Shown one piece after another: positions 1 through 64,000 of a DNA stretch of 64,000 nucleotides (position 1 is its first letter; the number at the start of each line of letters is the position of its first letter). Below the pieces are notes generated by a model. It saw only the letters and a list, made by a program, of their open reading frames with translations, was not told the DNA's origin and ran no database searches. The position numbers were made by a program, and so were the translations under genes. The stretch is from Pseudomethylobacillus aquaticus (GTDB lineage: Bacteria; Pseudomonadota; Gammaproteobacteria; Burkholderiales; Methylophilaceae), in NCBI RefSeq assembly GCF_003730115.1, contig NZ_RJVP01000003.1:1-64000 (forward strand), given 5' to 3'.

Positions 1-2065
1 GCTCACCCGCACGCGCCGCTTCCACCGCCGCATTCAACGCCAGGATGTTGGTCTGGAACGCAATCCCGTCGATCACGCTGATGATGTCTTCGATCTTGCG
101 CGAGCTGTCCGAGATGCCGCTCATGGTAAGCACCACTTCGCTCACCACCTGGCCACCACGTACCGCCACACCCGACGCCGCCGATGCCAGCTGATTGGCC
201 TGCTTCGCGTTCTCCGCATTCTGCTTCACCGTCGAAGCCAGTTCTTCCATGCTGGAGGCCGTCTCTTCCAGGCTGGAGGCCTGCTCTTCCGTCCGCTGCG
301 ACAGGTCGTTGTTCCCCGCCGCGATCTCGTTCGCCGCCGTGTTGATGGTGTCGCCCGCTTCCTTGATCTGAGTGATGATGTCGGCGGTACTGGAGATCAG
401 TGCATTGATGCCACTGCACAAATCAGCGATGTCGCCCGTCTTGTCACTGGTCTCGATATGTTGTGTAAGGTCACCCGCTTTGGCTGCGGCGACCACTGCC
501 TGCGTCTCTTCCACGGCTTTGACCAGTGCACGCTGTGCCTGCACTGCGGCGGTGATGTCAGAAGCGAACTTGACGACCTTGACCACCTTGCCTGTGACGT
601 CCTTGATGGGGTTGTAGGAAGCTTGCAGCCAGACCTCGCGCCCACCTTTGGCAAAGCGCTGATACTGACCTGCGTAGAATTCACCATGCCCCAGTCGTTC
701 CCAGAAAGCACGGTATTCAGCACTATTACGGTAAACCGGATCAACGAATGTGCTGTGATGCTGGCCGATCGCTTCGGCCTCGCTGTAGTCCATCAACCGC
801 AGGAAGTGCTCATTGACACGCGTCACCTTGCCATCTGGTGTGAACTCGATCACCGGCTGGTTGGCGTTGATGGCGGCCAACTGGCTGCTGTAATCCTGGT
901 TGAGCGCCTCCTGTGCACGGATGGTGGTGACATCGGCCCATTCCAGGATGTTGCCTTCATAGTTGCCCTGCGCATCGAAGCTGGCCCCCACATTCAGTGC
1001 GAACTTGAGGTCACCCACCTTGATGTCGGTGCGATAAGGCAGATTCTTCGGATCTGCCAGCAGATTGCGCTGGTGTGACGGGTTCTTGTGGAACATGTCG
1101 ATGCAACTGCCGATGATCTTGGCCGGGTCGAAGGTAGGCCAGATCTTGCGGAAGTTATCGGCATTCTTTTGCAACATGGATTTGGTGGTATCGTTGACGT
1201 AGGTCACCACAAAATCGCGGTCCACCATCATGATGGCCGTGCTGGTATTGCGAATGGCCGCTTCCAGCCGTAGCGAAACGCGGCGTGACTGCATCTCGTC
1301 TGTGGCACATACGGCATACTTGACCACCTTGACCACCTTGCCGGTCTTGTCTTTGATCGGGTTGTAGGAGGCTTGCAGCCAGATCTCGCGCTTGTCCTTG
1401 GTGTAGCGCTGATAGTAGCCGGTGTCATGTTCACCACGCGCCAGCTTGTCCCAGAAGGCACGGTATTCGTTGCTGACCCTGTGTTCAGGGGAGACGAACA
1501 GACTATGGTGCTGCCCCAGGATTTCATTCAACTGATAGCCGGAGGCCTTGAGGAAATTGTCATTGGCATGAATGATCCTGCCATCGGGCGTGAAGTGGAT
1601 CACTGACTGAGTGTTGCTGATCGCAGCGATCTGACCGGCATAGTCGATGTTCTCCAAGGCCTGCGAGCGCTCAGCCGTCACATCACGCCATTCCAGCACG
1701 TTGCCGATGTAGTTGCGCTTGGCATCGTAGCTGGCGGTGATGTGCAGGGTAATGGTGAGCTTGCCCACCTTGATGTCAGTCTTGTAAGGCAGATTGGCAG
1801 GGTTGGCCAACAACTGGCGCTGATGTGCGGGGTTCTTGTGGAACACATCAATGCAGGTGCCGATGATGCGGCCTGGATCAAAACTCGGAAACGCCGAGCG
1901 GAATTCTTCAACCGCGTCGTTGAACAGTCGCTTGGACGATTCATTGACATAGGTGACCATAAAATCACGGTCCACCATCATGATGGCAACCGAGCTTTGA
2001 TCCAGTGCACCTTTAACGGCCGTCTGGGTATTTTTCGCCTTGCGGCTGAAGAGTTGTTTAAACAT
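1..2065 (-). CDS. Soluble methyl-accepting chemotaxis protein with four PAS domains (3' end outside window)
   Basis: 688 residues are visible and the reading frame runs off the left edge without a stop. The start ATG at 2065 is preceded by AGGAG eight bases upstream. No transmembrane segment is visible, so the receptor should be cytoplasmic. PAS domains begin near residues 20, 145, 270 and 395. Residues 21-270 and 271-520 are two copies of one PAS-PAS unit, exactly 250 residues apart (for example MMVDRDF at 29-35 and 279-285). A HAMP-like linker follows (about 520-560), then the methyl-accepting coiled-coil signalling domain, with [20 protein letters not shown] at about 661-680. Such receptors sense redox state, oxygen or small ligands through PAS cofactors and drive CheA; the ligand cannot be read from sequence. 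It lies downstream of cheA-cheW in the same direction. Confidence 0.93.
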
Positions 2066-2106
2066 GTCGCATGCTCCTGAGAAACGAGTTCTGTCAATGA
2101 TCTGGA

Positions 2107-2190
2107 TTAAAGCGGATAGGCCGCCAGCCATGAAGCCCACAGCACCAGCGCCTGGCCGATGGCATGCAGCGTGTCGTGTAATGTCTTCAT
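2107..2190 (-). CDS. Small 27-residue ORF with strong ribosome binding site
   Basis: An ATG at 2190 is preceded by AAGGAGC with seven bases between AGGAG and the start, and reads 27 codons to a TAA at 2107. The peptide starts [13 protein letters not shown] and continues with a hydrophobic, tryptophan-containing half ([14 protein letters not shown]). It lies in the 180-bp gap between cheW and the receptor gene, all in one direction, so it would be on the same transcript. I know no family for it. The good Shine-Dalgarno site and amphipathic to hydrophobic composition argue for translation; the short length makes chance hard to exclude. Confidence 0.45.
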
Positions 2191-2245
2191 GGTGGTGCTC
2201 CTTGTGATGTCGCGGTTGTAATAGCGCTCGTGGTGCAATACCGGC

Positions 2246-2746
2246 TTAATGCACCGTCACGCTGTCGAGCAGTTCCATCTCCTGGCTGCCCATCAGTCGT
2301 TCGATGTCCACCAGAATCAGCATGCGTTCTTCCACCGTGGCCAGCCCCAGGATGTACTGGGTGTCGATACTGCTGACCAGTTCTGGCACATTGCGGATGT
2401 GTTCTTGTTGCAAAGCCATCACGTCGGAGACACCATCCACCACGATGCCGACCACGCGGCCGCCCAGGTTGAGGATGATGACCACGGTGAATTCGTCGTA
2501 CTCGATCTTGCCGAGATTGAATTTGATGCGCAGGTCCACGATGGGCACGATGCGGCCACGCAGATTGACCACCCCCTTGATGAAGGCTGGCGTGTTGGCG
2601 ATCTTGGTCACCGTGTCATAACCACGAATCTCCTGCACCTTGAGGATCTCGATCCCGTAGGATTCTTCCCCAAGTACAAAGGTCAGGTATTCGCCCGCGA
2701 CACTGGGCGTGGTGCTGGCAGCCGTTGCCATGCTGGTGGCGGTCAT
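2246..2746 (-). CDS. cheW: Chemotaxis coupling protein CheW
   Basis: 166 residues, the usual CheW length. It couples receptors to the CheA kinase in the chemoreceptor array. A single CheW/SH3-like domain spans about 18-160, with the typical [15 protein letters not shown] start, the [13 protein letters not shown] core and a VDGVSDV segment. The first ~17 residues are a low-complexity Thr/Ala/Ser tail. The start ATG overlaps the end of cheA by four bases (ATGA), which points to translational coupling. An AAGGAG lies upstream of the start. Confidence 0.96.
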
Positions 2747-5028
2747 TGCGTGTACTCCTTGGTCTGTGGTGGCCTGCTGGCATAGGCTGCAGCACCGGTG
2801 ATGTAGTTATGGCTTTGCCCCATCTGGATGATGGCGGGCACGTCCAGGATCAGCGCCACCGAGCCATCGCCCATGATGGTGGCGCCGGAGATGCCGCGTA
2901 CACGGCGGTAGTTGGTTTCCAGGCTCTTGATGACCACCTGCTGCTGGCCGACCAGACCGTCCACGAACAAGGCCGATTTGCGGCCTTCGGCCTCGATCAG
3001 CACCAGCACGCCCTGGGTCGGGTCGGTGATGTCCGTGTCATGGTTGAACAGGCTGTGCAGCGCGATGATGGGCAGGTATTCGCCGCGCACATGCACCATG
3101 CGGCCTTCACCGGTCACGGTCTTGATGTCCTGCGCGCGCGGTTGCAGGGTCTCCACGATGAGGTTGAGCGGGATCACATAGATATTGCTGCCCAGCGACA
3201 CCGACATGCCATCCAGGATGGCCAGTGTCAGCGGCAGCGCGATAGAGATGGTGGTGCCCAGGCCAGGCACGGAGCGGATCTCCACCGTGCCGTTCATGGC
3301 GGTGATATTGCGCTTGACCACGTCCATGCCCACGCCACGGCCGGACACATCGGTGACCGCTTCTGCGGTGGAGAACCCAGGCGCGAAAATCAGCTGATAC
3401 ACCTCGGCATCGCTCATGTTCTCGCTGACCGGCAGGCCGTTCTGCTGCGCTTTGGCGAGCAGGCGTTCCCGATTGAGGCCGGCACCATCGTCAGTGACTT
3501 CGATGACGATGCTACCGCCCTTGTGCGCCGCCGACAGGGTCAGTTGTCCGGTCTCGCTCTTGCCGCGTGCACGGCGCTGTTCAGGCAGCTCGATACCATG
3601 ATCCACGCTGTTACGCACCAGATGCGTGAGCGGGTCCACGATGCGTTCGATCAGGCCTTTATCCAGTTCGGTGCTAGCCCCCTGGGTGACCAGTTCCACC
3701 TTCTTGCCCAGCTTGCCCGCCAGATCGCGCACCATGCGCGGAAAGCGCGAGAACACGAAATCCATGGGCATCATGCGGATGGACATCACCGCTTCCTGCA
3801 AGTCACGCGTGTTGCGCATGAGCTGGCCGGCACTGTTGATCAGACGCTCATGCTGCACTGGATCCAGCGCCGCGATGCGCTGCTCTATCATGGCTTGCGT
3901 GATCACCAGTTCGCCCACCAGGTTGATGAGCTGATCCACCTTCTCTACCCCCACGCGGATGGAGGTGGTCTCGGCGGTGGATGCCGCCTTTTCGTTGTCC
4001 TTTTTGACCGGTTTGTCGCTGAGCTTGTCTGTACTTTTTTGAGTGCTGATTTCAGTGTTTTTTTCTGGCTGCCGGGTTGTGCGTTGCGCAGCCTCCACTG
4101 CCGCTGGCAAGGGGGTCTCGTCACCTATCATGGTGGTGACCACCGCGTCGGGATGCGGGGTGAACGGCGCAAAGAAGCCATAGCCCTCTTCCACCTTGTC
4201 CTGCTCCAGCGTCTCGAACAGGCCATATCCCACTTCCTCCTGCACCTCCACACCTGATTTGCTCTTGGTATCGGCCCTGGCTTCCAGGCCGACTTCGATA
4301 TCATGCTGTGCTGCTGCAGCGACTGCCTCAAGCGCCGGCATGTCCTCGCGGCTGACCCGCATCTGGTCCACATCGATCACGAAAGAGCAGATGGACAGGA
4401 TGTCATCGGCGCTGGAATCGGTATCCAGCAGCCACTGGCTGCGGCCATCGGCCAGCACATGCTGACTCACGCTGCCCAGCAGGCCCAGTTCGTCACGCAG
4501 GTTGCGGTCATCACGCTCATTGAGCACAGGCAGATCAAGACAGAAGCGCGTCAAACCCGGAGCGGCAGGGGGCATGGCGCTGACCACTGCGGCAGGCGCT
4601 GCAACAGGCGCCGTCAGGGTGGGCACTGGCGCGATCGCCACGCCTTCCGACAGCCCCTTCAGCATCATGGTCACGTCGGCCACCTGCTCGGGGTCCACGG
4701 CAGTGGCCAGCCTGTGGCCATCCAGCTGCATCTTGAGCACGTCCTTGGCGGCCAGGAAAGCATCCACATGTTCGGCAGTGAGTGCCATCTCCTGCTTGCG
4801 GATCTTGTCCAGCAGGTTCTCCAGCACGTGGGTGATCTCGGCCATGTCCATCATGCCGAAAGTGGCTGCGCCACCCTTGATGGAATGGGCTGCGCGGAAG
4901 ATGGCATTGAGGTCTTCCATGTCCGGGCTTTGGATATCCAGGCCCAGCAACAGATGCTCGGCCTCGGCCAGCAACTCGTCCGATTCGTCGAAGAACACTT
5001 CGTAGAACTGGCTCATGTCGATGCTCAT
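2743..5028 (-). CDS. cheA: Chemotaxis histidine kinase CheA
   Basis: 761 residues. CheA autophosphorylates in response to receptor state and passes phosphate to CheY. Domains in order: Hpt with phospho-accepting His48 in [13 protein letters not shown]; a P2-like region (about 150-240); an acidic, polar linker rich in Asp, Glu, Lys and Thr (about 240-350); dimerisation domain ([16 protein letters not shown]); ATPase domain with N-box [14 protein letters not shown] and [13 protein letters not shown]; and a C-terminal CheW-like domain ending near the stop. It overlaps cheW by four bases and lies 37 bp downstream of the CheY-type gene. The linker is longer than in the enteric protein (654 residues). 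Confidence 0.96.
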
Positions 5029-5065
5029 GACCGGCCTCCTGTATCGATTGGAGTGGCAGGCATCA

Positions 5066-5431
5066 TCAGCCGATCACTTTCTGTACCACTTCGATCAAGC
5101 GCTTGGGATCGAACGGTTTGACCAGCCAGCCGTTGGCACCGGCGGCTTTGCCCTTGGCTTTCATCTCGTCGCTGGATTCGGTGGTCAGCATCAGGATAGG
5201 CACTTTCTGATAAGAGCCCAGGCCGCGCAGCTGACGGATCAGTGTGAGGCCGTCCATGATGGGCATGTTCTGGTCGGTGAGCACCAGGTCCACGGTCTTC
5301 TCCTTGGCCTTGCTCAAGCCATCCTGGCCGTCCACGGCCTCCACCACCTGATAACCCGCCGCCTTGAGGCTGAACGCCACCATGGCGCGTAATGAGCCTG
5401 AGTCGTCAACGGTTAAAATCGTTTTTGCCAT
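5066..5431 (-). CDS. cheY: CheY-type single-domain response regulator
   Basis: 121 residues forming one receiver domain with no output domain. The acid pocket is Asp9/Asp10, the phospho-acceptor Asp53 (LVLTDQNMPIMDG), the switch Thr83 and the conserved Lys105 (VKPFD). It is probably phosphorylated by the adjacent CheA. Single-domain regulators of this MAKTILTVDDS type accompany CheA/CheW clusters and may bind the motor or act as a phosphate sink; several CheY paralogues are usual in such genomes, so motor binding is inferred. A tentative sigma-28-like promoter lies just upstream (5460-5487). Confidence 0.93.
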   Translation of the reverse strand: MAKTILTVDDSGSLRAMVAFSLKAAGYQVVEAVDGQDGLSKAKEKTVDLVLTDQNMPIMDGLTLIRQLRGLGSYQKVPILMLTTESSDEMKAKGKAAGANGWLVKPFDPKRLIEVVQKVIG

Positions 5432-5459
5432 TGTTGTTTCATCCTGAAGATATGCATCG

Positions 5460-5487
5460 TTATCGGTTGATCTGGTGTGGCGCTTTA
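5460..5487 (-). promoter_or_regulatory. Possible sigma-28 promoter before cheY
   Basis: On the minus strand TAAA is followed after 16 bases by ACCGATAA, about 30 bases before the cheY start. The consensus is TAAA-N15-GCCGATAA, so spacing is one base long and the first -10 base differs. The -35 element overlaps the stop codon of the CheZ-like gene. Tentative. Confidence 0.35.
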
Positions 5488-6027
5488 GAACAGCTCCACA
5501 TCGCCACTGGCCATGTGTTGTTGTTTCACGGACTGTCGCAGGCCACCATTGAGTGCCTGACTCTTGTCGCGCACACGCTCGTGCATGTTGTGCAACAGCA
5601 GGCTCAGCGCTTCGTGTTCGTCCGCATGCGGCATCGCCGTCTGGCCGTTCTCCAGCGGCGCGAGCAGGTCGCGCAGACCGTCGATGCGTTTCAGCATGCG
5701 GCCTATGAGCTGGCTGGTCATGTCCTGGAACTGCATGGCGGTGATCGCGGCACCCACTTGTGCGCCTATCTCCTCGCGCAACTGCCGTAGCGGTTGTGCG
5801 GCTTCGGCCTGCACACCTTGTGCGGCCAGCAGTTCATCCAGCGCCAACTGCTGTGCCGCCACAGCGGCATGGATGGCGTTGAAGCTGGCCGACAGCGTTT
5901 CGATGGCCTCGCCCAGCAATAGCGCGGTCTGCTGCAGGTCTGCTTCCACTTCACTGAGGTGCTGGTTGCCGTGGCCGGAGACACCGGTCAGCAACTGTTT
6001 CAAGGCTTGTACGGGGATGATGTTCAT
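5485..6027 (-). CDS. CheZ-like chemotaxis phosphatase family protein
   Basis: 180 residues, almost entirely alpha-helical. The motif QFQDMTSQ at 99-106 matches the active-site helix of CheZ (DFQDLTGQ), placing Asp102 and Gln106 where enteric CheZ has Asp143 and Gln147. The protein ends in an acidic DVELF peptide, reminiscent of the C-terminal tail by which CheZ grips CheY. It is shorter than enteric CheZ (214). From context between cheY and motB and from the motif I infer dephosphorylation of the neighbouring CheY. The overall identity to CheZ is low, so the family assignment rests on the helix motif. Confidence 0.7.
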   Translation of the reverse strand: MNIIPVQALKQLLTGVSGHGNQHLSEVEADLQQTALLLGEAIETLSASFNAIHAAVAAQQLALDELLAAQGVQAEAAQPLRQLREEIGAQVGAAITAMQFQDMTSQLIGRMLKRIDGLRDLLAPLENGQTAMPHADEHEALSLLLHNMHERVRDKSQALNGGLRQSVKQQHMASGDVELF

Positions 6028-6093
6028 GGAGTTAAGAATATCCGCACCGGGCTTAGGGCAATCGGAGGATAAGAAGGCGAAACACCGGCTGTT

Positions 6094-7029
6094 TCATGGT
6101 GCTGGCACGGCCATGCCATCCGCAAAGGCATCACCGAAGGCTTCGGCAGAAGGCAGCTGCATGGCGGAAGCATCTTCGATGGCGTTCAGCTCGGCCTTTT
6201 TGTTCATGATGATGATGCTGATACGGCGGTTGACCGGGTTGAGCGGGTTGGTCTTGTCGAACAGCACCGCGGACGACAGCCCCACCACGCGCAGCAGCTT
6301 GGTCTCGTCCATGCCGCCCTTGACCAGCACGCGACGCGAGGCATTGGCGCGGTCTGCGGACAGCTCCCAGTTGCTGTAGCCCTTCTCGCCATTGGCATAA
6401 GCCACCGCGTCGGTATGGCCGGACAGGCTGATCTTGTTGGGCAGACCATTCAGCATCTGGCCGATCTCGGTGAGGATCTCGCGTGCATAGGGCTGCAGCT
6501 CGGCCTTGGCAGAAGCGAACATGGGGCGGTTCTGCTCATCCACGATCTGGATACGCAAACCTTCGCTGGTGATGTCGATCAACAGCTGGTTCTTGAACTG
6601 GCGCAGTGTGGGGCTGGCGTCGATGGCCTGCTCGATCTTGCGCTTGAGCTGCTGCAGGCGCTCGTTCTCCAGCCGTTCCAGCTCGGCTTGCGCGGCTTTC
6701 ATGTCGGTCTTTTTGATCTTGACGTCGGAATCGGTCTTGCGTACCTGACCGTCTTTCTTGGTGACATCCTTGCCGCCACCCTTGATGACGATGGCACTGG
6801 TGCCGGAGGATTGACCACCCGCCATGGCCGTTTGCAGCGGGGTCTTGAAGTATTCGGCGATGCCTTCCAGATCACCGCGCGTGGTGGAGCCCAACAGCCA
6901 CATCAGCAGGAAAAAGGCCATCATCGCGGTGACAAAGTCGGCATAGGCGATCTTCCAGGCGCCGCCATGATGGCCAGCGGCAGTGCGCTTGATGCGCTTG
7001 ACGATGATGGGACGTGCGTCTTCCGCCAT
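6094..7029 (-). CDS. motB: Flagellar motor stator protein MotB
   Basis: 311 residues. MotB anchors the stator to peptidoglycan and carries the proton-binding Asp. A short cytoplasmic N-terminus is followed by one membrane segment (about 27-48) with the essential Asp31 in AYADFVTAMMAFFLLMWLLGS, a plug and linker, and a C-terminal OmpA-like peptidoglycan-binding domain (LSGHTDAVAYANGEKGYSNW). It follows motA with a two-base gap, giving the usual motAB pair. Confidence 0.96.
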   Translation of the reverse strand: MAEDARPIIVKRIKRTAAGHHGGAWKIAYADFVTAMMAFFLLMWLLGSTTRGDLEGIAEYFKTPLQTAMAGGQSSGTSAIVIKGGGKDVTKKDGQVRKTDSDVKIKKTDMKAAQAELERLENERLQQLKRKIEQAIDASPTLRQFKNQLLIDITSEGLRIQIVDEQNRPMFASAKAELQPYAREILTEIGQMLNGLPNKISLSGHTDAVAYANGEKGYSNWELSADRANASRRVLVKGGMDETKLLRVVGLSSAVLFDKTNPLNPVNRRISIIIMNKKAELNAIEDASAMQLPSAEAFGDAFADGMAVPAP

Positions 7030-7031
7030 GA

Positions 7032-7895
7032 TCAGCTCTTGTTCTTGGCTTGCTTGACGTAGTCTTCCAGCTCAAGGAAGCCGGGGCGCTCGGTGGAATA
7101 CAGCACCTTGCGGCCGAATTCGACCGCGATGGCCGGCGCATAGCCGTTCAGACTGGCGATCAGGCTGACCTTGATGCACTGCAGCATCTTGCTGGATTCT
7201 TCGGTCTTCTGTTCCAGCAGCGTCGCCAGCGGGCCCACAAAACCATACGCCAGCAGGATGCCGAGGAAGGTGCCCACCAGCGCATGCGCGATCATCATGC
7301 CCAGTTCGGCCGGTGGGGCACCCACCGATTCCATGGTGTGTACCACGCCCATCACCGCCGCCACGATGCCGAAGGCCGGCAAGCCGTCGCCGATACGGGC
7401 GATACAATGCGAAGGCACCAGGCTTTCGTGATGGTGCGTGTCGATCTCGTTATCCATCAGGTTCTCGATCTGGAACGCATCCATATTGCCGGTGACCATC
7501 AGACGCAGGTAATCACACAGGAAATCGACCAGATGATGGTCGGCCAGCAGGCGTGGGTATTTCTGGAACAAGGGGCTCTGTTCCGGCGCTTCCACATCGG
7601 CTTCGATGGACATCAGGCCGTCTTTACGCACCTTGGCCAGCACTTCGAAGATCAGTGCCAGCAGATCAAGATAAAGTGCCTTGCTGAATTTGGAACCTTT
7701 GAGTATCTGGGGCAGCGCTTTCATGGTGGCCTTGATGGACTTGGTGTCGTTACCGACCAGGAACGCACCCAGCGCTCCGCCGCCTATCATCAACAGTTCC
7801 AAGGGTTGGAACAATGCCGCCAGATGGCCCCCGGCGAGCGCAAAGCCGCCGAACACCGAACCAATGACCACCAGATAGCCTAGAAATACAAACAA
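7032..7895 (-). CDS. motA: Flagellar motor stator protein MotA (TTG start)
   Basis: 287 residues, with four membrane segments and a large cytoplasmic loop. MotA forms the ion channel with MotB and pushes on FliG. The N-terminus FVFLGYLVVIGSVFGGF aligns with the known MotA start, which places initiation at the TTG at 7895; GGGGG lies six bases upstream and no ATG fits as well. A sigma-28 promoter lies about 105 bp upstream. motA is the first gene of the motA-motB-cheZ-like-cheY-cheA-cheW run. Confidence 0.96.
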   Translation of the reverse strand: MFVFLGYLVVIGSVFGGFALAGGHLAALFQPLELLMIGGGALGAFLVGNDTKSIKATMKALPQILKGSKFSKALYLDLLALIFEVLAKVRKDGLMSIEADVEAPEQSPLFQKYPRLLADHHLVDFLCDYLRLMVTGNMDAFQIENLMDNEIDTHHHESLVPSHCIARIGDGLPAFGIVAAVMGVVHTMESVGAPPAELGMMIAHALVGTFLGILLAYGFVGPLATLLEQKTEESSKMLQCIKVSLIASLNGYAPAIAVEFGRKVLYSTERPGFLELEDYVKQAKNKS

Positions 7896-7960
7896 TTGAC
7901 GCCCCCGTTACCCAGTCACTTCTTGATTGCTCACAGCCTAACAAGGCGTGGCTGAGGACT

Positions 7961-7981
7961 ATCCCTGAATGAAACAGGGAT
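7961..7981. other. Small perfect hairpin in the motA leader
   Basis: ATCCCTG and CAGGGAT form a seven-base stem around a seven-base loop, between the sigma-28 promoter and the motA start. It would be transcribed in the motA leader. It may be a regulatory stem, or a weak terminator for the gene reading from the other side; no T-run follows. Confidence 0.4.
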
Positions 7982-7999
7982 TTACCCCTCAGTAACTTG

Positions 8000-8026
8000 C
8001 TTACGGCTTAAACGGGGAAAACTTGA
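8000..8026 (-). promoter_or_regulatory. Sigma-28 (FliA) promoter for motA
   Basis: On the minus strand TCAAGTTT, eleven bases, then GCCGTAAG. The consensus is TAAAGTTT-N11-GCCGATAA, so spacing is exact and the GCCG core is intact. It lies about 105 bp upstream of motA and is arranged like the fliC and flgM promoters in this window. Confidence 0.75.
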
Positions 8027-8055
8027 ACCGGCGGGGGCCGTTATCAGGCGATGGA

Positions 8056-8808
8056 TCAGAACCGCCAGATATACAGTGCCGGTTTATCCGGCAGCGGGCG
8101 CACGGCACAGCTAGGTGCGGGCGCACCGGGGATGTCGAACTCATAACTCACCAGCTGGCTGCCGGCACGCATCTCGCGGCTGGCTTTTTGCCACAAGGCC
8201 GGCATGACCGCGGGCGACAGGTAAGCGAACACCAGGTCATAGCGGGCAAAATCCAGCGCCTGATAATCGCCACGCGTGAACGCCGCGGCTGAACGACGCC
8301 AGCGGGCGCGCAGCCAGCTCAGCAGCCAGGGCAAAGGCGCGATCTCGATACCGGTGACCCGCGCGCATGGACGCTGCGCCGCCACGTGCATGGCAAGATC
8401 ACCCAGACCACTGCCGATGTCGATCATGTGCACCTCGCCCTCGGCAGGCAGTAACTGCGTGACCTGACGCCACACCGGCAAACGTGAAGGATAGAACGGC
8501 ACCTGGGTGCGGTAGGTGGACCAATAGAGCGTGAGGAACAACAGGAACAGCACGAGGTAAAAAGCCGGCGGCAGCCCCAGCTGCTGCACCGTATAGACCC
8601 CCAGCGGGAACAGCAGCAGCATGCCACGCCACCACCAGGCCAGCCGCAGCAGACAGGCCAGTGTCAGGGCGATGGCGCCCTGGGCGGCAAGGAACAGTAC
8701 GGGATGCTGGTCGGGCACGCCGAACAGCAGCAGCATCGCGGCCAGCGCGGCCAGACTGATCAACAGGGCACTGACGGCAGGGCGCAAGCTGCGCCGCTCA
8801 CGCTGCAT
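8056..8808 (-). CDS. Membrane-anchored class I SAM methyltransferase next to flhDC
   Basis: 250 residues from the ATG at 8808, seven bases after the flhC stop; a longer upstream reading would overlap flhC and looks non-coding. Three or so membrane segments occupy the first ~100 residues, ending in LTLYWSTYRTQVPFYPS. A Rossmann methyltransferase domain follows, with motif I IDIGSGLGDLA and an acidic motif II (GIEIAP). Small membrane segment plus methyltransferase resembles the FAM173/ATPSCKMT lysine methyltransferase type, which is only a suggestion. Its position, co-directional and tightly spaced behind flhD-flhC, implies co-transcription with the flagellar master regulator. Substrate unknown. 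Confidence 0.8.
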   Translation of the reverse strand: MQRERRSLRPAVSALLISLAALAAMLLLFGVPDQHPVLFLAAQGAIALTLACLLRLAWWWRGMLLLFPLGVYTVQQLGLPPAFYLVLFLLFLTLYWSTYRTQVPFYPSRLPVWRQVTQLLPAEGEVHMIDIGSGLGDLAMHVAAQRPCARVTGIEIAPLPWLLSWLRARWRRSAAAFTRGDYQALDFARYDLVFAYLSPAVMPALWQKASREMRAGSQLVSYEFDIPGAPAPSCAVRPLPDKPALYIWRF

Positions 8809-8815
8809 GACAGGC

Positions 8816-9394
8816 TCAGGCCGCGATGTGCCCGGCAGCCTCAACGCCATGCATGTCGGCATTGTGCTGCTCGCGTGCCAGTTTGGTCTTGCCGGCGCGC
8901 GACGGGATATGACAGATGCCGCAGACAAAGTCGCTGTTCAGGTCGTAGCTGTCCACCACGAACTGGCCGCTGCAGCAACGGCAAGGGGTGAGTTTCAACA
9001 TGTGGCTGTCAACAAAACGTACCAGGGTCCAGGCACGCGTGAATGACAACACCGGCTCATGACCTTCGTCCAGTGCGACCTGCTGCTGATACAGCTCATA
9101 GGCCTTCATGACCGCCTGGATACCGCTGATACCGGCATGCTTGAGCATGAAATTGTAGATATTGAGGAAGATGGACGCGTGGATGTTCGGCTGCCAGGTC
9201 AGGAACCAGTCGGTAGAGAACGGCAGCATGCCCTTGGGTGGCGAGACGCCCTTCAACTCCTTGTACAGTTTGATCAGCTTCTCGCGCGACAAGGTGGTTT
9301 GCGATTCCAGCAACTGCAGGCGTGCGCCCAGTTTGATCAGCTGGATGGCGAGTGTGATCTGCTCTGATTCACCGACGATGGTCTTGGTCTTCAT
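8816..9394 (-). CDS. flhC: Flagellar master regulator subunit FlhC
   Basis: 192 residues, the standard length. FlhC combines with FlhD as the FlhD4C2 activator of class 2 flagellar promoters and makes the main DNA contacts. The zinc-binding cysteines are present: Cys138, Cys141, Cys158 and Cys161, matching enteric 137/140/157/160. The start at 9394 follows a GGGGGGATATC ribosome site. It lies 65 bp downstream of flhD. Confidence 0.97.
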   Translation of the reverse strand: MKTKTIVGESEQITLAIQLIKLGARLQLLESQTTLSREKLIKLYKELKGVSPPKGMLPFSTDWFLTWQPNIHASIFLNIYNFMLKHAGISGIQAVMKAYELYQQQVALDEGHEPVLSFTRAWTLVRFVDSHMLKLTPCRCCSGQFVVDSYDLNSDFVCGICHIPSRAGKTKLAREQHNADMHGVEAAGHIAA

Positions 9395-9427
9395 GATATC
9401 CCCCCGGATAGATACGACTTGAATGCC

Positions 9428-9453
9428 TGGTGCTAATGCTTGGTGCTAATGCC
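9428..9453. repeat. 13-bp tandem duplication in the flhD-flhC spacer
   Basis: TGGTGCTAATGCT is followed at once by TGGTGCTAATGCC, one mismatch in 13. It fills much of the spacer between flhD and flhC. The unit resembles those of the 13-bp array at 50168-50258 (GGTGCTCAAGTTA). Confidence 0.85.
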
Positions 9454-9459
9454 TGCTGC

Positions 9460-9777
9460 TCAGGCGAATTCTTCTACGCGCTGATTGGCCATCAGGATCG
9501 CGGCCTGCGAGTTGCTCAGTGCGCGGTCTTTCTTGTGGTCAGTCAACATGCCCAGGATCAGCCCGTCTTCGAAACGGAAGCGCGCCAGCATCATGTTGGA
9601 ACTGGCCAGCTTGAGCAGCTGTGCGGTGCTCAACTGCTCGATCAGGGTAGCGATCTCGGCACTGATGCCCAGGCGGAAGATGGCGGCCGGGCGGTCTGCG
9701 CGTACCAGTTGCTGGGCCAGCATCAAATAACTGAGGTTGGCATCACGGATCTCATTGAGGATTTCGTCTTCACGCAT
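9460..9777 (-). CDS. flhD: Flagellar master regulator subunit FlhD
   Basis: 105 residues from the ATG at 9777, chosen because GGGAG stands seven bases upstream and the family begins near this point; an ATG 33 bases further up lacks a site. FlhD dimers form the core of the FlhD4C2 activator. The conserved NEIRDANLSYLMLAQ helix at the start and the SNQAAILMANQ helix near the end (about 87-100) are typical. First gene of flhD-flhC-methyltransferase. Confidence 0.96.
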   Translation of the reverse strand: MREDEILNEIRDANLSYLMLAQQLVRADRPAAIFRLGISAEIATLIEQLSTAQLLKLASSNMMLARFRFEDGLILGMLTDHKKDRALSNSQAAILMANQRVEEFA

Positions 9778-9906
9778 GTTATTGCTCCCTGTTCGTCTGT
9801 TATCGATCAAATTTGGCGCTGTTGCATGAGACGTACTGTGCGCTTATGACCAAGAAAGCAATATCGGACGACACCGGTATTTTGTGACGGAAGAATGGCG
9901 GACGAC

Positions 9907-9929
9907 CTTGTAGGTGTTTGTCCTACAAG
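9907..9929. promoter_or_regulatory. Inverted repeat in the flhD / sensor kinase intergenic region
   Basis: CTTGTAGG, seven bases, CCTACAAG: a perfect eight-base inverted repeat in the 390-bp gap between flhD (minus) and the kinase gene (plus), about 130 bp upstream of flhD. Its form suits a dimeric NarL/RcsB-type regulator. Apart from this repeat I see no gene in 9778-10167. Confidence 0.5.
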
Positions 9930-10167
9930 CGCGCAAATGGTTGGCACAGCAAGGGGTTGAGATGCCGCAAGGTGAGCACAGAGCGACTCGCTCAATCAGC
10001 CCGGCATTTGCTATATTGTGACGCATGCGTCTGGGGTAGCCCTCAGGCTATATCGGCCAGTGCTTTTGTTTCTTTAGGCCGATTATCAAAATAGATTTCA
10101 AAACAATCGACATGACCATCAGCGCCCTCGTTAAGCTGACGCGATCCAGTTATGACGCAAGTATGGG

Positions 10168-11640
10168 ATGGTAGAACACATGCAAACCATGGCAAGCCCA
10201 ATGGCACCACCGGACGAGCTGGAGTTCTGGCTGAGTACGCTGTTCAACGTCAGCGGCAAGGAGATCTACATCATCGACGCGCATAGCCTGCGCTTCGTGC
10301 AGGCAAGCGCCAGTGCGCTGAAGCGCTTGCGCCTCAGTCTGCCGCTGCTGCGCGAGATGAGTCCGCAGGATGTGTTCAGCCGCGTGGACGACAACACCCT
10401 GCGCACCGTGATGCAGGCACATGCCGACCAGCATCAGGCTTGTGTGCTGATCGAGCGCATCAAACGCCCGTTCGACCGCGACAGCACCGAGCTGCGCTTG
10501 TACTACGCCAAGCAGGGCAAGCATGAGGCCCTGCTGGCGCTGGGTCACGACCAGGCCACCGTGCATGCCATGCACGACAGCGAGGAGCGCTTCCAGGCGA
10601 TCGTGGCCAATATCCCCGGGCTGGTGTTCCAGTGCCGTGTGGGCAGTGACAACCGCATCCAGTTCGATTACCTGAGCCAGGGCTGCAAGGCGCTGCTGGG
10701 CTTATCCCCGGACGAGTTGTACCTGGTGCCGGAGCGCTTCGTGAGCCTGATTCTGGTGGATGACCAGATGGATTTCATCACCAGCATGCGCCATGCCGCC
10801 AGCGAGCAGCTGAGCTGGAACTGGGAAGGCCGTATCTGGATCGAGGCCTGGCAGGATATCAAGGTGATCAACCTGCGTGCCAGCTTCCGCCGTGGCAATG
10901 CCGAAGAAGTACAGTTCGCCGGCATCATGAACAACATCACCGAAAGCAAACGCGAAAAGCTGGAGATCGAACAATCCCATGCACGTCTGGCCGAACTGTC
11001 GGCCCACCTGGTCAAAGCGCGCGAGGAAGAGCGTATCCATATCGCCCGCGAGATCCATGACGACCTGGGCGGCAACCTGAGCGCCATCAAGATCGGGCTG
11101 ATGTCGCTGAAGAACAAACTGAGCGGCGAGCAGGCGCCCGTGCTGCAGCAGCTGGAACGGTTGTCCATGGTGATAGACCAGACCTTCGAATCGGTACACC
11201 GTATCGCCAGCGACCTGCGCCCGGATATCCTGGAGCTGGGCATCGTGGCCGCCATCGAGTGGCAGGCGCGCAGCTTTGAGCAGCAGATGGAGACCACCTG
11301 CGATTTCAGCTGCAATCAGGAACACATCAAGGTCAGCCCGGAACAGGCCATCACCTTGTTCCGCATCTGCCAGGAAGCGCTGTCCAACATCGCCAAATAT
11401 GCACAGGCCAGCCAGGTGGATATCCTGCTGCAGCTGCGCGGCGACGAGGTGGTGCTCATCATCAACGACGACGGCATCGGCATTTCGCCGGAAGACCAGC
11501 TCAAACAGAACAGCTTTGGTCTGCGCGGCATGATGGAACGCGCCGCCGCCGTGAACGGCAGTTGTGCGATCGGGCCCGGTGTGCAAAAAGGCACACGCGT
11601 GCGCGTCACCTTGCCCCTGTCCGCACAGGATGAAAGCTAA
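10168..11640 (+). CDS. NarL-family PAS sensor histidine kinase
   Basis: 490 residues if translation starts at 10168; an ATG at 10180 (GGGATGG upstream) is equally possible. No membrane segment is visible. An N-terminal sensory region (about 15-130) precedes a PAS domain (about 138-260), a HisKA_3 helix with phospho-accepting His297 in REIHDDLGGNLSAIK, and an ATPase domain with N-box CQEALSNIAKYA and NDDGIGIS/GLRGMMERA. It is the likely partner of the LuxR-type regulator 200 bp downstream. The pair lies divergent from flhDC, which hints at a link to motility control, as with other NarL/RcsB regulators of flhDC; that link is inferred. Confidence 0.92.
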   Translation: MVEHMQTMASPMAPPDELEFWLSTLFNVSGKEIYIIDAHSLRFVQASASALKRLRLSLPLLREMSPQDVFSRVDDNTLRTVMQAHADQHQACVLIERIKRPFDRDSTELRLYYAKQGKHEALLALGHDQATVHAMHDSEERFQAIVANIPGLVFQCRVGSDNRIQFDYLSQGCKALLGLSPDELYLVPERFVSLILVDDQMDFITSMRHAASEQLSWNWEGRIWIEAWQDIKVINLRASFRRGNAEEVQFAGIMNNITESKREKLEIEQSHARLAELSAHLVKAREEERIHIAREIHDDLGGNLSAIKIGLMSLKNKLSGEQAPVLQQLERLSMVIDQTFESVHRIASDLRPDILELGIVAAIEWQARSFEQQMETTCDFSCNQEHIKVSPEQAITLFRICQEALSNIAKYAQASQVDILLQLRGDEVVLIINDDGIGISPEDQLKQNSFGLRGMMERAAAVNGSCAIGPGVQKGTRVRVTLPLSAQDES

Positions 11641-11844
11641 ACACTTGCATGCGAGGGAATGACGTGACAGCATAGGCCATGTTGATATGGCAAGACGGAT
11701 CGCTACTCAAGATGGCGACCGCAACCAAAGCAAGCTTAAACAAGCAATACTGTAAAAAAGACCAAGGCAGCGGCCACAGGACATTTTGTCACTGCGCGAC
11801 CGGGATCGCCAACCAGCACTGACGCGTGGGGAGCGTAACAGAGC

Positions 11845-12486
11845 ATGACAGAGAAAATCCGGGTATTCATCGTGGACGACCATGCCATTTTGCGCACCGG
11901 TCTCAAGCAGATACTCAATGAGTCAGATGATGTCTGCGTGATCGGCGAAGCCGATTGCGGCAGCAAAGCGCTACACAGCCTGAGCCAGCTACCCAGCGAT
12001 GTGGTGCTGCTCGATATCTCCCTGCCTGATCGCAATGGGCTGGAAGTGCTCAAGCTGATCAAACGCGACCAGCCCAAGACAGCGGTGCTGATGCTCTCCA
12101 TGCACCGTGAAGACCAGTACGCCATCCGCAGCCTCAAGGCCGGCGCCTCCGGTTACCTCAGCAAACAAAGTGCCGACAGCGAACTACTCAACGCCGTGCG
12201 CGTGGTGGCCTGTGGCAAGAAATACGTCAGCCCGGAAGTGGCGCAAGCGCTGGCCAACCAGATCGGCGAACCGGAAGACAAACCCCGTCACGAAACCCTG
12301 TCAGACCGTGAATTCGAGACCCTGCGACTGATCGCCTCCGGCCTCACTGTCGGCGACATCGCAGAAAAACTCTGCCTGTCGGTCAAAACCGTCAGCATGT
12401 ACCGCGCACGCCTGCTGGAAAAGATGCAACTGCGCCACAACGCAGAACTCACCCACTACGCCATCCGCAACAACCTCATCGACTAA
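11845..12486 (+). CDS. NarL/LuxR-family response regulator
   Basis: 213 residues. The receiver domain (about 1-120) has Asp11/Asp12, phospho-acceptor Asp57 (VVLLDISLPDRNG) and the usual GASGYLSK segment. A LuxR-type helix-turn-helix lies at about 145-210 (LSDREFETLRLIASGLTVGDIAEKL, split as motif LSDREFE then GDIAEKLCLSVKTVSMYR). It binds DNA as a dimer after phosphorylation by, most likely, the upstream kinase. The 200-bp gap between the two genes holds no other ORF and may contain its own promoter. Targets unknown; the palindrome at 9907-9929 is a candidate. Confidence 0.93.
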   Translation: MTEKIRVFIVDDHAILRTGLKQILNESDDVCVIGEADCGSKALHSLSQLPSDVVLLDISLPDRNGLEVLKLIKRDQPKTAVLMLSMHREDQYAIRSLKAGASGYLSKQSADSELLNAVRVVACGKKYVSPEVAQALANQIGEPEDKPRHETLSDREFETLRLIASGLTVGDIAEKLCLSVKTVSMYRARLLEKMQLRHNAELTHYAIRNNLID

Positions 12487-12762
12487 CACCGCTTGGTCTG
12501 CGTGTCGGCATAGCACGTACCACGCAACAGCAGCCACTCACTAGCGGTCAGCGCCATCTCGCCAATCTTGCATTGGGGAACATCACTGTGAGGGCTAGCG
12601 CGACTCCAATATGCCGACCAACAAGTAGGACGCAATAGCAAAGTGTATTGCGCCGGATCAGCGAATCAATTGAACAAGCCTAGTGCGGCGCAATCATGGG
12701 TAGGCGTCGCTATCGAGAGGCAGAGCGAAATAAAAATGGTGTCAGACATTCATGTCACAAGT
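12487..12762. other. Gene-free stretch downstream of the response regulator
   Basis: No ORF with a ribosome site or recognisable product on either strand. The 3' end carries the first copy of the repeat listed at 12731-12747. Confidence 0.5.
12731..12747 (+). repeat. Imperfect direct repeat, copy 1 (left of phage patch)
   Basis: TAAAAATGGTGTCAGAC; copy 2 at 16036-16052 reads TAAAAATGAGGTCAGAC (15 of 17 identical, same orientation). The two copies bracket the holin-methylase-ParB-winged helix patch. Confidence 0.4.
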
Positions 12763-13100
12763 TTAAGCTCCGCCTTGCCTAGATTTGCTCACGTGCGATG
12801 TGACGCTGCGGATCATGGCGGCGACAAACACCGGCTGGCATGCTGCGCTGACTGATTTATTCGGGATGAACGGTGCGCCGATACTCACGGCCTGCTGCAT
12901 AAAGTCATGCGGTCAGGCTTAGGGGAATGCACTGCGGTCGATCCAGTAGCCAATGACGGCCGCCATCGTGATCAGTGAAAGTTTGTAGAGTGAGATGGGA
13001 GTTGCTGCGGGGCTACCTGGTCGATCAGGTACATCAGCAACAGCGTGACCAACAGCCAGTCGGTCATGTGGGGCGGGCGGAATTTAAGTAGGGTTTTCAT
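12763..13100 (-). pseudogene. Decayed phage holin (Holin_2-3-like)
   Basis: An ATG at 13100 opens a frame starting MKTLLKFRPPHMTDWLLV, which is closed prematurely at 12972. After loss of one base in a C run (about 13005-13010), the family sequence continues in another frame: PISLYKLSLITMAAVIGYW, IDRSAFP, then stop-A-stop-PHDF, then PVFVAAMIR, ending at a TAA at 12763. The two in-frame stops each differ by one base from codons that restore the YARP motif I remember from the putative phage holin family in Mu-like and other prophages. One frameshift and two nonsense changes make it non-functional. Family assignment is from memory of that motif pattern. Confidence 0.65.
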
Positions 13101-13179
13101 GGCGCCAGCATAGGCAGCATGAGAGATGAGTCACATTAACGCAGATTAAAATCGAGGTGAGACAGATTTTTAAAGTCCC

Positions 13180-14046
13180 TCAAACTGCTTGTTCTAAGTT
13201 GCAGTTAGGAGCATCGACAGGTACACGCAGTTTGGTGGAAAACACAACCAACTCATTGGCCTTTCGTTTCACTTGCGCTGAATATAACAAGCTGTTTCTG
13301 TAAGTGGGATGACCTTTGTATAGCTCTTCAATGCTTGGGACATCATCGTAAGTTAGCATCCAGCGCTGGCCCAATGAAAGGATTACCGTCGATAACGAAG
13401 TGTGGTCTTCTGGCTGGAAGTGGTTCAAATACAAAGCCTGGCCTTGTTCGTAGTATGGTGGATCAATATTGATCAAAGATCTTTCAGGAAGAACACTATC
13501 CCAATACGACAGACATTCTGAAGCGTCCAGATTGCTCAGCTTTATGACTGATTTATGAATAGCTATTCGGCGAATTTTCCTGCAGATATCTGCTTTGTTA
13601 AATCGACAATCAAGTTTGTAATTACCAGCCTGCGACAGGCCTCCGATTACACCACCTTTGAGAATGCCAGAACGATTAGTTCGATTCAAATAAAGGGTGG
13701 CGAACCCAAGTTGTAAAGGGTCGTAGGCGTCAGGGTTAGAAAGGATATTACGTTGAGATTGCCATTCCTTGAGATTGATACCCGTACTGTCTATCAGTTT
13801 GCAAAGGTCTTCCGGCTGATTCAAGACGCTATTCCAGAAAGCATATATTGCTGGATCCAGATCGTTGATCCAAAGCTCGGCTGCCCATCCACTGAACAGA
13901 AGTTCTAAGCCAAGGCCAGATCCGCCTGCAAAAGGCTCTGCATAGACGCATTTGCGGAGATCATTTTCAATAATGATATCTCTGAGCAAAGGGAAAAGTT
14001 GCGTCTTTCCCCCCGGATAACGTAGCGGGCTATGTGTGACGGGCAT
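13180..14046 (-). CDS. DNA adenine methylase, D12 (Dam) class
   Basis: 288 residues. It should transfer a methyl group from SAM to adenine N6 in DNA. Motif X SPLRYPGGKTQL is at the N-terminus, the SAM site AEPFAGGSGLG at about 36-46, and the catalytic DPPY at 195-198. The order is that of the alpha/D12 class, as in Dam. The start ATG at 14046 gives the canonical N-terminus. It lies 41 bp downstream of the ParB-domain gene. Base composition is visibly more AT-rich than the flagellar genes. Could be a phage-borne orphan methylase protecting against host restriction, or half of a modification-based defence unit. Specificity cannot be read. Confidence 0.9.
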   Translation of the reverse strand: MPVTHSPLRYPGGKTQLFPLLRDIIIENDLRKCVYAEPFAGGSGLGLELLFSGWAAELWINDLDPAIYAFWNSVLNQPEDLCKLIDSTGINLKEWQSQRNILSNPDAYDPLQLGFATLYLNRTNRSGILKGGVIGGLSQAGNYKLDCRFNKADICRKIRRIAIHKSVIKLSNLDASECLSYWDSVLPERSLINIDPPYYEQGQALYLNHFQPEDHTSLSTVILSLGQRWMLTYDDVPSIEELYKGHPTYRNSLLYSAQVKRKANELVVFSTKLRVPVDAPNCNLEQAV

Positions 14047-14087
14047 AATGCAAGCAGGATAATCAATCGGAGCAGACTTGCACAGAC

Positions 14088-15524
14088 CTAGTTACCATGA
14101 TCCAACATGAAAATTAATGCGGCTCTCCAAGTATCAAATTTAGAAAGCAATTCCCGCTTAGTTGGAATGTGACTACCATGTACTGCGCTCCCGAGCGCAG
14201 ATAGGCTATGACCTATCATAGGATTTGATGCTGCCTGCCCAAGTACTTGAGTTACGCCTCGATCTGCATTTAAAGTAGTAGCTAAGTCACGGGCGTGCTC
14301 AGTTATTTTCTGATCAGTAAGATTCGCGCCTTTAGCAATCTTATTATTGCTAAGCAAAAACCGTATCATTACTCGCTCAACGAAAGCCCTCAGCAGGTAA
14401 TTCGCTGAGAACTCATGTCCATCTACTGGCAGCCGTCTCATTTCAGTCAGCAACCTAATTAATACCTTATCGTCAGGTGCTTTCACCACAAAACTGGTAT
14501 CAACTAGATAGACCCTACTGCTTGGGTCCGCTGTGCTGCGCCTTTGACTAGTTTTATTGGAATTAGGCTGTTCATCAGACTTTTCGGTATTGGCATTATC
14601 ACTTTGGTGGACGCCAGTATTATTTGCATCTGATTGCGAATCTGACGGTTCATGAAAAACGATTTCACTTGGAGGTCCTGGCGGTAAGCGAACTGAAGAT
14701 GGCCTGACATTTCGAGTTGCGAACTCAACTGCGTATGCCCTCCGGTCTGAGGCATCTGTTCTTGAATTTAAGAGTTCATTCCCACCTTCACTCAATGGTA
14801 ATGAATCCAAAACAAATATATGCAGCGCGTGATCTACTTCACTATCCTCAAAGTTATAAATTAATTCCGAGTTGTCACCAAGCCCTAAGACATCACGGAC
14901 TGTTGGCGTGCTTAAGTATCTGCTCAAGGTTGTAATTGGAACCATACTTTTTTGACTGTCCGACAGCAGTCTCAGCTTTGACAGGCGATCTATGATTGCT
15001 TGCGCTAGTATATTTTGTGATGCTGCTATAGCCCTCCCAGGGATGGAGTTGCTTCTTGCTAGACTACGCGCTTGCTCCTGAGCGCCCCATGCTCTAGTAC
15101 CCACCCCATCTAGTTCCCCCAAGTGGCGTCTATCCATCCAAGGAAGGGCCTCTTCCAGATTCTGTAACAGCGATACGGTTATCCGTTCTGGAAGAGGTGA
15201 TTCAATAAGTAGCTTTGCTTTTGCGATTTGTGATTTTATCTGTTCAGTTGGAGCAAGATTTTCATCTGTCAAAAGCTTAAGTGCGCATATTCGACGATTT
15301 CCTTCTACAACTAGGTAATGCCCCTCAATGTCAGCAATCGGAATAACTCCAATCGTCTCAAATGGCGACAAGCCACGAATTGCAACATCTCTGAGTAATT
15401 TTCCGACTTTTTCATTCTCGTATAAGTGCTTCACGATAAGTGATTCATCAAGAATTTGATTGTGCCTTGGGTTTTCACTGTCTAGGTGCAAATTCTGAAC
15501 CGATACTTCAATGTACGTAGCCAT
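14088..15524 (-). CDS. ParB/Srx-domain protein with long helical C-terminal region
   Basis: 478 residues. The N-terminal ParB/sulfiredoxin-like domain (about 5-110) carries the nucleotide-binding type box VVEGNRRICALKLL at 72-85. A helical middle part (about 130-260) follows, then a low-complexity polar linker rich in Ser, Asn and Asp (about 290-335), and a helical C-terminus of ~130 residues ending ...VHGSHIPTKRELL...MLDHGN. There is no HTH like that of plasmid ParB, so segregation is unlikely. Proteins with this domain order occur in phage and defence loci beside DNA methylases. It may be a nuclease or a DNA-contacting partner of the adjacent methylase; function unknown. Confidence 0.75.
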   Translation of the reverse strand: MATYIEVSVQNLHLDSENPRHNQILDESLIVKHLYENEKVGKLLRDVAIRGLSPFETIGVIPIADIEGHYLVVEGNRRICALKLLTDENLAPTEQIKSQIAKAKLLIESPLPERITVSLLQNLEEALPWMDRRHLGELDGVGTRAWGAQEQARSLARSNSIPGRAIAASQNILAQAIIDRLSKLRLLSDSQKSMVPITTLSRYLSTPTVRDVLGLGDNSELIYNFEDSEVDHALHIFVLDSLPLSEGGNELLNSRTDASDRRAYAVEFATRNVRPSSVRLPPGPPSEIVFHEPSDSQSDANNTGVHQSDNANTEKSDEQPNSNKTSQRRSTADPSSRVYLVDTSFVVKAPDDKVLIRLLTEMRRLPVDGHEFSANYLLRAFVERVMIRFLLSNNKIAKGANLTDQKITEHARDLATTLNADRGVTQVLGQAASNPMIGHSLSALGSAVHGSHIPTKRELLSKFDTWRAALIFMLDHGN

Positions 15525-15557
15525 TCACATCCCCATTGCTTGTTGAAAACTAAATTT

Positions 15558-15902
15558 TTATGTTGGCCTTGTGACTGAAACCCCAGGAACAGTGGCCCTA
15601 CCAGTTGCAACATCTTGTCCGCGCTGAGTCAATCGAGCGACAAACAGACTATCGGTAGCAAGCAATTCAATCAGTGTCATTTCTGCCAGCCATGCAAGCT
15701 CTACCCTAGTTTTGTCTGACGATATCAAGTGACCAAGCTGCGCGAGCATTTCATTCAATACAACTTGATTAGCTGTATAGCCTGGCGATTTATCTAGCAC
15801 TTCGAGTATGCGTAGCCGCCGATCCTCAGCAAAAATCCTTTCAAGAGAAACTGATTCAATCTCGCTCCTGGCAGAAAATGTCTGACTCGCTAGCTTATCC
15901 AT
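15558..15902 (-). CDS. Mu-like phage winged-helix protein (gp26-like)
   Basis: 114 residues from the ATG at 15902, preferred because AGAGG lies five bases upstream; an ATG at 15926 lacks such a site. Elements typical of a small protein seen in Mu-like prophages are present: RRLRILEVLDKSPGYTAN, LLAQLGH-type helix (MLAQLGHLISSDKTRVELAWL), a wing, then LTQRGQDVATGRATVPGV at the end. That C-terminal signature is what I recognise. It lies 33 bp upstream of the ParB-domain gene and supports a Mu-like prophage origin for this patch. In intact phages it sits near the terminase genes, which are absent here. Confidence 0.65.
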   Translation of the reverse strand: MDKLASQTFSARSEIESVSLERIFAEDRRLRILEVLDKSPGYTANQVVLNEMLAQLGHLISSDKTRVELAWLAEMTLIELLATDSLFVARLTQRGQDVATGRATVPGVSVTRPT

Positions 15903-16035
15903 TGCTGCCTCTTTGGTGTCTCTCATAGGCTATCTTGTCCGCGCCGCGCCAAGCAGTCGCAGCGAATGGTGCTGCGATGCACTCGCGACCCTAAAGCTCT
16001 CGCATGATGTCAGCAGGCGGCCAGCCCTGCGAATG

Positions 16036-16052
16036 TAAAAATGAGGTCAGAC
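16036..16052 (+). repeat. Imperfect direct repeat, copy 2 (right of phage patch)
   Basis: TAAAAATGAGGTCAGAC, partner of 12731-12747. The AATGnGGTCAGAC core is also reminiscent of ends seen near REP-type transposases, so it could be a dispersed element. Confidence 0.4.
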
Positions 16053-16165
16053 TCCATAAAAACTCAATAAAATCAAAAAATGGCTGTGAATATCGTGTCT
16101 TATCCCATTCGTTCCATCCAATCGGGTACGCCCTACCGCGCTGGCTCGAATACAGGGTTGGGCAC

Positions 16166-16708
16166 TTATTTATGACTAAGATGAGAAAGGTAATCATCAA
16201 GCGAGATAAATTTCGTAGCGGCATCTTTCAGTTCTCTGGCGGCATGCCCCCAGAATACAACGTGAACCGGGATGTTGCGTTTTCTAAGTTTTTCGATGGC
16301 AGGGACGTAATCTGCATCTCCAGCGACAAGGGTAACTTCATCCTTTCCAATAGTGAGGATTTCATATGAGTCCTCAATCATTGTTGCCACAATATCGGTA
16401 TCGATTTTCTTTTCGTGATTTGCAACATTTCGGTCATAGACAACGACAGTAAACCCTTTTCTTTTTGCAATGTCCCAAAGGGAGTCGTTTTTGGGTGGGC
16501 GAGAACCAAAAAGGGTTGCTTTCTTTACCTCGGTTTTGTCGCCCCCTGCGAATTCATACAGTTTTCCGAAGTCAAGCTTCCAGCTATAGTCACATATATC
16601 GGCCTTTACGGCAGTCCAGACATCTGGAGCCTTCCCAGATTTGAATGCCGCGACATGCAGCCCCTCAATCCAGATGTTTGAGTTATCCACATAAAGCAAA
16701 TTTGCCAT
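16166..16708 (-). CDS. NYN-domain (LabA/DUF88-like) putative RNase
   Basis: 180 residues covering one NYN (PIN-like) domain. The acidic residues expected for metal binding are present: Asp8 in YVDNSN, Asp103/Asp105 in KKIDTDIVATM and Asp131/Asp133 in AGDADYVPAI. An AAGGAGA site stands seven bases before the ATG at 16708. NYN proteins are predicted RNases involved in RNA processing or in toxin/defence roles. It is transcribed alone, next to the phage patch, and its composition is more AT-rich than the flagellar genes, so it is probably also acquired. Confidence 0.85.
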   Translation of the reverse strand: MANLLYVDNSNIWIEGLHVAAFKSGKAPDVWTAVKADICDYSWKLDFGKLYEFAGGDKTEVKKATLFGSRPPKNDSLWDIAKRKGFTVVVYDRNVANHEKKIDTDIVATMIEDSYEILTIGKDEVTLVAGDADYVPAIEKLRKRNIPVHVVFWGHAARELKDAATKFISLDDYLSHLSHK

Positions 16709-17199
16709 GCAAAACTCTCCTTTTGTCTAGGCCCAACGTAAATTAGACACCAACTAACGTGCCTAGCAATTTAGCAGGTCTGGTGTATAAACTGGATTCA
16801 CGTTCTGATTTTTTCATTCAATCAATCCTTTATCGTTTTCAAATGCCCCACAAACGCGCATATCAACATAGCAAACACACCAGCACATTCTTAGCCACCT
16901 AAATGGCTTGATCCCATGTTTTTGCCTGCGGGGCATCACACTCATCCACCTGCTGAGCACATATACCTCGCTTGAGTTAAACGATACCTCAGATACCCCC
17001 CGATGTAACACCCCCGAAAGTTAGGGGCTGGGCATGTATAGCGTTTAAGCCACAAGCCAGTAAAGCACACCGCTTCCGCCCGTACCGCCCCTGGCATCAA
17101 GTCTGGAACAGGCACCCTTTCCCTCGCCTGTTATGCGTTTTGCCGACCCACGCGCGGCATTACCATGCTTCATCCCTGATCGCATGCCAGTAAAAGGCC
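16709..17199. other. Gene-free intergenic stretch
   Basis: No convincing gene on either strand. The only structure seen is an imperfect inverted repeat CTAGGC (16727-16732) / GCCTAG (16761-16766) just upstream of the NYN gene, with ACGT at the inner edge of both arms; it could be an operator. Confidence 0.4.
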
Positions 17200-17817
17200 A
17201 TGACTGACAACGTAGAACCCCTTTCCGCCGAAGCCGTCCTGATCGCGCTATCGCGCAGTTATGCCCTGCTTGGCACGGATAGTGCCCTGCGCATGGCCTC
17301 CGCCATCGAAGAGAAGCAGTGGCCTTTGCTGGGGCAGGAGCTGCTGCAGTTACTCAAGGCCGAGCAGCCGCAACACCATGATCACTTGTCGCACTTCGCC
17401 GAAGCCGATGGCGATCCGCAGATCTGGAAAGACCTGCTGGCACGCCTGCTGATGCTCACCTTGCCCACCCTGCTGCGTGAGGACAACCCGCTGGCGAACA
17501 CCAGCATGCAACTGGGTAAACGTGTCAAAGCGGCACGCACCTACGGCACCAGCAATGCATTGGCGCATGACGTGCGCGACCTGGTGCTGCAGATCGATCA
17601 GTACCAGCAGGCACTGGATCGTCAGGAACAAGCCTTCAACCGTGTGCTGGCCATGCTGGTGGAAAGCTTCCGCGAGCAGACCCTGCTGGAAGACTGGCTG
17701 GACCGCGCGCTGCTGCAGTTTCAGCAACTGATGCAAAGCGCACCCGGCAGCCGCACGCGTGAACAGGGCATGCAGCACATACGCGATGCCATCATCAAGC
17801 ACCGCACCACGCGCTGA
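17200..17817 (+). CDS. Conserved-looking helical protein upstream of flagellin, unknown function
   Basis: 205 residues with no signal peptide or membrane segment. It is predicted largely helical, rich in Leu, Gln and Arg, with a coiled-coil-like stretch at about 125-165 (DQYQQALDRQEQAFNRVLAML). AAAAGG lies a few bases upstream of the ATG. Base composition matches the flagellar genes, so it is probably resident. It is co-directional with fliC, 345 bp upstream. I do not recognise the family; helical N-terminal halves of some GGDEF proteins look similar, but no GGDEF domain follows. Confidence 0.6.
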   Translation: MTDNVEPLSAEAVLIALSRSYALLGTDSALRMASAIEEKQWPLLGQELLQLLKAEQPQHHDHLSHFAEADGDPQIWKDLLARLLMLTLPTLLREDNPLANTSMQLGKRVKAARTYGTSNALAHDVRDLVLQIDQYQQALDRQEQAFNRVLAMLVESFREQTLLEDWLDRALLQFQQLMQSAPGSRTREQGMQHIRDAIIKHRTTR

Positions 17818-17876
17818 AGCCGGGACAAGCGCCGTATTCAACAAATACCGCACGTGCATTGAACGCCATTGAAACA

Positions 17877-17916
17877 AACGCATTAAAAAAACGCGTTAAA
17901 ACTAACGCGTTAAAAC
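17877..17916. repeat. Three-copy 13/14-bp tandem repeat upstream of fliC
   Basis: AACGCATTAAAAA, AACGCGTTAAAAC, T, AACGCGTTAAAAC. Each of the last two copies contains the palindrome AACGCGTT. Weaker ACG(C)CATTGA units precede it. It lies about 105 bp upstream of the fliC -35 element, so it may be a regulatory site or only a slippage product. Confidence 0.75.
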
Positions 17917-18020
17917 CAAAGAGACCAGACCATGAAAGGAGCCAGGATTAAAGATTGGGCGTAAGCCGTCGTTACAGGAATCAGCACTGCCACTTTGCAG
18001 CGCAAGCAGAAAAAAAAGAT

Positions 18021-18047
18021 TCAACTTTCTGATTACGCTGCCGATAA
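18021..18047 (+). promoter_or_regulatory. Sigma-28 (FliA) promoter for fliC
   Basis: TCAACTTT, eleven bases, then a perfect GCCGATAA. It stands 115 bp upstream of the fliC start. This is the clearest late flagellar promoter in the window together with that of flgM. Confidence 0.88.
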
Positions 18048-18161
18048 CAGTCTTAACAGCGAGACCTCCGGCAAGTTTGGTGGTGGCGCTAGTGGCAAAA
18101 AGCCGATTCATAAGTTAACGACCTCAAGCGCAGTATCAATTTTTAATTTAGGAGAAATATC

Positions 18162-18989
18162 ATGACTGGCATCAACACCAACATCGCTTCCCTCAACGCT
18201 CAACGTAACCTGTCGTCCTCGCAGACCAGCCTGAGCACCTCCCTGCAACGTCTGTCTTCCGGCCTGCGTGTGAACAGCGCCAAGGACGACGCAGCTGGCC
18301 TGTCGATCGCCACCCGTATGGATTCCCAGGTTCGCGGCATGAACGTGGCCATCCGTAACTCCAACGACGCCATCTCGTTCAGCCAGACCGCTGAAGGCGC
18401 ACTGGGCAAGGTGACCGATGCACTGCAACGTATGCGTGAACTGGCGGTTCAATCCTCCAACGCCACCAACAACGCCGGTGACCGTGCCAACCTGGGCACT
18501 GAATTCTCCGAGCTGCAGGCCGAGATCACCCGTCTCACTGGCAACACCAAGTTCAACGGCACCAACGTACTGTCCGGCGGCACCAATGTGTATCAAGTGG
18601 GTGCAGACACCACCGATACCATCAGCGTCACCACCACCGACCTGACCGCTGGTGCCAGTGCCACCGCTACCGCCGCTGCCAACACGGTGCTGATTGATGA
18701 CGCTGCCAACTCGGCACTGGCCATCACCGCCATCGACGACGCGCTGGACGAGATCAACACGGAACGTGCCACCTACGGTGCGGTACAGAACCGCTTTGAA
18801 TCGGTGATCAGCAACCTGAAGGTGTCGGTTGAGAACTCCTCCGCAGCCAAGTCCCGCATCATGGATGCCGACTTCGCAACGGAAACTGCCAACCTGACCC
18901 GTGCGCAGATCCTGCAACAAGCCGGTACGGCGATGCTGGCCCAGGCCAACCAGTTGCCTAACAACGTACTGACCTTGCTGCGTGGCTAA
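18162..18989 (+). CDS. fliC: Flagellin FliC
   Basis: 275 residues, a short flagellin. It polymerises into the filament after export. The N-terminal D0/D1 region (MTGINTNIASLNAQRNLSSS, LQRLSSGLRVNSAKDDAAGL) and the C-terminal D1/D0 region (GAVQNRFESVISNL, ILQQAGTAMLAQANQLP) are strongly conserved. The variable middle is only ~70 residues and rich in Thr and Ala, so outer D2/D3 domains are small or absent. AGGAG lies seven bases before the ATG. Driven by the sigma-28 promoter upstream; only one flagellin gene is in this window. Confidence 0.98.
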   Translation: MTGINTNIASLNAQRNLSSSQTSLSTSLQRLSSGLRVNSAKDDAAGLSIATRMDSQVRGMNVAIRNSNDAISFSQTAEGALGKVTDALQRMRELAVQSSNATNNAGDRANLGTEFSELQAEITRLTGNTKFNGTNVLSGGTNVYQVGADTTDTISVTTTDLTAGASATATAAANTVLIDDAANSALAITAIDDALDEINTERATYGAVQNRFESVISNLKVSVENSSAAKSRIMDADFATETANLTRAQILQQAGTAMLAQANQLPNNVLTLLRG

Positions 18990-19005
18990 TCAGGCACCAC
19001 AGACC

Positions 19006-19024
19006 GCCGGCCCTGACGGCCGGC
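19006..19024 (+). terminator. GC-rich hairpin after fliC
   Basis: GCCGGCC, five-base loop, GGCCGGC, starting 17 bases after the fliC stop and followed by TTGTCT. The T-run is weak; flanking AGAC/GTCT extends the pairing. Probably stabilises the fliC transcript end or terminates it. Confidence 0.6.
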
Positions 19025-19088
19025 TTGTCTGGTCCAGTCGGCGTTGAGCATGCCGTACGCTCAAACTGCACCAGCAGCAATGTGTGAC

Positions 19089-19120
19089 AAGCCCCTGTGG
19101 TCGGATGACTGCCGGGGCTT
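19089..19120 (+). terminator. Second hairpin before flaG
   Basis: AAGCCCC and GGGGCTT pair around an 18-base loop, directly before the AAGGAG site of flaG. It may act as a second terminator or as a stem that limits flaG translation. Confidence 0.4.
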
Positions 19121-19135
19121 TAAGGAGTCTGCAAA

Positions 19136-19534
19136 ATGACGACAATTTCAGAGAACATCAGCGTGATGAGCGCCACATTCGGCAAAGTCGCCCAGACAAG
19201 CACGCCCGCCACCAACCCGGCTACCAGTTCAGTGAGCAGTGCCGCAGCCACATCCGCCCCGGCAAGCCCTGCGCCCGAGATATTCGGCAGCAGCGCCAAT
19301 GCGCAAGATAGCGCCAACACCATCGACGATGCCGTCGGCAACATCAACAGTTTTATCGCCAAGGCCGCGCCTGGCATCGAATTCTCCATCGACGAAGAAA
19401 GTGGGCGCGCCATCGTCAGCATCATAGACCGCGAGACCGACATGATCATCCGGCAGGTACCCACCGCAGAAGCGCTGGCCATCTCCAAGACCCTGGATCG
19501 TCTGCAAGGCCTGCTGATCCGGCAATTCGCCTGA
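19136..19534 (+). CDS. flaG: FlaG family protein
   Basis: 132 residues. FlaG proteins lie between flagellin and cap genes and influence filament length; their biochemistry is poorly defined. The first ~60 residues are Ala/Thr/Ser-rich and variable. The conserved C-terminal domain has IEFSIDEESGRAIVSIIDRE and ends in a helix with LDRLQGLL. An AAGGAG is present upstream. Confidence 0.92.
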   Translation: MTTISENISVMSATFGKVAQTSTPATNPATSSVSSAAATSAPASPAPEIFGSSANAQDSANTIDDAVGNINSFIAKAAPGIEFSIDEESGRAIVSIIDRETDMIIRQVPTAEALAISKTLDRLQGLLIRQFA

Positions 19535-19580
19535 TACGGCCACCACTTTAACGGCAACCTTTTAGCTTACGGATACCACC

Positions 19581-21551
19581 ATGGCGCTTACCTCAGCTGG
19601 CATAGGATCAGGTCTCGATGTGGCCAGCATCGTGCAAAATCTGATGACCACCGAACAAGGGCCATTGACCAATGTCACCCAGCAGAAGACCAGCACCCAG
19701 GCCAAGATTTCGGCCTATGGCAGCCTGCAGAGTGCCTTGTCCAGCTTTCAGACCACGCTGGGCAATCTGTCCAACATCAGCAAATTCAATGCGTTGACCG
19801 TGCAGAGCAGCGATGCCAGCACGGTGAACGCCACCGCCACGGGCAGCGCCACTGCCGCCAGTCACAGCCTGCAGGTAGACCAGCTGGCACAAAGCCACAA
19901 ACTGGCACTGGCGCCCAAGACCAGCCTGGCAGATATCGTCGGCATGGGCACGCTGACTATAGACTTCGGCAGCTATGACAGCACCGGCAACACCTTCACG
20001 GCAGGCAACAAGGCGGCGCTGACCATCAACATCACCACCGGCAACAACACGCTGAGTGGTGTGCGTGATGCCATCAATGCCGCCAATGCCGGCGTGAGTG
20101 CCAGCATCGTCAATGACGGCACTGGCTATCGCCTGGTGCTGAGCAGCAAGGACAGTGGTGCGGGCAACAGCCTGCGCATCAGCGCCAGCGATGCTGACGG
20201 CACCAACACCGACAACAGCGGCCTGTCGCAGCTGGCTTACGACCCGACCGCGCTGGCGGGCAGCGGCAAGAACCTCAGTCAGGTGCAGGAGGCAAAGAAT
20301 GCGCTGCTCAGCATCGACGGCATCAGCATCAGCAAGCCCAGCAATGTCATCACCGATGCGCTGGAAGGCGTGACACTGACGCTCAGCAAAGTGAGCGCCA
20401 GCCCGCAGACCCTGACCATAGGCCGCGATACCAGCACGGTGGAAGCCAACGTCGCCAGTTTCGTCAAAGCCTATAACGACCTCAACCAGACACTGCGCAA
20501 CCTCACCAAATATGACGAGGCCAGCAAGACCGGCGGCGCGCTGCTGGGCGACAGCACCGCACGCGGCCTGGCCTTCCAGCTCAAGTCCGTGCTCACACAA
20601 AGTGTGGGCAGCACCGGCGCGCTCACCTCGCTGTACCAGATCGGCGTGACCTTCCAGAAGGACGGCACGCTGGCGCTGGACAGCAGCAAACTGAAATCCG
20701 GCATGGAAAGCAATTTCAGCGAGATCGCCGGCCTGTTCGCGGCCACCGGCAAAGCCACCGACAGCCAGATCAGCGTTGCAGGCAACAGCAGCAGCACGCT
20801 GGCCGGCAACTATGCGGTGAACGTGACCCAACTCGCCACACGCGGCAGCCTGGCTGGCAGCGATGCGGCCGGGCTCACCATCACCGCAGGCGTCAACGAT
20901 GCCATCGCCCTCAATATCGACGGGGTGGATTACAACCTCACCCTCACCGCAGGCAGCTACGCCAGCAGCAGCGCCCTGGCCGCCGAACTGCAGAACCGCA
21001 TCAGCGCGGCAGGCTCCGCTGCCAGCGTCAATGTCAACGCGGGCATGCTCAGCGTGACCTCGGTCAACTATGGCAGCAGCTCCAGCATCCTGCTCGGCAG
21101 CGCCAATGGCAACGCCAACCTGTTCGGCAACAGCGCCGTGAGCAGCGCCGGGCTGGATGTCGCAGGCAGCATCAACGGCGTGGCCGCCACTGGCAAGGGA
21201 CAGAACCTGATCGGCGCCACGGGCGATGCCAACGGCCTGATCCTGAAAGTGGATGGTGGCGCACTCGGTGCACGCGGCACAGTGAATTTCACCCTGGGTT
21301 ACGCTTATCAATTGCGCCAGCTTGCCGATAACTATCTACGCAGTGATGGTCTGCTCACCGCGCGTACCGAAGGCCTCAGTGCCAGCGTCACCCGGCTCAC
21401 GCGTCAGCAGGAAACCTTGCAAGCCAGGTTGGCCGTGATCGAGCAACGTTACCGCGATCAGTTCACGGCACTGGACACGCTGATCAGCAGCATGCAGAGC
21501 ACCAGCAGCTACCTGAGCCAGCAGATCAGCATGTTGCAATCGAATAGTTAG
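19581..21551 (+). CDS. fliD: Flagellar filament cap protein FliD
   Basis: 656 residues. FliD pentamers cap the filament and fold incoming flagellin. The N-terminus ALTSAGIGSGLDVASIVQNL and the conserved C-terminal coiled coil (ARTEGLSASVTRLTRQQ, QFTALDTLISSMQSTSSYLS) identify it. It is longer than the enteric protein (about 470), the extra length being repetitive Ser/Ala/Asn-rich beta domains in the middle (about 280-560). FliD is followed by its companions fliS and fliT. Confidence 0.97.
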   Translation: MALTSAGIGSGLDVASIVQNLMTTEQGPLTNVTQQKTSTQAKISAYGSLQSALSSFQTTLGNLSNISKFNALTVQSSDASTVNATATGSATAASHSLQVDQLAQSHKLALAPKTSLADIVGMGTLTIDFGSYDSTGNTFTAGNKAALTINITTGNNTLSGVRDAINAANAGVSASIVNDGTGYRLVLSSKDSGAGNSLRISASDADGTNTDNSGLSQLAYDPTALAGSGKNLSQVQEAKNALLSIDGISISKPSNVITDALEGVTLTLSKVSASPQTLTIGRDTSTVEANVASFVKAYNDLNQTLRNLTKYDEASKTGGALLGDSTARGLAFQLKSVLTQSVGSTGALTSLYQIGVTFQKDGTLALDSSKLKSGMESNFSEIAGLFAATGKATDSQISVAGNSSSTLAGNYAVNVTQLATRGSLAGSDAAGLTITAGVNDAIALNIDGVDYNLTLTAGSYASSSALAAELQNRISAAGSAASVNVNAGMLSVTSVNYGSSSSILLGSANGNANLFGNSAVSSAGLDVAGSINGVAATGKGQNLIGATGDANGLILKVDGGALGARGTVNFTLGYAYQLRQLADNYLRSDGLLTARTEGLSASVTRLTRQQETLQARLAVIEQRYRDQFTALDTLISSMQSTSSYLSQQISMLQSNS

Positions 21552-21565
21552 TCACGGAGAGAAGC

Positions 21566-22024
21566 ATGTTCGGAACGCAAACACTGGGTGTACAAGCCTA
21601 CGCCCGTATCGGACTGGAAACGGGTGTCGCGGCCAGCAATCCACATCAGTTGATCGTGATGCTGTATGACGGTGCACTCACCGCCTGCCGCAGCGCACTG
21701 GTAAGACTGCAATCGCAGGACCTGGGCCAAAAGAGCGCAGACCTCTCCAAAGCCATCATCATCATCGAGAACGGCTTGCGCCAAAGCCTGGATAAAGAGG
21801 CAGGCGGCAGCCTGGCGGACAGCCTGGACAGCCTGTACGGTTACATGGTGGACAAACTGTTCCGCGCCAATCTGGATAACGACCGTGCCGCCATCGAAGA
21901 AGTGATCGCCCTGCTGGCCGATATCCGTGGCGCCTGGCTGGCCATCGCAACACCGGCCATGCCGGCCAGCGGCCTGGCCGCCTATGCCGCCCCAAGCACC
22001 GCCAACGCACCGTTCAGGGCCTGA
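21566..22024 (+). CDS. fliS: Flagellin export chaperone FliS
   Basis: 152 residues. FliS binds the C-terminus of flagellin and keeps it unfolded before export. Typical features are the start FGTQTLGVQAYARIGLE-type helix, NPHQLIVMLYDGAL, and YGYMVDKLFRANLDND. The last ~25 residues are Ala/Pro-rich and poorly conserved. GGAGAGAAGC lies before the ATG. fliT starts one base after its stop codon. Confidence 0.96.
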   Translation: MFGTQTLGVQAYARIGLETGVAASNPHQLIVMLYDGALTACRSALVRLQSQDLGQKSADLSKAIIIIENGLRQSLDKEAGGSLADSLDSLYGYMVDKLFRANLDNDRAAIEEVIALLADIRGAWLAIATPAMPASGLAAYAAPSTANAPFRA

Positions 22025-22025
22025 T

Positions 22026-22370
22026 ATGCACGCCAACCCCTCCCTCGCGCAATACCAGACCATCGCCGAGATCACAGCGCAGATGCTCACGGCTGCCCAG
22101 GCAGAAGACTGGGAGACGCTGACCCGGCTGGAGCAGCAATGCGCAGAATGCGTGCGCAAACTGCAGATGCAATCCCTGCTCAACCCGGCGGCACCGCTGG
22201 CCGGCGCCGAGCGCGAGGCCAAGCTGCATTGCCTGCAGAACATCCTGGCGCATGACCGCCAGATCCGCGAACTGGTCAACCCGTGGATGCGCAAACTGAG
22301 CAGCATGATCAGCAGCAACATCGCTGAGCGCAAGCTGGCGCGCCACTACGGCAACTCGCCGCCGATGTGA
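22026..22370 (+). CDS. fliT: FliT-like flagellar chaperone
   Basis: 114 residues from the ATG at 22026, one base after the fliS stop; a longer upstream frame overlaps fliS and is Pro-rich and non-coding in look. FliT binds FliD and, in enterics, FlhC to restrain class 2 genes. The protein is a helical bundle with AEDWETLTRLEQQCAE and a basic C-terminus. FliT proteins are poorly conserved, so position after fliD-fliS is the main evidence. Confidence 0.82.
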   Translation: MHANPSLAQYQTIAEITAQMLTAAQAEDWETLTRLEQQCAECVRKLQMQSLLNPAAPLAGAEREAKLHCLQNILAHDRQIRELVNPWMRKLSSMISSNIAERKLARHYGNSPPM

Positions 22371-22386
22371 ATCCGGCGGCAGCTTC

Positions 22387-22418
22387 CAGACCCAGCACTC
22401 AGACCCAGCACTCAGACC
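22387..22418. repeat. 13-bp tandem repeat before the second fliK-like gene
   Basis: CAGACCCAGCACT twice without mismatch, followed by CAGACC (about 2.5 copies), between fliT and the next start codon at 22428. No coding frame needs it. Confidence 0.9.
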
Positions 22419-22427
22419 ATAGCCCGC

Positions 22428-23294
22428 ATGGCCAGCGCACTCCAAGACAGCCTCAACCCCGTCACCCGCATAGGCGAGAACCCGCTCGGCATGCAGGTGC
22501 AACAGCAGAGCCTGCGCAATACCCTACTGGCCTCGCTACTAGGCACCCAGCCTGCGCTGCCCGGTGCGAACAACGCGGTCAGCACCCAGCTCAGCGCCGG
22601 GGCGCAACTCATCCAGCAAGCCTTGCAGCAATCCGACCTGCCCGCCACGGTGCGCCCGGCCAACAGCTTGTTGAGCCTGTCTGCCACGGCAGCGCTACCC
22701 GACAGCCGCCAGATCGCACAGGCGCTGCAACACTCCCTGTCACAAAGCGGCTTGTTCTACGAAGCCCATCTCCATCAAACCCTGCAAGGCAAACGCAGCA
22801 GCGACAGCCTGCTGCAAGAACCACAGAACCAGCCGTCACGCCCGCCCGCCGAAGCCGCCAGCCTGCTATCCCAGCAATTGCAGGTACTGGAACAGCGCCG
22901 TGTGCACTGGCAGGGGGAGGTCTGGCCCGGCCAGCCCATGCACTGGGAGACCGAGCTGGAAGAGCAGGGCCAGGCTCGGCGTAATAAGGAAGACGGCCGC
23001 TCCAGCCATGCCGACATAGAGGCCGCCCCTGCCGTCACCAGCCGCTTGCAGCTGCAGCTGCCCGCACTGGGCAATGTCAGCGCCGTGATCAGCTTGCGTG
23101 AACAATGCCTGCATATCCGCCTGCAAGCGGATGAGGCCGAGACCGGTGTGCTGTTGCAGACGCGCCTGGCAAAGCTGGTCAATGCCCTGCAGCAACTGCC
23201 AGCCGCGCGGTTGGATAGCCTGCAGGTACAAAGCGGCAAGCCTGCTGCTCCAAGTGCAGCAAGCGCACACAGCGCGGTCGCACCGCTGGCATGA
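22428..23294 (+). CDS. FliK-like hook-length control family protein
   Basis: 288 residues. The first half is Gln/Ala/Leu-rich; the sequence LSQSGLFYEAHLHQTLQGKR and a C-terminal domain with LHIRLQADEAETGVLLQTRL resemble FliK C-terminal segments. It is a second FliK-type gene besides that at 30862 and precedes an FlhB C-terminal homologue, a pairing found in several proteobacteria. Its exact role is unknown; a regulatory part in export-substrate switching is likely. It ends in an ATGA-type overlap with the next gene. Confidence 0.75.
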   Translation: MASALQDSLNPVTRIGENPLGMQVQQQSLRNTLLASLLGTQPALPGANNAVSTQLSAGAQLIQQALQQSDLPATVRPANSLLSLSATAALPDSRQIAQALQHSLSQSGLFYEAHLHQTLQGKRSSDSLLQEPQNQPSRPPAEAASLLSQQLQVLEQRRVHWQGEVWPGQPMHWETELEEQGQARRNKEDGRSSHADIEAAPAVTSRLQLQLPALGNVSAVISLREQCLHIRLQADEAETGVLLQTRLAKLVNALQQLPAARLDSLQVQSGKPAAPSAASAHSAVAPLA

Positions 23295-23602
23295 TGCGCA
23301 AGGACACCAATAAGCCAGAAGGCGGCCAGCCCTGGGCCAAGCCGCCGGAAGCCGTGGCGCTGGCCTATGAAGCGGGTGCCTACGCACCCAGCGTGGTGGC
23401 CAAGGGCCGTGGCCTGGTGGCGGAGCAGATCATCGCCAGGGCCAAAACGCATGGCGTGTTCGTGCACGAATCCCCGGAACTGGTCGCGCTATTGATGCAG
23501 GTGGATCTGGATCAGCATATCCCGCCCGTGCTATACCAGGCCATCGCCGAGATCCTCGCCTGGCTGTACCAGCTGGAACAGGGCAAGCCGCTAGGTAAAT
23601 AG
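23291..23602 (+). CDS. FlhB C-terminal domain homologue (FhlB type)
   Basis: 103 residues with no membrane segment, matching only the cytoplasmic switch domain of FlhB/YscU: PPEAVALAYEAGAYAPSVVAKGRG and HGVFVHESPELVALLMQVDLDQHIP-type region. FlhB normally has an NPTH autocleavage site upstream; here the corresponding stretch starts at PPEAVAL and lacks NPTH. Such free-standing homologues can substitute partly for the FlhB C-terminus. The start overlaps the previous stop (ATGATG at 23291), so 23291 or 23294 may be used. Confidence 0.85.
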   Translation: MMRKDTNKPEGGQPWAKPPEAVALAYEAGAYAPSVVAKGRGLVAEQIIARAKTHGVFVHESPELVALLMQVDLDQHIPPVLYQAIAEILAWLYQLEQGKPLGK

Positions 23603-23802
23603 CTCAATAACCAGGACAGCCCGCTAACTGTCTAGCCCCTTGATCAGACGGCTGGCAGCAGGTTCAACCAGGCGGCTTCTTGTCCGTTGAGAATAACAAG
23701 CAAGGTTCCAGAAAACGCCCAATCACTCCAAATGCACTGCATGAAGCACGTGATGCTGAATTCGACTTTGGCTGATGTCACTTGATTTGCTCCTTCTTAT
23801 GT

Positions 23803-23815
23803 AGCAAAATTTGCT
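23803..23815. promoter_or_regulatory. Palindrome upstream of the HTH-MNT gene
   Basis: AGCAAA-A-TTTGCT, 26 bases before the start codon, with a further TTTGCT half-site at 23786-23791. Likely operator for the HTH domain of the adjacent gene. The rest of 23603-23841 shows no gene. Confidence 0.5.
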
Positions 23816-23841
23816 TCATTCGTAGCCATTAAAGAAACATC

Positions 23842-24462
23842 ATGCTATCCAATCTGCTGTTTGGTGAATATCGGAAACGTGTTCTGGGGCTTTTGCTGTT
23901 GCATCCCGAGCAAAGCTACCATGTGCGCGAATTGGCCAGGCTTACGCATACCAGTGCCGGCACCCTGCATAAAGAACTCAGCAAACTGTCTGAGGCGGGC
24001 ATTTTGCAGAGCACAAAAGTGGGCAACCAGCAGCGCTACAGTGCAAACGTGCAATGTCCCATTTTCGAAGAGTTGGCTAGTATCTTGCGCAAGACATCCG
24101 GTTTGGTGGAGGTGATAGCGAATGCGCTATCCAGCATCAGCCATCAGATCGAACTGGCTTTTGTATTTGGTTCGGTCGCTCGTGGTGAGCAACAGACCAA
24201 CAGCGATATTGATGTCATGATCATCGGCGACATCGGCTTTGGGGATGTTGTGGGCCTGTTGCATCCATGCCAGACCACTCTCAAACGGGAAATCAACCCT
24301 GTGGTGTATTCCATCGACGGATTCAACAGTCGCATGGCAAAAAACGACTCCTTCTTGAAAGAAGTCCTGCAAAAACCAAAGCTGTTCATAGTGGGTGATG
24401 ATCATGAGCTTGGAAAATTTACTGAAAACCAAACAGCTGCAATCACATCAACCCTCCAGTGA
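23842..24462 (+). CDS. HTH-nucleotidyltransferase (MNT) antitoxin-type protein
   Basis: 206 residues. A winged helix domain (about 5-70: YHVRELARLTHTSAGTLHKEL) is fused to a minimal nucleotidyltransferase domain with GSVARG at 110-115 and SDID at 121-124, the standard metal/NTP site. MNT proteins pair with HEPN proteins as toxin-antitoxin modules, MNT modifying and silencing HEPN. The next gene, overlapping by about 60 bases, encodes such a HEPN partner but is frameshifted. The HTH probably autoregulates through the palindrome upstream. Composition differs from the flagellar neighbours, suggesting insertion between fhlB and fliE. Confidence 0.86.
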   Translation: MLSNLLFGEYRKRVLGLLLLHPEQSYHVRELARLTHTSAGTLHKELSKLSEAGILQSTKVGNQQRYSANVQCPIFEELASILRKTSGLVEVIANALSSISHQIELAFVFGSVARGEQQTNSDIDVMIIGDIGFGDVVGLLHPCQTTLKREINPVVYSIDGFNSRMAKNDSFLKEVLQKPKLFIVGDDHELGKFTENQTAAITSTLQ

Positions 24463-24860
24463 AGCGCTGCTTCGCTTACTGGACGCCATCAAGCGCAATA
24501 TTTCCGACTCCAGGATTGAAGCTGTCAGTGACGAAACAAGATTTGATGCGGCTTACAAGGCCATTATGCAATGTGCGATGCTGGGTTTGTGGTTACACGG
24601 CTATCGCACATCGACAAGTCAGCCGGGACATCATCAAACAGCGATTCAAACACTGCAAACGACACTGGGCACACATGCATCGACGGTCATCGTTCTGGAT
24701 GCCCTGCGCAAGCAAAGAAATATCAGCGATTACGCAGGTGATCCGGGCAGGTGATCCGGTAAGTGACGAGGCCGTTATTGAGTGTATCAAGCAAGCCGAA
24801 ACGCTGTACCAGCAGACGCTAGACTGGATCAGGTCTAATCGCGCCGAATTATCCAGATAA
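24404..24860 (+). pseudogene. HEPN-domain partner, frameshifted by a 13-bp duplication
   Basis: Reading starts at ATG 24404 (or 24398) with MSLENLLKTKQLQSHQPS and proceeds to RNISDYAGD, where an exact tandem copy of GCAGGTGATCCGG (24734-24746 and 24747-24759) shifts the frame and ends it at 24754. Removing one copy restores a 147-residue protein continuing PVSDEAVIECIKQAETLYQQ to the TAA at 24860. The helical fold, size, RN-x-x-DY motif and partner gene identify a HEPN protein, the presumed toxin of the pair. As it stands the last ~36 residues are lost. Loss of one copy by slippage would repair it, so reversible inactivation is possible. Confidence 0.85.
24734..24759. repeat. Exact 13-bp tandem duplication inside the HEPN gene
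   Basis: GCAGGTGATCCGG twice, directly adjacent, no mismatch. Thirteen is not a multiple of three, hence the frameshift in the HEPN reading frame. Confidence 0.95.
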
Positions 24861-24995
24861 ATTCACCTGCCCATGCTTAGGCGCAGCGCCTCCACCATGC
24901 CCTGACCGGAAGCGGATTCAAAGCTTAGGGCGGGCAGCCGCCTCCAGGTCCACATAGCCTCAAATTGGCTCGCCATGGGCATGCTGAATGCTTGA

Positions 24996-25346
24996 TCACA
25001 CCTGCATGTTCATGATGTCCTGATACGCGCTGACCAGCTTGTTGCGCACCTGCACGGTGGCTTGGAAGGCGATGCTGGCCTTTTGCCCGGTGATCATCAC
25101 GTCGGACAGGCTGACCTTGTCGTCGCCCAGGACGAATTGCTGGCCCAGCTTCTCCGATTGCAGCTGCATGCTGTTGACCTGGTTCAGCGAGGCTTTCAGC
25201 GCTTCGGCGAAATCCAGCTTTTGTGTGCCCTGCGCACTCGCCGAGCCAGCGGCAGGCAAGGCGGCCGTGTCTGGTCGCTGCGCGGCCTGTTTCAGTTGCG
25301 ACAGCATGGACTGGATGCGACTGGCATCTATGCCTTCGATGGCCAT
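24996..25346 (-). CDS. fliE: Flagellar basal body protein FliE
   Basis: 116 residues from the ATG at 25346, chosen for the upstream AGGGA and the conserved start AIEGIDASRI. FliE joins the MS ring to the rod. The conserved C-terminal helix is clear: FAEALKASLNQVN, LSDVMITGQKASIAFQATVQ, RNKLVSAYQDIMNMQV. It is transcribed away from fliF; the 190-bp divergent region should hold both promoters, but I found no convincing sigma-54 or sigma-28 site there. Confidence 0.95.
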   Translation of the reverse strand: MAIEGIDASRIQSMLSQLKQAAQRPDTAALPAAGSASAQGTQKLDFAEALKASLNQVNSMQLQSEKLGQQFVLGDDKVSLSDVMITGQKASIAFQATVQVRNKLVSAYQDIMNMQV

Positions 25347-25536
25347 GTTGTTTCCCTTCTTCACGAAGTAAGTGACGACGAATTTCTACACGCCTACTTT
25401 AGCAGCCCGTCCTGGCGCGACTAGCGCAAATAAGGCGGGTAAATACGCTCTGTTCCAGCCTTTGAATTGGCAGGCCAGCGACATAATGGCTCCCAATATG
25501 GCAGTCATGCCAGCTTTAGCAGATTGAGGAATCGAT

Positions 25537-27213
25537 ATGGCAGCGGTCACGGATGCGACCTTTTCGAACAGCCCACCGGGTGGCATGTTCTCGTCAGCCC
25601 TGGGCAACCGGCTGTTGCTGGGGGTCGGCATCGCGGCGGTGATCGCGGTGATGAGCGCCTTCTGGCTGTGGAGCCAGCAGCCGGATTATCGCGTGCTGTT
25701 CTCCAACTTTTCCGATAAGGATGGCGGTGCCATCGTCGGGGCGCTGGAACGGATGAACGTGCCTTACAAGTTCTCGGAAGGCGGCTCGGCCATCCTGGTG
25801 CCCGCCGCACAAGTGCATCAGGCACGTCTGCGCCTGGCTGCCGAAGGCCTGCCCAAAGGCGGCAATGTGGGCTTCGAGATCATGGAGCAGCAAAAATTCG
25901 GCGTCTCGCAGTTTCTGGAGCAGGTGAATTTCCAGCGCGCGCTGGAAGGCGAACTGGAGCGCAGCGTGCAATCCATCGCGGCGGTACAGAACGCCCGCAT
26001 CCACCTGGCCATCCCCAAGAGCAGTGTATTCGTGCGTGACCAGCAGAAACCCACTGCCTCGGTGCTGCTCAACCTGCAGCCTGGCCGCACGCTGGACGCC
26101 CAGCAGGTCAGCGCCGTGGTGCATCTGCTGGCCAGCAGTGTGCCGGAACTGACCGCCGCCAACGTCACCGTGGTGGATCAGAACGGCAACCTGCTGTCCG
26201 ACAGCGGCCGCCAGGACAAGACCAACAAGCTGGACCCGAATCAGATCAAGTACGTAGAAGCCCTGCAGCAGAGCATCGCACGCCGCGTGGAATCCATCAT
26301 CAGCCCCATCGTCGGTGCCGAGAACGTACGCGCTGAGGCCAGTGCCGATGTCGATTTCGCCAACGTGGAACAGGCCGCCGAGATCTACAAACCCAACCAG
26401 ACACCAGACAGCACGGTGATCCGCAGCCAGCAATCCAGCGAATCCGCCACCGTGCCCGGCAACAACCTGAATGGCGGTGTGCCGGGCGCACTCAGTAATC
26501 AGCCGCCTGCCGAGGCAAGCGCCCCGCTGGTACAGCCCGCGCCTGCCGAAGGCGCAGCCACTGCCGCACCTGCCGCCGCCAATACTCCGCCGCTCATGAA
26601 CACGCAAAAGAACGCCACCACCAATTATGAAGTGGACAAGACCGTGCGTTACTCCCAGCAGGCCATGGGCGGCATCAAGCGCCTCACGGTAGCCGTGGTG
26701 GTCAACTTCAAGCGCGAAGCCGGCAAGGACGGCAAGCTGCAGGACAGGCCGCTCAGCGACGCCGAAAAGACCCAGATCGCCGATCTGGCGCGTCAGGCCA
26801 TGGGCTACAACGAAGCGCGTGGCGATACGCTCACCGTGGTGAACAGCAGTTTCGCTGGCAACTTGCCTGTGCTGGAGCCCGAAGTACCGCTGTGGAAACA
26901 ACCGCAGAACATCGCCATGGGCATGGAAGTGCTCAAGCTGCTGGCTGGTGTGCTGGTGATGCTGATGCTGTACCTGCGCCTGCTGAAACCCATGCTGCGC
27001 AAGCTGGTGACCCCGGCGCTGCCAGCCCCGGCTGCGCCTGCACTGGCCGATGACAGCGAGAACCCTGTCCTACTGGAGGCAAGTGGCCCGGCCACACCGG
27101 CCATCACGCAACGCGGCTATGTGCAGAACCTGGAGACCGCCAAGAGCATCGCCAAAGACAATCCGAAGATGGTCGCCAACGTCGTTACCAACTGGGTGAG
27201 CAATAATGATTGA
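25537..27213 (+). CDS. fliF: Flagellar MS-ring protein FliF
   Basis: 558 residues. FliF forms the MS ring in the inner membrane. Two membrane segments: about 24-47 (LLLGVGIAAVIAVMSAFWLW) and about 455-478 (VLKLLAGVLVMLMLYLRLL). Ring-building motifs between them include DYRVLFSNFSDKDGGAIV and ARIHLAIPKSSVFVRDQQKP. An Ala/Pro-rich stretch (about 310-355) is inserted before the second conserved block. The C-terminal FliG-binding tail is present. It overlaps fliG by eight bases and starts the fliFGHIJK run. Confidence 0.97.
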   Translation: MAAVTDATFSNSPPGGMFSSALGNRLLLGVGIAAVIAVMSAFWLWSQQPDYRVLFSNFSDKDGGAIVGALERMNVPYKFSEGGSAILVPAAQVHQARLRLAAEGLPKGGNVGFEIMEQQKFGVSQFLEQVNFQRALEGELERSVQSIAAVQNARIHLAIPKSSVFVRDQQKPTASVLLNLQPGRTLDAQQVSAVVHLLASSVPELTAANVTVVDQNGNLLSDSGRQDKTNKLDPNQIKYVEALQQSIARRVESIISPIVGAENVRAEASADVDFANVEQAAEIYKPNQTPDSTVIRSQQSSESATVPGNNLNGGVPGALSNQPPAEASAPLVQPAPAEGAATAAPAAANTPPLMNTQKNATTNYEVDKTVRYSQQAMGGIKRLTVAVVVNFKREAGKDGKLQDRPLSDAEKTQIADLARQAMGYNEARGDTLTVVNSSFAGNLPVLEPEVPLWKQPQNIAMGMEVLKLLAGVLVMLMLYLRLLKPMLRKLVTPALPAPAAPALADDSENPVLLEASGPATPAITQRGYVQNLETAKSIAKDNPKMVANVVTNWVSNND

Positions 27214-28201
27214 GAACGGGATCATGAAAGGCGCCATCCTGATGCTGGCGCTGGGGGAAGAAGAGGCCGCCGAGGTGATGAAACACCTCGGCCCGCGTGA
27301 AGTGCAGAAGCTGGGCGCGGCCATGGCCACCATGAAGAGCATAGGCCACGACGATGTGGAAGCCGTGCTCAGCGAGTTCGTCACCAAGGTGGACGAAAGC
27401 ACCTCCATCGGCCTGGATTCCGACGACTATATCCGCTCCGTGCTGACCAAGGCACTGGGCGATGACAAGGCCTCCGGCCTGCTCAACCGCATCCTGCAGG
27501 GGCGTGACGCTAGCGGCATCGAAAGCCTGAAATGGATGGATGCGCAGACCGTGGCCGAATTCATCCGCAACGAACATCCGCAGATCATCGCCACCATCCT
27601 GGTGCACCTGGAACGTGACCAGGCCTCGGAGATCCTCAGCCATTTCACCCCGCGCCTCAGGGGCGATGTGATGCTGCGCATCGCCACGCTGGACGGCGTG
27701 AAGCCCGCTGCGCTCAAGGAACTCAATGACGTGCTGACCAAGCTGATGAGCGGCAACGAGAACCTCAAGAAGATGCCGATGGGCGGGGTGCGCACCGCCG
27801 CCGAGATCATGAACTTCATGAACAGCGACAACGAGACCTCGGTGATGGAAACGCTGAAAGACCATGACATCGACATGGCGCAGAAGATCATGGACCAGAT
27901 GTTCGTGTTCGACAACATCATCGACATCGACGACCGTGGTATCCAGACCATACTGCGCGAAGTGCAGTCCGAAATGCTGATCCTGGCCCTCAAGGGCGCC
28001 ACCAATGAGCTGCGCGAAAAGATCTTCAAGAACATGTCCACACGTGCCGCCGAAATGATGCGCGAAGACCTGGAGGCCAAAGGCCCGGTACGTCTTTCCG
28101 AAGTGGAAGCACAGCAGAAGCAGATCCTGCAGATCGTGCGCAGACTGGCCGACGAAGGCCAGATCATGCTGGGTGGCAAAGCCGAGGATGCCTATGTTTA
28201 A
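27206..28201 (+). CDS. fliG: Flagellar motor switch protein FliG
   Basis: 331 residues. FliG is the rotor component that meets MotA and sets rotation direction. The N-domain binds FliF, the middle has the EHPQ motif (about 122-125), and the C-domain has the charged residues in LVFDNIIDIDDRGIQTILREV-like helix. The start overlaps fliF; an internal ATG at codon 7 (MKGAILMLAL) is an alternative start. Confidence 0.97.
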   Translation: MIENGIMKGAILMLALGEEEAAEVMKHLGPREVQKLGAAMATMKSIGHDDVEAVLSEFVTKVDESTSIGLDSDDYIRSVLTKALGDDKASGLLNRILQGRDASGIESLKWMDAQTVAEFIRNEHPQIIATILVHLERDQASEILSHFTPRLRGDVMLRIATLDGVKPAALKELNDVLTKLMSGNENLKKMPMGGVRTAAEIMNFMNSDNETSVMETLKDHDIDMAQKIMDQMFVFDNIIDIDDRGIQTILREVQSEMLILALKGATNELREKIFKNMSTRAAEMMREDLEAKGPVRLSEVEAQQKQILQIVRRLADEGQIMLGGKAEDAYV

Positions 28202-28266
28202 GCAGGGTGCTGAGCCGGTCGATGCTATGTGTGCCGCGATGTGCAATGCCGTGACGAGGGACGCGC

Positions 28267-28971
28267 ATGTCTGACCCGGCCGCATTACCCAAAGAACAAC
28301 AGACTGCCTACCAGCGCTGGGAGCTTTCCTCGCTGGAACAGGTGAAGGTGACGCCACCGCTGGCCAGCCTGCCGGAAGTGGCCGCGCTGATCAGCCAGGC
28401 TGAAAAAGAAAGCTATGCCAAAGGCGTACAGCAGGGCTATGCCGCTGGCGTGCAGCAGGTGAACAACGCCGCGCAAGCCGAGCGCCAGCAGTTGCTGAAC
28501 ATCGCCCAGCAGTTCAACGCCACCTTGGCCGGACTGGAACAGCAGATGGCTGCGCCGCTGGTGAAACTGGCGCTGGATATCGCGCAAGCCATGCTCAAAC
28601 AAACGCTGCAACAGTCGCCAGAACAGCTATTGCCCGTGGTGCGCGAATGCCTGAATTATCTGCCCAGCGTGGAACAACCCGCCCGCCTGACCCTGCACCC
28701 GGACGATGCGGCCATCGTGCGCAACAGCCTGACCGATGCGCTGCGTGAACAACACTGGATCATTCAGGAAGACCCGCATCTGGAACGCGGCGGCTGTCTG
28801 GTGGACACCCCGGCCAACCATATCGATGCCAGCATGGCGACACGCTGGCAACGCATCAGCGAAGCACTGGGTCAGCCACATGTCTGGGCCAGAACTGAGA
28901 CCAGCAGTGAAATCAGCAGTGAGGCGAAAAGCGCAATGAGCAGCGAGATGCGCACGGGGCTCGCAGCATGA
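28267..28971 (+). CDS. fliH: Flagellar export ATPase regulator FliH
   Basis: 234 residues. FliH dimers bind and restrain the FliI ATPase and dock it to FliN. The N-terminus is variable, the middle carries an Ala/Gln-rich coiled coil with [14 protein letters not shown] spacing, and the C-terminal domain resembles the V/F-type ATPase stalk subunit E. The last ~25 residues are Ser/Glu-rich. It overlaps fliI by four bases. Confidence 0.94.
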
Positions 28972-30410
28972 CCGCCTACGCCGCGCCCGCCATCAGCCCC
29001 GACCATACATTACGCCAGTGGCAATACCACCTGCGCGACTGCAGCGAACTGCTCAATCTGCAACAACAACTGGCGCCGCTGCAGGTGGCTGGCCGCATCA
29101 CCAAGCTCACCGGCCTGGTGATGGAGGCGGTGGGCATCCAGCTTTCCGTCGGCAGCGTATGCCATATCGCGCTGTCCGATGGCCACCATGTGGAAGCCGA
29201 AGTGGTCGGCTTCGATGGTGACCGCCTGCTGCTCATGCCGCAAAGCCATGTAGGCGGCATAGGCCCGGGCAGCAAGGTGCTGCCGCTCAATGTCTCCGAG
29301 ACCCTGCCCGGCCCGCATGCCAGCCCGCATCCACGCCGCCGTGCCGCGGACCGCTCGCGTCATCTGCCGGTCGGGCCGGAACTGCTGGGCCGTGTGGTGG
29401 ATGGCGGTGGCAAGCCGCTGGACGGCCTGGGCCCCTTGCGTACCAGCCACAGTGCACCGCTGCATACCCGCCCGCTCAACCCGCTGGAACGCGACCCCAT
29501 CCAGCACACGCTGGACGTGGGCGTACGCGCCATCAACAGCATGCTTACCGTGGGGCGCGGCCAGCGCATGGGCCTGTTCGCCGGCTCGGGCGTGGGTAAA
29601 TCCATGTTGCTGGGCATGATGGCGCGCTACACCAGCGCCGATGTCATCGTGGTGGGGCTGATCGGTGAACGTGGCCGTGAAGTAAAGGAATTCATCGAAC
29701 AGATCCTGGGCAGCGAAGGCCTGGCGCGTGCCGTGGTGGTGGCCGCCCCTGCCGATGTACCCGCACTGATGCGCTTGCAGGGCGCCCATTACGCCACCAC
29801 CATCGCCGAACATTTCCGTGATGCTGGCCTGAACGTGCTGCTGATCATGGATTCACTGACCCGTTATGCCATGGCGCAGCGCGAGATCGCACTGGCCATA
29901 GGCGAGCCACCGGCTACCAAGGGCTATCCGCCTTCCGTGTTCGCCAAGCTGCCTGCGCTGGTGGAACGCACCGGCAATGGCCGTGCCGGTCAGGGCTCGA
30001 TCACCGCGTTCTATACCGTGCTGACCGAAGGAGATGACCAGCAGGACCCCATCGCCGATGCGGCACGCGCCATCCTGGACGGCCACATCGTGCTCAACCG
30101 CAGCCTGGCCGAGAGCGGCCACTACCCCGCCATCGACATGGAGCAATCCATCAGTCGCGTCATGCACAGCATCACCAGCACCGCCCATCAGCAGGCGGCG
30201 CGGCGCCTGAAACAGCTCAATTCACGCTATGCACGCAGCCGCGACCTGATCAGCGTAGGCGCGTATCAGGCCGGTAGCGACCCGCTGCTGGACGAGGCCA
30301 TACGCAAGCACGAGGCCATCGCGCATTTTCTGCAGCAGGGCATCGCGGAATCCGCCAGCCTCGCCGACAGCATCGTACAACTCACTGACTTGACTGCGAC
30401 CCCGGCATGA
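28968..30410 (+). CDS. fliI: Flagellum-specific export ATPase FliI
   Basis: 480 residues. FliI energises delivery of export substrates. The Walker [12 protein letters not shown] lies at about 199-209, Walker B in [20 protein letters not shown], followed by the conserved [15 protein letters not shown]. The N-terminal beta barrel and C-terminal helical domain are complete. It overlaps fliH (four bases) and fliJ (four bases). Confidence 0.97.
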
Positions 30411-30859
30411 CCAGCAAACCCAACACCAGCCTGCAACTGCTCATCGAACTGGCCACCCAAGCCACGGAAGCCGCCGCCCTGCGCCTGGGTGAACTGAATC
30501 AGAAACTGGCACAGGAGCAGGACAAACTCGCCATGCTGCAATCCTTCCATGCCGATTACCTGCAACGTCTGCAAGGGCAGTTGCAGCGCGGCCTGTCGCC
30601 ACGGGAATACCAGAACTACCAGGCTTTTGTAGGCAAGCTGGAAACCGCCATCAGCGGGCAGCAGGACCTGCAGAAGCAGTTGCAGGCGCAGATCGGGGCG
30701 CAGCGCCTCAACTGGCAGGAATGCCAGAAGAAACAGCTGTCTTACGAAGTGCTGGTAGCGCGTCAGGAAAAAGCCGAACAGCAGCACCAACGCAAAAAAG
30801 AACAACAACAACTGGACGAATTCGCTGCGCGTGCCGCACGCCTGCGCACCGCCTCCTGA
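30407..30859 (+). CDS. fliJ: Flagellar export protein FliJ
   Basis: 150 residues, almost all antiparallel coiled coil rich in Gln, Leu, Lys and Glu, as for FliJ, which resembles the gamma stalk of F1 ATPase and cycles late export chaperones. [17 protein letters not shown] is a recognisable segment. Position between fliI and fliK supports the call. Confidence 0.92.
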
Positions 30860-30861
30860 CC

Positions 30862-32355
30862 ATGATGATGAACCCGACCAGCTCGGCAGCCAGCAATGCG
30901 GTGAACAGCCAACCCAAGCCAACAGCCACAGAACTTAGGGCGTCCGAGGCGAATACCCCGCCTTTTCAGCAGGTGCTGGCTGCGCACACGCGGACAGCTG
31001 AGGCAGAGCCGCCCTCGCCCGTCATGTCCGGCAACCCCAGACTCAAAGCCAGCGGGGTGCCAGGCAAACCGGTCAGCCCGCCAGCCCTCGGCGACAAACC
31101 GCTCAACCGCCAGGCGGTCAGCACAGACAAGGTCACCAGCACAGACAAGTCCATCAGCACAGACCAGCCCGCCAAGACCGAAACGCTCAACACTGCACAG
31201 GCTAGCGGGGGCCATAGCAACACGGCTGATGCCGCGCTCGAACCCCAGGATAGCAGCAGCCAAGCCGCACGCGAGTCGCTGCAGGTGCTGAATGAATGGC
31301 TGGGCATACCTGCATCTACAGCAGGCACGGCGGCAGAGATTGTGACGGGAATACCCCCTGCACCTGCTGTAGCAGTAGCGGCCGTGCCGGATCGGAACCT
31401 AGCAGGCTCAAGCGCAGCAAAAACAAGCGCAGCTGAAACAAGCGCAGCTGAAACAAGCGCAGCAGAAATAAGCGCAACACAGTTCAGCACAACGCGTTCA
31501 GGCTTGCCCGCTACCGACAGGCTGGCGGGGCAACACACCGAACCCAAGCAAGCGCCGACGGCAGGCAAAAGTGCTTATCTGGCTTTAGCAGACGACACGT
31601 TGGCAGACACGCCGCAGCAAAGCCGCAGCGCACCGCTGTTGCAGGAAGTGCCGGGCCGTTCCGAGCTTGGCGCTCGTCAGCCGGATGCCGCGCTGGCGGC
31701 AGTCAGGCCGGATACACCAGGCAGCACCGCTGCTCATGGCGCCAACAGTCCTCTGCCCAATCACGCACTCGCTGAAAGCGGTCAGATAACTGAAAACAGT
31801 CAGATAACTGAAAACCGTCAAATAGCATTCACACCTGCACCACAAACCAGCAGCGCGCCCGCCACGCTAACGATCACAACGGCCAACACAGTGGCCAGCC
31901 TGTTGCCGCCCGCGCCTTATATCGACCGCTATCCGGGCCACAGCGGTTGGAACCAGGCCATCAGTCAGCAGGTGCTGTGGATGGTGGGCGCACAGGAACA
32001 AACGGCCACCTTGAGCCTGAACCCGCCCGATCTCGGGCCGTTGCAGATCGTGATCCAGGTGAGCAATGAGCAGGCCAGTGCCAGTTTCAGCTCCGAGCAT
32101 CAGGAGGTGCGCCAGGCCTTGCAGGACGGCATGGAGCATCTGCGTGAACGCATGAAAGAAGCCGGTGTGACGCTGGGCGAGACGTCGGTCGGTAGCGGTC
32201 AGGCGCAGCAACAGGCACAGCGCGATGGCGCGCAGGCCACCCGTCATGCAGCTGGCCATGCACTTCAACCAGACAGCGGTACCACGCTGCAAGCGCTGAG
32301 CAGCGCAAACCCGCGCACCACCCTGCAGCAAGGCCTGGTGGATCTGTATGCCTGA
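30862..32355 (+). CDS. fliK: Flagellar hook-length control protein FliK
   Basis: 497 residues from ATG 30862, two bases after fliJ; ATGs at 30865 and 30868 are also possible. FliK is the molecular ruler for hook length and triggers the export switch at FlhB. The N-terminal two thirds is low-complexity, rich in Ala, Ser, Thr and Pro, with short in-frame repeats: (T)SAAE units at 31427-31475, STDK/STDQ units near 31130-31165 and QITEN units at 31785-31815. The conserved C-terminal domain is at about 370-460 (LSLNPPDLGPLQIVIQVSNEQ, then HLRERMKEAGVTL). Confidence 0.95.
   Translation: MMMNPTSSAASNAVNSQPKPTATELRASEANTPPFQQVLAAHTRTAEAEPPSPVMSGNPRLKASGVPGKPVSPPALGDKPLNRQAVSTDKVTSTDKSISTDQPAKTETLNTAQASGGHSNTADAALEPQDSSSQAARESLQVLNEWLGIPASTAGTAAEIVTGIPPAPAVAVAAVPDRNLAGSSAAKTSAAETSAAETSAAEISATQFSTTRSGLPATDRLAGQHTEPKQAPTAGKSAYLALADDTLADTPQQSRSAPLLQEVPGRSELGARQPDAALAAVRPDTPGSTAAHGANSPLPNHALAESGQITENSQITENRQIAFTPAPQTSSAPATLTITTANTVASLLPPAPYIDRYPGHSGWNQAISQQVLWMVGAQEQTATLSLNPPDLGPLQIVIQVSNEQASASFSSEHQEVRQALQDGMEHLRERMKEAGVTLGETSVGSGQAQQQAQRDGAQATRHAAGHALQPDSGTTLQALSSANPRTTLQQGLVDLYA
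31420..31475 (+). repeat. In-frame 15-bp tandem repeats inside fliK
   Basis: About four degenerate copies of ACAAGCGCAGCTGAA encode TSAAE repeats. A second pair (CAGATAACTGAAAAC with a 3-base spacer) lies near 31785-31815. Multiples of three keep the frame, so copy-number change would alter FliK length, the property used for hook measurement. Confidence 0.85.
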
Positions 32356-32484
32356 TTGCAGCATGGCTGGCGCCACGCGCTGCCAAGCAGCAAAATAGGC
32401 GGCCTTTCCCTTTCTGTTCCGCGCATGCGTGGAGGTGCTTTTCTTCAATAATGCAGCCATCACCTCTGATTCAAGGAATTCGGT

Positions 32485-32976
32485 ATGGCACAGCAGGCAG
32501 AAGACGCCGTCTCCGCGACAGCGCCCACATCACGCAAGAAGCTGCTGATGGCACTGATCGCCCTGCTGGTGGTGGGTGGCGCAGGTGGCGGGGCCTGGTA
32601 TTACCTGCAGGCCAAACCCGCACACGCCAAGCCGGTGGAAAAGCCGGTGGAAGTACCCAAGCCCCCGGTGTTCGTCACGCTGGAGACCTTCACCGTCAAC
32701 CTGCAATCCGATGTCACCGATGAATACCTGCAGGTGGACATCACCCTGCAGGTGCAGGACGAACTGGCCATGGCCGCCCTCAAGGAGAACATGCCGCAAG
32801 TGCGCAATCGCCTGCTGATGCTGCTCACCAGCAAGCAAGCCAGCGCCCTGGCCACCGTGGAAGGCAAGCAGCAACTGGCGGGCGAGATCCGTCAGCAACT
32901 CAACCTGCCCTTCAACAGCAGCGACAAGACCGAAGAAGTCAGCGCCGTGTTCTTCACCTCGTTCGTGATCCAGTAG
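32485..32976 (+). CDS. fliL: Flagellar basal body-associated protein FliL
   Basis: 163 residues. FliL surrounds or supports the stator at the inner membrane. A short basic/polar N-terminus, one membrane segment (about 20-40: LLMALIALLVVGGAGGGAWYY), a Lys/Pro-rich linker with tandem KPVEKPVEVPKPP, and the periplasmic domain (VTLETFTVNLQ, DEYLQVDITLQV). The 130-bp gap before it holds no gene and may contain a promoter. Confidence 0.95.
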   Translation: MAQQAEDAVSATAPTSRKKLLMALIALLVVGGAGGGAWYYLQAKPAHAKPVEKPVEVPKPPVFVTLETFTVNLQSDVTDEYLQVDITLQVQDELAMAALKENMPQVRNRLLMLLTSKQASALATVEGKQQLAGEIRQQLNLPFNSSDKTEEVSAVFFTSFVIQ

Positions 32977-32985
32977 GCACCCACC

Positions 32986-33990
32986 ATGGCCGATACCTTT
33001 TTATCGCAGGAAGAAGTCGATGCGCTGCTGCGCGGCGTCAACAATGACGGCGACGATGCGGTCGAGGAGATCGACCGTACCGGCGTGCGCGATTACAACC
33101 TGGCCACCCAGGAACGCATCGTGCGGGGCCGCATGCCCACGCTGGAGATCATCAACGAGCGCTTCGCGCGCCTGCTGCGCATCAGCCTGTTCAACTTTCT
33201 GCGTCGCAACGCGGAAGTGTCGGTAGGCCCGGTACGCATCTCCAAATACAGTGATTTCATCCGTAATCTGGTGGTGCCCACCAACCTCAACCTGGTGCAG
33301 GTGAAGCCGCTGCGCGGCACTGCACTCATGGTGTTCGACCCTGGCCTGGTGTTTATGGTGGTGGACAACCTGTTCGGCGGCGATGGGCGTTTCCATACCC
33401 GTGTGGAAGGCCGCGATTTCACCCAGACCGAGCAGCGCATCATCCAGCGCATGCTGGACATCGTGTTCGAGACCTATGCCAAATCCTGGGAGCCGGTGTA
33501 CACGCTGGAATTCGAGTACATCCGCTCCGAGATGAACACCCAGTTCGCCAATATCGCCACTCCCAACGAAGTGGTGGTGGCGGTGACTTTCAGTATCGAG
33601 ATCGGCTCCTCCACGGGCGACATCCATTTCTGCATGCCGTATTCCATGATAGAGCCCATTCGCGATCAACTCACCTCCACGCTGCAAGGCGAGATCCTCG
33701 GGGTGGACAAGCGCTGGGTGCGCCTGATGACCCAACAGATCCAGAGCGCCGAAGTGGAACTGATCGCCGACCTGGGCAAGATCAACATGCGGCTGGGCGA
33801 CATCCTCAACATGCAGGTCGGTGACGTGATCCCGATGGCCGTGCCCGAGGAAGTGGAAGCCCGCGTGGACGGCATCCCGGTGATGCAATGCCGCTACGGC
33901 GTGTTCAACGGACAGTACGCCATGCGCGTCGAAAAGCTGTTGCGCGCCAATTCAACCGAATACATCAAAGGAGAAAGCCATGGCGACTAA
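32986..33990 (+). CDS. fliM: Flagellar motor switch protein FliM
   Basis: 334 residues. FliM binds phospho-CheY and relays it to FliG. The N-terminal CheY-binding peptide LSQEEVDALLRGV is at 5-17, followed by the GGXG-type middle domain (VDNLFGGDGRF) and a C-terminal SpoA domain (LGDILNMQVGDVIPM). It overlaps fliN by eleven bases. Confidence 0.97.
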   Translation: MADTFLSQEEVDALLRGVNNDGDDAVEEIDRTGVRDYNLATQERIVRGRMPTLEIINERFARLLRISLFNFLRRNAEVSVGPVRISKYSDFIRNLVVPTNLNLVQVKPLRGTALMVFDPGLVFMVVDNLFGGDGRFHTRVEGRDFTQTEQRIIQRMLDIVFETYAKSWEPVYTLEFEYIRSEMNTQFANIATPNEVVVAVTFSIEIGSSTGDIHFCMPYSMIEPIRDQLTSTLQGEILGVDKRWVRLMTQQIQSAEVELIADLGKINMRLGDILNMQVGDVIPMAVPEEVEARVDGIPVMQCRYGVFNGQYAMRVEKLLRANSTEYIKGESHGD

Positions 33991-34429
33991 TGCCAATGCA
34001 CTGGATGGCAACATCACCCAGACCATCGCCGAAGACGACTGGGAGGCCGCCATTGCCGAGCAGAAAGCCTCGGCCAGTGCCGCCAACCCGGTGCTCACCG
34101 GTCAGAACGAACGCAATCAGGTGTTCACGGAATTTTCAGCGCAGGGCAAGAATACGGGCAGCACGCAGAATGACATCGACTTCATCCTGGATATCCCGGT
34201 GCAACTCACCGTGGAGCTGGGCCGCAGCAAGATCGCCATCAAGAACCTGCTGCAACTGGCGCAAGGCTCGGTGATCGAGCTGGACGGCATGGCGGGCGAA
34301 CCCATGGACGTGCTGGTCAACGGTTGCCTGATCGCGCAGGGCGAAGTGGTGGTGGTGAACGACAAGTTCGGCATACGCCTCACTGACGTGATCACGCCTG
34401 CGGAACGCATCCGCAAGCTGAACAAGTAA
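33980..34429 (+). CDS. fliN: Flagellar motor switch protein FliN
   Basis: 149 residues. FliN forms the base of the C-ring with FliM and docks FliH. An acidic, Ala-rich N-terminal extension of ~60 residues precedes the SpoA domain (DIPVQLTVELGRSKIAIKNL, GEPMDVLVNGCLIAQGEVVV, FGIRLTDVI). The start lies inside the fliM end behind a GGAGA site. Confidence 0.97.
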   Translation: MATNANALDGNITQTIAEDDWEAAIAEQKASASAANPVLTGQNERNQVFTEFSAQGKNTGSTQNDIDFILDIPVQLTVELGRSKIAIKNLLQLAQGSVIELDGMAGEPMDVLVNGCLIAQGEVVVVNDKFGIRLTDVITPAERIRKLNK

Positions 34430-34445
34430 GCGCACCAGAAAGCAG

Positions 34446-34970
34446 ATGACCATGCGTGTTTCCTCATCGCTGCACCTGAACGCCAGCCTGGGCTTAGCCA
34501 GCCTGCTGTGCCTGCCCGGCCTCGCCCATGCCGAGGCGCCTGTTTCCGGCACCGGCAGCCTGCTGCAAGTGGTGCTGGGCTTGTCGGTGGTGCTACTGGT
34601 GATGATGGCGCTAGCCTGGCTGGCCAAGCGCTATCAGCTGAGCAACCCGCATGGCGGCAGTGTGGCGCGCGTGGTCGGCGGGGTCAGCGTAGGCACACGT
34701 GAACGCGTGGTGGTGATCGAGGTGGGTGAGCGCTGGCTGGTGGTGGGCGTGGCCGCTGGCCAGGTCAGCAGCATCGCCAACCTGGCTGCAGGCGAGTTGA
34801 CGGGCAGCAGCGCTGTGGCGGCTACTCCGCTGCAAGGCAGCTTTGCAGCGCGTTTCAAACAGGCGCTAGGCAAGGTCATCGTCGGCGACCAGAACAAGCC
34901 GAGCCAAGACAAACCGCTCCAGGGCAAGTCAATTCAAGACAAACCCACCCAAAGCAAACCGGATGCCTGA
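34446..34970 (+). CDS. fliO: Flagellar export apparatus protein FliO
   Basis: 174 residues. FliO helps assemble the FliP export-gate ring. A signal-like hydrophobic N-terminus (to about residue 30, ALA/AHA) is followed by a membrane segment (about 40-62) and the cytoplasmic domain with [21 protein letters not shown]. The last ~25 residues are short Lys/Pro/Gln repeats (QDKP, QGK, QSKP), unusual but common for FliO tails. It overlaps fliP by eight bases. Confidence 0.93.
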
Positions 34971-35772
34971 GCAGATGACGCGCCTGATGCATACCCTGCA
35001 AACCACCTTAAGGCATGCGCTATCCAGGACAGGCTGGCTGCTGCCTCTGCTGGTGCCCGCGCTACTGCTGCTGCCTTCCAGCAGTGTTGCCGAAACTGCC
35101 GGGCTCACCGTGCTATCGGCACAACCCGCCGCCGGTGGCGGCCAGAATTACACCCTCAGCCTGCAGACCCTGCTGCTGCTCACGTCACTGAGCTTCCTGC
35201 CCGCCGCCCTGCTGATGATGACCAGCTTCACACGCATCATCATCGTGCTGTCGCTGCTGCGTCAGGCACTGGGTGTGCAATCCGCACCGCCTAACCAGGT
35301 ACTGGTGGGGCTGGCCCTGTTCCTGACCCTGTTCGTGATGGGGCCGGTGATCGACCGCATCTATGCCGAGGCCTACCAGCCGCTGCAGGAGAACCGCATC
35401 ACCATGCAGGAAGCCATGGAAAAAGGGGCCGCGCCACTCAAGCAGTTCATGATGAAACAGACCCGCGAGAATGATCTGGCCATGTTTCTGAAGATGTCGC
35501 GCAGCCCGGCTGTGAATGGCCCGGACGACGTGCCGCTGCGCGTGCTGATCCCCGCCTTCATCACCAGCGAACTCAAGACCGCGTTCCAGATCGGCTTTGC
35601 CATCTTCATCCCCTTCCTCATCATCGACATGGTAGTGGCCAGTGTGCTGATGGCCATGGGCATGATGATGGTGTCGCCCGCCATCGTGGCACTGCCGTTC
35701 AAGCTCATGCTGTTCGTGCTGGTGGATGGCTGGACCCTGCTGCTGGGCTCGCTGGCACAAAGTTTCTATTAA
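34963..35772 (+). CDS. fliP: Flagellar export gate protein FliP
   Basis: 269 residues. FliP forms the core of the export gate with FliQ and FliR. A cleavable signal sequence (to about 45) precedes four membrane segments, with the conserved [32 protein letters not shown] and [20 protein letters not shown]. Translation may start at 34963 or at the ATG a few codons later. Confidence 0.96.
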
Positions 35773-35781
35773 GGGAGGCGT

Positions 35782-36051
35782 ATGAGTCCGGAAAGTGTCA
35801 TGGTGATGGGCCGCCAGGCCATGGAGATCACGCTGTGGGTGGCCGCCCCCATGCTGGGCGTGGCGCTGTTCATCGGCCTGCTGGTCAGCATCTTCCAGGC
35901 CGCCACGCAGATCAACGAAACCACCTTGTCCTTCATCCCCAAACTGCTGGGCGTGTTCCTGGCGCTGGTCATCGCCGGGCCGTGGATGCTGACAATGATG
36001 CTGGACTACATGCGTCAGGTACTTACCGGCATCCCCGGCATGGCCGCCTAG
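35782..36051 (+). CDS. fliQ: Flagellar export gate protein FliQ
   Basis: 89 residues with two membrane helices, standard for FliQ. The conserved core VSIFQAATQINETTLSFIPK is present. GGGAGG lies before the ATG. It follows fliP by nine bases. Confidence 0.97.
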   Translation: MSPESVMVMGRQAMEITLWVAAPMLGVALFIGLLVSIFQAATQINETTLSFIPKLLGVFLALVIAGPWMLTMMLDYMRQVLTGIPGMAA

Positions 36052-36057
36052 GCCCGG

Positions 36058-36087
36058 CTCAGCACTAGCCGCCTCAACACTAGCCGC
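36058..36087. repeat. 15-bp tandem duplication immediately before fliR
   Basis: CTCAGCACTAGCCGC then CTCAACACTAGCCGC, one mismatch in 15, ending one base before the fliR start codon. It fills the whole fliQ-fliR spacer and displaces any normal Shine-Dalgarno sequence. Confidence 0.88.
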
Positions 36088-36088
36088 C

Positions 36089-36868
36089 ATGATCACCATT
36101 AGCCAGGAACTGCTGCTGGGCTGGGTCAATGGCCTGCTGTTACCACTGACGCGCATCCTTGGCCTGATCGCCATCGCCCCCATCTTCGGGCACCGCTCCG
36201 TGCCCCGCCGCGTCAAGCTCGGCTTGGCGCTGGCGCTCACGCTCATCGTGGCGCCCACCCTGCCCTCGCAAGCCACTTTCGACCCGCTCACCCTGCCCGG
36301 CGCACTGATACTGGCGCAGCAACTGCTGATCGGCGTGGCCATGGGCTTCAGCATGCGTATCGTGTTCGCGGGGGTGGAAATGGCCGGCCAGGTCATCGGC
36401 ATGACCATGGGCCTGGGCTTCGCCATCTTCTTCAACCCGATGACGCAGGGTCAATCCAGCCCCATCGGCCAGTTCTACATGGTGATCGCCATGCTGCTGT
36501 TCCTATCCATGAACGGCCATTTGCAACTGCTGGCCACACTGATCCAGAGCTTCGACAGCCTGCCCATCAGCCTCGCAGGCAGCAACAAACTCGACTTCTT
36601 CGCCATCGCCAGGTGGGGCGAGATCATCTTCCGCGCCGCGCTGCAGATCTCCCTGCCCGTGGTCGCCGCGCTGCTGGTCACCAACATCGCGCTGGGCATC
36701 CTCACCCGCACTGCACCGCAACTCAACCTGTTCGGCATCGGCTTCCCCATCACCATCTTCGTCGGCCTGCTCATGGTCGCACTCGCCTTCGCCAGCATGG
36801 AAGCGCCGCTCAGTCACTATATCGAGACGGGGCTTGGTCAGTCGCAGCGTATCGCCAACCCCGGTTAA
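36089..36868 (+). CDS. fliR: Flagellar export gate protein FliR
   Basis: 259 residues with about six membrane segments. FliR joins FliP and FliQ in the export gate. Conserved parts include FFNPMTQGQSSPIGQFY and LLVTNIALGILTRTAPQLNLF. It is the last gene of the fli run; no ribosome site is evident because the 15-bp duplication sits directly before the ATG, so coupling to fliQ is likely. Confidence 0.96.
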   Translation: MITISQELLLGWVNGLLLPLTRILGLIAIAPIFGHRSVPRRVKLGLALALTLIVAPTLPSQATFDPLTLPGALILAQQLLIGVAMGFSMRIVFAGVEMAGQVIGMTMGLGFAIFFNPMTQGQSSPIGQFYMVIAMLLFLSMNGHLQLLATLIQSFDSLPISLAGSNKLDFFAIARWGEIIFRAALQISLPVVAALLVTNIALGILTRTAPQLNLFGIGFPITIFVGLLMVALAFASMEAPLSHYIETGLGQSQRIANPG

Positions 36869-36973
36869 GGTGCTGAATAACGACTGAACTTCCTGCGATC
36901 TAACAAGTACGAATCACGCAAGTAACTTTCAGCAAACAATCCATCCAGTAGAATTGCCAGCAGCTCATAAAAA

Positions 36974-37005
36974 CCCAATTTGGGAATCTTAATACCCAAA
37001 TTGGG
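36974..37005. promoter_or_regulatory. Pair of CCCAA-N-TTGGG palindromes between fliR and druE
   Basis: CCCAATTTGGG (36974-36984) and CCCAAATTGGG (36995-37005) are each near-palindromes and are also inverted copies of each other. Centre-to-centre distance is 21 bp, two helical turns, as for paired dimeric operators. Alternatively a long RNA hairpin that ends fliR or druE transcripts. No gene is seen in 36869-37087. Confidence 0.55.
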
Positions 37006-37087
37006 AATGTTAGTTGCTCGGTTCCATGCCAAGTCACAAAGGACCAGCAGACTTAAACAAAACCACCTCCTCGAAACTCCGGACGAT

Positions 37088-40000
37088 TCACTTTCGGAGT
37101 GTGATAAATAACTCTGTTGGGATACTTTCTCCCACAATCATAATATCTTTGAGCTCAAGAACAGCCTTTGCCTGATTTACTTCTTCAGCACTAAAATCAA
37201 ACTGGTTAGATGTGCTGTATCTGTTTAGTTTATTATTCACACGCCAGTAAGAAACGCCTTTATCTAGTTTTATTGCCAAAGTTGTGTTGTTTTTAAAGTG
37301 AACAACCAGTGAACGACTATGCTGTTGGGTTGCTTTAACAGTAGCGTCTATGCCAACTTCCTTGAACACATTAATCAGCACTTGATTTCGCTCTTGCGAA
37401 TTTAGCCAATCTGAATAAATCATGCCCTGTGGCCCCTTATATTCAGAGTAGCTTCGCTTTTCCACGGTATGCACAACAAAATTAACTGATTTCCAATGAT
37501 CAAACCCAACGCACTGTCTCAGTCCAACTACTATCTCTTTCAGCAATCCGATTGAAATTGGGGTGAAAATGTATTTATCGCTATATTCGACAGAGACTAC
37601 TTCATCTGATTCTAATAACCTCTTTAACTCGCTATGTTCTTGTGACAGGTATTCCCAGAATCTTGAGCCAAAGCCAAGGAGTTTGCCGTCGAGTTCGTCT
37701 TTTACCAGAACCTCTTTATCTCCTTGCACAACCACAGGCAATTGAATTTCAGTATTGTTAACGGTGCGAGGGTTTTGTAAATGAGTGGCTTTAGATTTAC
37801 CTCGAACGATAGGGGTACATTTGCCCCACATTTCATTGGCATTCATGAATGCGACATCTGATATCGCCCATGCCCAATATTCACCATTTTGAAATACGAC
37901 TTCTGCAATCACATGGCCATTTTGGGCTTTAGGCATTTCTTTAACAGCAAGTGCATTTATTTGTTCATGGTCAACAAGGCTTCTCAAGGTGATGAGGTCA
38001 TCTTGCGGGTAGCTTTTTAACGCACTTTCTTTGAGTATGAGATTTACTTCTTTTTTGCTAACAATTGCCAAGTCATAAGCCAGTTTTCTAAAATCAGCCA
38101 TCGCAAAATCAGCATGATCTGTTGACTCACCCAAACACATATTGATTTTAGTCACAGTCGGGCGCTTGCCAGCTGAAAAGATGGATTCAGAAAGTGTTTT
38201 AACTTCCACCTCTGACGAGTCACCAAAGTAGCTAATTTCTTTGGGGATGACCAGGCTATTGAGCCAATCACGAGTTAAAAATTGCTGTGCACTTCTGCGG
38301 TTTAATTTGTCAAACTCATGTCTATGTTCAAAATCAAGAAGACACGATGGACAAGCGCTATCACATCCACGAGAACAATCAAGTTGCTCAAATGTTTTCT
38401 CAAAAAGTGGATTGATTAAGTAGTCAATGTTGGAAGTGTAGCCAGCATTATTTTCATCATAAATAAAAATAGACTGAACATAATTACCATCTTCGGTTTT
38501 TATCTCCTGAACTGATGCCCCAAGTTCTGATGCTTGAATACCTAATTCTTCAGCCAGTGCGTTGCGCATAGCAACTGAGACGGTGTTGGCAACCGTTGAG
38601 TCATTAAGCCATTTACCGTTGAGATCTTTTAATTGAATTTCAAAAATATCTGTAAAAGTTTCAAAGCCAAAGCTAATAGATTTCTTTATCATCCATGACT
38701 GATCACTGGCAGAGCACCGGCGTTCGTCTTTCTTTGCAATCAAACGATTATGTCCTTTTTTGGGGCTAAGTGTTTTGGGATACTCTCTGTCTTTTGTCAT
38801 GGGTTCAGCACGACCGCATCCTAAGCATAGTGCATAACCAGTGCCATTTTCGCCTTTGGATTGATAAAATATTTTCCCAGTGTCACTCGAACGATATCTT
38901 CCTAAATTAGGGTTTTTGAGCGGTGACCACTCACCATGAATAGATAGCGTTGGACTTTCAGGTTTAATGAATTTTTGTTTAGTAATGTCATTAGTGACTG
39001 GTTCGTAAAAATCAACTGCGAAACCCGCTGGTTCAATATATTCTGAGAATTTTTTCTCTAAATCAGCTTGGCAATTAGAGCACTTACTTGGTAGCGCACC
39101 TGTAACAGCTGAAGCGCCACATTTTTGGCATTTCCAAAAAAATTTAATGAGTTGAAGTTCATTTTTGGCTTGTAACTCGCTTGCAGGCACATGCCAATTT
39201 AATGTGATTCCTGCAGACTTATAAACGGCACCATCCATGACAATGTCTGAACCAGGAGCGTATTCTCTCAGTGCCGTAACTATATCTCTAGTGGGTAACT
39301 CTGCACGAAAGCGACGGTTATCTTCTCTCTGTTTTGATTCACTATCATATTTTGGTTTATGTTTAAGATTGTTAAATGTCACTAGAGAGGTAGGAAACCC
39401 ATAGCCAGGTAAAAAGCCATAGTTAGCTAAATCACTAAGTAAATATTCCCCTTTGTGGCGCTCTTTACGATATTCCAATGCATTTGCAGCAGGATCGTTT
39501 TGATTAGCCTGCAGTCTTTCTTGCTCCGCAATCAGTGCAGACCATTCTTCATGCCATATCCCCCTAACCTTATTCATCATTCCAGCAGAGTTGGCCATAA
39601 AAGTCTCATATGATTGATGCTCATATGGCGAGTTCTTAACCAGTTGCTCTATCGCCTTTTTATAACTTTCGTTATGTTTGCTGTATTTGTTAAGGTTATT
39701 TACAAAGCTTTTCCAAGGGCCTTCTTCACCAATAAAGAAATCGCCACTCGTCAATTTTAGTGCACTATCAGTACTGCCATTTAAGAACATGCCAAGCAAA
39801 TAAGAATTAATGTGCCTTTGAATAATTACATCACTCGAAAGGGAGACTTTAGGCGTCGGAAACTTACTGCCGAATGCCCAGCTAGTGTTTTCAAAAACGT
39901 GCTGGTCATGCGGATTGGCTTTGCAAAGTGTCACTGCCGCTGACTTGGTTTCAGAACGTCTACCAGCTCGTCCAGCACGTTGTAAATAGTTAGCGGGGTG

Positions 40001-43000
40001 GGGTGGTACATTATTCATTGCTACAAGCTGAATGCCGCCAATATCAATCCCCATTTCCATCGTCGTAGAGCAAGATAGAATATTGAGTTTTCCTGATTTA
40101 AAGTCTTTTTCGTAATTCTCTAAGGTTTTAGATTTTTGCTGTGCAGAATGCTCGGCTGTTTTGTAAAAAGGCGCATTTTCCAACACTTGATCAGCATAGG
40201 TTGACCATATCGCTTGTTGTCTTAGTTCTTGAATTTTTTCTGAGTTCAAAATCCAATTGCGTGCTTCAGTCATAAAGCCTAGTGATGACACATCAAAATC
40301 TCTAGGAAAAATCGGTGCATCAATCTTTTCGCATTTCACACGCTCCCTATTTCTAATCGGGGTGTACGGGCTAAATCCATTTAGCGTAACATCAAGAAAC
40401 CGTCTTGAATATGGGCATATCCAAAGTTGTTTGGGGGCAGTGAAAGAAATGGATTCTAGTTTTAGATTGTATCCACTTGCGCTGTTTTGCAATAAATCCA
40501 CTTTAATTAAATCATTCCACGCTCTTTTTAATATCTCATCAAGTATGTCCTCACCATACTCTGTCTTTGCATCTAAATTGGTCACAATAGACAAGAGTGA
40601 TACTAGGACACTTTTGGAGTTTGATTTTTTTACCGATGGCCATCGCCTTTGATTTTTTGCTTTATCCCTATCCGCTGGAATTAGCCAATTATTTGGTAAT
40701 TTAATTGATAGCCAATTTCGCCAGTCTTTACCATGCAGGTCTAGAGAGCTTCCAGCCCGCACAAAAAAATCCATACAAATTTTTAAAAAGTCACGCCAGT
40801 CATCAATTTTTAAACCAAACTCACTCCACCTTTCAGGTGCTGAATCAATTTTTTGTAATTGTGGGTAGATCAATGAAATTAAACCTAATGTTTCTAAGTT
40901 ATTGCTTTTTTTAGGTCTGCGCGCCAGCTCCCTAAATATAAGCATTTCAGCGACTTTGTCTGCACCATCGGCGGTACCAAAAGTATTTGATTCATAGTTC
41001 TTATATATTTGATGAACCCTATCAAAATCTTGACCTTGGTTACAGATGCTTCTTTTTAAATCAGAAAAGGTAATCCCTGTTGGCACAGCAGATTTGCTCA
41101 AGGCTTGTTGTAATTTTTCTTCAATATCTCTCTTAATGTCCTCGGAAGTATTAGCAAACTTACTGTACAGGTCCCTTAAACTTGCTACTTCAGCACTCTC
41201 TGGCACTTCACTTGATAGTTTATTAATTTGATGGAATACCCAGCTTCTTACTTTTGCTCTTTCAGCGTCTTGTTGTAACTTTGTCGCAATCCTCGCTGTC
41301 CCTTGACGGCTATCATTAAAAGTCAACAAACGACGACCGTTGTATGGCTTGTTGATTGGGTCATCTTGTCCGTCAGGCGCATACTCAAGCAAAGTAGGCA
41401 AAATGCCACTAAGCAAGTATGGTGTGCCTACGCGACCGTTTTTAATTTTGCTTCGTTTGCCGTTAAGAATCGCAGAACATGATGGACATTCAAGCACGTC
41501 TGATGATTGCGTGATTTGAATGGTTAAAGCATCAGGATGATTGGACTCGCAAAATTTTCTTGTTTTTTTATTTATGGATTCAGAAGCTATGACAGCGTCT
41601 TGAAAAGGTCGGTTGGTAATCAGTAACCTAGCTTGTTTTCCTGCATGACTCTCATCAGCATCTTCTTCCTCGTCACCCTCACGCTCTAGCTCAAATTCAT
41701 CAACGGTTTTTTTATCATCAAAGGGAGTAAGTTCAATGCTGTTTTCTTGCGCATTAAGGTAAACCTCACCACAGTCATCGCAAAAAATCAGTTCGTATAC
41801 TGGTGCGCCACAAAGGCAGTGGTTTCTCGGAGATAAATATACTTCACCATAAGGCCAGTCTTTATGAACTAACTTAGGGCTATCTTGATGTTTTTCTGAG
41901 CAATTTTGATCTGCGCAGCCCCATAACCCGGTCATGGTTTGATGGTAAATGTGTGCCCGAAGCGGCAAATACGCTAACCCTTTGGCGTCTTTTGCGCTTG
42001 CAAGCAGGTCTAACCATTGCAAAGCTTGGGTTTGTTCTCCAAGTGTGTATTGTTCCTTTTTGCCGAATAGCCGAATGCAAACATGTCCAATATCTAAAGT
42101 TTGGGTGGGTGACGAGCTGCCTATTTTTTCAGTAGGTGCAAATAACTTTCGGATTTTATAAGCGAGTGAATGCTTCAATAATTCATCATAAAGCGCTTCA
42201 TGTCCTTCACAAGACTGAAGTGCGTTTAGCGATTTTGGCTGATTATTTTGTGGCTCTGCAATGGCAGGTACTTCCCGCACACCATAACGTAACTCAACTT
42301 GGCTGATATCAATCCCACCAACATCTGCCAAGAACCGACGAAGTGACTGACCGGCCTCCCCTTCAGGGTCACCAATGGTTGCAGAGGTTGCAATAAAACG
42401 CACTTCACTGGGCTCAACGTCAAAAGCATGAATTACACGCCTAATCAGTAAAGAAAGCTCTGCCGCCTGCGAGCCCACATAAGAGTGAGCCTCATCAAGC
42501 ACAATCCATTTTAATTTGCCTTTAGACTTTTCAATGATGGGTCTGTCGTCATTGCGCACCAACATGTATTCCAACATGGTCGCGTTAGTGACCAAGATTG
42601 GCGGGGGAGAGGCTCGTAAGGTTTTTCTGTCAGCTACTTCACAAAGATTCTTGCTGCCACCACGCTCAGGTTGCTCTGGTGTGTTTCCATTAAAAAGACA
42701 AAACCTAACATTGCGTTCAAAGTGGCCTGTCCAGGCTAAGAGGCGATCTTTTTGGCTATTGATAAGGGCGTTTAGTGGATACAAAAGCAGTGCTTGCACA
42801 CCAACTAATGGCTTTCTTTGTTGTTCATGCTCTCTTACTAGACAATCAAGAATAGGAATCATGAAGCATTCTGTTTTCCCAGAGCCAGTACCGCTAGTGA
42901 CTACCAAAGATTTTGGTTTGCTATCGCTGAGGACTTGCCATGATTCGAGCTGGTGTTGATAAGGTTTAATGTCTTTAAAAAAACGATAGTCCTCGATCTT

Positions 43001-43309
43001 TGACTTAGTTCTTTTAGCTTCTTGTAGCTTCTCTTCGGTAATATATGGCTTATCTAAAGCATCCACCAATTTTTTTGACAGTAAGCTATTGCTTAATTCT
43101 CCCATGGTTTGTTGGCATGGTCGCCAGCCAAAAACAGGCTCAAATGTCGGGCTGGCAATAAAACTGCCCTCAGCGCCATATGGGCGATTAAACAGTTCAA
43201 ACAGATGCTGCCTTAAAGGCAAATTGCTCACATTGAGCCAACTCATCACACCAGAGGTGGTGCGCTGAGAGAGGTCGTTGATTAAGCCCGTGAAATATTG
43301 GGTCTGCAT
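37088..43309 (-). CDS. druE: Druantia DruE: giant DEAD/DEAH helicase with DUF1998
   Basis: 2073 residues. Walker A SGTGSGKT lies at 139-146, DEAH at 272-275, SAT at 309-311, and the helicase C-terminal motif QRAGRAGRR at about 1108-1116. Several cysteine pairs suggest zinc knuckles (CLCGAP/CDDCGEVY, CPSCSAIL, CQKCGAS/CSNCQ), and the DUF1998 cysteine cluster CSRGCDSACPSCLLDF is near 1645. Size and domain order match DruE, the shared component of Druantia anti-phage systems. It follows druH by 14 bases with AGGA before the start. Composition is strongly AT-rich against the flagellar genes, a sign of transfer. Confidence 0.9.
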   Translation of the reverse strand: MQTQYFTGLINDLSQRTTSGVMSWLNVSNLPLRQHLFELFNRPYGAEGSFIASPTFEPVFGWRPCQQTMGELSNSLLSKKLVDALDKPYITEEKLQEAKRTKSKIEDYRFFKDIKPYQHQLESWQVLSDSKPKSLVVTSGTGSGKTECFMIPILDCLVREHEQQRKPLVGVQALLLYPLNALINSQKDRLLAWTGHFERNVRFCLFNGNTPEQPERGGSKNLCEVADRKTLRASPPPILVTNATMLEYMLVRNDDRPIIEKSKGKLKWIVLDEAHSYVGSQAAELSLLIRRVIHAFDVEPSEVRFIATSATIGDPEGEAGQSLRRFLADVGGIDISQVELRYGVREVPAIAEPQNNQPKSLNALQSCEGHEALYDELLKHSLAYKIRKLFAPTEKIGSSSPTQTLDIGHVCIRLFGKKEQYTLGEQTQALQWLDLLASAKDAKGLAYLPLRAHIYHQTMTGLWGCADQNCSEKHQDSPKLVHKDWPYGEVYLSPRNHCLCGAPVYELIFCDDCGEVYLNAQENSIELTPFDDKKTVDEFELEREGDEEEDADESHAGKQARLLITNRPFQDAVIASESINKKTRKFCESNHPDALTIQITQSSDVLECPSCSAILNGKRSKIKNGRVGTPYLLSGILPTLLEYAPDGQDDPINKPYNGRRLLTFNDSRQGTARIATKLQQDAERAKVRSWVFHQINKLSSEVPESAEVASLRDLYSKFANTSEDIKRDIEEKLQQALSKSAVPTGITFSDLKRSICNQGQDFDRVHQIYKNYESNTFGTADGADKVAEMLIFRELARRPKKSNNLETLGLISLIYPQLQKIDSAPERWSEFGLKIDDWRDFLKICMDFFVRAGSSLDLHGKDWRNWLSIKLPNNWLIPADRDKAKNQRRWPSVKKSNSKSVLVSLLSIVTNLDAKTEYGEDILDEILKRAWNDLIKVDLLQNSASGYNLKLESISFTAPKQLWICPYSRRFLDVTLNGFSPYTPIRNRERVKCEKIDAPIFPRDFDVSSLGFMTEARNWILNSEKIQELRQQAIWSTYADQVLENAPFYKTAEHSAQQKSKTLENYEKDFKSGKLNILSCSTTMEMGIDIGGIQLVAMNNVPPHPANYLQRAGRAGRRSETKSAAVTLCKANPHDQHVFENTSWAFGSKFPTPKVSLSSDVIIQRHINSYLLGMFLNGSTDSALKLTSGDFFIGEEGPWKSFVNNLNKYSKHNESYKKAIEQLVKNSPYEHQSYETFMANSAGMMNKVRGIWHEEWSALIAEQERLQANQNDPAANALEYRKERHKGEYLLSDLANYGFLPGYGFPTSLVTFNNLKHKPKYDSESKQREDNRRFRAELPTRDIVTALREYAPGSDIVMDGAVYKSAGITLNWHVPASELQAKNELQLIKFFWKCQKCGASAVTGALPSKCSNCQADLEKKFSEYIEPAGFAVDFYEPVTNDITKQKFIKPESPTLSIHGEWSPLKNPNLGRYRSSDTGKIFYQSKGENGTGYALCLGCGRAEPMTKDREYPKTLSPKKGHNRLIAKKDERRCSASDQSWMIKKSISFGFETFTDIFEIQLKDLNGKWLNDSTVANTVSVAMRNALAEELGIQASELGASVQEIKTEDGNYVQSIFIYDENNAGYTSNIDYLINPLFEKTFEQLDCSRGCDSACPSCLLDFEHRHEFDKLNRRSAQQFLTRDWLNSLVIPKEISYFGDSSEVEVKTLSESIFSAGKRPTVTKINMCLGESTDHADFAMADFRKLAYDLAIVSKKEVNLILKESALKSYPQDDLITLRSLVDHEQINALAVKEMPKAQNGHVIAEVVFQNGEYWAWAISDVAFMNANEMWGKCTPIVRGKSKATHLQNPRTVNNTEIQLPVVVQGDKEVLVKDELDGKLLGFGSRFWEYLSQEHSELKRLLESDEVVSVEYSDKYIFTPISIGLLKEIVVGLRQCVGFDHWKSVNFVVHTVEKRSYSEYKGPQGMIYSDWLNSQERNQVLINVFKEVGIDATVKATQQHSRSLVVHFKNNTTLAIKLDKGVSYWRVNNKLNRYSTSNQFDFSAEEVNQAKAVLELKDIMIVGESIPTELFITLRK

Positions 43310-43323
43310 GAATATCCTAATTT

Positions 43324-46300
43324 TTATAACTGCACATAGCCAAGGGTTATGCCCCTCGCAATGGTTTTGTCAAAAGCTGAATCAAACCAGTCTTTATCAA
43401 AATTTTTAAGCTTTTTCAAATCAATAAAAGCACTTTCATCTACCAACCATTGGGGTAACTCTTGGGTCAGCGTGTTAATTGCAACTACAAATGGAAAATT
43501 AATAACAGGGTCTTTAAAAGCAAAGTCTTGTAGGCACATCAAGTGTTGATGTTCAGATTGCTTATAAGCCCTAATTTCATTAAAAAAATCACTAGGCCAA
43601 CTGGCTGTTTTAGTACGTAACAGATTTTGTAAGTCGGAGTTTTCACCTTCAAAAATCTGAGATTTGAATACATCAGCAAAGATTTGGGGATGATTTATAG
43701 CCTTTTGCATCTCCTGATTTACAGCCAACTGATTTTTATGCTTAATTACCTCAAACACCATATTCAAAGCTGGATATTCATTAAGCAAGATACTCAGCTT
43801 GTTTTGAAGCAAATACTCGAAATATTGTTGAGCCGACTTTTCTTCTTGATAACGTTGGAATATCTGTTTCTTTAGATAAAAGGCAGCATCCAACCAAGCC
43901 TCTAAACTGACTAGCTCCCACATAAAAGGCAACTCAGCTGCAAAGCGCAAAATAAACTGCGTTGTAAACTTAGACTCCCTTAACGCTAAAGCCGCCATGG
44001 CACGCTTATTTTTTGCAAACAACCGCCACAAATGCAAACTAGTTAAATTTAAATGGCCAAGGCGTTCTGCCAAGTACTCAACATGCTGCCAAGCTGAATC
44101 ATCAAAGTCTGATGTCAGCTCTTCAAGAACAAGGTTTATCGCTGCTTCGCGTTGTTTATCATGCGCAATATTCAATGCAAACTTTAGACTCCCAACGTCT
44201 TCTTCAACCTCTTTTGTGTCATTTCTCAAAGGTAAAATCATTGCTCTAAACTGAATAGAGGAATTGCTTGAGGGGTGAATCATCCATGTGCCATCAGCAT
44301 ACTTGTGAGTAGGAAACCCCCATATACCACTATAAACACCCCCATTGATAGATTGTTCAAGCGTCACAATGTCATCGGACTCATCAATGCGTGTAGCTAC
44401 AACTTCGCAACGCTCAACCACCTCATTGGTAAAGTTAGCTAACTGAGATTGCTTAATCATAAAATAAGGCTCAGCCACCTTATGCTCAAACTCAATTTCG
44501 TACTTGTTGACAAACAATACAAAATCGCTGGCACCAGTCACCTTCAATCTAAACTCCACTTTTGTATCAAGCTGATCTACTGCATATAACAAATCAGCAA
44601 TCTGCTCTTTATAATCAATCAGCCTAATTTCAACTCTAGAGCTATCTTTTTCGCGTTTAAGTCTGATGGTTGTTGGCTCAATATTAATGCCACCTGTGTC
44701 TTTTAAATTGAGCTCAATTTCAACATGGTTTCCTTGACTCAATAATGAAACCACACGCACCCCATAAAGTTGACGCAGGCTTAGCGTTTTTCGTTTTTCA
44801 ATTCGGTGACTATCGCCGTCAAACGCCATTACCCCACTCGATGGAAAAGGTAACTGAATGATTGCAGCTTTCGGGTTGTGTGCCCAATAAATCTCCAGCT
44901 TGATAAGTTCTTGCGGCGTGGATGAGCCTGTATAGCTGCACTCAATCGTTACGGAATCGCCATTGATAAGTGGCTTGATACTAACTTTGTCATCCAAGCA
45001 TTTCACGTTGGAAATTTGCCATTTGTTAAGCAATAACTTCCCGTGGCTTGCGTCACTGCCTGGCAGAATTTGATAGCTTGCGTCTGATGGTAATACCGCT
45101 AATTTTGCACCCCAAACATGGCTGCTTTGCTCTTTCACGCTTAAATTGAGCGGCCCATAAACCCCTAATTCAGGATTAAGTGGTTTGTTGTCTAAGTTTT
45201 TACAAAATACACTGGCGGTTGATTTTTTATGTAACGACGTGGCGCTAACATATTTAACGACCTGAGGGAAACCACAGAAGGCAATGGCAGGTTTTTGAAA
45301 AACATGCCATATGCGATTACCCATCAGCGCAAAATCTTCTTCATCCGCATCCCCACAACTAGGCTTAATCTCATATTGCTCATCCTCATCACTTAAACAA
45401 GCGACTGGCACATCAATGACATAACATTTCTTCTCACGGTCACGCGACCAAGCAATTGGCTCAAACGAACTCATTTCACTCAAAGCTTGTAAATGAAATC
45501 GCGCAGGCACCACAACATAAAGGCTAGGCGATCTAAACTTACCACCACCTATTTTTAAAAACTTACCTTCATCACCCTCACTATCGGCATCAAACACCCA
45601 AGGAGTGTCATCATCCAGTTCAAAGCCGTTGGCTAAGGTAATATTTTTGCGCACATTGTCAGCGTTTTTAAGTATGGCAACATGCTCCTCATGCGCGTGT
45701 TTAAAAAGTGGTGTTGTCTCAAGATTAAAACGATAGTTAAGTTGGCCTGCTAATCTACCAAGTGTGATTTCATGTTTTTCAGCTTGATTGCTCACCTGAA
45801 GCAGCATGACCCTCGTGATAAATCCTTCAGCAATATCAAACGCTTTGATTACTGACTCTTGATCAATATTGTTCTTGGGAAAATCAATTCGCGCCTCGAC
45901 ATTAAAAATACCATCAAGGGTGTGTAAGTAGCGTTGTAGCGTCAAACTAAAAGCGAGTTTGTCAGCTTTAATTTTGACACCTTCTTGGATAAACCTTTCC
46001 AACACACCACGTGCATTTTCGTCGTCCATAGGCAATGGAAAACTATCACGCCAGTTAGATTTGTGTTGATCCAGTTTCTCAAGCGGGTTTAATGCGCCGC
46101 TAAGGTTGGCATCATTTTTAAAGTGCACAAAGGTGATAATAATTTCTGCTAACAAGCTAAAAATTAAAGGCTGTCGGTAAGATTTAGGAAGCTCACCGCG
46201 ATGACTTTCAATAATGCTTAAAATGCTTTTCTCATCAGGAAAGCCAAGATTGACTGTGTCTTTAAGGACGCGATTTAAAAGGCGATTTAAATTACCACGG

Positions 46301-46758
46301 CCACTGGCAATAAGATTCAAAGGCAAACCACCTTGACTAGCAATATTTCCAATGAACTTTAAATTTCCAATATCTGCATTTAAAGCTAAGTTCCATTCAC
46401 GGAACCCACTTTCAATCATCTCCGAGCGTGTAACACTGTTTAATTCAGAGTAATCAATTCCAATCGATGTAAAAATCGGGTCCCATGACATACCTGTGCC
46501 ATCATATTTGCGCTGCCACCAATTGGCGGCGTACAAGACAAATAGAGGAGAAAAATATGATGACTTCTTGCAGATTTCGTCAATTTGGTAATGACTCAAA
46601 TAAATCTCTAAATTTGAGGCCAAGCAATGTTGCAAGCTCATGAACTCTTCGGCTGTCATCTTGTAGGAATAGAGTGGTGCACCATTAAGAAGACCTTCAT
46701 TGAGACCTTGTCGATTATTCTTTGCTAAGAAAGCATTTCTCCATTCGTCAAATCTCAT
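43324..46758 (-). CDS. druH: Druantia type III protein DruH
   Basis: 1144 residues from the ATG at 46758, where GGGGAG precedes the start; an upstream TTG is less likely. No catalytic motif or membrane segment is recognised. The protein is large, mostly soluble, with a beta-rich middle and a helical C-terminal third. A ~1.1-kb-residue protein of this type (STY4851/ECs_5259 family) directly before a DruE helicase defines Druantia type III. Its mode of action is not known. AT-rich like druE. No third gene intervenes, so the system looks complete. Confidence 0.85.
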   Translation of the reverse strand: MRFDEWRNAFLAKNNRQGLNEGLLNGAPLYSYKMTAEEFMSLQHCLASNLEIYLSHYQIDEICKKSSYFSPLFVLYAANWWQRKYDGTGMSWDPIFTSIGIDYSELNSVTRSEMIESGFREWNLALNADIGNLKFIGNIASQGGLPLNLIASGRGNLNRLLNRVLKDTVNLGFPDEKSILSIIESHRGELPKSYRQPLIFSLLAEIIITFVHFKNDANLSGALNPLEKLDQHKSNWRDSFPLPMDDENARGVLERFIQEGVKIKADKLAFSLTLQRYLHTLDGIFNVEARIDFPKNNIDQESVIKAFDIAEGFITRVMLLQVSNQAEKHEITLGRLAGQLNYRFNLETTPLFKHAHEEHVAILKNADNVRKNITLANGFELDDDTPWVFDADSEGDEGKFLKIGGGKFRSPSLYVVVPARFHLQALSEMSSFEPIAWSRDREKKCYVIDVPVACLSDEDEQYEIKPSCGDADEEDFALMGNRIWHVFQKPAIAFCGFPQVVKYVSATSLHKKSTASVFCKNLDNKPLNPELGVYGPLNLSVKEQSSHVWGAKLAVLPSDASYQILPGSDASHGKLLLNKWQISNVKCLDDKVSIKPLINGDSVTIECSYTGSSTPQELIKLEIYWAHNPKAAIIQLPFPSSGVMAFDGDSHRIEKRKTLSLRQLYGVRVVSLLSQGNHVEIELNLKDTGGINIEPTTIRLKREKDSSRVEIRLIDYKEQIADLLYAVDQLDTKVEFRLKVTGASDFVLFVNKYEIEFEHKVAEPYFMIKQSQLANFTNEVVERCEVVATRIDESDDIVTLEQSINGGVYSGIWGFPTHKYADGTWMIHPSSNSSIQFRAMILPLRNDTKEVEEDVGSLKFALNIAHDKQREAAINLVLEELTSDFDDSAWQHVEYLAERLGHLNLTSLHLWRLFAKNKRAMAALALRESKFTTQFILRFAAELPFMWELVSLEAWLDAAFYLKKQIFQRYQEEKSAQQYFEYLLQNKLSILLNEYPALNMVFEVIKHKNQLAVNQEMQKAINHPQIFADVFKSQIFEGENSDLQNLLRTKTASWPSDFFNEIRAYKQSEHQHLMCLQDFAFKDPVINFPFVVAINTLTQELPQWLVDESAFIDLKKLKNFDKDWFDSAFDKTIARGITLGYVQL

Positions 46759-46863
46759 TTTTCTCCCCAAATCATCTAGAGCACTCGGTAGTAGTGCTTA
46801 ATTTTCTCTGCCGTCAGCTTTTTGTGAGTTTTTAAAAAGCCTTCAAAATTACCAAAAGCATAC

Positions 46864-47045
46864 TGTAACCCGCCCCATTTTTAGCAGCTGTCAGGAGTAG
46901 AGTATGTTAAAAAGAGCTGCCTTCTGTTCCAGGGTAATGTCGGCTAGAACCATATTGGATCGTTCGTGATTGTAGTTGCGCATCCAGTCATTAGCATAGT
47001 GCTGCACCTCTTCTATTTGATTGGCTTTCTCAAGCACTAAACCAG
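46864..47045 (-). mobile_element. IS3-family remnant: transposase C-terminus and terminal repeat
   Basis: On the minus strand a frame reads EEVQHYANDWMRNYNHERS, then NMVLADITLEQKAALF, ending at a TGA at 46891. The DWM-YN-ER segment is the C-terminal end of an IS3-group OrfB integrase. It is followed by a terminal-repeat-like end near 46864 (TGTAACCCGCCCC on the plus strand). The rest of the element is missing. It borders the Druantia genes and explains most of the 344-bp gap to brnT. Confidence 0.7.
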
Positions 47046-47066
47046 TTATTCAAATGATCCTGCTGC

Positions 47067-47101
47067 TTGAGTTTTTGTCAAGAAAGGTATAATTTTTATA
47101 C
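47067..47101 (+). promoter_or_regulatory. Promoter and operator of brnTA
   Basis: TTGAGT (47067-47072) and TATAAT (47088-47093) with a 15-base spacer. The -10 box lies inside a perfect inverted repeat GTATAA-TTT-TTATAC (47087-47101), which ends one base before the brnT ATG. BrnA is known to repress its own promoter, so this is the probable operator. Confidence 0.6.
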
Positions 47102-47102
47102 T

Positions 47103-47366
47103 ATGGCAACGTTTGAATTTGACGAACAAAAAAGTCAAAGCAATCATCAAAAACATGGCATCAATTTTATTGACGCTCAAGGATTGTGGGATGACCCGAG
47201 CTTGCTCGAAATTCCTGCAAAAACAGAAGATGAACCACGCTACCTAGTGATTGGGATGATTTTTGGCAAGCACTGGTCTGCCGTGATCACTTATCGAGGT
47301 AGCAATGTGCGGCTTATTTCCGTACGCCGCTCACGCATTGAGGAGGTACAACTTTATGAAGGCTAA
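47103..47366 (+). CDS. brnT: Type II toxin BrnT
   Basis: 87 residues from the ATG at 47103. BrnT is a small ribonuclease of RelE-like fold. Conserved features: FEFDEQKSQSNHQKHGINF at the start, LWDDPSLLEI, and the C-terminal RLISVRRSRIEE. No Shine-Dalgarno sequence precedes the ATG and the -10 box is only about ten bases upstream, so the message may be leaderless. It overlaps brnA by eleven bases. Confidence 0.93.
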   Translation: MATFEFDEQKSQSNHQKHGINFIDAQGLWDDPSLLEIPAKTEDEPRYLVIGMIFGKHWSAVITYRGSNVRLISVRRSRIEEVQLYEG

Positions 47367-47607
47367 AGATTTTGATACGCAGTTCGATGAAGCTGTCGAT
47401 ATCACCAGTGCACTGGACTTAAGCAAAGCAAGCCGTGTGCAGCAAACCCAGAAGCGCGTGAATGTGGACTTTCCCACCTGGATGATTGAATCACTGGACC
47501 GGGAAGCCAGCAAACTTGGCGTCACCAGACAGTCCATCATTAAAGTCTGGCTGGCCGAACGCTTGGAAAAAGCGGCGTCAAGTCATCCAACAAGCGAGCC
47601 CCGATAG
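47356..47607 (+). CDS. brnA: Antitoxin BrnA
   Basis: 83 residues from ATG 47356, with a strong AGGAGG at 47341-47346 inside brnT. BrnA neutralises BrnT and represses the operon through a ribbon-helix-helix domain, seen as VNVDFPTWMIESLDREAS followed by RQSIIKVWLAERL. The much better ribosome site than brnT would keep antitoxin in excess. Confidence 0.93.
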   Translation: MKAKDFDTQFDEAVDITSALDLSKASRVQQTQKRVNVDFPTWMIESLDREASKLGVTRQSIIKVWLAERLEKAASSHPTSEPR

Positions 47608-47822
47608 GGCCATTCTGTGATGGCCAAACCGATTTTTGGTAGCGACCAGAAAGATATTTAACGAGTCGTCTATATATCAGGTTTGCTGTCAGGTTTGATT
47701 GTTTTCGGCGCGATGTTTTCTTATTGGATACCTCGCTAACCGCTCACCGATTTGTTTCTCAAACAACAAGCGGACACCTCATTAGCACCCCCGCTTAAAT
47801 ACCGCTTGCTTGGCAGTTAAAA

Positions 47823-47867
47823 ATCAATAGAATGTATTTTATTAAACTTAATAGTTATTCTATTGAT
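47823..47867. promoter_or_regulatory. Long inverted repeat over the hipB start
   Basis: ATCAATAGAAT (47823-47833) and ATTCTATTGAT (47857-47867) are perfect 11-base inverted copies, 23 bases apart, and the right arm covers the start codon. An inner ATTAA-AC-TTAAT palindrome lies between them. Typical of a HipB operator pair. The rest of 47608-47822 shows no gene. Confidence 0.7.
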
Positions 47868-48207
47868 GCCTAGACAGGAACCCGACATCGTCAACACCAA
47901 CCAGGAAGTGCGCAGTGCGCTGGACGCACTGGGCGCCCGCTTGCGTGCGCATCGCATTCAACAGGGCTGGACGGTGGACAATATGGCTAGCCGTCTTTTT
48001 TGTTCCGCCACCACGTATCGCGCACTTGAAGCGGGCAAACCCGGCACCAGCATCGGCATGCTGGCCAACGCGCTATGGATGCTGGGGCAGCTCGATAGTC
48101 TGGACAGCGTTGCACCGCCCATCGCGGCGTTTCAGTCCGTACGCCGGGTAAGGCGCAAGGCACAGCAGGCGCCCGGCCAGATTGGCGATGATGAACGTGA
48201 CTTCTGA
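47866..48207 (+). CDS. hipB: HipB-type XRE antitoxin
   Basis: 113 residues from ATG 47866 (a TTG at 47863 is possible). A helix-turn-helix of the Cro/XRE type lies at about 20-75 (LRAHRIQQGWTVDNMASRL, TYRALEAGKPGTSIGML). HipB represses the operon and holds HipA inactive. Slightly longer than enteric HipB (88), with a basic C-terminal tail (SVRRVRRKAQ). No ribosome site is evident, and the start lies in the operator. It overlaps hipA by 20 bases. Confidence 0.88.
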   Translation: MPRQEPDIVNTNQEVRSALDALGARLRAHRIQQGWTVDNMASRLFCSATTYRALEAGKPGTSIGMLANALWMLGQLDSLDSVAPPIAAFQSVRRVRRKAQQAPGQIGDDERDF

Positions 48208-49462
48208 GCGCACCATCTACCTCGGCCTGGCTGACCAGTCGAGTGAGCCAACCAGGCCAGTCGGCATACTCAAGCTGGTGCGGCGCGGTGTGATCGAATC
48301 CGGCGAGTTCGCTTACGGCACGCGCTACTTGCAGGCAGAGGATGCCGTGGCGCTGAACCCGGAATATTTGCCGCTGCAGGAGGGTATTTTCAAGCTGAGT
48401 GAGCGGCGTCTGCGTGATGGCGGCGCGCTGCCGCTGACCTTGCGCGATGCCTTGCCCGACAACTGGGGAAGAGCAGTGCTGGAGGCCAGACAAGGTGGCC
48501 CGGTGGACGATATCGATGCCTTGCTGATGACCAACCGCCACCGCATCGGCGCCATGGTGTTCAACGAAACACTGCCCTTGCCTAGCCCTTTGGCCACCGA
48601 AGCCACACACGATGCAGACGCGCACGATGACGCCATACCCCTGACGGCGCTGCACGAGGCGGTGATGCGCATTGAACGGCACCTTGAGATCACGTCCGAG
48701 ATGCGCCGCCTGTTGCAGCGTGGCGGAACGCTGGGCGGCGCACGTCCCAAGATGAATTTCATTCACGACAACAGGCGCTGGATCGCCAAATTCCCGTCCG
48801 CCAGCGACGACCATGATGTTGAAGTACTCGAAGCAGCCACTCTGGAACTGGCTGCGCAATGCGGCATCGAGGTGCCGGCAAGGCAACTGGTCGCCATTCC
48901 GAACGGTCACGCGCTACTGGTGCAGCGCTTCGACCGGCTTGGTCCACTGGGGCAGGAACGCTGCTTGCATTACCTTTCGGCAGCGGCACTGCTGGATGCC
49001 CCTTACGAAAGCAGCCTGGGCAGTTATGTGGAACTGGCGCAGTTGATACGTCGCATCTCGGCGCAGCCCAGACACGACTTGGTGCAATTATTCCGGCGAC
49101 TGGTGCTCAATCTGATCGTCGATAACACAGACGATCATGTAAAAAATCATGGCATGCTCTACGCAGGCAATGGTCAATATCGCTTGTCGCCCGCTTTTGA
49201 TATGGTGATGCAACTAAACAACCTGGGCTATCAGCAACTGGCCATCACGCCGGGCGTGATGCAATCCAGCCTGTCACTGGCACGGGATGCCGCGGTGCAG
49301 TTCGGTCTGGATAAAACAAGCACCGAAGGCATCATCACCCACACCAGACAGCAAGCCGAAAACAGTCTGGCGACTATCGTGCGCTCGCTAGGCGGCAATG
49401 AAGTGTTGATCGCACGTGTACGCACCTGCCTGGAACGGCAATGGCGCATCATCAACGCGTGA
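48188..49462 (+). CDS. hipA: HipA-family serine/threonine kinase toxin
   Basis: 424 residues from ATG 48188 (48191 also possible). HipA kinases phosphorylate translation factors such as GltX and cause growth arrest. The N-terminal sub-domain (about 1-110) precedes the kinase core with the ejectable P-loop region GTLGGARPK (about 180-188), the catalytic loop IVDNTDDHVKNHGM (about 308-321) and the DFD-like SPAFDMV (about 334). All key residues are present, so it should be active. Codon usage is close to the host. Confidence 0.92.
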   Translation: MMNVTSERTIYLGLADQSSEPTRPVGILKLVRRGVIESGEFAYGTRYLQAEDAVALNPEYLPLQEGIFKLSERRLRDGGALPLTLRDALPDNWGRAVLEARQGGPVDDIDALLMTNRHRIGAMVFNETLPLPSPLATEATHDADAHDDAIPLTALHEAVMRIERHLEITSEMRRLLQRGGTLGGARPKMNFIHDNRRWIAKFPSASDDHDVEVLEAATLELAAQCGIEVPARQLVAIPNGHALLVQRFDRLGPLGQERCLHYLSAAALLDAPYESSLGSYVELAQLIRRISAQPRHDLVQLFRRLVLNLIVDNTDDHVKNHGMLYAGNGQYRLSPAFDMVMQLNNLGYQQLAITPGVMQSSLSLARDAAVQFGLDKTSTEGIITHTRQQAENSLATIVRSLGGNEVLIARVRTCLERQWRIINA

Positions 49463-49493
49463 TACACCGCAATATCAGGCATAAGGAAACAAC

Positions 49494-50066
49494 ATGCACA
49501 CGTCCGACTCACTCCACCGCTGCGCCTGGGCCGGCAGCAATGCGCTGATGCGCCATTACCACGACACCGAATGGGGGGTGCCGCAGCACGACAGCCGCAT
49601 GTTGTGGGAGATGTTGATGCTGGAGGGGTTTCAGGCCGGTTTGTCCTGGCTGACGGTGCTGCGCAAACGCGAGGCGTTCCGGCTGGCGTTCGCCAACTTC
49701 GAGCCTGCCCTGGTGGCGGCGTTAGGTGAGGCCGATGTGCTGCGCCTGATGGCAGACCCCGGCATCATCCGCGCACGCGCCAAGATCGAGGCCACCATAC
49801 GTGGTGCGCAGATCTACTGCCAGATGGCCGAGCGCGGCGAGGCGTTCAATGATTTCTGCTGGGCGTTCACCGAAGGCCAGGTACTGCCTGGTGATGGGCA
49901 GTCGGTGCCGGTACAGACGCCGCTTTCGGAGCACATCTCGAAACAGCTGAAGAAACGCGGTTTCAAGTTCGTGGGGCCTACCATCGTCTACGCCTGGATG
50001 CAGGCGATCGGCATGGTGAACGACCACAGCGCGGCTTGCTTCCGGCGCGACACGCACCGGGTTTAA
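49494..50066 (+). CDS. tag: DNA-3-methyladenine glycosylase I (Tag)
   Basis: 190 residues. Tag removes 3-methyladenine from alkylated DNA. The zinc-binding residues are in place: Cys10, His23, His178 and Cys182, corresponding to enteric Cys4, His17, His175 and Cys179. The motif HDTEWGVPQHDSRMLWEMLMLEG-like block is typical (key residues E26, W27, E46 region). It stands between the HipBA genes and the flgL end and looks resident by composition. Confidence 0.95.
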   Translation: MHTSDSLHRCAWAGSNALMRHYHDTEWGVPQHDSRMLWEMLMLEGFQAGLSWLTVLRKREAFRLAFANFEPALVAALGEADVLRLMADPGIIRARAKIEATIRGAQIYCQMAERGEAFNDFCWAFTEGQVLPGDGQSVPVQTPLSEHISKQLKKRGFKFVGPTIVYAWMQAIGMVNDHSAACFRRDTHRV

Positions 50067-50167
50067 AGCGCGGCGCTGTAGTGCCTGCGGCATGGGGATT
50101 AGGAGCGATGGGCCATTAACGGCTTGGGTGGGGGGAAAGCCGATAACGACCCACCGTCCTAAAGTTG

Positions 50168-50258
50168 ACTGTTAAATCTTGTTAGTAAATCTTGGTGCTG
50201 AATCTCACTGCTGAACCTTAACCCTGCACTTGAGCGCTCAAGTTAGGTGCTCAAGTTA
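50168..50258. repeat. Seven-copy degenerate 13-bp tandem array between tag and flgL
   Basis: Consecutive units: ACTGTTAAATCTT, GTTAGTAAATCTT, GGTGCTGAATCTC, ACTGCTGAACCTT, AACCCTGCACTTG, AGCGCTCAAGTTA, GGTGCTCAAGTTA, with a possible eighth. Adjacent units share most positions (the last two differ at two bases). A perfect 16-base palindrome ACTTGAGCGCTCAAGT (50228-50243) lies across units five and six and may act as a terminator stem for the converging tag and flgL genes. Confidence 0.75.
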
Positions 50259-50321
50259 AGTGATAGCACACCCGTCTGCAAGGCCCGCTTTCATAGCTGA
50301 CGACAGCTTAGCTGGCCTGCA

Positions 50322-51236
50322 TTACAGCAAGTCGAACAGCGACAGGCTGGTGGTTTGTACAAACGATTTCTGTGCCGCTTCCAGGATGGTCTGTTGCTGG
50401 CTCAGATCGGATAGCGCTTTGGCATAATCCAGATCCTGCAAGTCAGACAGCGATTCGGCGTACTGCAGCTCGCGGCTCTTGCCCGCCTCGTCCAGTTGTT
50501 CCAGCTCGTTCAAATAGGTGCCCACCTGGGCGCGCTTGGTGAGCACCTGATCCAGCGTGGTGCCCAGCTCGCCGGTCAGCGTGGCCAGGCCCGCGTTCAA
50601 TGCGTCCTTGTCGGCTTGGGTCGTGATCGGCGTCTCCAGCAGGCTGGCCAGGTCGTTCAGGGTGGCGAACACATTGCGCGTGCCCACCTGGAACAGGCTG
50701 CCGCCGTTCTCGGACACCGGCATCGTGCGTGCCGAAGCGACCTGCACCAGTTGCTGCCCGTTATCGCCCTGATAGGTGGCGCCACCCGGGCTGGCAACGA
50801 AGGCAGGGGTGGCGCTCTGATACCCGGAGAACAGGTAATTGCCAGCCCCATCGCGGCTGTTGGCGAGGCCGATCAGCTGGTCCAGCGCACCACGCAGCTC
50901 GGTGGCGAGGTAACCGCGTTGCTGGTTATCCAGCGTGGGGTTGGCCGCGCCGACCAGGTTGGATTTGGTGGCCACCAGCAGGTCGGTGATGCTGCCCAGC
51001 GTGCTTTCCACCTGACTCATCTGTGTGGTGGCGTGTTGGCGGTTGTCGGCATATTGCGCGTTGAGGCTCTGTGCCTGCTTGATCTCCAGCGCACGCGCAG
51101 CGGCGACCGGGTCGTCCGAGGGCGTCAGGAGGCGTTTGTTGCTGGCGATCTGCTGCTGCAGGCGCGCCTGCTGTGATTGCAGCTCGCTGATGCGACTGAT
51201 GCCAGCCTGATAGAGGGTGTTGGTGCTGATGCGCAT
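50322..51236 (-). CDS. flgL: Hook-filament junction protein FlgL (HAP3)
   Basis: 304 residues. FlgL joins FlgK to the filament. Flagellin-like N-terminus (RISTNTLYQAGISRISELQS, SNKRLLTPSDDPVAAARALE) and C-terminus (DLDYAKALSDLSQQQTILEA) identify it. It is the last gene of the minus-strand flg run, 26 bases after flgK. CAGGAG precedes the start. Confidence 0.96.
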   Translation of the reverse strand: MRISTNTLYQAGISRISELQSQQARLQQQIASNKRLLTPSDDPVAAARALEIKQAQSLNAQYADNRQHATTQMSQVESTLGSITDLLVATKSNLVGAANPTLDNQQRGYLATELRGALDQLIGLANSRDGAGNYLFSGYQSATPAFVASPGGATYQGDNGQQLVQVASARTMPVSENGGSLFQVGTRNVFATLNDLASLLETPITTQADKDALNAGLATLTGELGTTLDQVLTKRAQVGTYLNELEQLDEAGKSRELQYAESLSDLQDLDYAKALSDLSQQQTILEAAQKSFVQTTSLSLFDLL

Positions 51237-51262
51237 GGCGGCTCCTGATTAGCGTCCTGAAC

Positions 51263-52900
51263 TTAACGACCTAGCGCGAGCAGAATGTCGAACATCTGAT
51301 CCGCGATCTGCATGAACTTGCCCGCCGCCTGATACGCCTGCTGATAACGCAGCAGATTGGTGGCCTCTTCGTCCAGGTTCACCCCCGATTCCGATTGTTG
51401 CGCGGCGACACTGTAGGCCAGCACGCGCTCTTCTGCGGCGCCGGTGATGCTGAGCTCGCGGGTCTTGTTACCCACCATGCTGATCAGCTGGTTATACGCG
51501 CCCTGATAGGTGGTGGTGCCGCTGTTCAAGGTGTTGCTGGTCTGCAAGCCAGCCAGCAACAGCAGATTGCGGTTATCCGCACTGCCACTGGGGGCCGGGC
51601 CACCTGCGGCGATCTGGCTGATGTCATCCAGCGTGACCTTGATGGTGCTGGCCACGTTGTACGTGGGCTTGATCACAAATTCGTCACCGGCCGCCAGGCT
51701 GCCGGATGCCAGGGCGATGCGGATGCCATCCACCGTCTGCGGCAGGCTGTCGTACGCTTGCACCTGGCCATCATTCAGGCGGGTGAGCTTGTACTGACTG
51801 CCATCGTATTGCAGCCGGTAGTCGCTGGCGGTGACCGCCCCGCTCTGCACCACATTCACGCTCAGTTCAGCGCTGCCGGTATTGCGGCCACTGGCACTCA
51901 CCAGCGGCGCGGCCACACTGAAAAAATCCGTTCCGGCTGCACCAGTGCTGTCCAGCCCCTGCTTGTGCTGGGTGTTGAAGGTATCGGCCAGCACCAGGGC
52001 GATACGCCCCAGCTGGTTCTGCATGGCATCCAGCGACTCGGTGCGGAATTCCAGCAAGCCGCCCAGGCTACCGCCTGCCAGCGTGCCGGGCGCCAACAGA
52101 CTGGTGCTGCTCTTGCCCTGATAAGCGATCTCGAGACGGGTAGGGTCGGTGGGGGACGCCATGGTTTGCAGGCCATAGGATTGCGTGCCCACCACCAGCG
52201 GCAGGCCGTTGCCGATGAACAGGTTGTACTCGCCGTTACCCTGATTGACCACCGAGGTCTTGACCAGCTTGCTGAGTTCGCTAACCAGCAGGTCTCGCTG
52301 ATCCATCAAGTCATTGGGTGGGTAACCCTCTGCGCCGATGGCCTTGGAGATCACGTCATTGAGCCCGGCGATCTGCTTGGCATAGCTGTTCACTTCGGTG
52401 ACATGGCCCTGCAGCTGCACGTTGATGCCGCTGCGTATCTCTTCCATGCGCTCACCCAGGTCCTGAAAGCGCCCCACGAAGGAATGCGCGGTGGACAACA
52501 TGGCCTGACGGCTGGGAGCATCACCCGGGTTGGTAGATAAGGTCTGCAGGCTGCTGAAGAACTGCTGCATGGCCGATGAAAGCCCAGCGCTGTCGTCGGC
52601 CAGCAGGTTATCGAGTTGTTTGATCTGTGCCGAGTAGGCGTTGATGGCGGCGCTGCTCGACTGGCTGCTGGTCACCTGCCGCGACAGCAGCTCGTTGTAG
52701 ACACGCGTGACTGCCGTGACCTGCGCGCCCTGCCCCACATAGCCATAGCCGAAGTTCTGCGATTGCGCAGCCGACTGCACCACCACCTGGCGCGAGTAGC
52801 CGGGCGTGGCCGCGTTGGCGATATTGTGGCCAGTGGTGCTGATACCCACTTGTGCCGCTGCCAGCGCGCTCTGGCCGATGTTAAGGATATTGGAAGCCAT
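51263..52900 (-). CDS. flgK: Hook-associated protein FlgK (HAP1)
   Basis: 545 residues. FlgK caps the hook and starts the hook-filament junction. The N-terminus MASNILNIGQSALAAAQVGI with NAATPGYSRQVV and the C-terminus (NLDEEATNLLRYQQAYQAAG) carry the rod/hook family signatures. Length is standard. Confidence 0.97.
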   Translation of the reverse strand: MASNILNIGQSALAAAQVGISTTGHNIANAATPGYSRQVVVQSAAQSQNFGYGYVGQGAQVTAVTRVYNELLSRQVTSSQSSSAAINAYSAQIKQLDNLLADDSAGLSSAMQQFFSSLQTLSTNPGDAPSRQAMLSTAHSFVGRFQDLGERMEEIRSGINVQLQGHVTEVNSYAKQIAGLNDVISKAIGAEGYPPNDLMDQRDLLVSELSKLVKTSVVNQGNGEYNLFIGNGLPLVVGTQSYGLQTMASPTDPTRLEIAYQGKSSTSLLAPGTLAGGSLGGLLEFRTESLDAMQNQLGRIALVLADTFNTQHKQGLDSTGAAGTDFFSVAAPLVSASGRNTGSAELSVNVVQSGAVTASDYRLQYDGSQYKLTRLNDGQVQAYDSLPQTVDGIRIALASGSLAAGDEFVIKPTYNVASTIKVTLDDISQIAAGGPAPSGSADNRNLLLLAGLQTSNTLNSGTTTYQGAYNQLISMVGNKTRELSITGAAEERVLAYSVAAQQSESGVNLDEEATNLLRYQQAYQAAGKFMQIADQMFDILLALGR

Positions 52901-52957
52901 GATGCTTTCAGATCACCTGATATGTTTGAGCTGTTGACGGCATCAAAATCAAAAACT

Positions 52958-53944
52958 TTAAGCGCTCATGCTGCGACGGATCACTTGCGCCAGCTTGCTG
53001 GCGTAGTTGGGGTCGGTGGCATAACCGGAAGCCTGCATGGCCTGAGCATAGGCTTTGGCGTCACTCACATTGGCCATCACGCTCTGGTAGCGCGGGTTGC
53101 CGCTGATGAGCCTGGCAAAATCGGCGAACGCATCGGCATAGGAATCATAGGCGCGGAATTTCTCCACGCGGGTCTGTTTGACGCCGTTGATATATTCGGT
53201 GGTAGGCACCTCGGCCACCTTGCCCTGCCAGTTGCCCGTGGCCTTGATGCCGAACAGGTTGTGGCTGCTGGAGCCATCGGCCTGACGGATCTGATGACGA
53301 CCCCAGCCACTTTCCAGTGCGGCTTGTCCCACCATGAAGGCGGCCGGGATGCCGGTGGCAGCGCTGGCGGCTTCCGCATGTTGCAACATGGTTTGGCGGA
53401 ACTGCGTCACATGACGGGGGGCGTTACGGTTGGCAGCGCTGTCGACAGCCGGCATGGCCGTCATCGGCGCTTTGACCTCGGGCCGGTTCGACACCAGCAA
53501 CTCCGGCACTGGTGCCAGCATGGCGCCGATCTGCTGATAACGACTGAGCGGTTTGCTGAGCTCAAGCTTGTTTATTTCGAGCTTGCTGGTTTGTGCACTG
53601 TTCAGGTCAGGCACGGCGGGGGCGCGTGCGCCCAGCTGGCGTGCCAGCACATCGGCCAGGCCCAGGCCACGCTTGGCCATGGATTGACTCAGCTGCTGGT
53701 CCAGCATGGAGGTGAAGGTGCGGGTCTGTTCATTATCCAGCATGCCATTCTGCGGACTGGCGTCGCGCATGCTTTTCAGCATCATGTTCACGAACATGGC
53801 CTCGAACTGCACCGCCGTGGCTTTGATGGCTTCAGGAGCGTTGCTGCGTGCGGAGCGCTTCAGCGCTTCCAGGCTGCCGGCATCGGCGGCGAGCTGCCCG
53901 GTGGCGGCCGGCAGTTTGTTGGTGTTTTGTGGGGAGTCGATCAT
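52958..53944 (-). CDS. flgJ: Rod-cap protein and peptidoglycan hydrolase FlgJ
   Basis: 328 residues. The N-terminal half is the rod scaffold (about 20-110: FEAMFVNMMLKSMRDASPQ); the C-terminal half is a glucosaminidase domain (about 175-325) with the catalytic Glu in QAALESGWG and HNLFGIKA. It opens the cell wall for the rod. The bifunctional form is typical of beta- and gammaproteobacteria. It follows flgI by 12 bases. Confidence 0.96.
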   Translation of the reverse strand: MIDSPQNTNKLPAATGQLAADAGSLEALKRSARSNAPEAIKATAVQFEAMFVNMMLKSMRDASPQNGMLDNEQTRTFTSMLDQQLSQSMAKRGLGLADVLARQLGARAPAVPDLNSAQTSKLEINKLELSKPLSRYQQIGAMLAPVPELLVSNRPEVKAPMTAMPAVDSAANRNAPRHVTQFRQTMLQHAEAASAATGIPAAFMVGQAALESGWGRHQIRQADGSSSHNLFGIKATGNWQGKVAEVPTTEYINGVKQTRVEKFRAYDSYADAFADFARLISGNPRYQSVMANVSDAKAYAQAMQASGYATDPNYASKLAQVIRRSMSA

Positions 53945-53956
53945 GGCCGGTCTGCC

Positions 53957-55057
53957 TTAGATGATTTCCAGCTCGGCACGCAGCGAGCCAGCCGCCTTCA
54001 TGGCTTGCAGGATGGCCAGCAGGTCCTGCGGGCTGGCACCGATGGCGTTGAGTGCCTTGAGCACATCGGCCAGCGAAGCGCCGCCTTCCAGCAGCATGAC
54101 CTTACCCGGTTCTTTGTTGATCTCGATCTGCGAGATGGAGGTGGACACCGTGTCGCCACGTGAGAATGCGCCGGGCTGGCTGATCACTGGCGCGGTGTTG
54201 ATCACCACCGACAAGTTGCCGTGCGAAACCGCGCAATCTTCCAGCGTGACGTTCTGGTTCATCACCACCGAACCGGTACGCGCATTGAGGATGACCTTGG
54301 CACTGGAAGCACCCGGTTGCACATTGAGGCTTTCCAGGCGGCCAAGGAAGGCGACACGCGCCCCGCTGTCGGCTGGCGCACGCACGCGGATCACGCGGCC
54401 GTCCTGCGCCGTGGCGGTGCCCGGACCGAACTGGCGGTTGATGCCTTCCACCACCAGGCCGGCGGTGCTGAAACTGGATTCGATCAACTCCAGGTTGATG
54501 GTATCGCTGTGTAACAGGGTGCTGGGCAGGGCGCGTTCCACCGTGGCGCCGCCCGAGACGCGGCCCACACTCAGGTGGTTGATCTGTGTGCTGCTGCCAC
54601 TGGCCGCCGCGCCCACGCCGCCCACCAGCAGGTTACCCTGCGCCATGGCATACACCTGACCGTCGGCCCCCTTGAGTGGGGTCATGAGCAAGGTGCCACC
54701 GCGCAAGCTCTTGGCGTTACCCATGGACGAAACGGTGATATCGAGTTGCTGACCCGGCTGCGCAAAGGCGGGCAGGCTGCTGGTGACCATCACCGCCGCC
54801 ACGTTCTTGAGCTGCAGATTGGTGCCTATGGGCAAGGTGATGCCCATGGACTGCATCATGTTGATGATGCTTTGTACCGTGAACGGGGTTTGCGTGGTCT
54901 GGTCGCCGGTGCCATCCAGGCCCACCACCAGGCCATACCCCAGCAACTGGTTGCTGCGCACACCTTGGATGGTGGCCAGGTCTTTCAAACGCTCGGCATG
55001 CAGCGGCAGGCTGGTGAGCAGCAATAAAAGCAAGGAAAGGCAGCGCATCATGGTCAT
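53957..55057 (-). CDS. flgI: P-ring protein FlgI
   Basis: 366 residues with a cleavable signal peptide (MRCLSLLLLLLTSLPLHA). FlgI forms the periplasmic P ring. Conserved segments: ERLKDLATIQGVRSNQLLGY, GLDGTGDQTTQTPFT and VVMNQNVTLEDCAVSHGNL. The start may be the ATG at 55057 or one of two ATGs a few codons in; it lies three bases after flgH. Confidence 0.97.
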   Translation of the reverse strand: MTMMRCLSLLLLLLTSLPLHAERLKDLATIQGVRSNQLLGYGLVVGLDGTGDQTTQTPFTVQSIINMMQSMGITLPIGTNLQLKNVAAVMVTSSLPAFAQPGQQLDITVSSMGNAKSLRGGTLLMTPLKGADGQVYAMAQGNLLVGGVGAAASGSSTQINHLSVGRVSGGATVERALPSTLLHSDTINLELIESSFSTAGLVVEGINRQFGPGTATAQDGRVIRVRAPADSGARVAFLGRLESLNVQPGASSAKVILNARTGSVVMNQNVTLEDCAVSHGNLSVVINTAPVISQPGAFSRGDTVSTSISQIEINKEPGKVMLLEGGASLADVLKALNAIGASPQDLLAILQAMKAAGSLRAELEII

Positions 55058-55060
55058 GGC

Positions 55061-55738
55061 CTACAGCGGGATGAAACTCAAAAAGAAACGCGACAGGATG
55101 TTGGCGATCTGCGCGGCATCCACCTTGGCGCCGGAACGGTACTCCACACGGGCATCGGCCACGCGGTTGGACGGCACCACATTACCCAGTGCGATGGTGT
55201 CCGGGTTGACCACGCCAGAGAAGCGCACGAACTCGGTGCCCTTGTCGAAGGACACCTGTTTCTCGCCACTGACCAGCAGATTGCCGTTGCTGTAGACCTC
55301 GATGACGGTCACGCCGATGTTGCCAGTGAAGTTGTTGCTGGCATTGCTGGCCGCCTTGTCCTCGTAGCCGAGATCGGAGCTGGCCGACATGGTGGCACTG
55401 CCGATGGGGTTACCACGGAAGGCGGCGATGGCACCGCTCACCTCACCTGATTTATTGGCCGAGCTGGTCCCTGCCTTGTTGGCGCTGGTGTTCTCGCTGA
55501 TGGTGATGGTGAGGATGTCCCCCACCAGACGTGCACGTCTGTCCTCGAACAGGGGACGATAGGCACCCGCTTTGTAGATGCTGCCGGAGGTGCCGGCCAC
55601 CTGCTCGTTGGGCACCGGTTTGGCCGTCATGGGGGTTTTGACGATGCTGTCCGGCGTCACGGCACAGCCGCCCAGTAACGCCAGCATCAGGCTAGCGGTC
55701 AGGCTAGCTATCAGAATCGGATTAGCGTGCAGGCGCAT
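55061..55738 (-). CDS. flgH: L-ring lipoprotein FlgH
   Basis: 225 residues from ATG 55738 (GGAG seven bases upstream). FlgH forms the outer-membrane L ring. A lipoprotein signal ends in LLGGC, making Cys25 the lipidated residue. Conserved parts: GSIYKAGAYRPLFEDRRAR, VGDILTITISENTSA and SFDKGTEFVRFSGVVNPDTI. The signal sequence contains a short 12-bp repeat coding SLTASL. Confidence 0.97.
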   Translation of the reverse strand: MRLHANPILIASLTASLMLALLGGCAVTPDSIVKTPMTAKPVPNEQVAGTSGSIYKAGAYRPLFEDRRARLVGDILTITISENTSANKAGTSSANKSGEVSGAIAAFRGNPIGSATMSASSDLGYEDKAASNASNNFTGNIGVTVIEVYSNGNLLVSGEKQVSFDKGTEFVRFSGVVNPDTIALGNVVPSNRVADARVEYRSGAKVDAAQIANILSRFFLSFIPL

Positions 55739-55751
55739 CAAGGTCTCCAGG

Positions 55752-56534
55752 TTAGAGCTGGGTCAGACGCTGCAGCATCTGGTCCGAGGTGGTGATGGCT
55801 TTGCTGTTGATCTCGTAGGCGCGCTGGGTCTGGATCATGTTGACCAACTCTTCCACCACGTTGACGTTGGAGGTCTCCACATAGCCTTGCACCAGCAGAC
55901 CGGCCCCGTTGGTGCCCGGCGTGTTGGTGTTGGGGGTGCCTGAAGCCGCAGTTTCGGTGTACAGGTTCTCGCCCCGGCCCAGCAGGCCGGCCGGGTTGAT
56001 GAAGGTGGCCACTTGCAGCGTACCCACTTGCACCGCCTGAGCAGAATCCGGCTGCGTCACCGACACCACGCCGTCACGGCCTATGGTCAGGCTCTGCGCA
56101 TTGGCCGGGATGGTGATGGCAGGTTGTACCGGGAAGCCGCTGGAGGTGACCAGTTGGCCGGTGCTGTCGGCATGGAACGCACCGTCACGCGTATACGCGG
56201 TGCTGCCATCCGGCATCAGCACCTGGAAGAAACCGGCGCCCTGGATGGCCACATCCTTGTCGTTGCCGGTCTGCTGCAGATTACCCTGGGTGAAGATGCG
56301 CTCTGTGGCCACCGGACGCACGCCAGTGCCGACCTGCAAACCGGTGGGCAGTTGCGACTGTTGCGAAGATTGTGCACCGGGCTGACGCACGGTCTGGTAC
56401 AGCAAGTCTTCGAACACGGCACGCGTGCGTTTGAAGCCATTGGTACTGACGTTGGCCAGGTTGTTGGCGATGGTGTCCATCTGGGTTTGCTGCGCATCCA
56501 GACCGGTCTTCGATATCCACAATGAACGTATCAT
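55752..56534 (-). CDS. flgG: Distal rod protein FlgG
   Basis: 260 residues, standard length. FlgG builds the distal rod. [20 protein letters not shown] at the start, [20 protein letters not shown], and the C-terminal [20 protein letters not shown] are typical. It follows flgF with a 105-bp gap in which I see no gene. Confidence 0.98.
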
Positions 56535-56639
56535 GCTGGTTTCCTTTTTGCCTGACGGCTGTCACCGCTTGCCCGTGACATGCATCGGTTTTTCATGGCC
56601 CGAGGCCAAGTTGATGAGCTCATACTAAAGCCTGTGTGC

Positions 56640-57374
56640 TCAAGTCAAACTGAGGAGCTGACCGGCTTTATTGGCGTTATTCTCGGCGTTCTGCAATAAC
56701 TTCATCTGTGCCTCGAACTGCCGCGCCAGCGAGATCATGTTGACCATGGCCTCGATGACATTGACATTGCTGCCTTCCACCGCCCCGCTCACCACCGTGA
56801 CCCTGGCATCCGACTCGGCGGCCTGACCGTTCCTGGTCTGGAACAAGCCGTCGGCACCGCGCAGCAGGCTGTCCTGCGGCGGATTCACCAGCTTGAGACG
56901 GCCGATCACGGCGGGGGGCGTGTTGTTGCTGGCGATGGCCGACACCGTACCGTCCTTGGCGATGCTGACCGTGGTGTTGGGGGGCACACTGATGGGGCCA
57001 CCGTCACCCAGTACGTTGAGGCCGCTCTCGGTCTGCAACATGCCGTTCTCGTTGATACGCAGCGAACCGTTGCGGGTGTAAGCCTCGCTGCCATTACCGC
57101 GTGCCACCGCCAGCCAGCCCGCGCCGGGGATGGCCACATCCAGCTCGCGGCCGGTCTCGTGCAAGGGCCCAGGGGTGAAATCACTGCCCACCTCGCTATC
57201 CACCACAAAGGCACGCGTAGGCAGGCCTTCGCTCAGTACCGGCACCGCGCGGAACGCGTCGATCTGCGCGCGAAAGCCATTGGAGGACACGTTGGCAAGG
57301 TTATGCGCCGTGGTGGCCTGCTGCTCCAGGATGTTCTTGGCGCCTGTCATGGCGGTGTAGATCATGCGGTCCAT
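56640..57374 (-). CDS. flgF: Proximal rod protein FlgF
   Basis: 244 residues. FlgF is a proximal rod subunit. MDRMIYTAMTGAKNILEQQA with NLANVSSNGFRAQIDAFRAV, and SNVNVIEAMVNMISLARQFE near the end identify it. Start ATG at 57374 behind GGAGA. The 160-bp gap to flgE shows no gene. Confidence 0.97.
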   Translation of the reverse strand: MDRMIYTAMTGAKNILEQQATTAHNLANVSSNGFRAQIDAFRAVPVLSEGLPTRAFVVDSEVGSDFTPGPLHETGRELDVAIPGAGWLAVARGNGSEAYTRNGSLRINENGMLQTESGLNVLGDGGPISVPPNTTVSIAKDGTVSAIASNNTPPAVIGRLKLVNPPQDSLLRGADGLFQTRNGQAAESDARVTVVSGAVEGSNVNVIEAMVNMISLARQFEAQMKLLQNAENNANKAGQLLSLT

Positions 57375-57533
57375 GGAAATCTCCGATTCAGTCTAGTCAG
57401 GCAAAGCAAGGCAAGTTAAAACAAGCGACGCCTGCAAGCCTGACGTGAACGGGTGCGCGGGATGCAGCGACTGGCCCGTTCAGGCCAGCCATCACGCCGC
57501 GATGCCCCCGCCGCCTCATTCATGCCGTTCTAG

Positions 57534-58769
57534 TTAACGCAGGTTCACCAGGGTCTGTAGCACCTGGTCCTGGGTCTTGATGGTCTGCGCGTTGGCCTGA
57601 TACACGCGCTGTGCGGTGATCATGTTCACCAGCTCGGCGGTCAGGTCCACGTTGGAATCCTCCACTGCGGAGGATTGCAGCACGCCCATGCTGCCAGTGT
57701 TGGGTGCGCCCACCAGCGCAGCGCCGCTGGTAGAGCTTTCTGCCCACACGTTATTGCCCAGACTGCGCAAACCGTTCGGGTTGACGAAGTTGGCCAGCGC
57801 CACTTGCGCGAGGTTGGCAGACTGACCGTTGCTGTAACGGCCGACGATCATGCCATCGGCTGCGATATCAAACCCGGCCAGACGCCCGGAACCATAGCCG
57901 TCCTGGGTCAGGCTGTTGACACTGAAATTGGCACCGAACTGGGTGCTGCCGGAAAGATCGACGGTCACGGCCAGCGGTGCTGCACCGGTAGCCACCGTGA
58001 AGTTGACGGTCGGAGTGGCCGGGTTGATGGTGGGTTGCACACCGGTGCCGGAGAAGCTCATGGTGGCGGTGGCGACAGGCGCGGCCGGTGGCGTGTAGGC
58101 GCTAGGCGTGCCGTCCACGGTGGTCATCACGCTCCATTCGCCGGGGGCGGTCTTCACAAAATAGTTCTGCAGCGTGTGGCTGTTGCCCAGGCTGTCGTAG
58201 ACGGACACCGAGGTGGAATGGTGATAAGTGGTGGGATCTTCCGGGTCAAAACCGGCCAGTGTCATGGCGTCCTTGCGCGAATCCAGGTTGACCAGACCGG
58301 TCACCGCAGCGGAAGCGCGGGGTGCCAGATCCTGGGTGTTGATGTTGATGTCGGTCGCTACACCTGTCGCCACCTGGCCTGCTGGATTGGCCGTGTAGCC
58401 GGTGAGGCGCTGGCCTTCGGCATTGACGATGAAGCCTTCCTTGTCCAGCTGGAACTGGCCGTTACGGCTGTAGCTGATGTTGCCATCGTTGCTGAGGCGG
58501 AAGAAGCCGCCACCGTTGATGGCGAGGTCCAGCGAATTGTTGGTGGTGGTGATGTTGCCCTGGGTGAATTGCTGCTTCACCTGTGCGACCTGCACGCCGA
58601 TGCCGGTCTGCGAGCTACCGCTGCCATTCAGCGAGCTGGCATATACATCAGCGAACTGGGTCTGGCCCTGCTTGAAACCCACCGTGTTGGCATTGGCGAC
58701 GTTGTTACCGATGACTTCCAGATTCTTGCTGGCGGCGTTCAAACCGCTTAAGCCCTGTTGAAAACTCAT
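57534..58769 (-). CDS. flgE: Flagellar hook protein FlgE
   Basis: 411 residues. FlgE polymerises into the hook. MSFQQGLSGLNAASKNLEVI, NVANANTVGFKQGQTQFADV and the C-terminal DSNVDLTAELVNMITAQRVY are characteristic. The middle is Thr/Ala/Pro-rich. GAGGAG precedes the start. Confidence 0.98.
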   Translation of the reverse strand: MSFQQGLSGLNAASKNLEVIGNNVANANTVGFKQGQTQFADVYASSLNGSGSSQTGIGVQVAQVKQQFTQGNITTTNNSLDLAINGGGFFRLSNDGNISYSRNGQFQLDKEGFIVNAEGQRLTGYTANPAGQVATGVATDININTQDLAPRASAAVTGLVNLDSRKDAMTLAGFDPEDPTTYHHSTSVSVYDSLGNSHTLQNYFVKTAPGEWSVMTTVDGTPSAYTPPAAPVATATMSFSGTGVQPTINPATPTVNFTVATGAAPLAVTVDLSGSTQFGANFSVNSLTQDGYGSGRLAGFDIAADGMIVGRYSNGQSANLAQVALANFVNPNGLRSLGNNVWAESSTSGAALVGAPNTGSMGVLQSSAVEDSNVDLTAELVNMITAQRVYQANAQTIKTQDQVLQTLVNLR

Positions 58770-58823
58770 GTCGTGCTCCTCGTGATAACCACCCGAAAAA
58801 TGGACTGCTTGTGTTTGCTGCGT

Positions 58824-59492
58824 TTAGAAGATCTGCTGCACCTGACCGATAGGCGTGCTGCCGCTGCGGCTCAGCAGCAGCTCCACGCCCTGCGCGGTAT
58901 TGGCCACGCCGGTGACCACATCACGTACCTGTGTGCTGACATCCACGGTCTTGCCGCTCTGGCTGGCCTGTACGGTCAGCTTGTAATGGCCGTCCGGCAA
59001 CTTGGCGCCCGTGTTGTCCAGTCCGTCCCAGCTGGCATTGCTGTTACCTGCAGGCAAGGCACCCAGCGCGATCTCGCGCACCAGCACACCGGCGCTGTTG
59101 TGGATCTGCGCGCTGACCTTCTCGGCAGAGCTAGGCAATTCGACGATAAACGGGCTGGCTGCCCCGTTGTTCAGTGCCAGGCTGTTACCGGGCAGTTGCA
59201 CCTCGCGGCCGATGGCACTGGACGCCTGCAGCGCCTGGCTGGCCTGCACGCTGCCGATCAGGCCGGACATGGTGCTGTTGAGCTTTTCGATGCCGGTCAC
59301 CGTGGACAGCTGCGCCATCTGGCTGGTGACCTGGGCATTGTCCAGTGGATTCAGCGGGTCCTGATTCTTCATCTGCGTCACCAGCAGTTTGAGAAAGCGG
59401 TCCTGCGTATCGGCAGTCTGCGTGGCGGCCGCCGCCTTGCTGCCGTTGACGCTGTCTAGCAGCGTGGGTGAGACGTTCTGTACTGTGCTCAT
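58824..59492 (-). CDS. flgD: Hook-cap protein FlgD
   Basis: 222 residues. FlgD caps the growing hook. DTQDRFLKLLVTQMKNQDPL with NPLDNAQVTSQMAQLSTVTG is the hallmark N-terminal region; the C-terminal part has the FlgD Ig-like/Tudor domains (ASWDGLDNTGAKLPDGHYKL). The upstream spacer carries a 14-bp tandem duplication. Confidence 0.97.
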   Translation of the reverse strand: MSTVQNVSPTLLDSVNGSKAAAATQTADTQDRFLKLLVTQMKNQDPLNPLDNAQVTSQMAQLSTVTGIEKLNSTMSGLIGSVQASQALQASSAIGREVQLPGNSLALNNGAASPFIVELPSSAEKVSAQIHNSAGVLVREIALGALPAGNSNASWDGLDNTGAKLPDGHYKLTVQASQSGKTVDVSTQVRDVVTGVANTAQGVELLLSRSGSTPIGQVQQIF

Positions 59493-59503
59493 GGGGCTAC
59501 CTT

Positions 59504-59531
59504 TTTAGTGGCGAGTGTTTAATGGCGCGTG
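59504..59531. repeat. 14-bp tandem duplication before flgD
   Basis: TTTAGTGGCGAGTG then TTTAATGGCGCGTG (12 of 14 identical), in the 50-bp flgC-flgD spacer, about 12 bases upstream of the flgD start. Confidence 0.75.
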
Positions 59532-59542
59532 ATGCGGGCCGG

Positions 59543-59950
59543 TCAGGACTGGCCGATGTTGAGGGTCTTCATCAGCATGGTCTTGGCCGTGTTCATGGTT
59601 TCGACGTTGTTCTGATAAGCGCGTGAAGCCGAGATCATGTTCACCATCTCCTCGGTGACATTGACGTTGGGCATGGCGACAAAGCCCTCTTCGTTGGCAT
59701 TGGGGTGTTGCGGGTCGTACACCAGCTTGGCGGCAGACTGGTCTTCCAGCACCTGCTGCACACGCACACCGGCCGCCCCGCCCTCACCCAGCGGGATGGC
59801 CGCGAACACCACCAGTTTGGCCTTGTAAGGCTGGCCGTTGGCACTGGTGGTGCTGTCGGCATTGGCGAGGTTGCTGGCCACGGTGTTGAGACGCTGCGAT
59901 TGCGCGTTCATGGCCGAGCCGGAAATATTGAATACATTGAAGAGCGACAT
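59543..59950 (-). CDS. flgC: Proximal rod protein FlgC
   Basis: 135 residues, standard length. MSLFNVFNISGSAMNAQSQR, ASNLANADSTTSANGQPYKA and the C-terminal NVTEEMVNMISASRAYQNNV are typical. AAGGAG precedes the start. Confidence 0.98.
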   Translation of the reverse strand: MSLFNVFNISGSAMNAQSQRLNTVASNLANADSTTSANGQPYKAKLVVFAAIPLGEGGAAGVRVQQVLEDQSAAKLVYDPQHPNANEEGFVAMPNVNVTEEMVNMISASRAYQNNVETMNTAKTMLMKTLNIGQS

Positions 59951-59973
59951 GCTGGACTCCTTATCGTGGCAGC

Positions 59974-60000
59974 GGGCTAGCGGCTGGGGGCTAGCGGCGA
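59974..60000. repeat. 14-bp tandem duplication before flgC
   Basis: GGGCTAGCGGCTGG then GGGCTAGCGGCGA, filling most of the 51-bp spacer between flgB and flgC. Confidence 0.8.
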
Positions 60001-60001
60001 C

Positions 60002-60502
60002 TTAACCCTGGATCGCCGACATCAGCTTCTTGATCTGACCGTTCAGCATGGTCAGGCTGGCTTCATAGCGCACTGCGTTATCGGCGAACTGGGCACGCTC
60101 GATGTCCATGTCCACCGTGTTGTTATCCACACTGCCCTGCAGCACATTGCGGTACTGGATCAGGCCGTGACTGACGGCAGGCGCGTTGGCAGCGTCCAGT
60201 GGCCGATGTTGTGCCGATGACATGGCCAGCGGCAACGGCCCCAGGCTGCCTCCCATCACCGGTGCCAGTGGCAGGGGCCCGAGCCCACCGGAGGGGGCGG
60301 CAGCAAGCGATGAAGATCGCCCTCCAGCGGTGGCCTGCGGGTTCAGTGCCGCCTGCATGGCAGCGGCAAAATCCATGTCGCGCGCCTTGAAATTGGGCGT
60401 ATCGGCATTGGCGATGTTGGCAGACAGCAATTCCTGGCGTTGCGCGCGCAAGCGCAGCGCGGTCTGCTGGAAATTGAATGCGGCATCCAGTTGGTTGATC
60501 AT
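60002..60502 (-). CDS. flgB: Proximal rod protein FlgB
   Basis: 166 residues from ATG 60502 (AGGAG six bases upstream); a longer upstream frame has no family support. FlgB is a proximal rod subunit. LDAAFNFQQTALRLRAQRQE, NIANADTPNFKARDMDF and DNNTVDMDIERAQFADNAVR identify it. It is about 30 residues longer than usual because of a Gly/Pro/Leu-rich insert (about 58-95) with a repeated G-(S/L)-LGPLPLA unit. Confidence 0.96.
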   Translation of the reverse strand: MINQLDAAFNFQQTALRLRAQRQELLSANIANADTPNFKARDMDFAAAMQAALNPQATAGGRSSSLAAAPSGGLGPLPLAPVMGGSLGPLPLAMSSAQHRPLDAANAPAVSHGLIQYRNVLQGSVDNNTVDMDIERAQFADNAVRYEASLTMLNGQIKKLMSAIQG

Positions 60503-60753
60503 GCAGTGCTCCTGCGGCCTCAAGTTATTTGCGGAACGGCCGTTAATCCCATCAACAGCCAGTCCATCAGATGAAGGCGAGTGTAGGCGTGCGCGCAAGC
60601 GTGCAATCGGTGGAGCAACAGCAGAAACATCCCTTTATTTGAAGCTTGACCAGACAAGGGCGTGCGTACACTGCATGGTGTATTGTTCCCGCAGCACCTG
60701 TAGCCAGGTGGACTGCTACCACCACCAAGCGCTGACCGCGCATGGAGATGCTC

Positions 60754-61473
60754 ATGCTCAAACACACACGCCTGCCCGGCTGGCTGACACTGATATTGGC
60801 GCTGGTAACACTGGCACTGCTACCAGGCGTAAGCCGGGCCGCTAACGGCTGGCAGGAGTTGCCGCAATTGCGGCAACTGGCCACGCATTGGCTGCAACAA
60901 CAAACCACCGGCCTGCCCGGCCAGGTGAACGTACAGGTCGGCGCCATCGACACCAAGCTGAAGCTGGCCAACTGTGTTGCGCCCGATGTGTTCCTGCCGG
61001 CAGGCAGCCGCGCCTGGGGCAAGACCAGTTTAGGTATACGCTGTGCGGAAAGCAGCCCGTGGACCATCTACCTGCAGGCGGAGGTGAGTGTGATCGGCCA
61101 GTATCTGGTGACCGCCACCCCGCTGATGCAAGGCCAGGTGATCACGGCACAGGATCTGGTGTTCCAGTCCGGGGATTTGAGCAAACTGCCACCCGGCGTG
61201 CTCACCGACCCGAGTCAGGCCATTGGTCGCAGCGTGAATGTGGCCTTGATGGCGGGTGCCATGCTGCGCCCTGAGCAACTGCGCATGCAGACCGTGATCA
61301 AACAAGGCCAGACCGTGCGCCTCAATTCCACAGGCAAGGGCTTCAGCATCAGCGCCGAAGGGGCCGCCATGGGCAATGCCGGTGACGGCCAGACCGTGCA
61401 GGTCAAAGTGGCAGGCGGCCAGATCGTCAGCGGGGTCGCACGCGGCAATGGCGTGGTGGAAGTGGCGTTTTGA
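60754..61473 (+). CDS. flgA: Flagellar P-ring assembly chaperone FlgA
   Basis: 239 residues from ATG 60754, chosen because GGAG stands six bases upstream; ATGs at 60742 and 60748 are alternatives. FlgA helps FlgI form the P ring in the periplasm. A signal peptide (about 1-29, ending SRA) precedes the SAF-type domain (TATPLMQGQVITAQDLVFQ) and the C-terminal domain (VIKQGQTVRLNSTGKGFSIS). Transcribed divergently from flgB across a 250-bp region in which I found no convincing promoter. Confidence 0.95.
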   Translation: MLKHTRLPGWLTLILALVTLALLPGVSRAANGWQELPQLRQLATHWLQQQTTGLPGQVNVQVGAIDTKLKLANCVAPDVFLPAGSRAWGKTSLGIRCAESSPWTIYLQAEVSVIGQYLVTATPLMQGQVITAQDLVFQSGDLSKLPPGVLTDPSQAIGRSVNVALMAGAMLRPEQLRMQTVIKQGQTVRLNSTGKGFSISAEGAAMGNAGDGQTVQVKVAGGQIVSGVARGNGVVEVAF

Positions 61474-61546
61474 GCCTGCCTGAGCAGCACCAGTGCAGAT
61501 TACAGCGGGCTGCAAAACAAAATGAACAAAAAAACGTCTTGCACAT

Positions 61547-61573
61547 TAAAGTTCAAGCACACCTTGCCGATAA
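61547..61573 (+). promoter_or_regulatory. Sigma-28 (FliA) promoter for flgM
   Basis: TAAAGTTC, eleven bases, then a perfect GCCGATAA, about 70 bp upstream of the flgM start. Nearly identical to consensus. Confidence 0.9.
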
Positions 61574-61614
61574 CTGACGTAACAGGCAATGCGGCGAGCA
61601 TTGCGCCATTCAAG

Positions 61615-61640
61615 GCATGAGGTCAACGCATGAGGACAAC
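61615..61640. repeat. 13-bp tandem duplication covering the flgM ribosome site
   Basis: GCATGAGGTCAAC then GCATGAGGACAAC (12 of 13), ending three bases before the flgM ATG. Each copy contains a GAGG, so the Shine-Dalgarno core is duplicated. Confidence 0.9.
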
Positions 61641-61643
61641 ACC

Positions 61644-61955
61644 ATGAAAATCGACGATACGCTGGTCAACCAGGTGCGACTGAAACAGGAAGCCCAGGAA
61701 ACCGCATCAGACAAAAAAGCCAAGGCAGTAGCCAGCCCGGAAGCCGGCAGCAATGGCAATGTCACGCTGTCCCCCCTGGTGGCGCAGCTGAAAGCGCTGG
61801 AAGCAGCGGCCAACGGTCAGCAGACCTTCGACACCGAAAAAGTGGAGGCCATCAAGGCCGCCATCCGTGACGGCCAGTTCAGCATCCATCCGGACAAGAT
61901 CGCAGCCGGCCTGATCGACAGCGTCAAAGACCTGCTCGGCACCAAGCCTGCCTGA
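61644..61955 (+). CDS. flgM: Anti-sigma-28 factor FlgM
   Basis: 103 residues from ATG 61644; an upstream frame start lies inside the duplicated leader and is unlikely. FlgM binds FliA until it is exported through the finished hook. The N-terminal half is polar and disordered; the C-terminal sigma-binding region has VEAIKAAIRDGQFSIHPDKI and AAGLIDSVKDLL. Read from a sigma-28 promoter, giving the usual feedback loop. Confidence 0.95.
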   Translation: MKIDDTLVNQVRLKQEAQETASDKKAKAVASPEAGSNGNVTLSPLVAQLKALEAAANGQQTFDTEKVEAIKAAIRDGQFSIHPDKIAAGLIDSVKDLLGTKPA

Positions 61956-61965
61956 GGCCTGAGCC

Positions 61966-62421
61966 ATGACTGCCTTGATGCTGGAAACCGAAACCACGCA
62001 AGCCGCCGGGCTGCTCAAGCTCTTGCTACGTGAGCAGGAGCTGCTGGTGGCGGGCGAAGTGGCCACGCTGCAAGCGCTGCTGCACCAGAAATCGTCACTG
62101 ATCCAGAGCCTGCAACATAGCAGCAAACTGCGTTATCAGAAGCTGGCATTGCAAGGCTTGCTCGCCAATGAGCAAGGCATGCAAGCCTGGCTGGCAAAGC
62201 ACCCGGAAGCCGCTGGTGAATGGGAGACGCTGCGCCGTATCCTGGAAGAAGCCAAAGAGACCAACCGCGTCAACGGCCTGTTGATCCAGAAACACCATGG
62301 CCGTACCCAAAGCACGCTGGGTATGCTGCAAAAAGCCCGCAACGGCGACAGCGGCCAACTGTATGGTCCCAGCGGCCTGACCCGTCATCCGCTGCAGCTG
62401 GGTAACAGCATCGCCAGCTAG
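61966..62421 (+). CDS. flgN: Flagellar chaperone FlgN
   Basis: 151 residues, helical. FlgN escorts FlgK and FlgL to the export gate. LLREQELLVAGEVATLQAL and LLIQKHHGRTQSTLGMLQKA, then a disordered Gly/Ser tail with YGPSGL, are characteristic. It follows flgM by ten bases. Confidence 0.94.
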   Translation: MTALMLETETTQAAGLLKLLLREQELLVAGEVATLQALLHQKSSLIQSLQHSSKLRYQKLALQGLLANEQGMQAWLAKHPEAAGEWETLRRILEEAKETNRVNGLLIQKHHGRTQSTLGMLQKARNGDSGQLYGPSGLTRHPLQLGNSIAS

Positions 62422-62584
62422 TCACGTCTCTCAGCGGATAACTTCTCGACAAACAGCGGATGCCCCGTGAGTTTGACCAACAGCTACACTCAAAACGCTC
62501 CATAATCCGCTCTGTTTCATTGGTACAAGAGTTGGTACAGTGTGTTTATCGCCGTGCCAACTCACTCTGATGAAAGCCCATCTC

Positions 62585-63046
62585 ATGAAACCATCGCTAC
62601 ATTTTTTCGCGCCGTTACTTGTCTTGTTGTTAATAAGTCCGCTGGCTGTACACGCCGAGCCGCGCTGCAACACGCCCGAAGGCGCCGCCACGGTCAATAG
62701 CGAAGTGGAAGCCGAGTTGCAGACCATCAAGGAAAAGCAGCGCAACACCGAAGCCGGTATCGACAAGGATCTGGACGCCAAGGCTGAAGAAAAAAACTGG
62801 AGCAAGGAGCAACGTTCTGCCTTTGTGGTGGGCATCCTGAAATCCGCCGAATTCCGCGCCTTCGAGCAGGAGAAGAAGCCCTATACCGAAGAGATCACCG
62901 CGCTGATGACGGCCCCGCTGGACCGCTCCGACACCAAAGCCAGCTGCCTGTCCGTGTCCAAACTGCAGGCCATCGTGCGCAAGATCGACGCCATCAACGT
63001 GCGTCAGTACGGCTATCTGTCGGCACAGGTCAAGGCCGCAAAGTAA
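62585..63046 (+). CDS. Small secreted helical protein of unknown function
   Basis: 153 residues from ATG 62585. A signal peptide (about 1-25, ending VHA before EPRC) precedes a charged, helical mature protein with EVEAELQTIKEKQRNTEAGI and two cysteines (about 28 and 129), which could form a disulfide. I recognise no family. It is 160 bp downstream of flgN and may be transcribed separately; a periplasmic role with the motor is possible but unsupported. Confidence 0.7.
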   Translation: MKPSLHFFAPLLVLLLISPLAVHAEPRCNTPEGAATVNSEVEAELQTIKEKQRNTEAGIDKDLDAKAEEKNWSKEQRSAFVVGILKSAEFRAFEQEKKPYTEEITALMTAPLDRSDTKASCLSVSKLQAIVRKIDAINVRQYGYLSAQVKAAK

Positions 63047-63059
63047 ACTGCACACCCAA

Positions 63060-63094
63060 CTCAACCCTAGCCTTTCAGCCTAGGCTCGCAAGGC
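63060..63094. terminator. Possible bidirectional terminator between the secreted protein gene and motD
   Basis: CCTAGCC...GGCTAGG-like pairing (CCTAG/CTAGG around 63066-63085) followed by GGCTC/GAGCC-like halves. Short and without a clear T-run on either side. Confidence 0.25.
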
Positions 63095-63898
63095 TCAGGG
63101 CTGATACGGCATATCGGTTGCCTGTGCCTGCTCTGCTGGCTTCTGGTACATCACCATCACCGACACGCGCCGGTTGCTGGCGCGCCCTTCCGGCGTGCTG
63201 TTGTCCGCCACCGGCCGCGTATCGGCAAAGGCCTGCGCCGCCAGACGCGACGCGGCGATGCCCGCCTCCGCCATCACATGCAGCACCGCCGTGGCGCGCA
63301 TGGCCGACAGTTCCCAGTTGGAATCGAATAGCAGGTTACGGATCGGCCTGTCGTCGGTGTGGCCTTCGATCTGCAATGGATAAGGCAAGCCACGCAGCGT
63401 GCTGGCGATCTCGTTGAGCGGCGGCAACGCGGCCTCTGCAAGCGCAGCAGAACCACTGGCGAACAGCAGGCTGTCGGCGATGTCGATGCGGATGCCCTGA
63501 TTGGTCTGCATCACACGCACCTTGCCCTGCGCCACCAGCGGAGCCAGCTGCTGGTTGAGCGCCAGGCCGGTGGCCACCATGCGTTCTCGCTCACGCCGGT
63601 ATTGCTCGCTTTTCACCACCAGCGGCGGGATAGGGTTGAGGCGCAGGCTGTGGCTGCTGGTGCCCAGCGGGCTTGCGGTGCTCCTGGCTTGCGGCCTTAG
63701 TTGATCGTTGCCGCCGAAGGCGTTGCCCAGCGCGTCACTGAGTTGCAGATACTTGGTCTGATTGACGGAGGACACACCGTACATGACCACGAAAAAGGCG
63801 AACAGCAAGGTGATGAAATCCGCATACGACACCAGCCAGCGGTCGTGATTTTCCGGCTCTTCAACAAGGGCACGGCGGCGTGTCCCGCGACGGCTCAT
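63095..63898 (-). CDS. motD: Second stator protein MotD (MotB homologue)
   Basis: 267 residues. One membrane segment (about 20-43) carries the proton-binding Asp27 in LVSYADFITLLFAFFVVMYG; the C-terminal OmpA-like domain has IEGHTDDRPIRNLLFDSNWE. This is the MotD form of the additional MotCD stator, distinct from the MotAB pair at 6-7.9 kb. Its ATG overlaps the motC stop (ATGA). Confidence 0.95.
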   Translation of the reverse strand: MSRRGTRRRALVEEPENHDRWLVSYADFITLLFAFFVVMYGVSSVNQTKYLQLSDALGNAFGGNDQLRPQARSTASPLGTSSHSLRLNPIPPLVVKSEQYRRERERMVATGLALNQQLAPLVAQGKVRVMQTNQGIRIDIADSLLFASGSAALAEAALPPLNEIASTLRGLPYPLQIEGHTDDRPIRNLLFDSNWELSAMRATAVLHVMAEAGIAASRLAAQAFADTRPVADNSTPEGRASNRRVSVMVMYQKPAEQAQATDMPYQP

Positions 63899-64000
63899 TG
63901 CAGATAGCCCTGCAGGCGCTCTTCCAACTGGCGCGGATGTTCATAATTGGCGATGGCGGCCAGCGCTTCGACCACCATCTCGCGCTGGCTGACATCCACC
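63895..64000 (-). CDS. motC: Second stator protein MotC, C-terminal end (5' part outside window)
   Basis: Only the last 34 codons are in the window, ending ...YEHPRQLEERLQGYLQ and stop. The QREMVVEALAAIANYEHPR-type tail is that of MotA/MotC proteins, and the four-base overlap with motD supports the pairing. Confidence 0.85.
   Translation of the reverse strand, partial: VDVSQREMVVEALAAIANYEHPRQLEERLQGYLQ

Follow-up and report, generated by a model that had tools for sequence, protein, structure and literature searches.

In the non-coding DNA of Pseudomethylobacillus aquaticus, a methanol-using bacterium, and of its closest sequenced relative, the sister species Methylobacillus flagellatus L1B (~95% DNA identity), short head-to-tail duplications are far more frequent than expected by chance, and their unit length has a real mode at 12–16 bp. 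A genome-wide mutational bias that is high in this lineage is the probable source of these arrays. Such duplications were first seen in a 64-kb stretch (the window), which is the start of a 316-kb contig of the 2.55-Mb P. aquaticus genome. For the counts below, spacers of 15–600 bp between genes predicted by a simple codon-usage caller were scanned, with the exclusion of spacers shorter than 15 bp, longer than 600 bp or containing long ORFs; the caller overlooks genes in AT-rich islands, and the spacer set depends on its calls. An array was considered strict when its second copy was nearly full, and a looser definition was counted in addition. The sampled share of the P. aquaticus genome amounts to about one quarter, and three small contigs (L019–L021) were excluded from the strict counts.

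Tandem arrays in the window

The initial annotation had named seven arrays at flagellar genes, and all of them were recovered with TRF or a period scan, no more than a few bases from where it had placed them. Its gene names also held: Pfam agreed for flhC, flhD, fliR, flgD, flgM, fliC and a FliK-type domain, and rod-type proteins were found at the flgC and flgB places. The arrays of the window are the following:

9422–9460, minus strand: array on the flhC side, 13 bp in 3.0 copies, 88% (TRF)
17872–17916, plus strand: array on the fliC side, 13/14-bp unit (TRF: 14 bp in 3.3 copies, 87%)
22387–22418, plus strand: fliK-like array, 13 bp in 2.5 copies, 100% (TRF)
24734–24759, no strand given: exact duplication of a 13-bp unit between convergent genes
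36054–36088, plus strand: fliR array, 15 bp in 2.3 copies, 90% (TRF)
47677–47697, no strand given: repeat with a 12-bp period in a non-flagellar spacer
50236–50262, no strand given: 13-bp duplication in the spacer separating a methyladenine glycosylase gene from a flagellin-like gene
59504–59531, minus strand: flgD array, 14 bp in 2.0 copies, 85% (TRF only, missed by the period scan and outside the strict-array counts)
59974–59998, minus strand: flgC array, a 14-bp duplication (period scan only)
61610–61640, plus strand: flgM array, 13 bp in 2.4 copies, 88% (TRF)

The repeats had been described as lying just 5' of start codons, which is true of four arrays, all within 15 bp of the start: fliR (0 bp), flgM (3 bp upstream of the ATG at 61644), the fliK-like gene (9 bp) and flgD (~11 bp, from the coordinates). 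It does not apply to the flhC array, located between the flhD stop and the flhC start (27 bp to the start, 7 bp to the stop), nor to the flgC array, located between the flgB stop and the flgC start (23 bp to the start, 3 bp to the stop), both of which are nearer the upstream stop codon, and the fliC array is found 245 bp 5' of the fliC start codon. Moreover, three arrays of the window (24734–24759, 47677–47697 and 50236–50262) are situated away from flagellar starts.

Comparison with M. flagellatus L1B revealed different degrees of conservation. The fliR array, which takes up most of the fliQ–fliR spacer, is also present in the sister with point changes, the flgD array (between the flgC stop and the flgD start) is identical except for one base, and both copies of the flgM array are kept with a single base changed. 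The flgC array is longer and rearranged in the sister, which also carries a different, 11-bp array at the flhD–flhC place, different arrays of 15 and 17 bp in the fliC upstream spacer and a 13-bp array at another place in the spacer between the methyladenine glycosylase and flagellin-like genes. The array between fliT and the second fliK-like gene is missing in M. flagellatus L1B, and only one copy of the 24734–24759 unit, the junction of which has no microhomology, is present there.

Several other features of the window were recorded. Within the flgM repeat, the first copy contains an ATG in frame with flgM, an alternative start 27 bp upstream (61617–61643), and it is this copy that differs by one base in M. 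flagellatus L1B. A protein with a polymerase-beta-type nucleotidyltransferase domain (PF18765/PF01909) is encoded inside the flagellar region at 23842–24462, and the spacer that follows its gene holds the 13-bp duplication found only in P. aquaticus. Between the flagellar clusters, at 37088–46770, two very long minus-strand ORFs (2073 and 1148 aa) were rejected by the codon-usage caller, and this stretch is possibly a foreign island. No genes were called at 12500–17200, between the flhDC and fliC regions, where several ORFs are found, mostly on the minus strand.

Array density, unit length and turnover

Tandem duplications were far above the level of shuffled spacers. P. aquaticus carried 37 strict arrays in 326 spacers with a total length of 47.5 kb (47,535 bp; shuffle mean 1.5), or 68 repeats in 325 spacers under the looser definition (mean 6.8 and maximum 12 in 30 shuffles), and 28 of the strict arrays remained in 43.0 kb outside the window. 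M. flagellatus L1B showed 29 strict arrays in 35.8 kb (35,803 bp) of spacer (shuffles 1.4). As controls, 24 sets were used, consisting of 11 bacteria outside the family (including E. coli) and 13 Methylophilaceae (including three Methylobacillus species); each set is small taken singly, and together they contained 11 strict arrays in 97.9 kb (97,947 bp). The resulting densities per 10 kb of spacer were 7.8 for P. aquaticus (p = 4e-10, rate test against the 24 control sets), 8.1 for M. flagellatus L1B (p = 2e-9) and 1.1 for the control sets, the counts of the two sisters being non-independent, with arrays in common. The excess over the control sets was present in all three spacer-length classes. 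E. coli K-12 had one strict array in 16.1 kb of spacer, and the quiet relatives included M. caricis (one in 8.2 kb), M. arboreus (none in 4.0 kb) and Methylovorus menthalis (none in 6.9 kb); M. glycogenes, a thin sample of only 2.5 kb, had one strict and four loose arrays.

A recount of flagellar-region loci covered 75 of 80 loci (65 in an earlier grouping), the other five being the sister and loci already among the control sets. The 40 loci from Methylophilaceae and like taxa contained 10 strict arrays in 54.9 kb (1.8 per 10 kb; p = 1e-5 against P. aquaticus). The 35 loci from other betaproteobacteria contained 15 in 32.4 kb (4.6 per 10 kb), which is no significant deficit relative to P. aquaticus (p = 0.09) or M. 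flagellatus L1B (p = 0.10); 24 of these 35 loci had no strict array, and eight of the 15 arrays came from 3.5 kb of spacer in Herminiimonas (L051), Undibacterium hunanense (L082) and L079. The Herminiimonas MAG and U. hunanense each had three strict arrays in ~1.0–1.3 kb of spacer, and array-rich lineages besides the P. aquaticus/L1B pair may exist. With all controls pooled (36 arrays in 185.3 kb, 1.9 per 10 kb), the density in P. aquaticus was four-fold higher. Array density thus looks lineage-dependent and patchy in betaproteobacteria, with the P. aquaticus/L1B pair high without being unique, and the recount of the other betaproteobacteria lowered our confidence in the genome-wide mutational reading a little. 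Arrays with shorter units were also encountered, namely a 7-bp unit repeated ~18 times in a P. aquaticus spacer (L012, 17870–17995) and a comparable 8-bp array of more than 20 copies in M. caricis (L187, from 8164).

The unit length was examined with exact-match runs of at least 9. Outside the window, P. aquaticus had 11 runs with units of 7–11 bp, 29 with 12–16 bp and 8 with 17–21 bp, and the corresponding numbers for M. flagellatus L1B outside the flagellar region were 6, 19 and 7. Detection accounts for part of the rise from 7–8 bp, since a unit of that size, present twice, is too short for a run of 9, but not for the fall beyond 16 bp. The 24 control sets showed a weaker 12–16 bp mode (6, 14 and 2 runs), and there may thus be a fainter general mode of this length in bacteria. 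Coding DNA showed no clear excess over the controls. Per 100 kb, there were 3.0 runs with a 12-bp unit and 4.5 with a 15-bp unit in P. aquaticus, and 4.5 of each in M. flagellatus L1B; one control pool had 3.2 and 2.7, respectively, a second had 3.1 and 4.0, and the loci of other betaproteobacteria had 10.3 and 6.6.

A check of the same spacers in the sister species revealed that both the arrays and their copy number change between P. aquaticus and M. flagellatus L1B. Of 182 spacers on the P. aquaticus contig, 159 could be paired, and 22 pairs were array-bearing: ten in both species, eight in P. aquaticus only and four in M. flagellatus L1B only, some of the one-sided pairs being shared arrays that fall under the threshold in one species (fliR, flgM). 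Different arrays were present in matching spacers of both sisters at flhC, fliC, 59951–60001, 288902 and 50067–50321. Spacer length was unequal in 17 and equal in five of the 22 array-bearing pairs, as opposed to 46 unequal and 91 equal among the 137 array-free pairs, with median differences of 12.5 and 0 bp, respectively, and aligned-base identity was nearly alike in the two classes (0.921 and 0.924). This contrast in length is partly due to array-bearing spacers being longer on average; among array-free spacers of at least 100 bp, 42 of 76 had equal length in the sisters.

The sister spacer alignments contained 60 indels of at least 4 bp per 1,877 substitutions, and 15 of 49 gaps of 4–40 bp fell at 12–16 bp. 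A strain pair of E. coli showed no indel of at least 4 bp in 4.7 kb with 103 spacer substitutions, where ~3 would be expected; this control is small and carries little weight, and as the two strains are 5 bp apart in the total length of one of the two stretches, a gap there may have been split by the aligner. Clean recent events were few: of the clean sister indels of at least 4 bp, four of 17 non-coding ones were exact duplications (three of 5 bp and one of 13 bp) vs none of 11 in coding DNA. Exact copies were found where the counterpart is plainly single or absent (22387, 24734, 83635 and 92932 in P. aquaticus, and a 15-bp array near 18 kb in M. flagellatus L1B), whereas several arrays common to both sisters carry mismatches; decay has not reached every shared array, as those at 175511 and 236994 are exact in both. 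No outgroup is near enough to polarise individual gains and losses.

Junctions, repair genes and competing explanations

The two genomes together contained 40 perfect arrays, with shared arrays counted in each. Of these, 13 had just 0–1 bp beyond two units, eight ran at least 4 bp past two units and 19 were 1–3 bp short; this tally, like those of start and stop distances, sister turnover and array-to-gene distance, was partly made by eye. The reckoned expectation in the absence of microhomology is ~56% with 0 bp and ~28% with 1 bp of excess, and the group of 13 is near it. Clean junctions with zero homology were seen in two cases, the 24734 duplication and the 15-bp array of M. flagellatus L1B. 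The junctions appear to be a mixture that includes a homology-free part.

Several candidate determinants were rejected. A five-fold raw excess of CTAG in the arrays shrank to 6 vs 2.4 in P. aquaticus when each array was counted once, and no k-mer was outstanding in both genomes once multiple testing was allowed for, the best being CTAA in P. aquaticus (11 vs 4.5) and AT-rich words in M. flagellatus L1B; GGCC was missing from the arrays of both genomes. Hairpin stems in arrays were no longer than those in artificially duplicated random spacer pieces (simulations reached the observed mean in 41 of 300 cases for P. aquaticus and 176 of 300 for M. flagellatus L1B). Error-prone copying, suggested by mismatched copies at clean indels, was discarded because the arrays with a single-copy counterpart are exact and several shared ones are mismatched, so that decay explains most of the mismatch. 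A single homologous regulatory repeat was rejected in view of the varied places of arrays in other Methylophilaceae, although some of these arrays are in the flgD–flgE spacer.

An inspection of repair and topology genes revealed none among PolA, TopA, MutS, XseA, RecJ, ExoI and Ku that would account for the duplication bias. MutS is intact in both sisters (mutS1 match over positions 1–840 of 840, no stops), as is XseA, and RecJ is intact in P. aquaticus. PolA is full-length in both, with intact 5'-nuclease residues: it is identical at E. coli positions 13, 20, 63, 77, 78, 81, 113, 115–117, 138, 140, 185 and 188, which we take to be the residues of this activity. ExoI was found in none of ten family genomes, including those of P. 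aquaticus and M. flagellatus L1B, and as it is missing from all ten it cannot account for a difference within the family. A 1.3-Mb family member (G013) was without a mutS1 match, unlike nine other genomes tested.

Among the competing explanations, ordinary replication slippage at pre-existing short direct repeats in weakly constrained spacers, with this lineage retaining more of a universal product, fares best, and we regard it as possible though on balance doubtful. A minority of arrays do look like its products: it fits the eight of 40 perfect arrays that run at least 4 bp past two units, including the fliK-like array, the unit of which is bounded by a 6-bp repeat, given its third part-copy. 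In line with slippage, the copy number of multi-copy arrays differs between the sisters, sparse duplications of ~15 bp occur at varied places in other Methylophilaceae and clean arrays of 8–17 bp in other betaproteobacteria, and the controls have a faint 12–16 bp mode. However, the 13 arrays with just 0–1 bp of junction homology do not fit, strict arrays are about seven times denser than in the 24 genome-wide sets of controls, a contrast present in every spacer-length class, and slippage alone leaves the drop beyond 16 bp without a reason.

A changed DNA topology or topoisomerase I behaviour is improbable. It would resemble the topA R168C mutator of E. coli, which produces repeat-independent head-to-tail duplications of 2–19 bp at hotspots in galK with no significant change in the point-mutation rate (Bachar et al., PMC6954433); the product type and size range match, as units of a few to ~20 bp, duplicated head to tail, are also found in P. 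aquaticus and M. flagellatus L1B. Ten of the 22 array-bearing spacers have arrays in both sisters, several of them different, and the cases at flhC, fliC, 59951–60001 and 288902 resemble hotspots, although shared ancestry may account for arrays being present in both. In the laboratory mutator, however, the TopA substitution is causal, while R168 and R35 are conserved in P. aquaticus, M. flagellatus L1B, ten relatives and E. coli, and the bias is thus not that mutator despite the like products. The other catalytic residues checked were also unchanged; at E. coli position 799, a residue kept in the 11 other sequences is changed from E to D in both sisters. Furthermore, no concentration of arrays was found in divergent spacers. 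Finally, the P. aquaticus/L1B arrays have their mode at 12–16 bp, occur in a natural lineage, and constitute evolutionary rather than experimental evidence.

The initial annotation had also raised the idea that spacer length is tuned to set translation of flagellar subunits, and this idea was not supported. Retention of duplications before flagellar genes by selection, whether for the length of the spacer or for the ribosome-binding context, is in our view very unlikely. In its favour, the flagellar spacers of the window were about three times denser in strict arrays than the others (7 in 3.2 kb vs 30 in 44.4 kb, p = 0.01), the flagellar region of M. flagellatus L1B also had the higher density (8 in 5.3 kb vs 21 in 30.5 kb), and the flagellar-region loci of other betaproteobacteria were denser than the genome-wide controls. 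Yet both within-genome comparisons are post hoc, since the choice of region preceded them, and the two sisters have a common ancestry. Outside this pair, strict arrays were no more frequent in the flg core than elsewhere in the loci concerned (other betaproteobacteria, 8 in 21.2 kb vs 7 in 11.2 kb; Methylophilaceae and like taxa, 6 in 32.1 kb vs 4 in 22.8 kb). No enrichment of arrays within 15 bp of start codons was found (P. aquaticus 4 vs 5.2 expected; M. flagellatus L1B 2 vs 2.1), and the result for array ends within 15 bp of stop codons was inconsistent (6 vs 5.2 and 6 vs 2.1, respectively). Most P. aquaticus arrays are in spacers of non-flagellar genes, and arrays and spacer lengths differ between the sisters. 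With start-codon placement random and neither a motif nor a hairpin, little points to a regulatory role of the arrays.

Strict arrays ~1.1–1.2 kb beyond the flgC start, by position in the flgD–flgE spacer, were observed in six of the 75 flagellar-region loci (L030, L051, L059, L084, L094 and L097), a recurrence that counts in favour of the selection reading. Their units of 12, 13, 15 and 17 bp are unlike in sequence, except for one common to L084 and L097, and this spacer is a possible recurrent array site.

Ku was patchy in Methylophilaceae, with matches above the cut-off in six of 60 genomes and four of 24 genera. Ku-dependent end joining after staggered breaks and transposon target-site duplication both yield homology-free tandem copies of narrow length, but an origin of the arrays in either is extremely improbable, since Ku (PF02735) had no match in the P. 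aquaticus or M. flagellatus L1B genomes, which makes classical end joining unlikely, the one Ku-bearing genome sampled (G046) had no arrays in 2.2 kb, the copies of the arrays listed are adjacent with no element found between them, and the unit length is spread across 12–16 bp.

The genome-wide mutational bias is the reading best in line with these data. The earlier proposal of a lineage mutational process favouring this duplication length is upheld by the strict densities of the two sisters relative to the control sets, by the persistence of the 12–16 bp mode outside the window and by the change of arrays between the sisters, although the weaker mode in the controls and the density in other betaproteobacteria argue against the process being unique to the lineage. 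According to this explanation, non-coding stretches of ~12–16 bp would be duplicated head to tail unusually often, and the arrays would afterwards decay as point mutations accumulate, with copies being added or lost; duplications would also arise in genes, from which selection presumably removes them. The duplication step may begin at a nick, with synthesis that displaces the old strand over about a dozen bases, after which the displaced strand would be rejoined rather than trimmed, or alternatively two near nicks would be filled in and sealed. We infer such an event because several simple duplications lack end repeats and Ku is absent, and we put forward religation of a displaced strand at a nick as a tentative suggestion, itself unlikely to be right. 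The explanation as a whole appears to us close to evenly balanced between right and wrong.

Relation to known systems

Bacterial variable-number tandem repeats differ in copy number among relatives. The arrays described here share this variation; in contrast to such repeats, they mostly comprise 2–2.5 copies and are scattered over many unrelated spacers. The striking part is the birth of arrays and not the expansion of a few of them. The birth of tandem repeats from non-repeated sequence is termed unknown in the Discussion of the topA R168C study (PMC6954433). A survey of prokaryotic genomes, in the passages available to us, reports that close direct repeats and longer-unit tandem repeats are over-represented in intergenic regions of some prokaryotes, with intergenic tandem units of 6–11 bp in Methanococcus voltae, M. 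aeolicus and Natrialba magadii (PMC4060949). The repeat excess in those passages is intergenic and not genic, as in P. aquaticus and M. flagellatus L1B; however, the tandem classes end at 11 bp, Methylobacillus is unnamed in the main text and turnover between sister species does not appear in these passages. Our search, which did not extend to subscription papers such as the M. flagellatus genome paper, found no description of the duplication pattern in Methylobacillus.

It is conceivable, though we think it rather improbable, that a heritable tandem-duplication mutator has become fixed in some natural bacterial lineages, P. aquaticus/L1B being one of the strongest cases: a repair or topology step would copy a patch of ~12–16 nt back into the chromosome with no need for homology, and the same patch size would be faintly visible in many bacteria. 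Such a mutator would be in evolution what the topA mutator is in the laboratory, though with another cause, and a specific patch size, if confirmed, would indicate a single enzyme. The presence of repeats in spacers close to genes does not imply a regulatory role. P. aquaticus and M. flagellatus L1B, set beside the quieter M. caricis and Methylovorus menthalis, would allow the birth of repeats to be measured directly.
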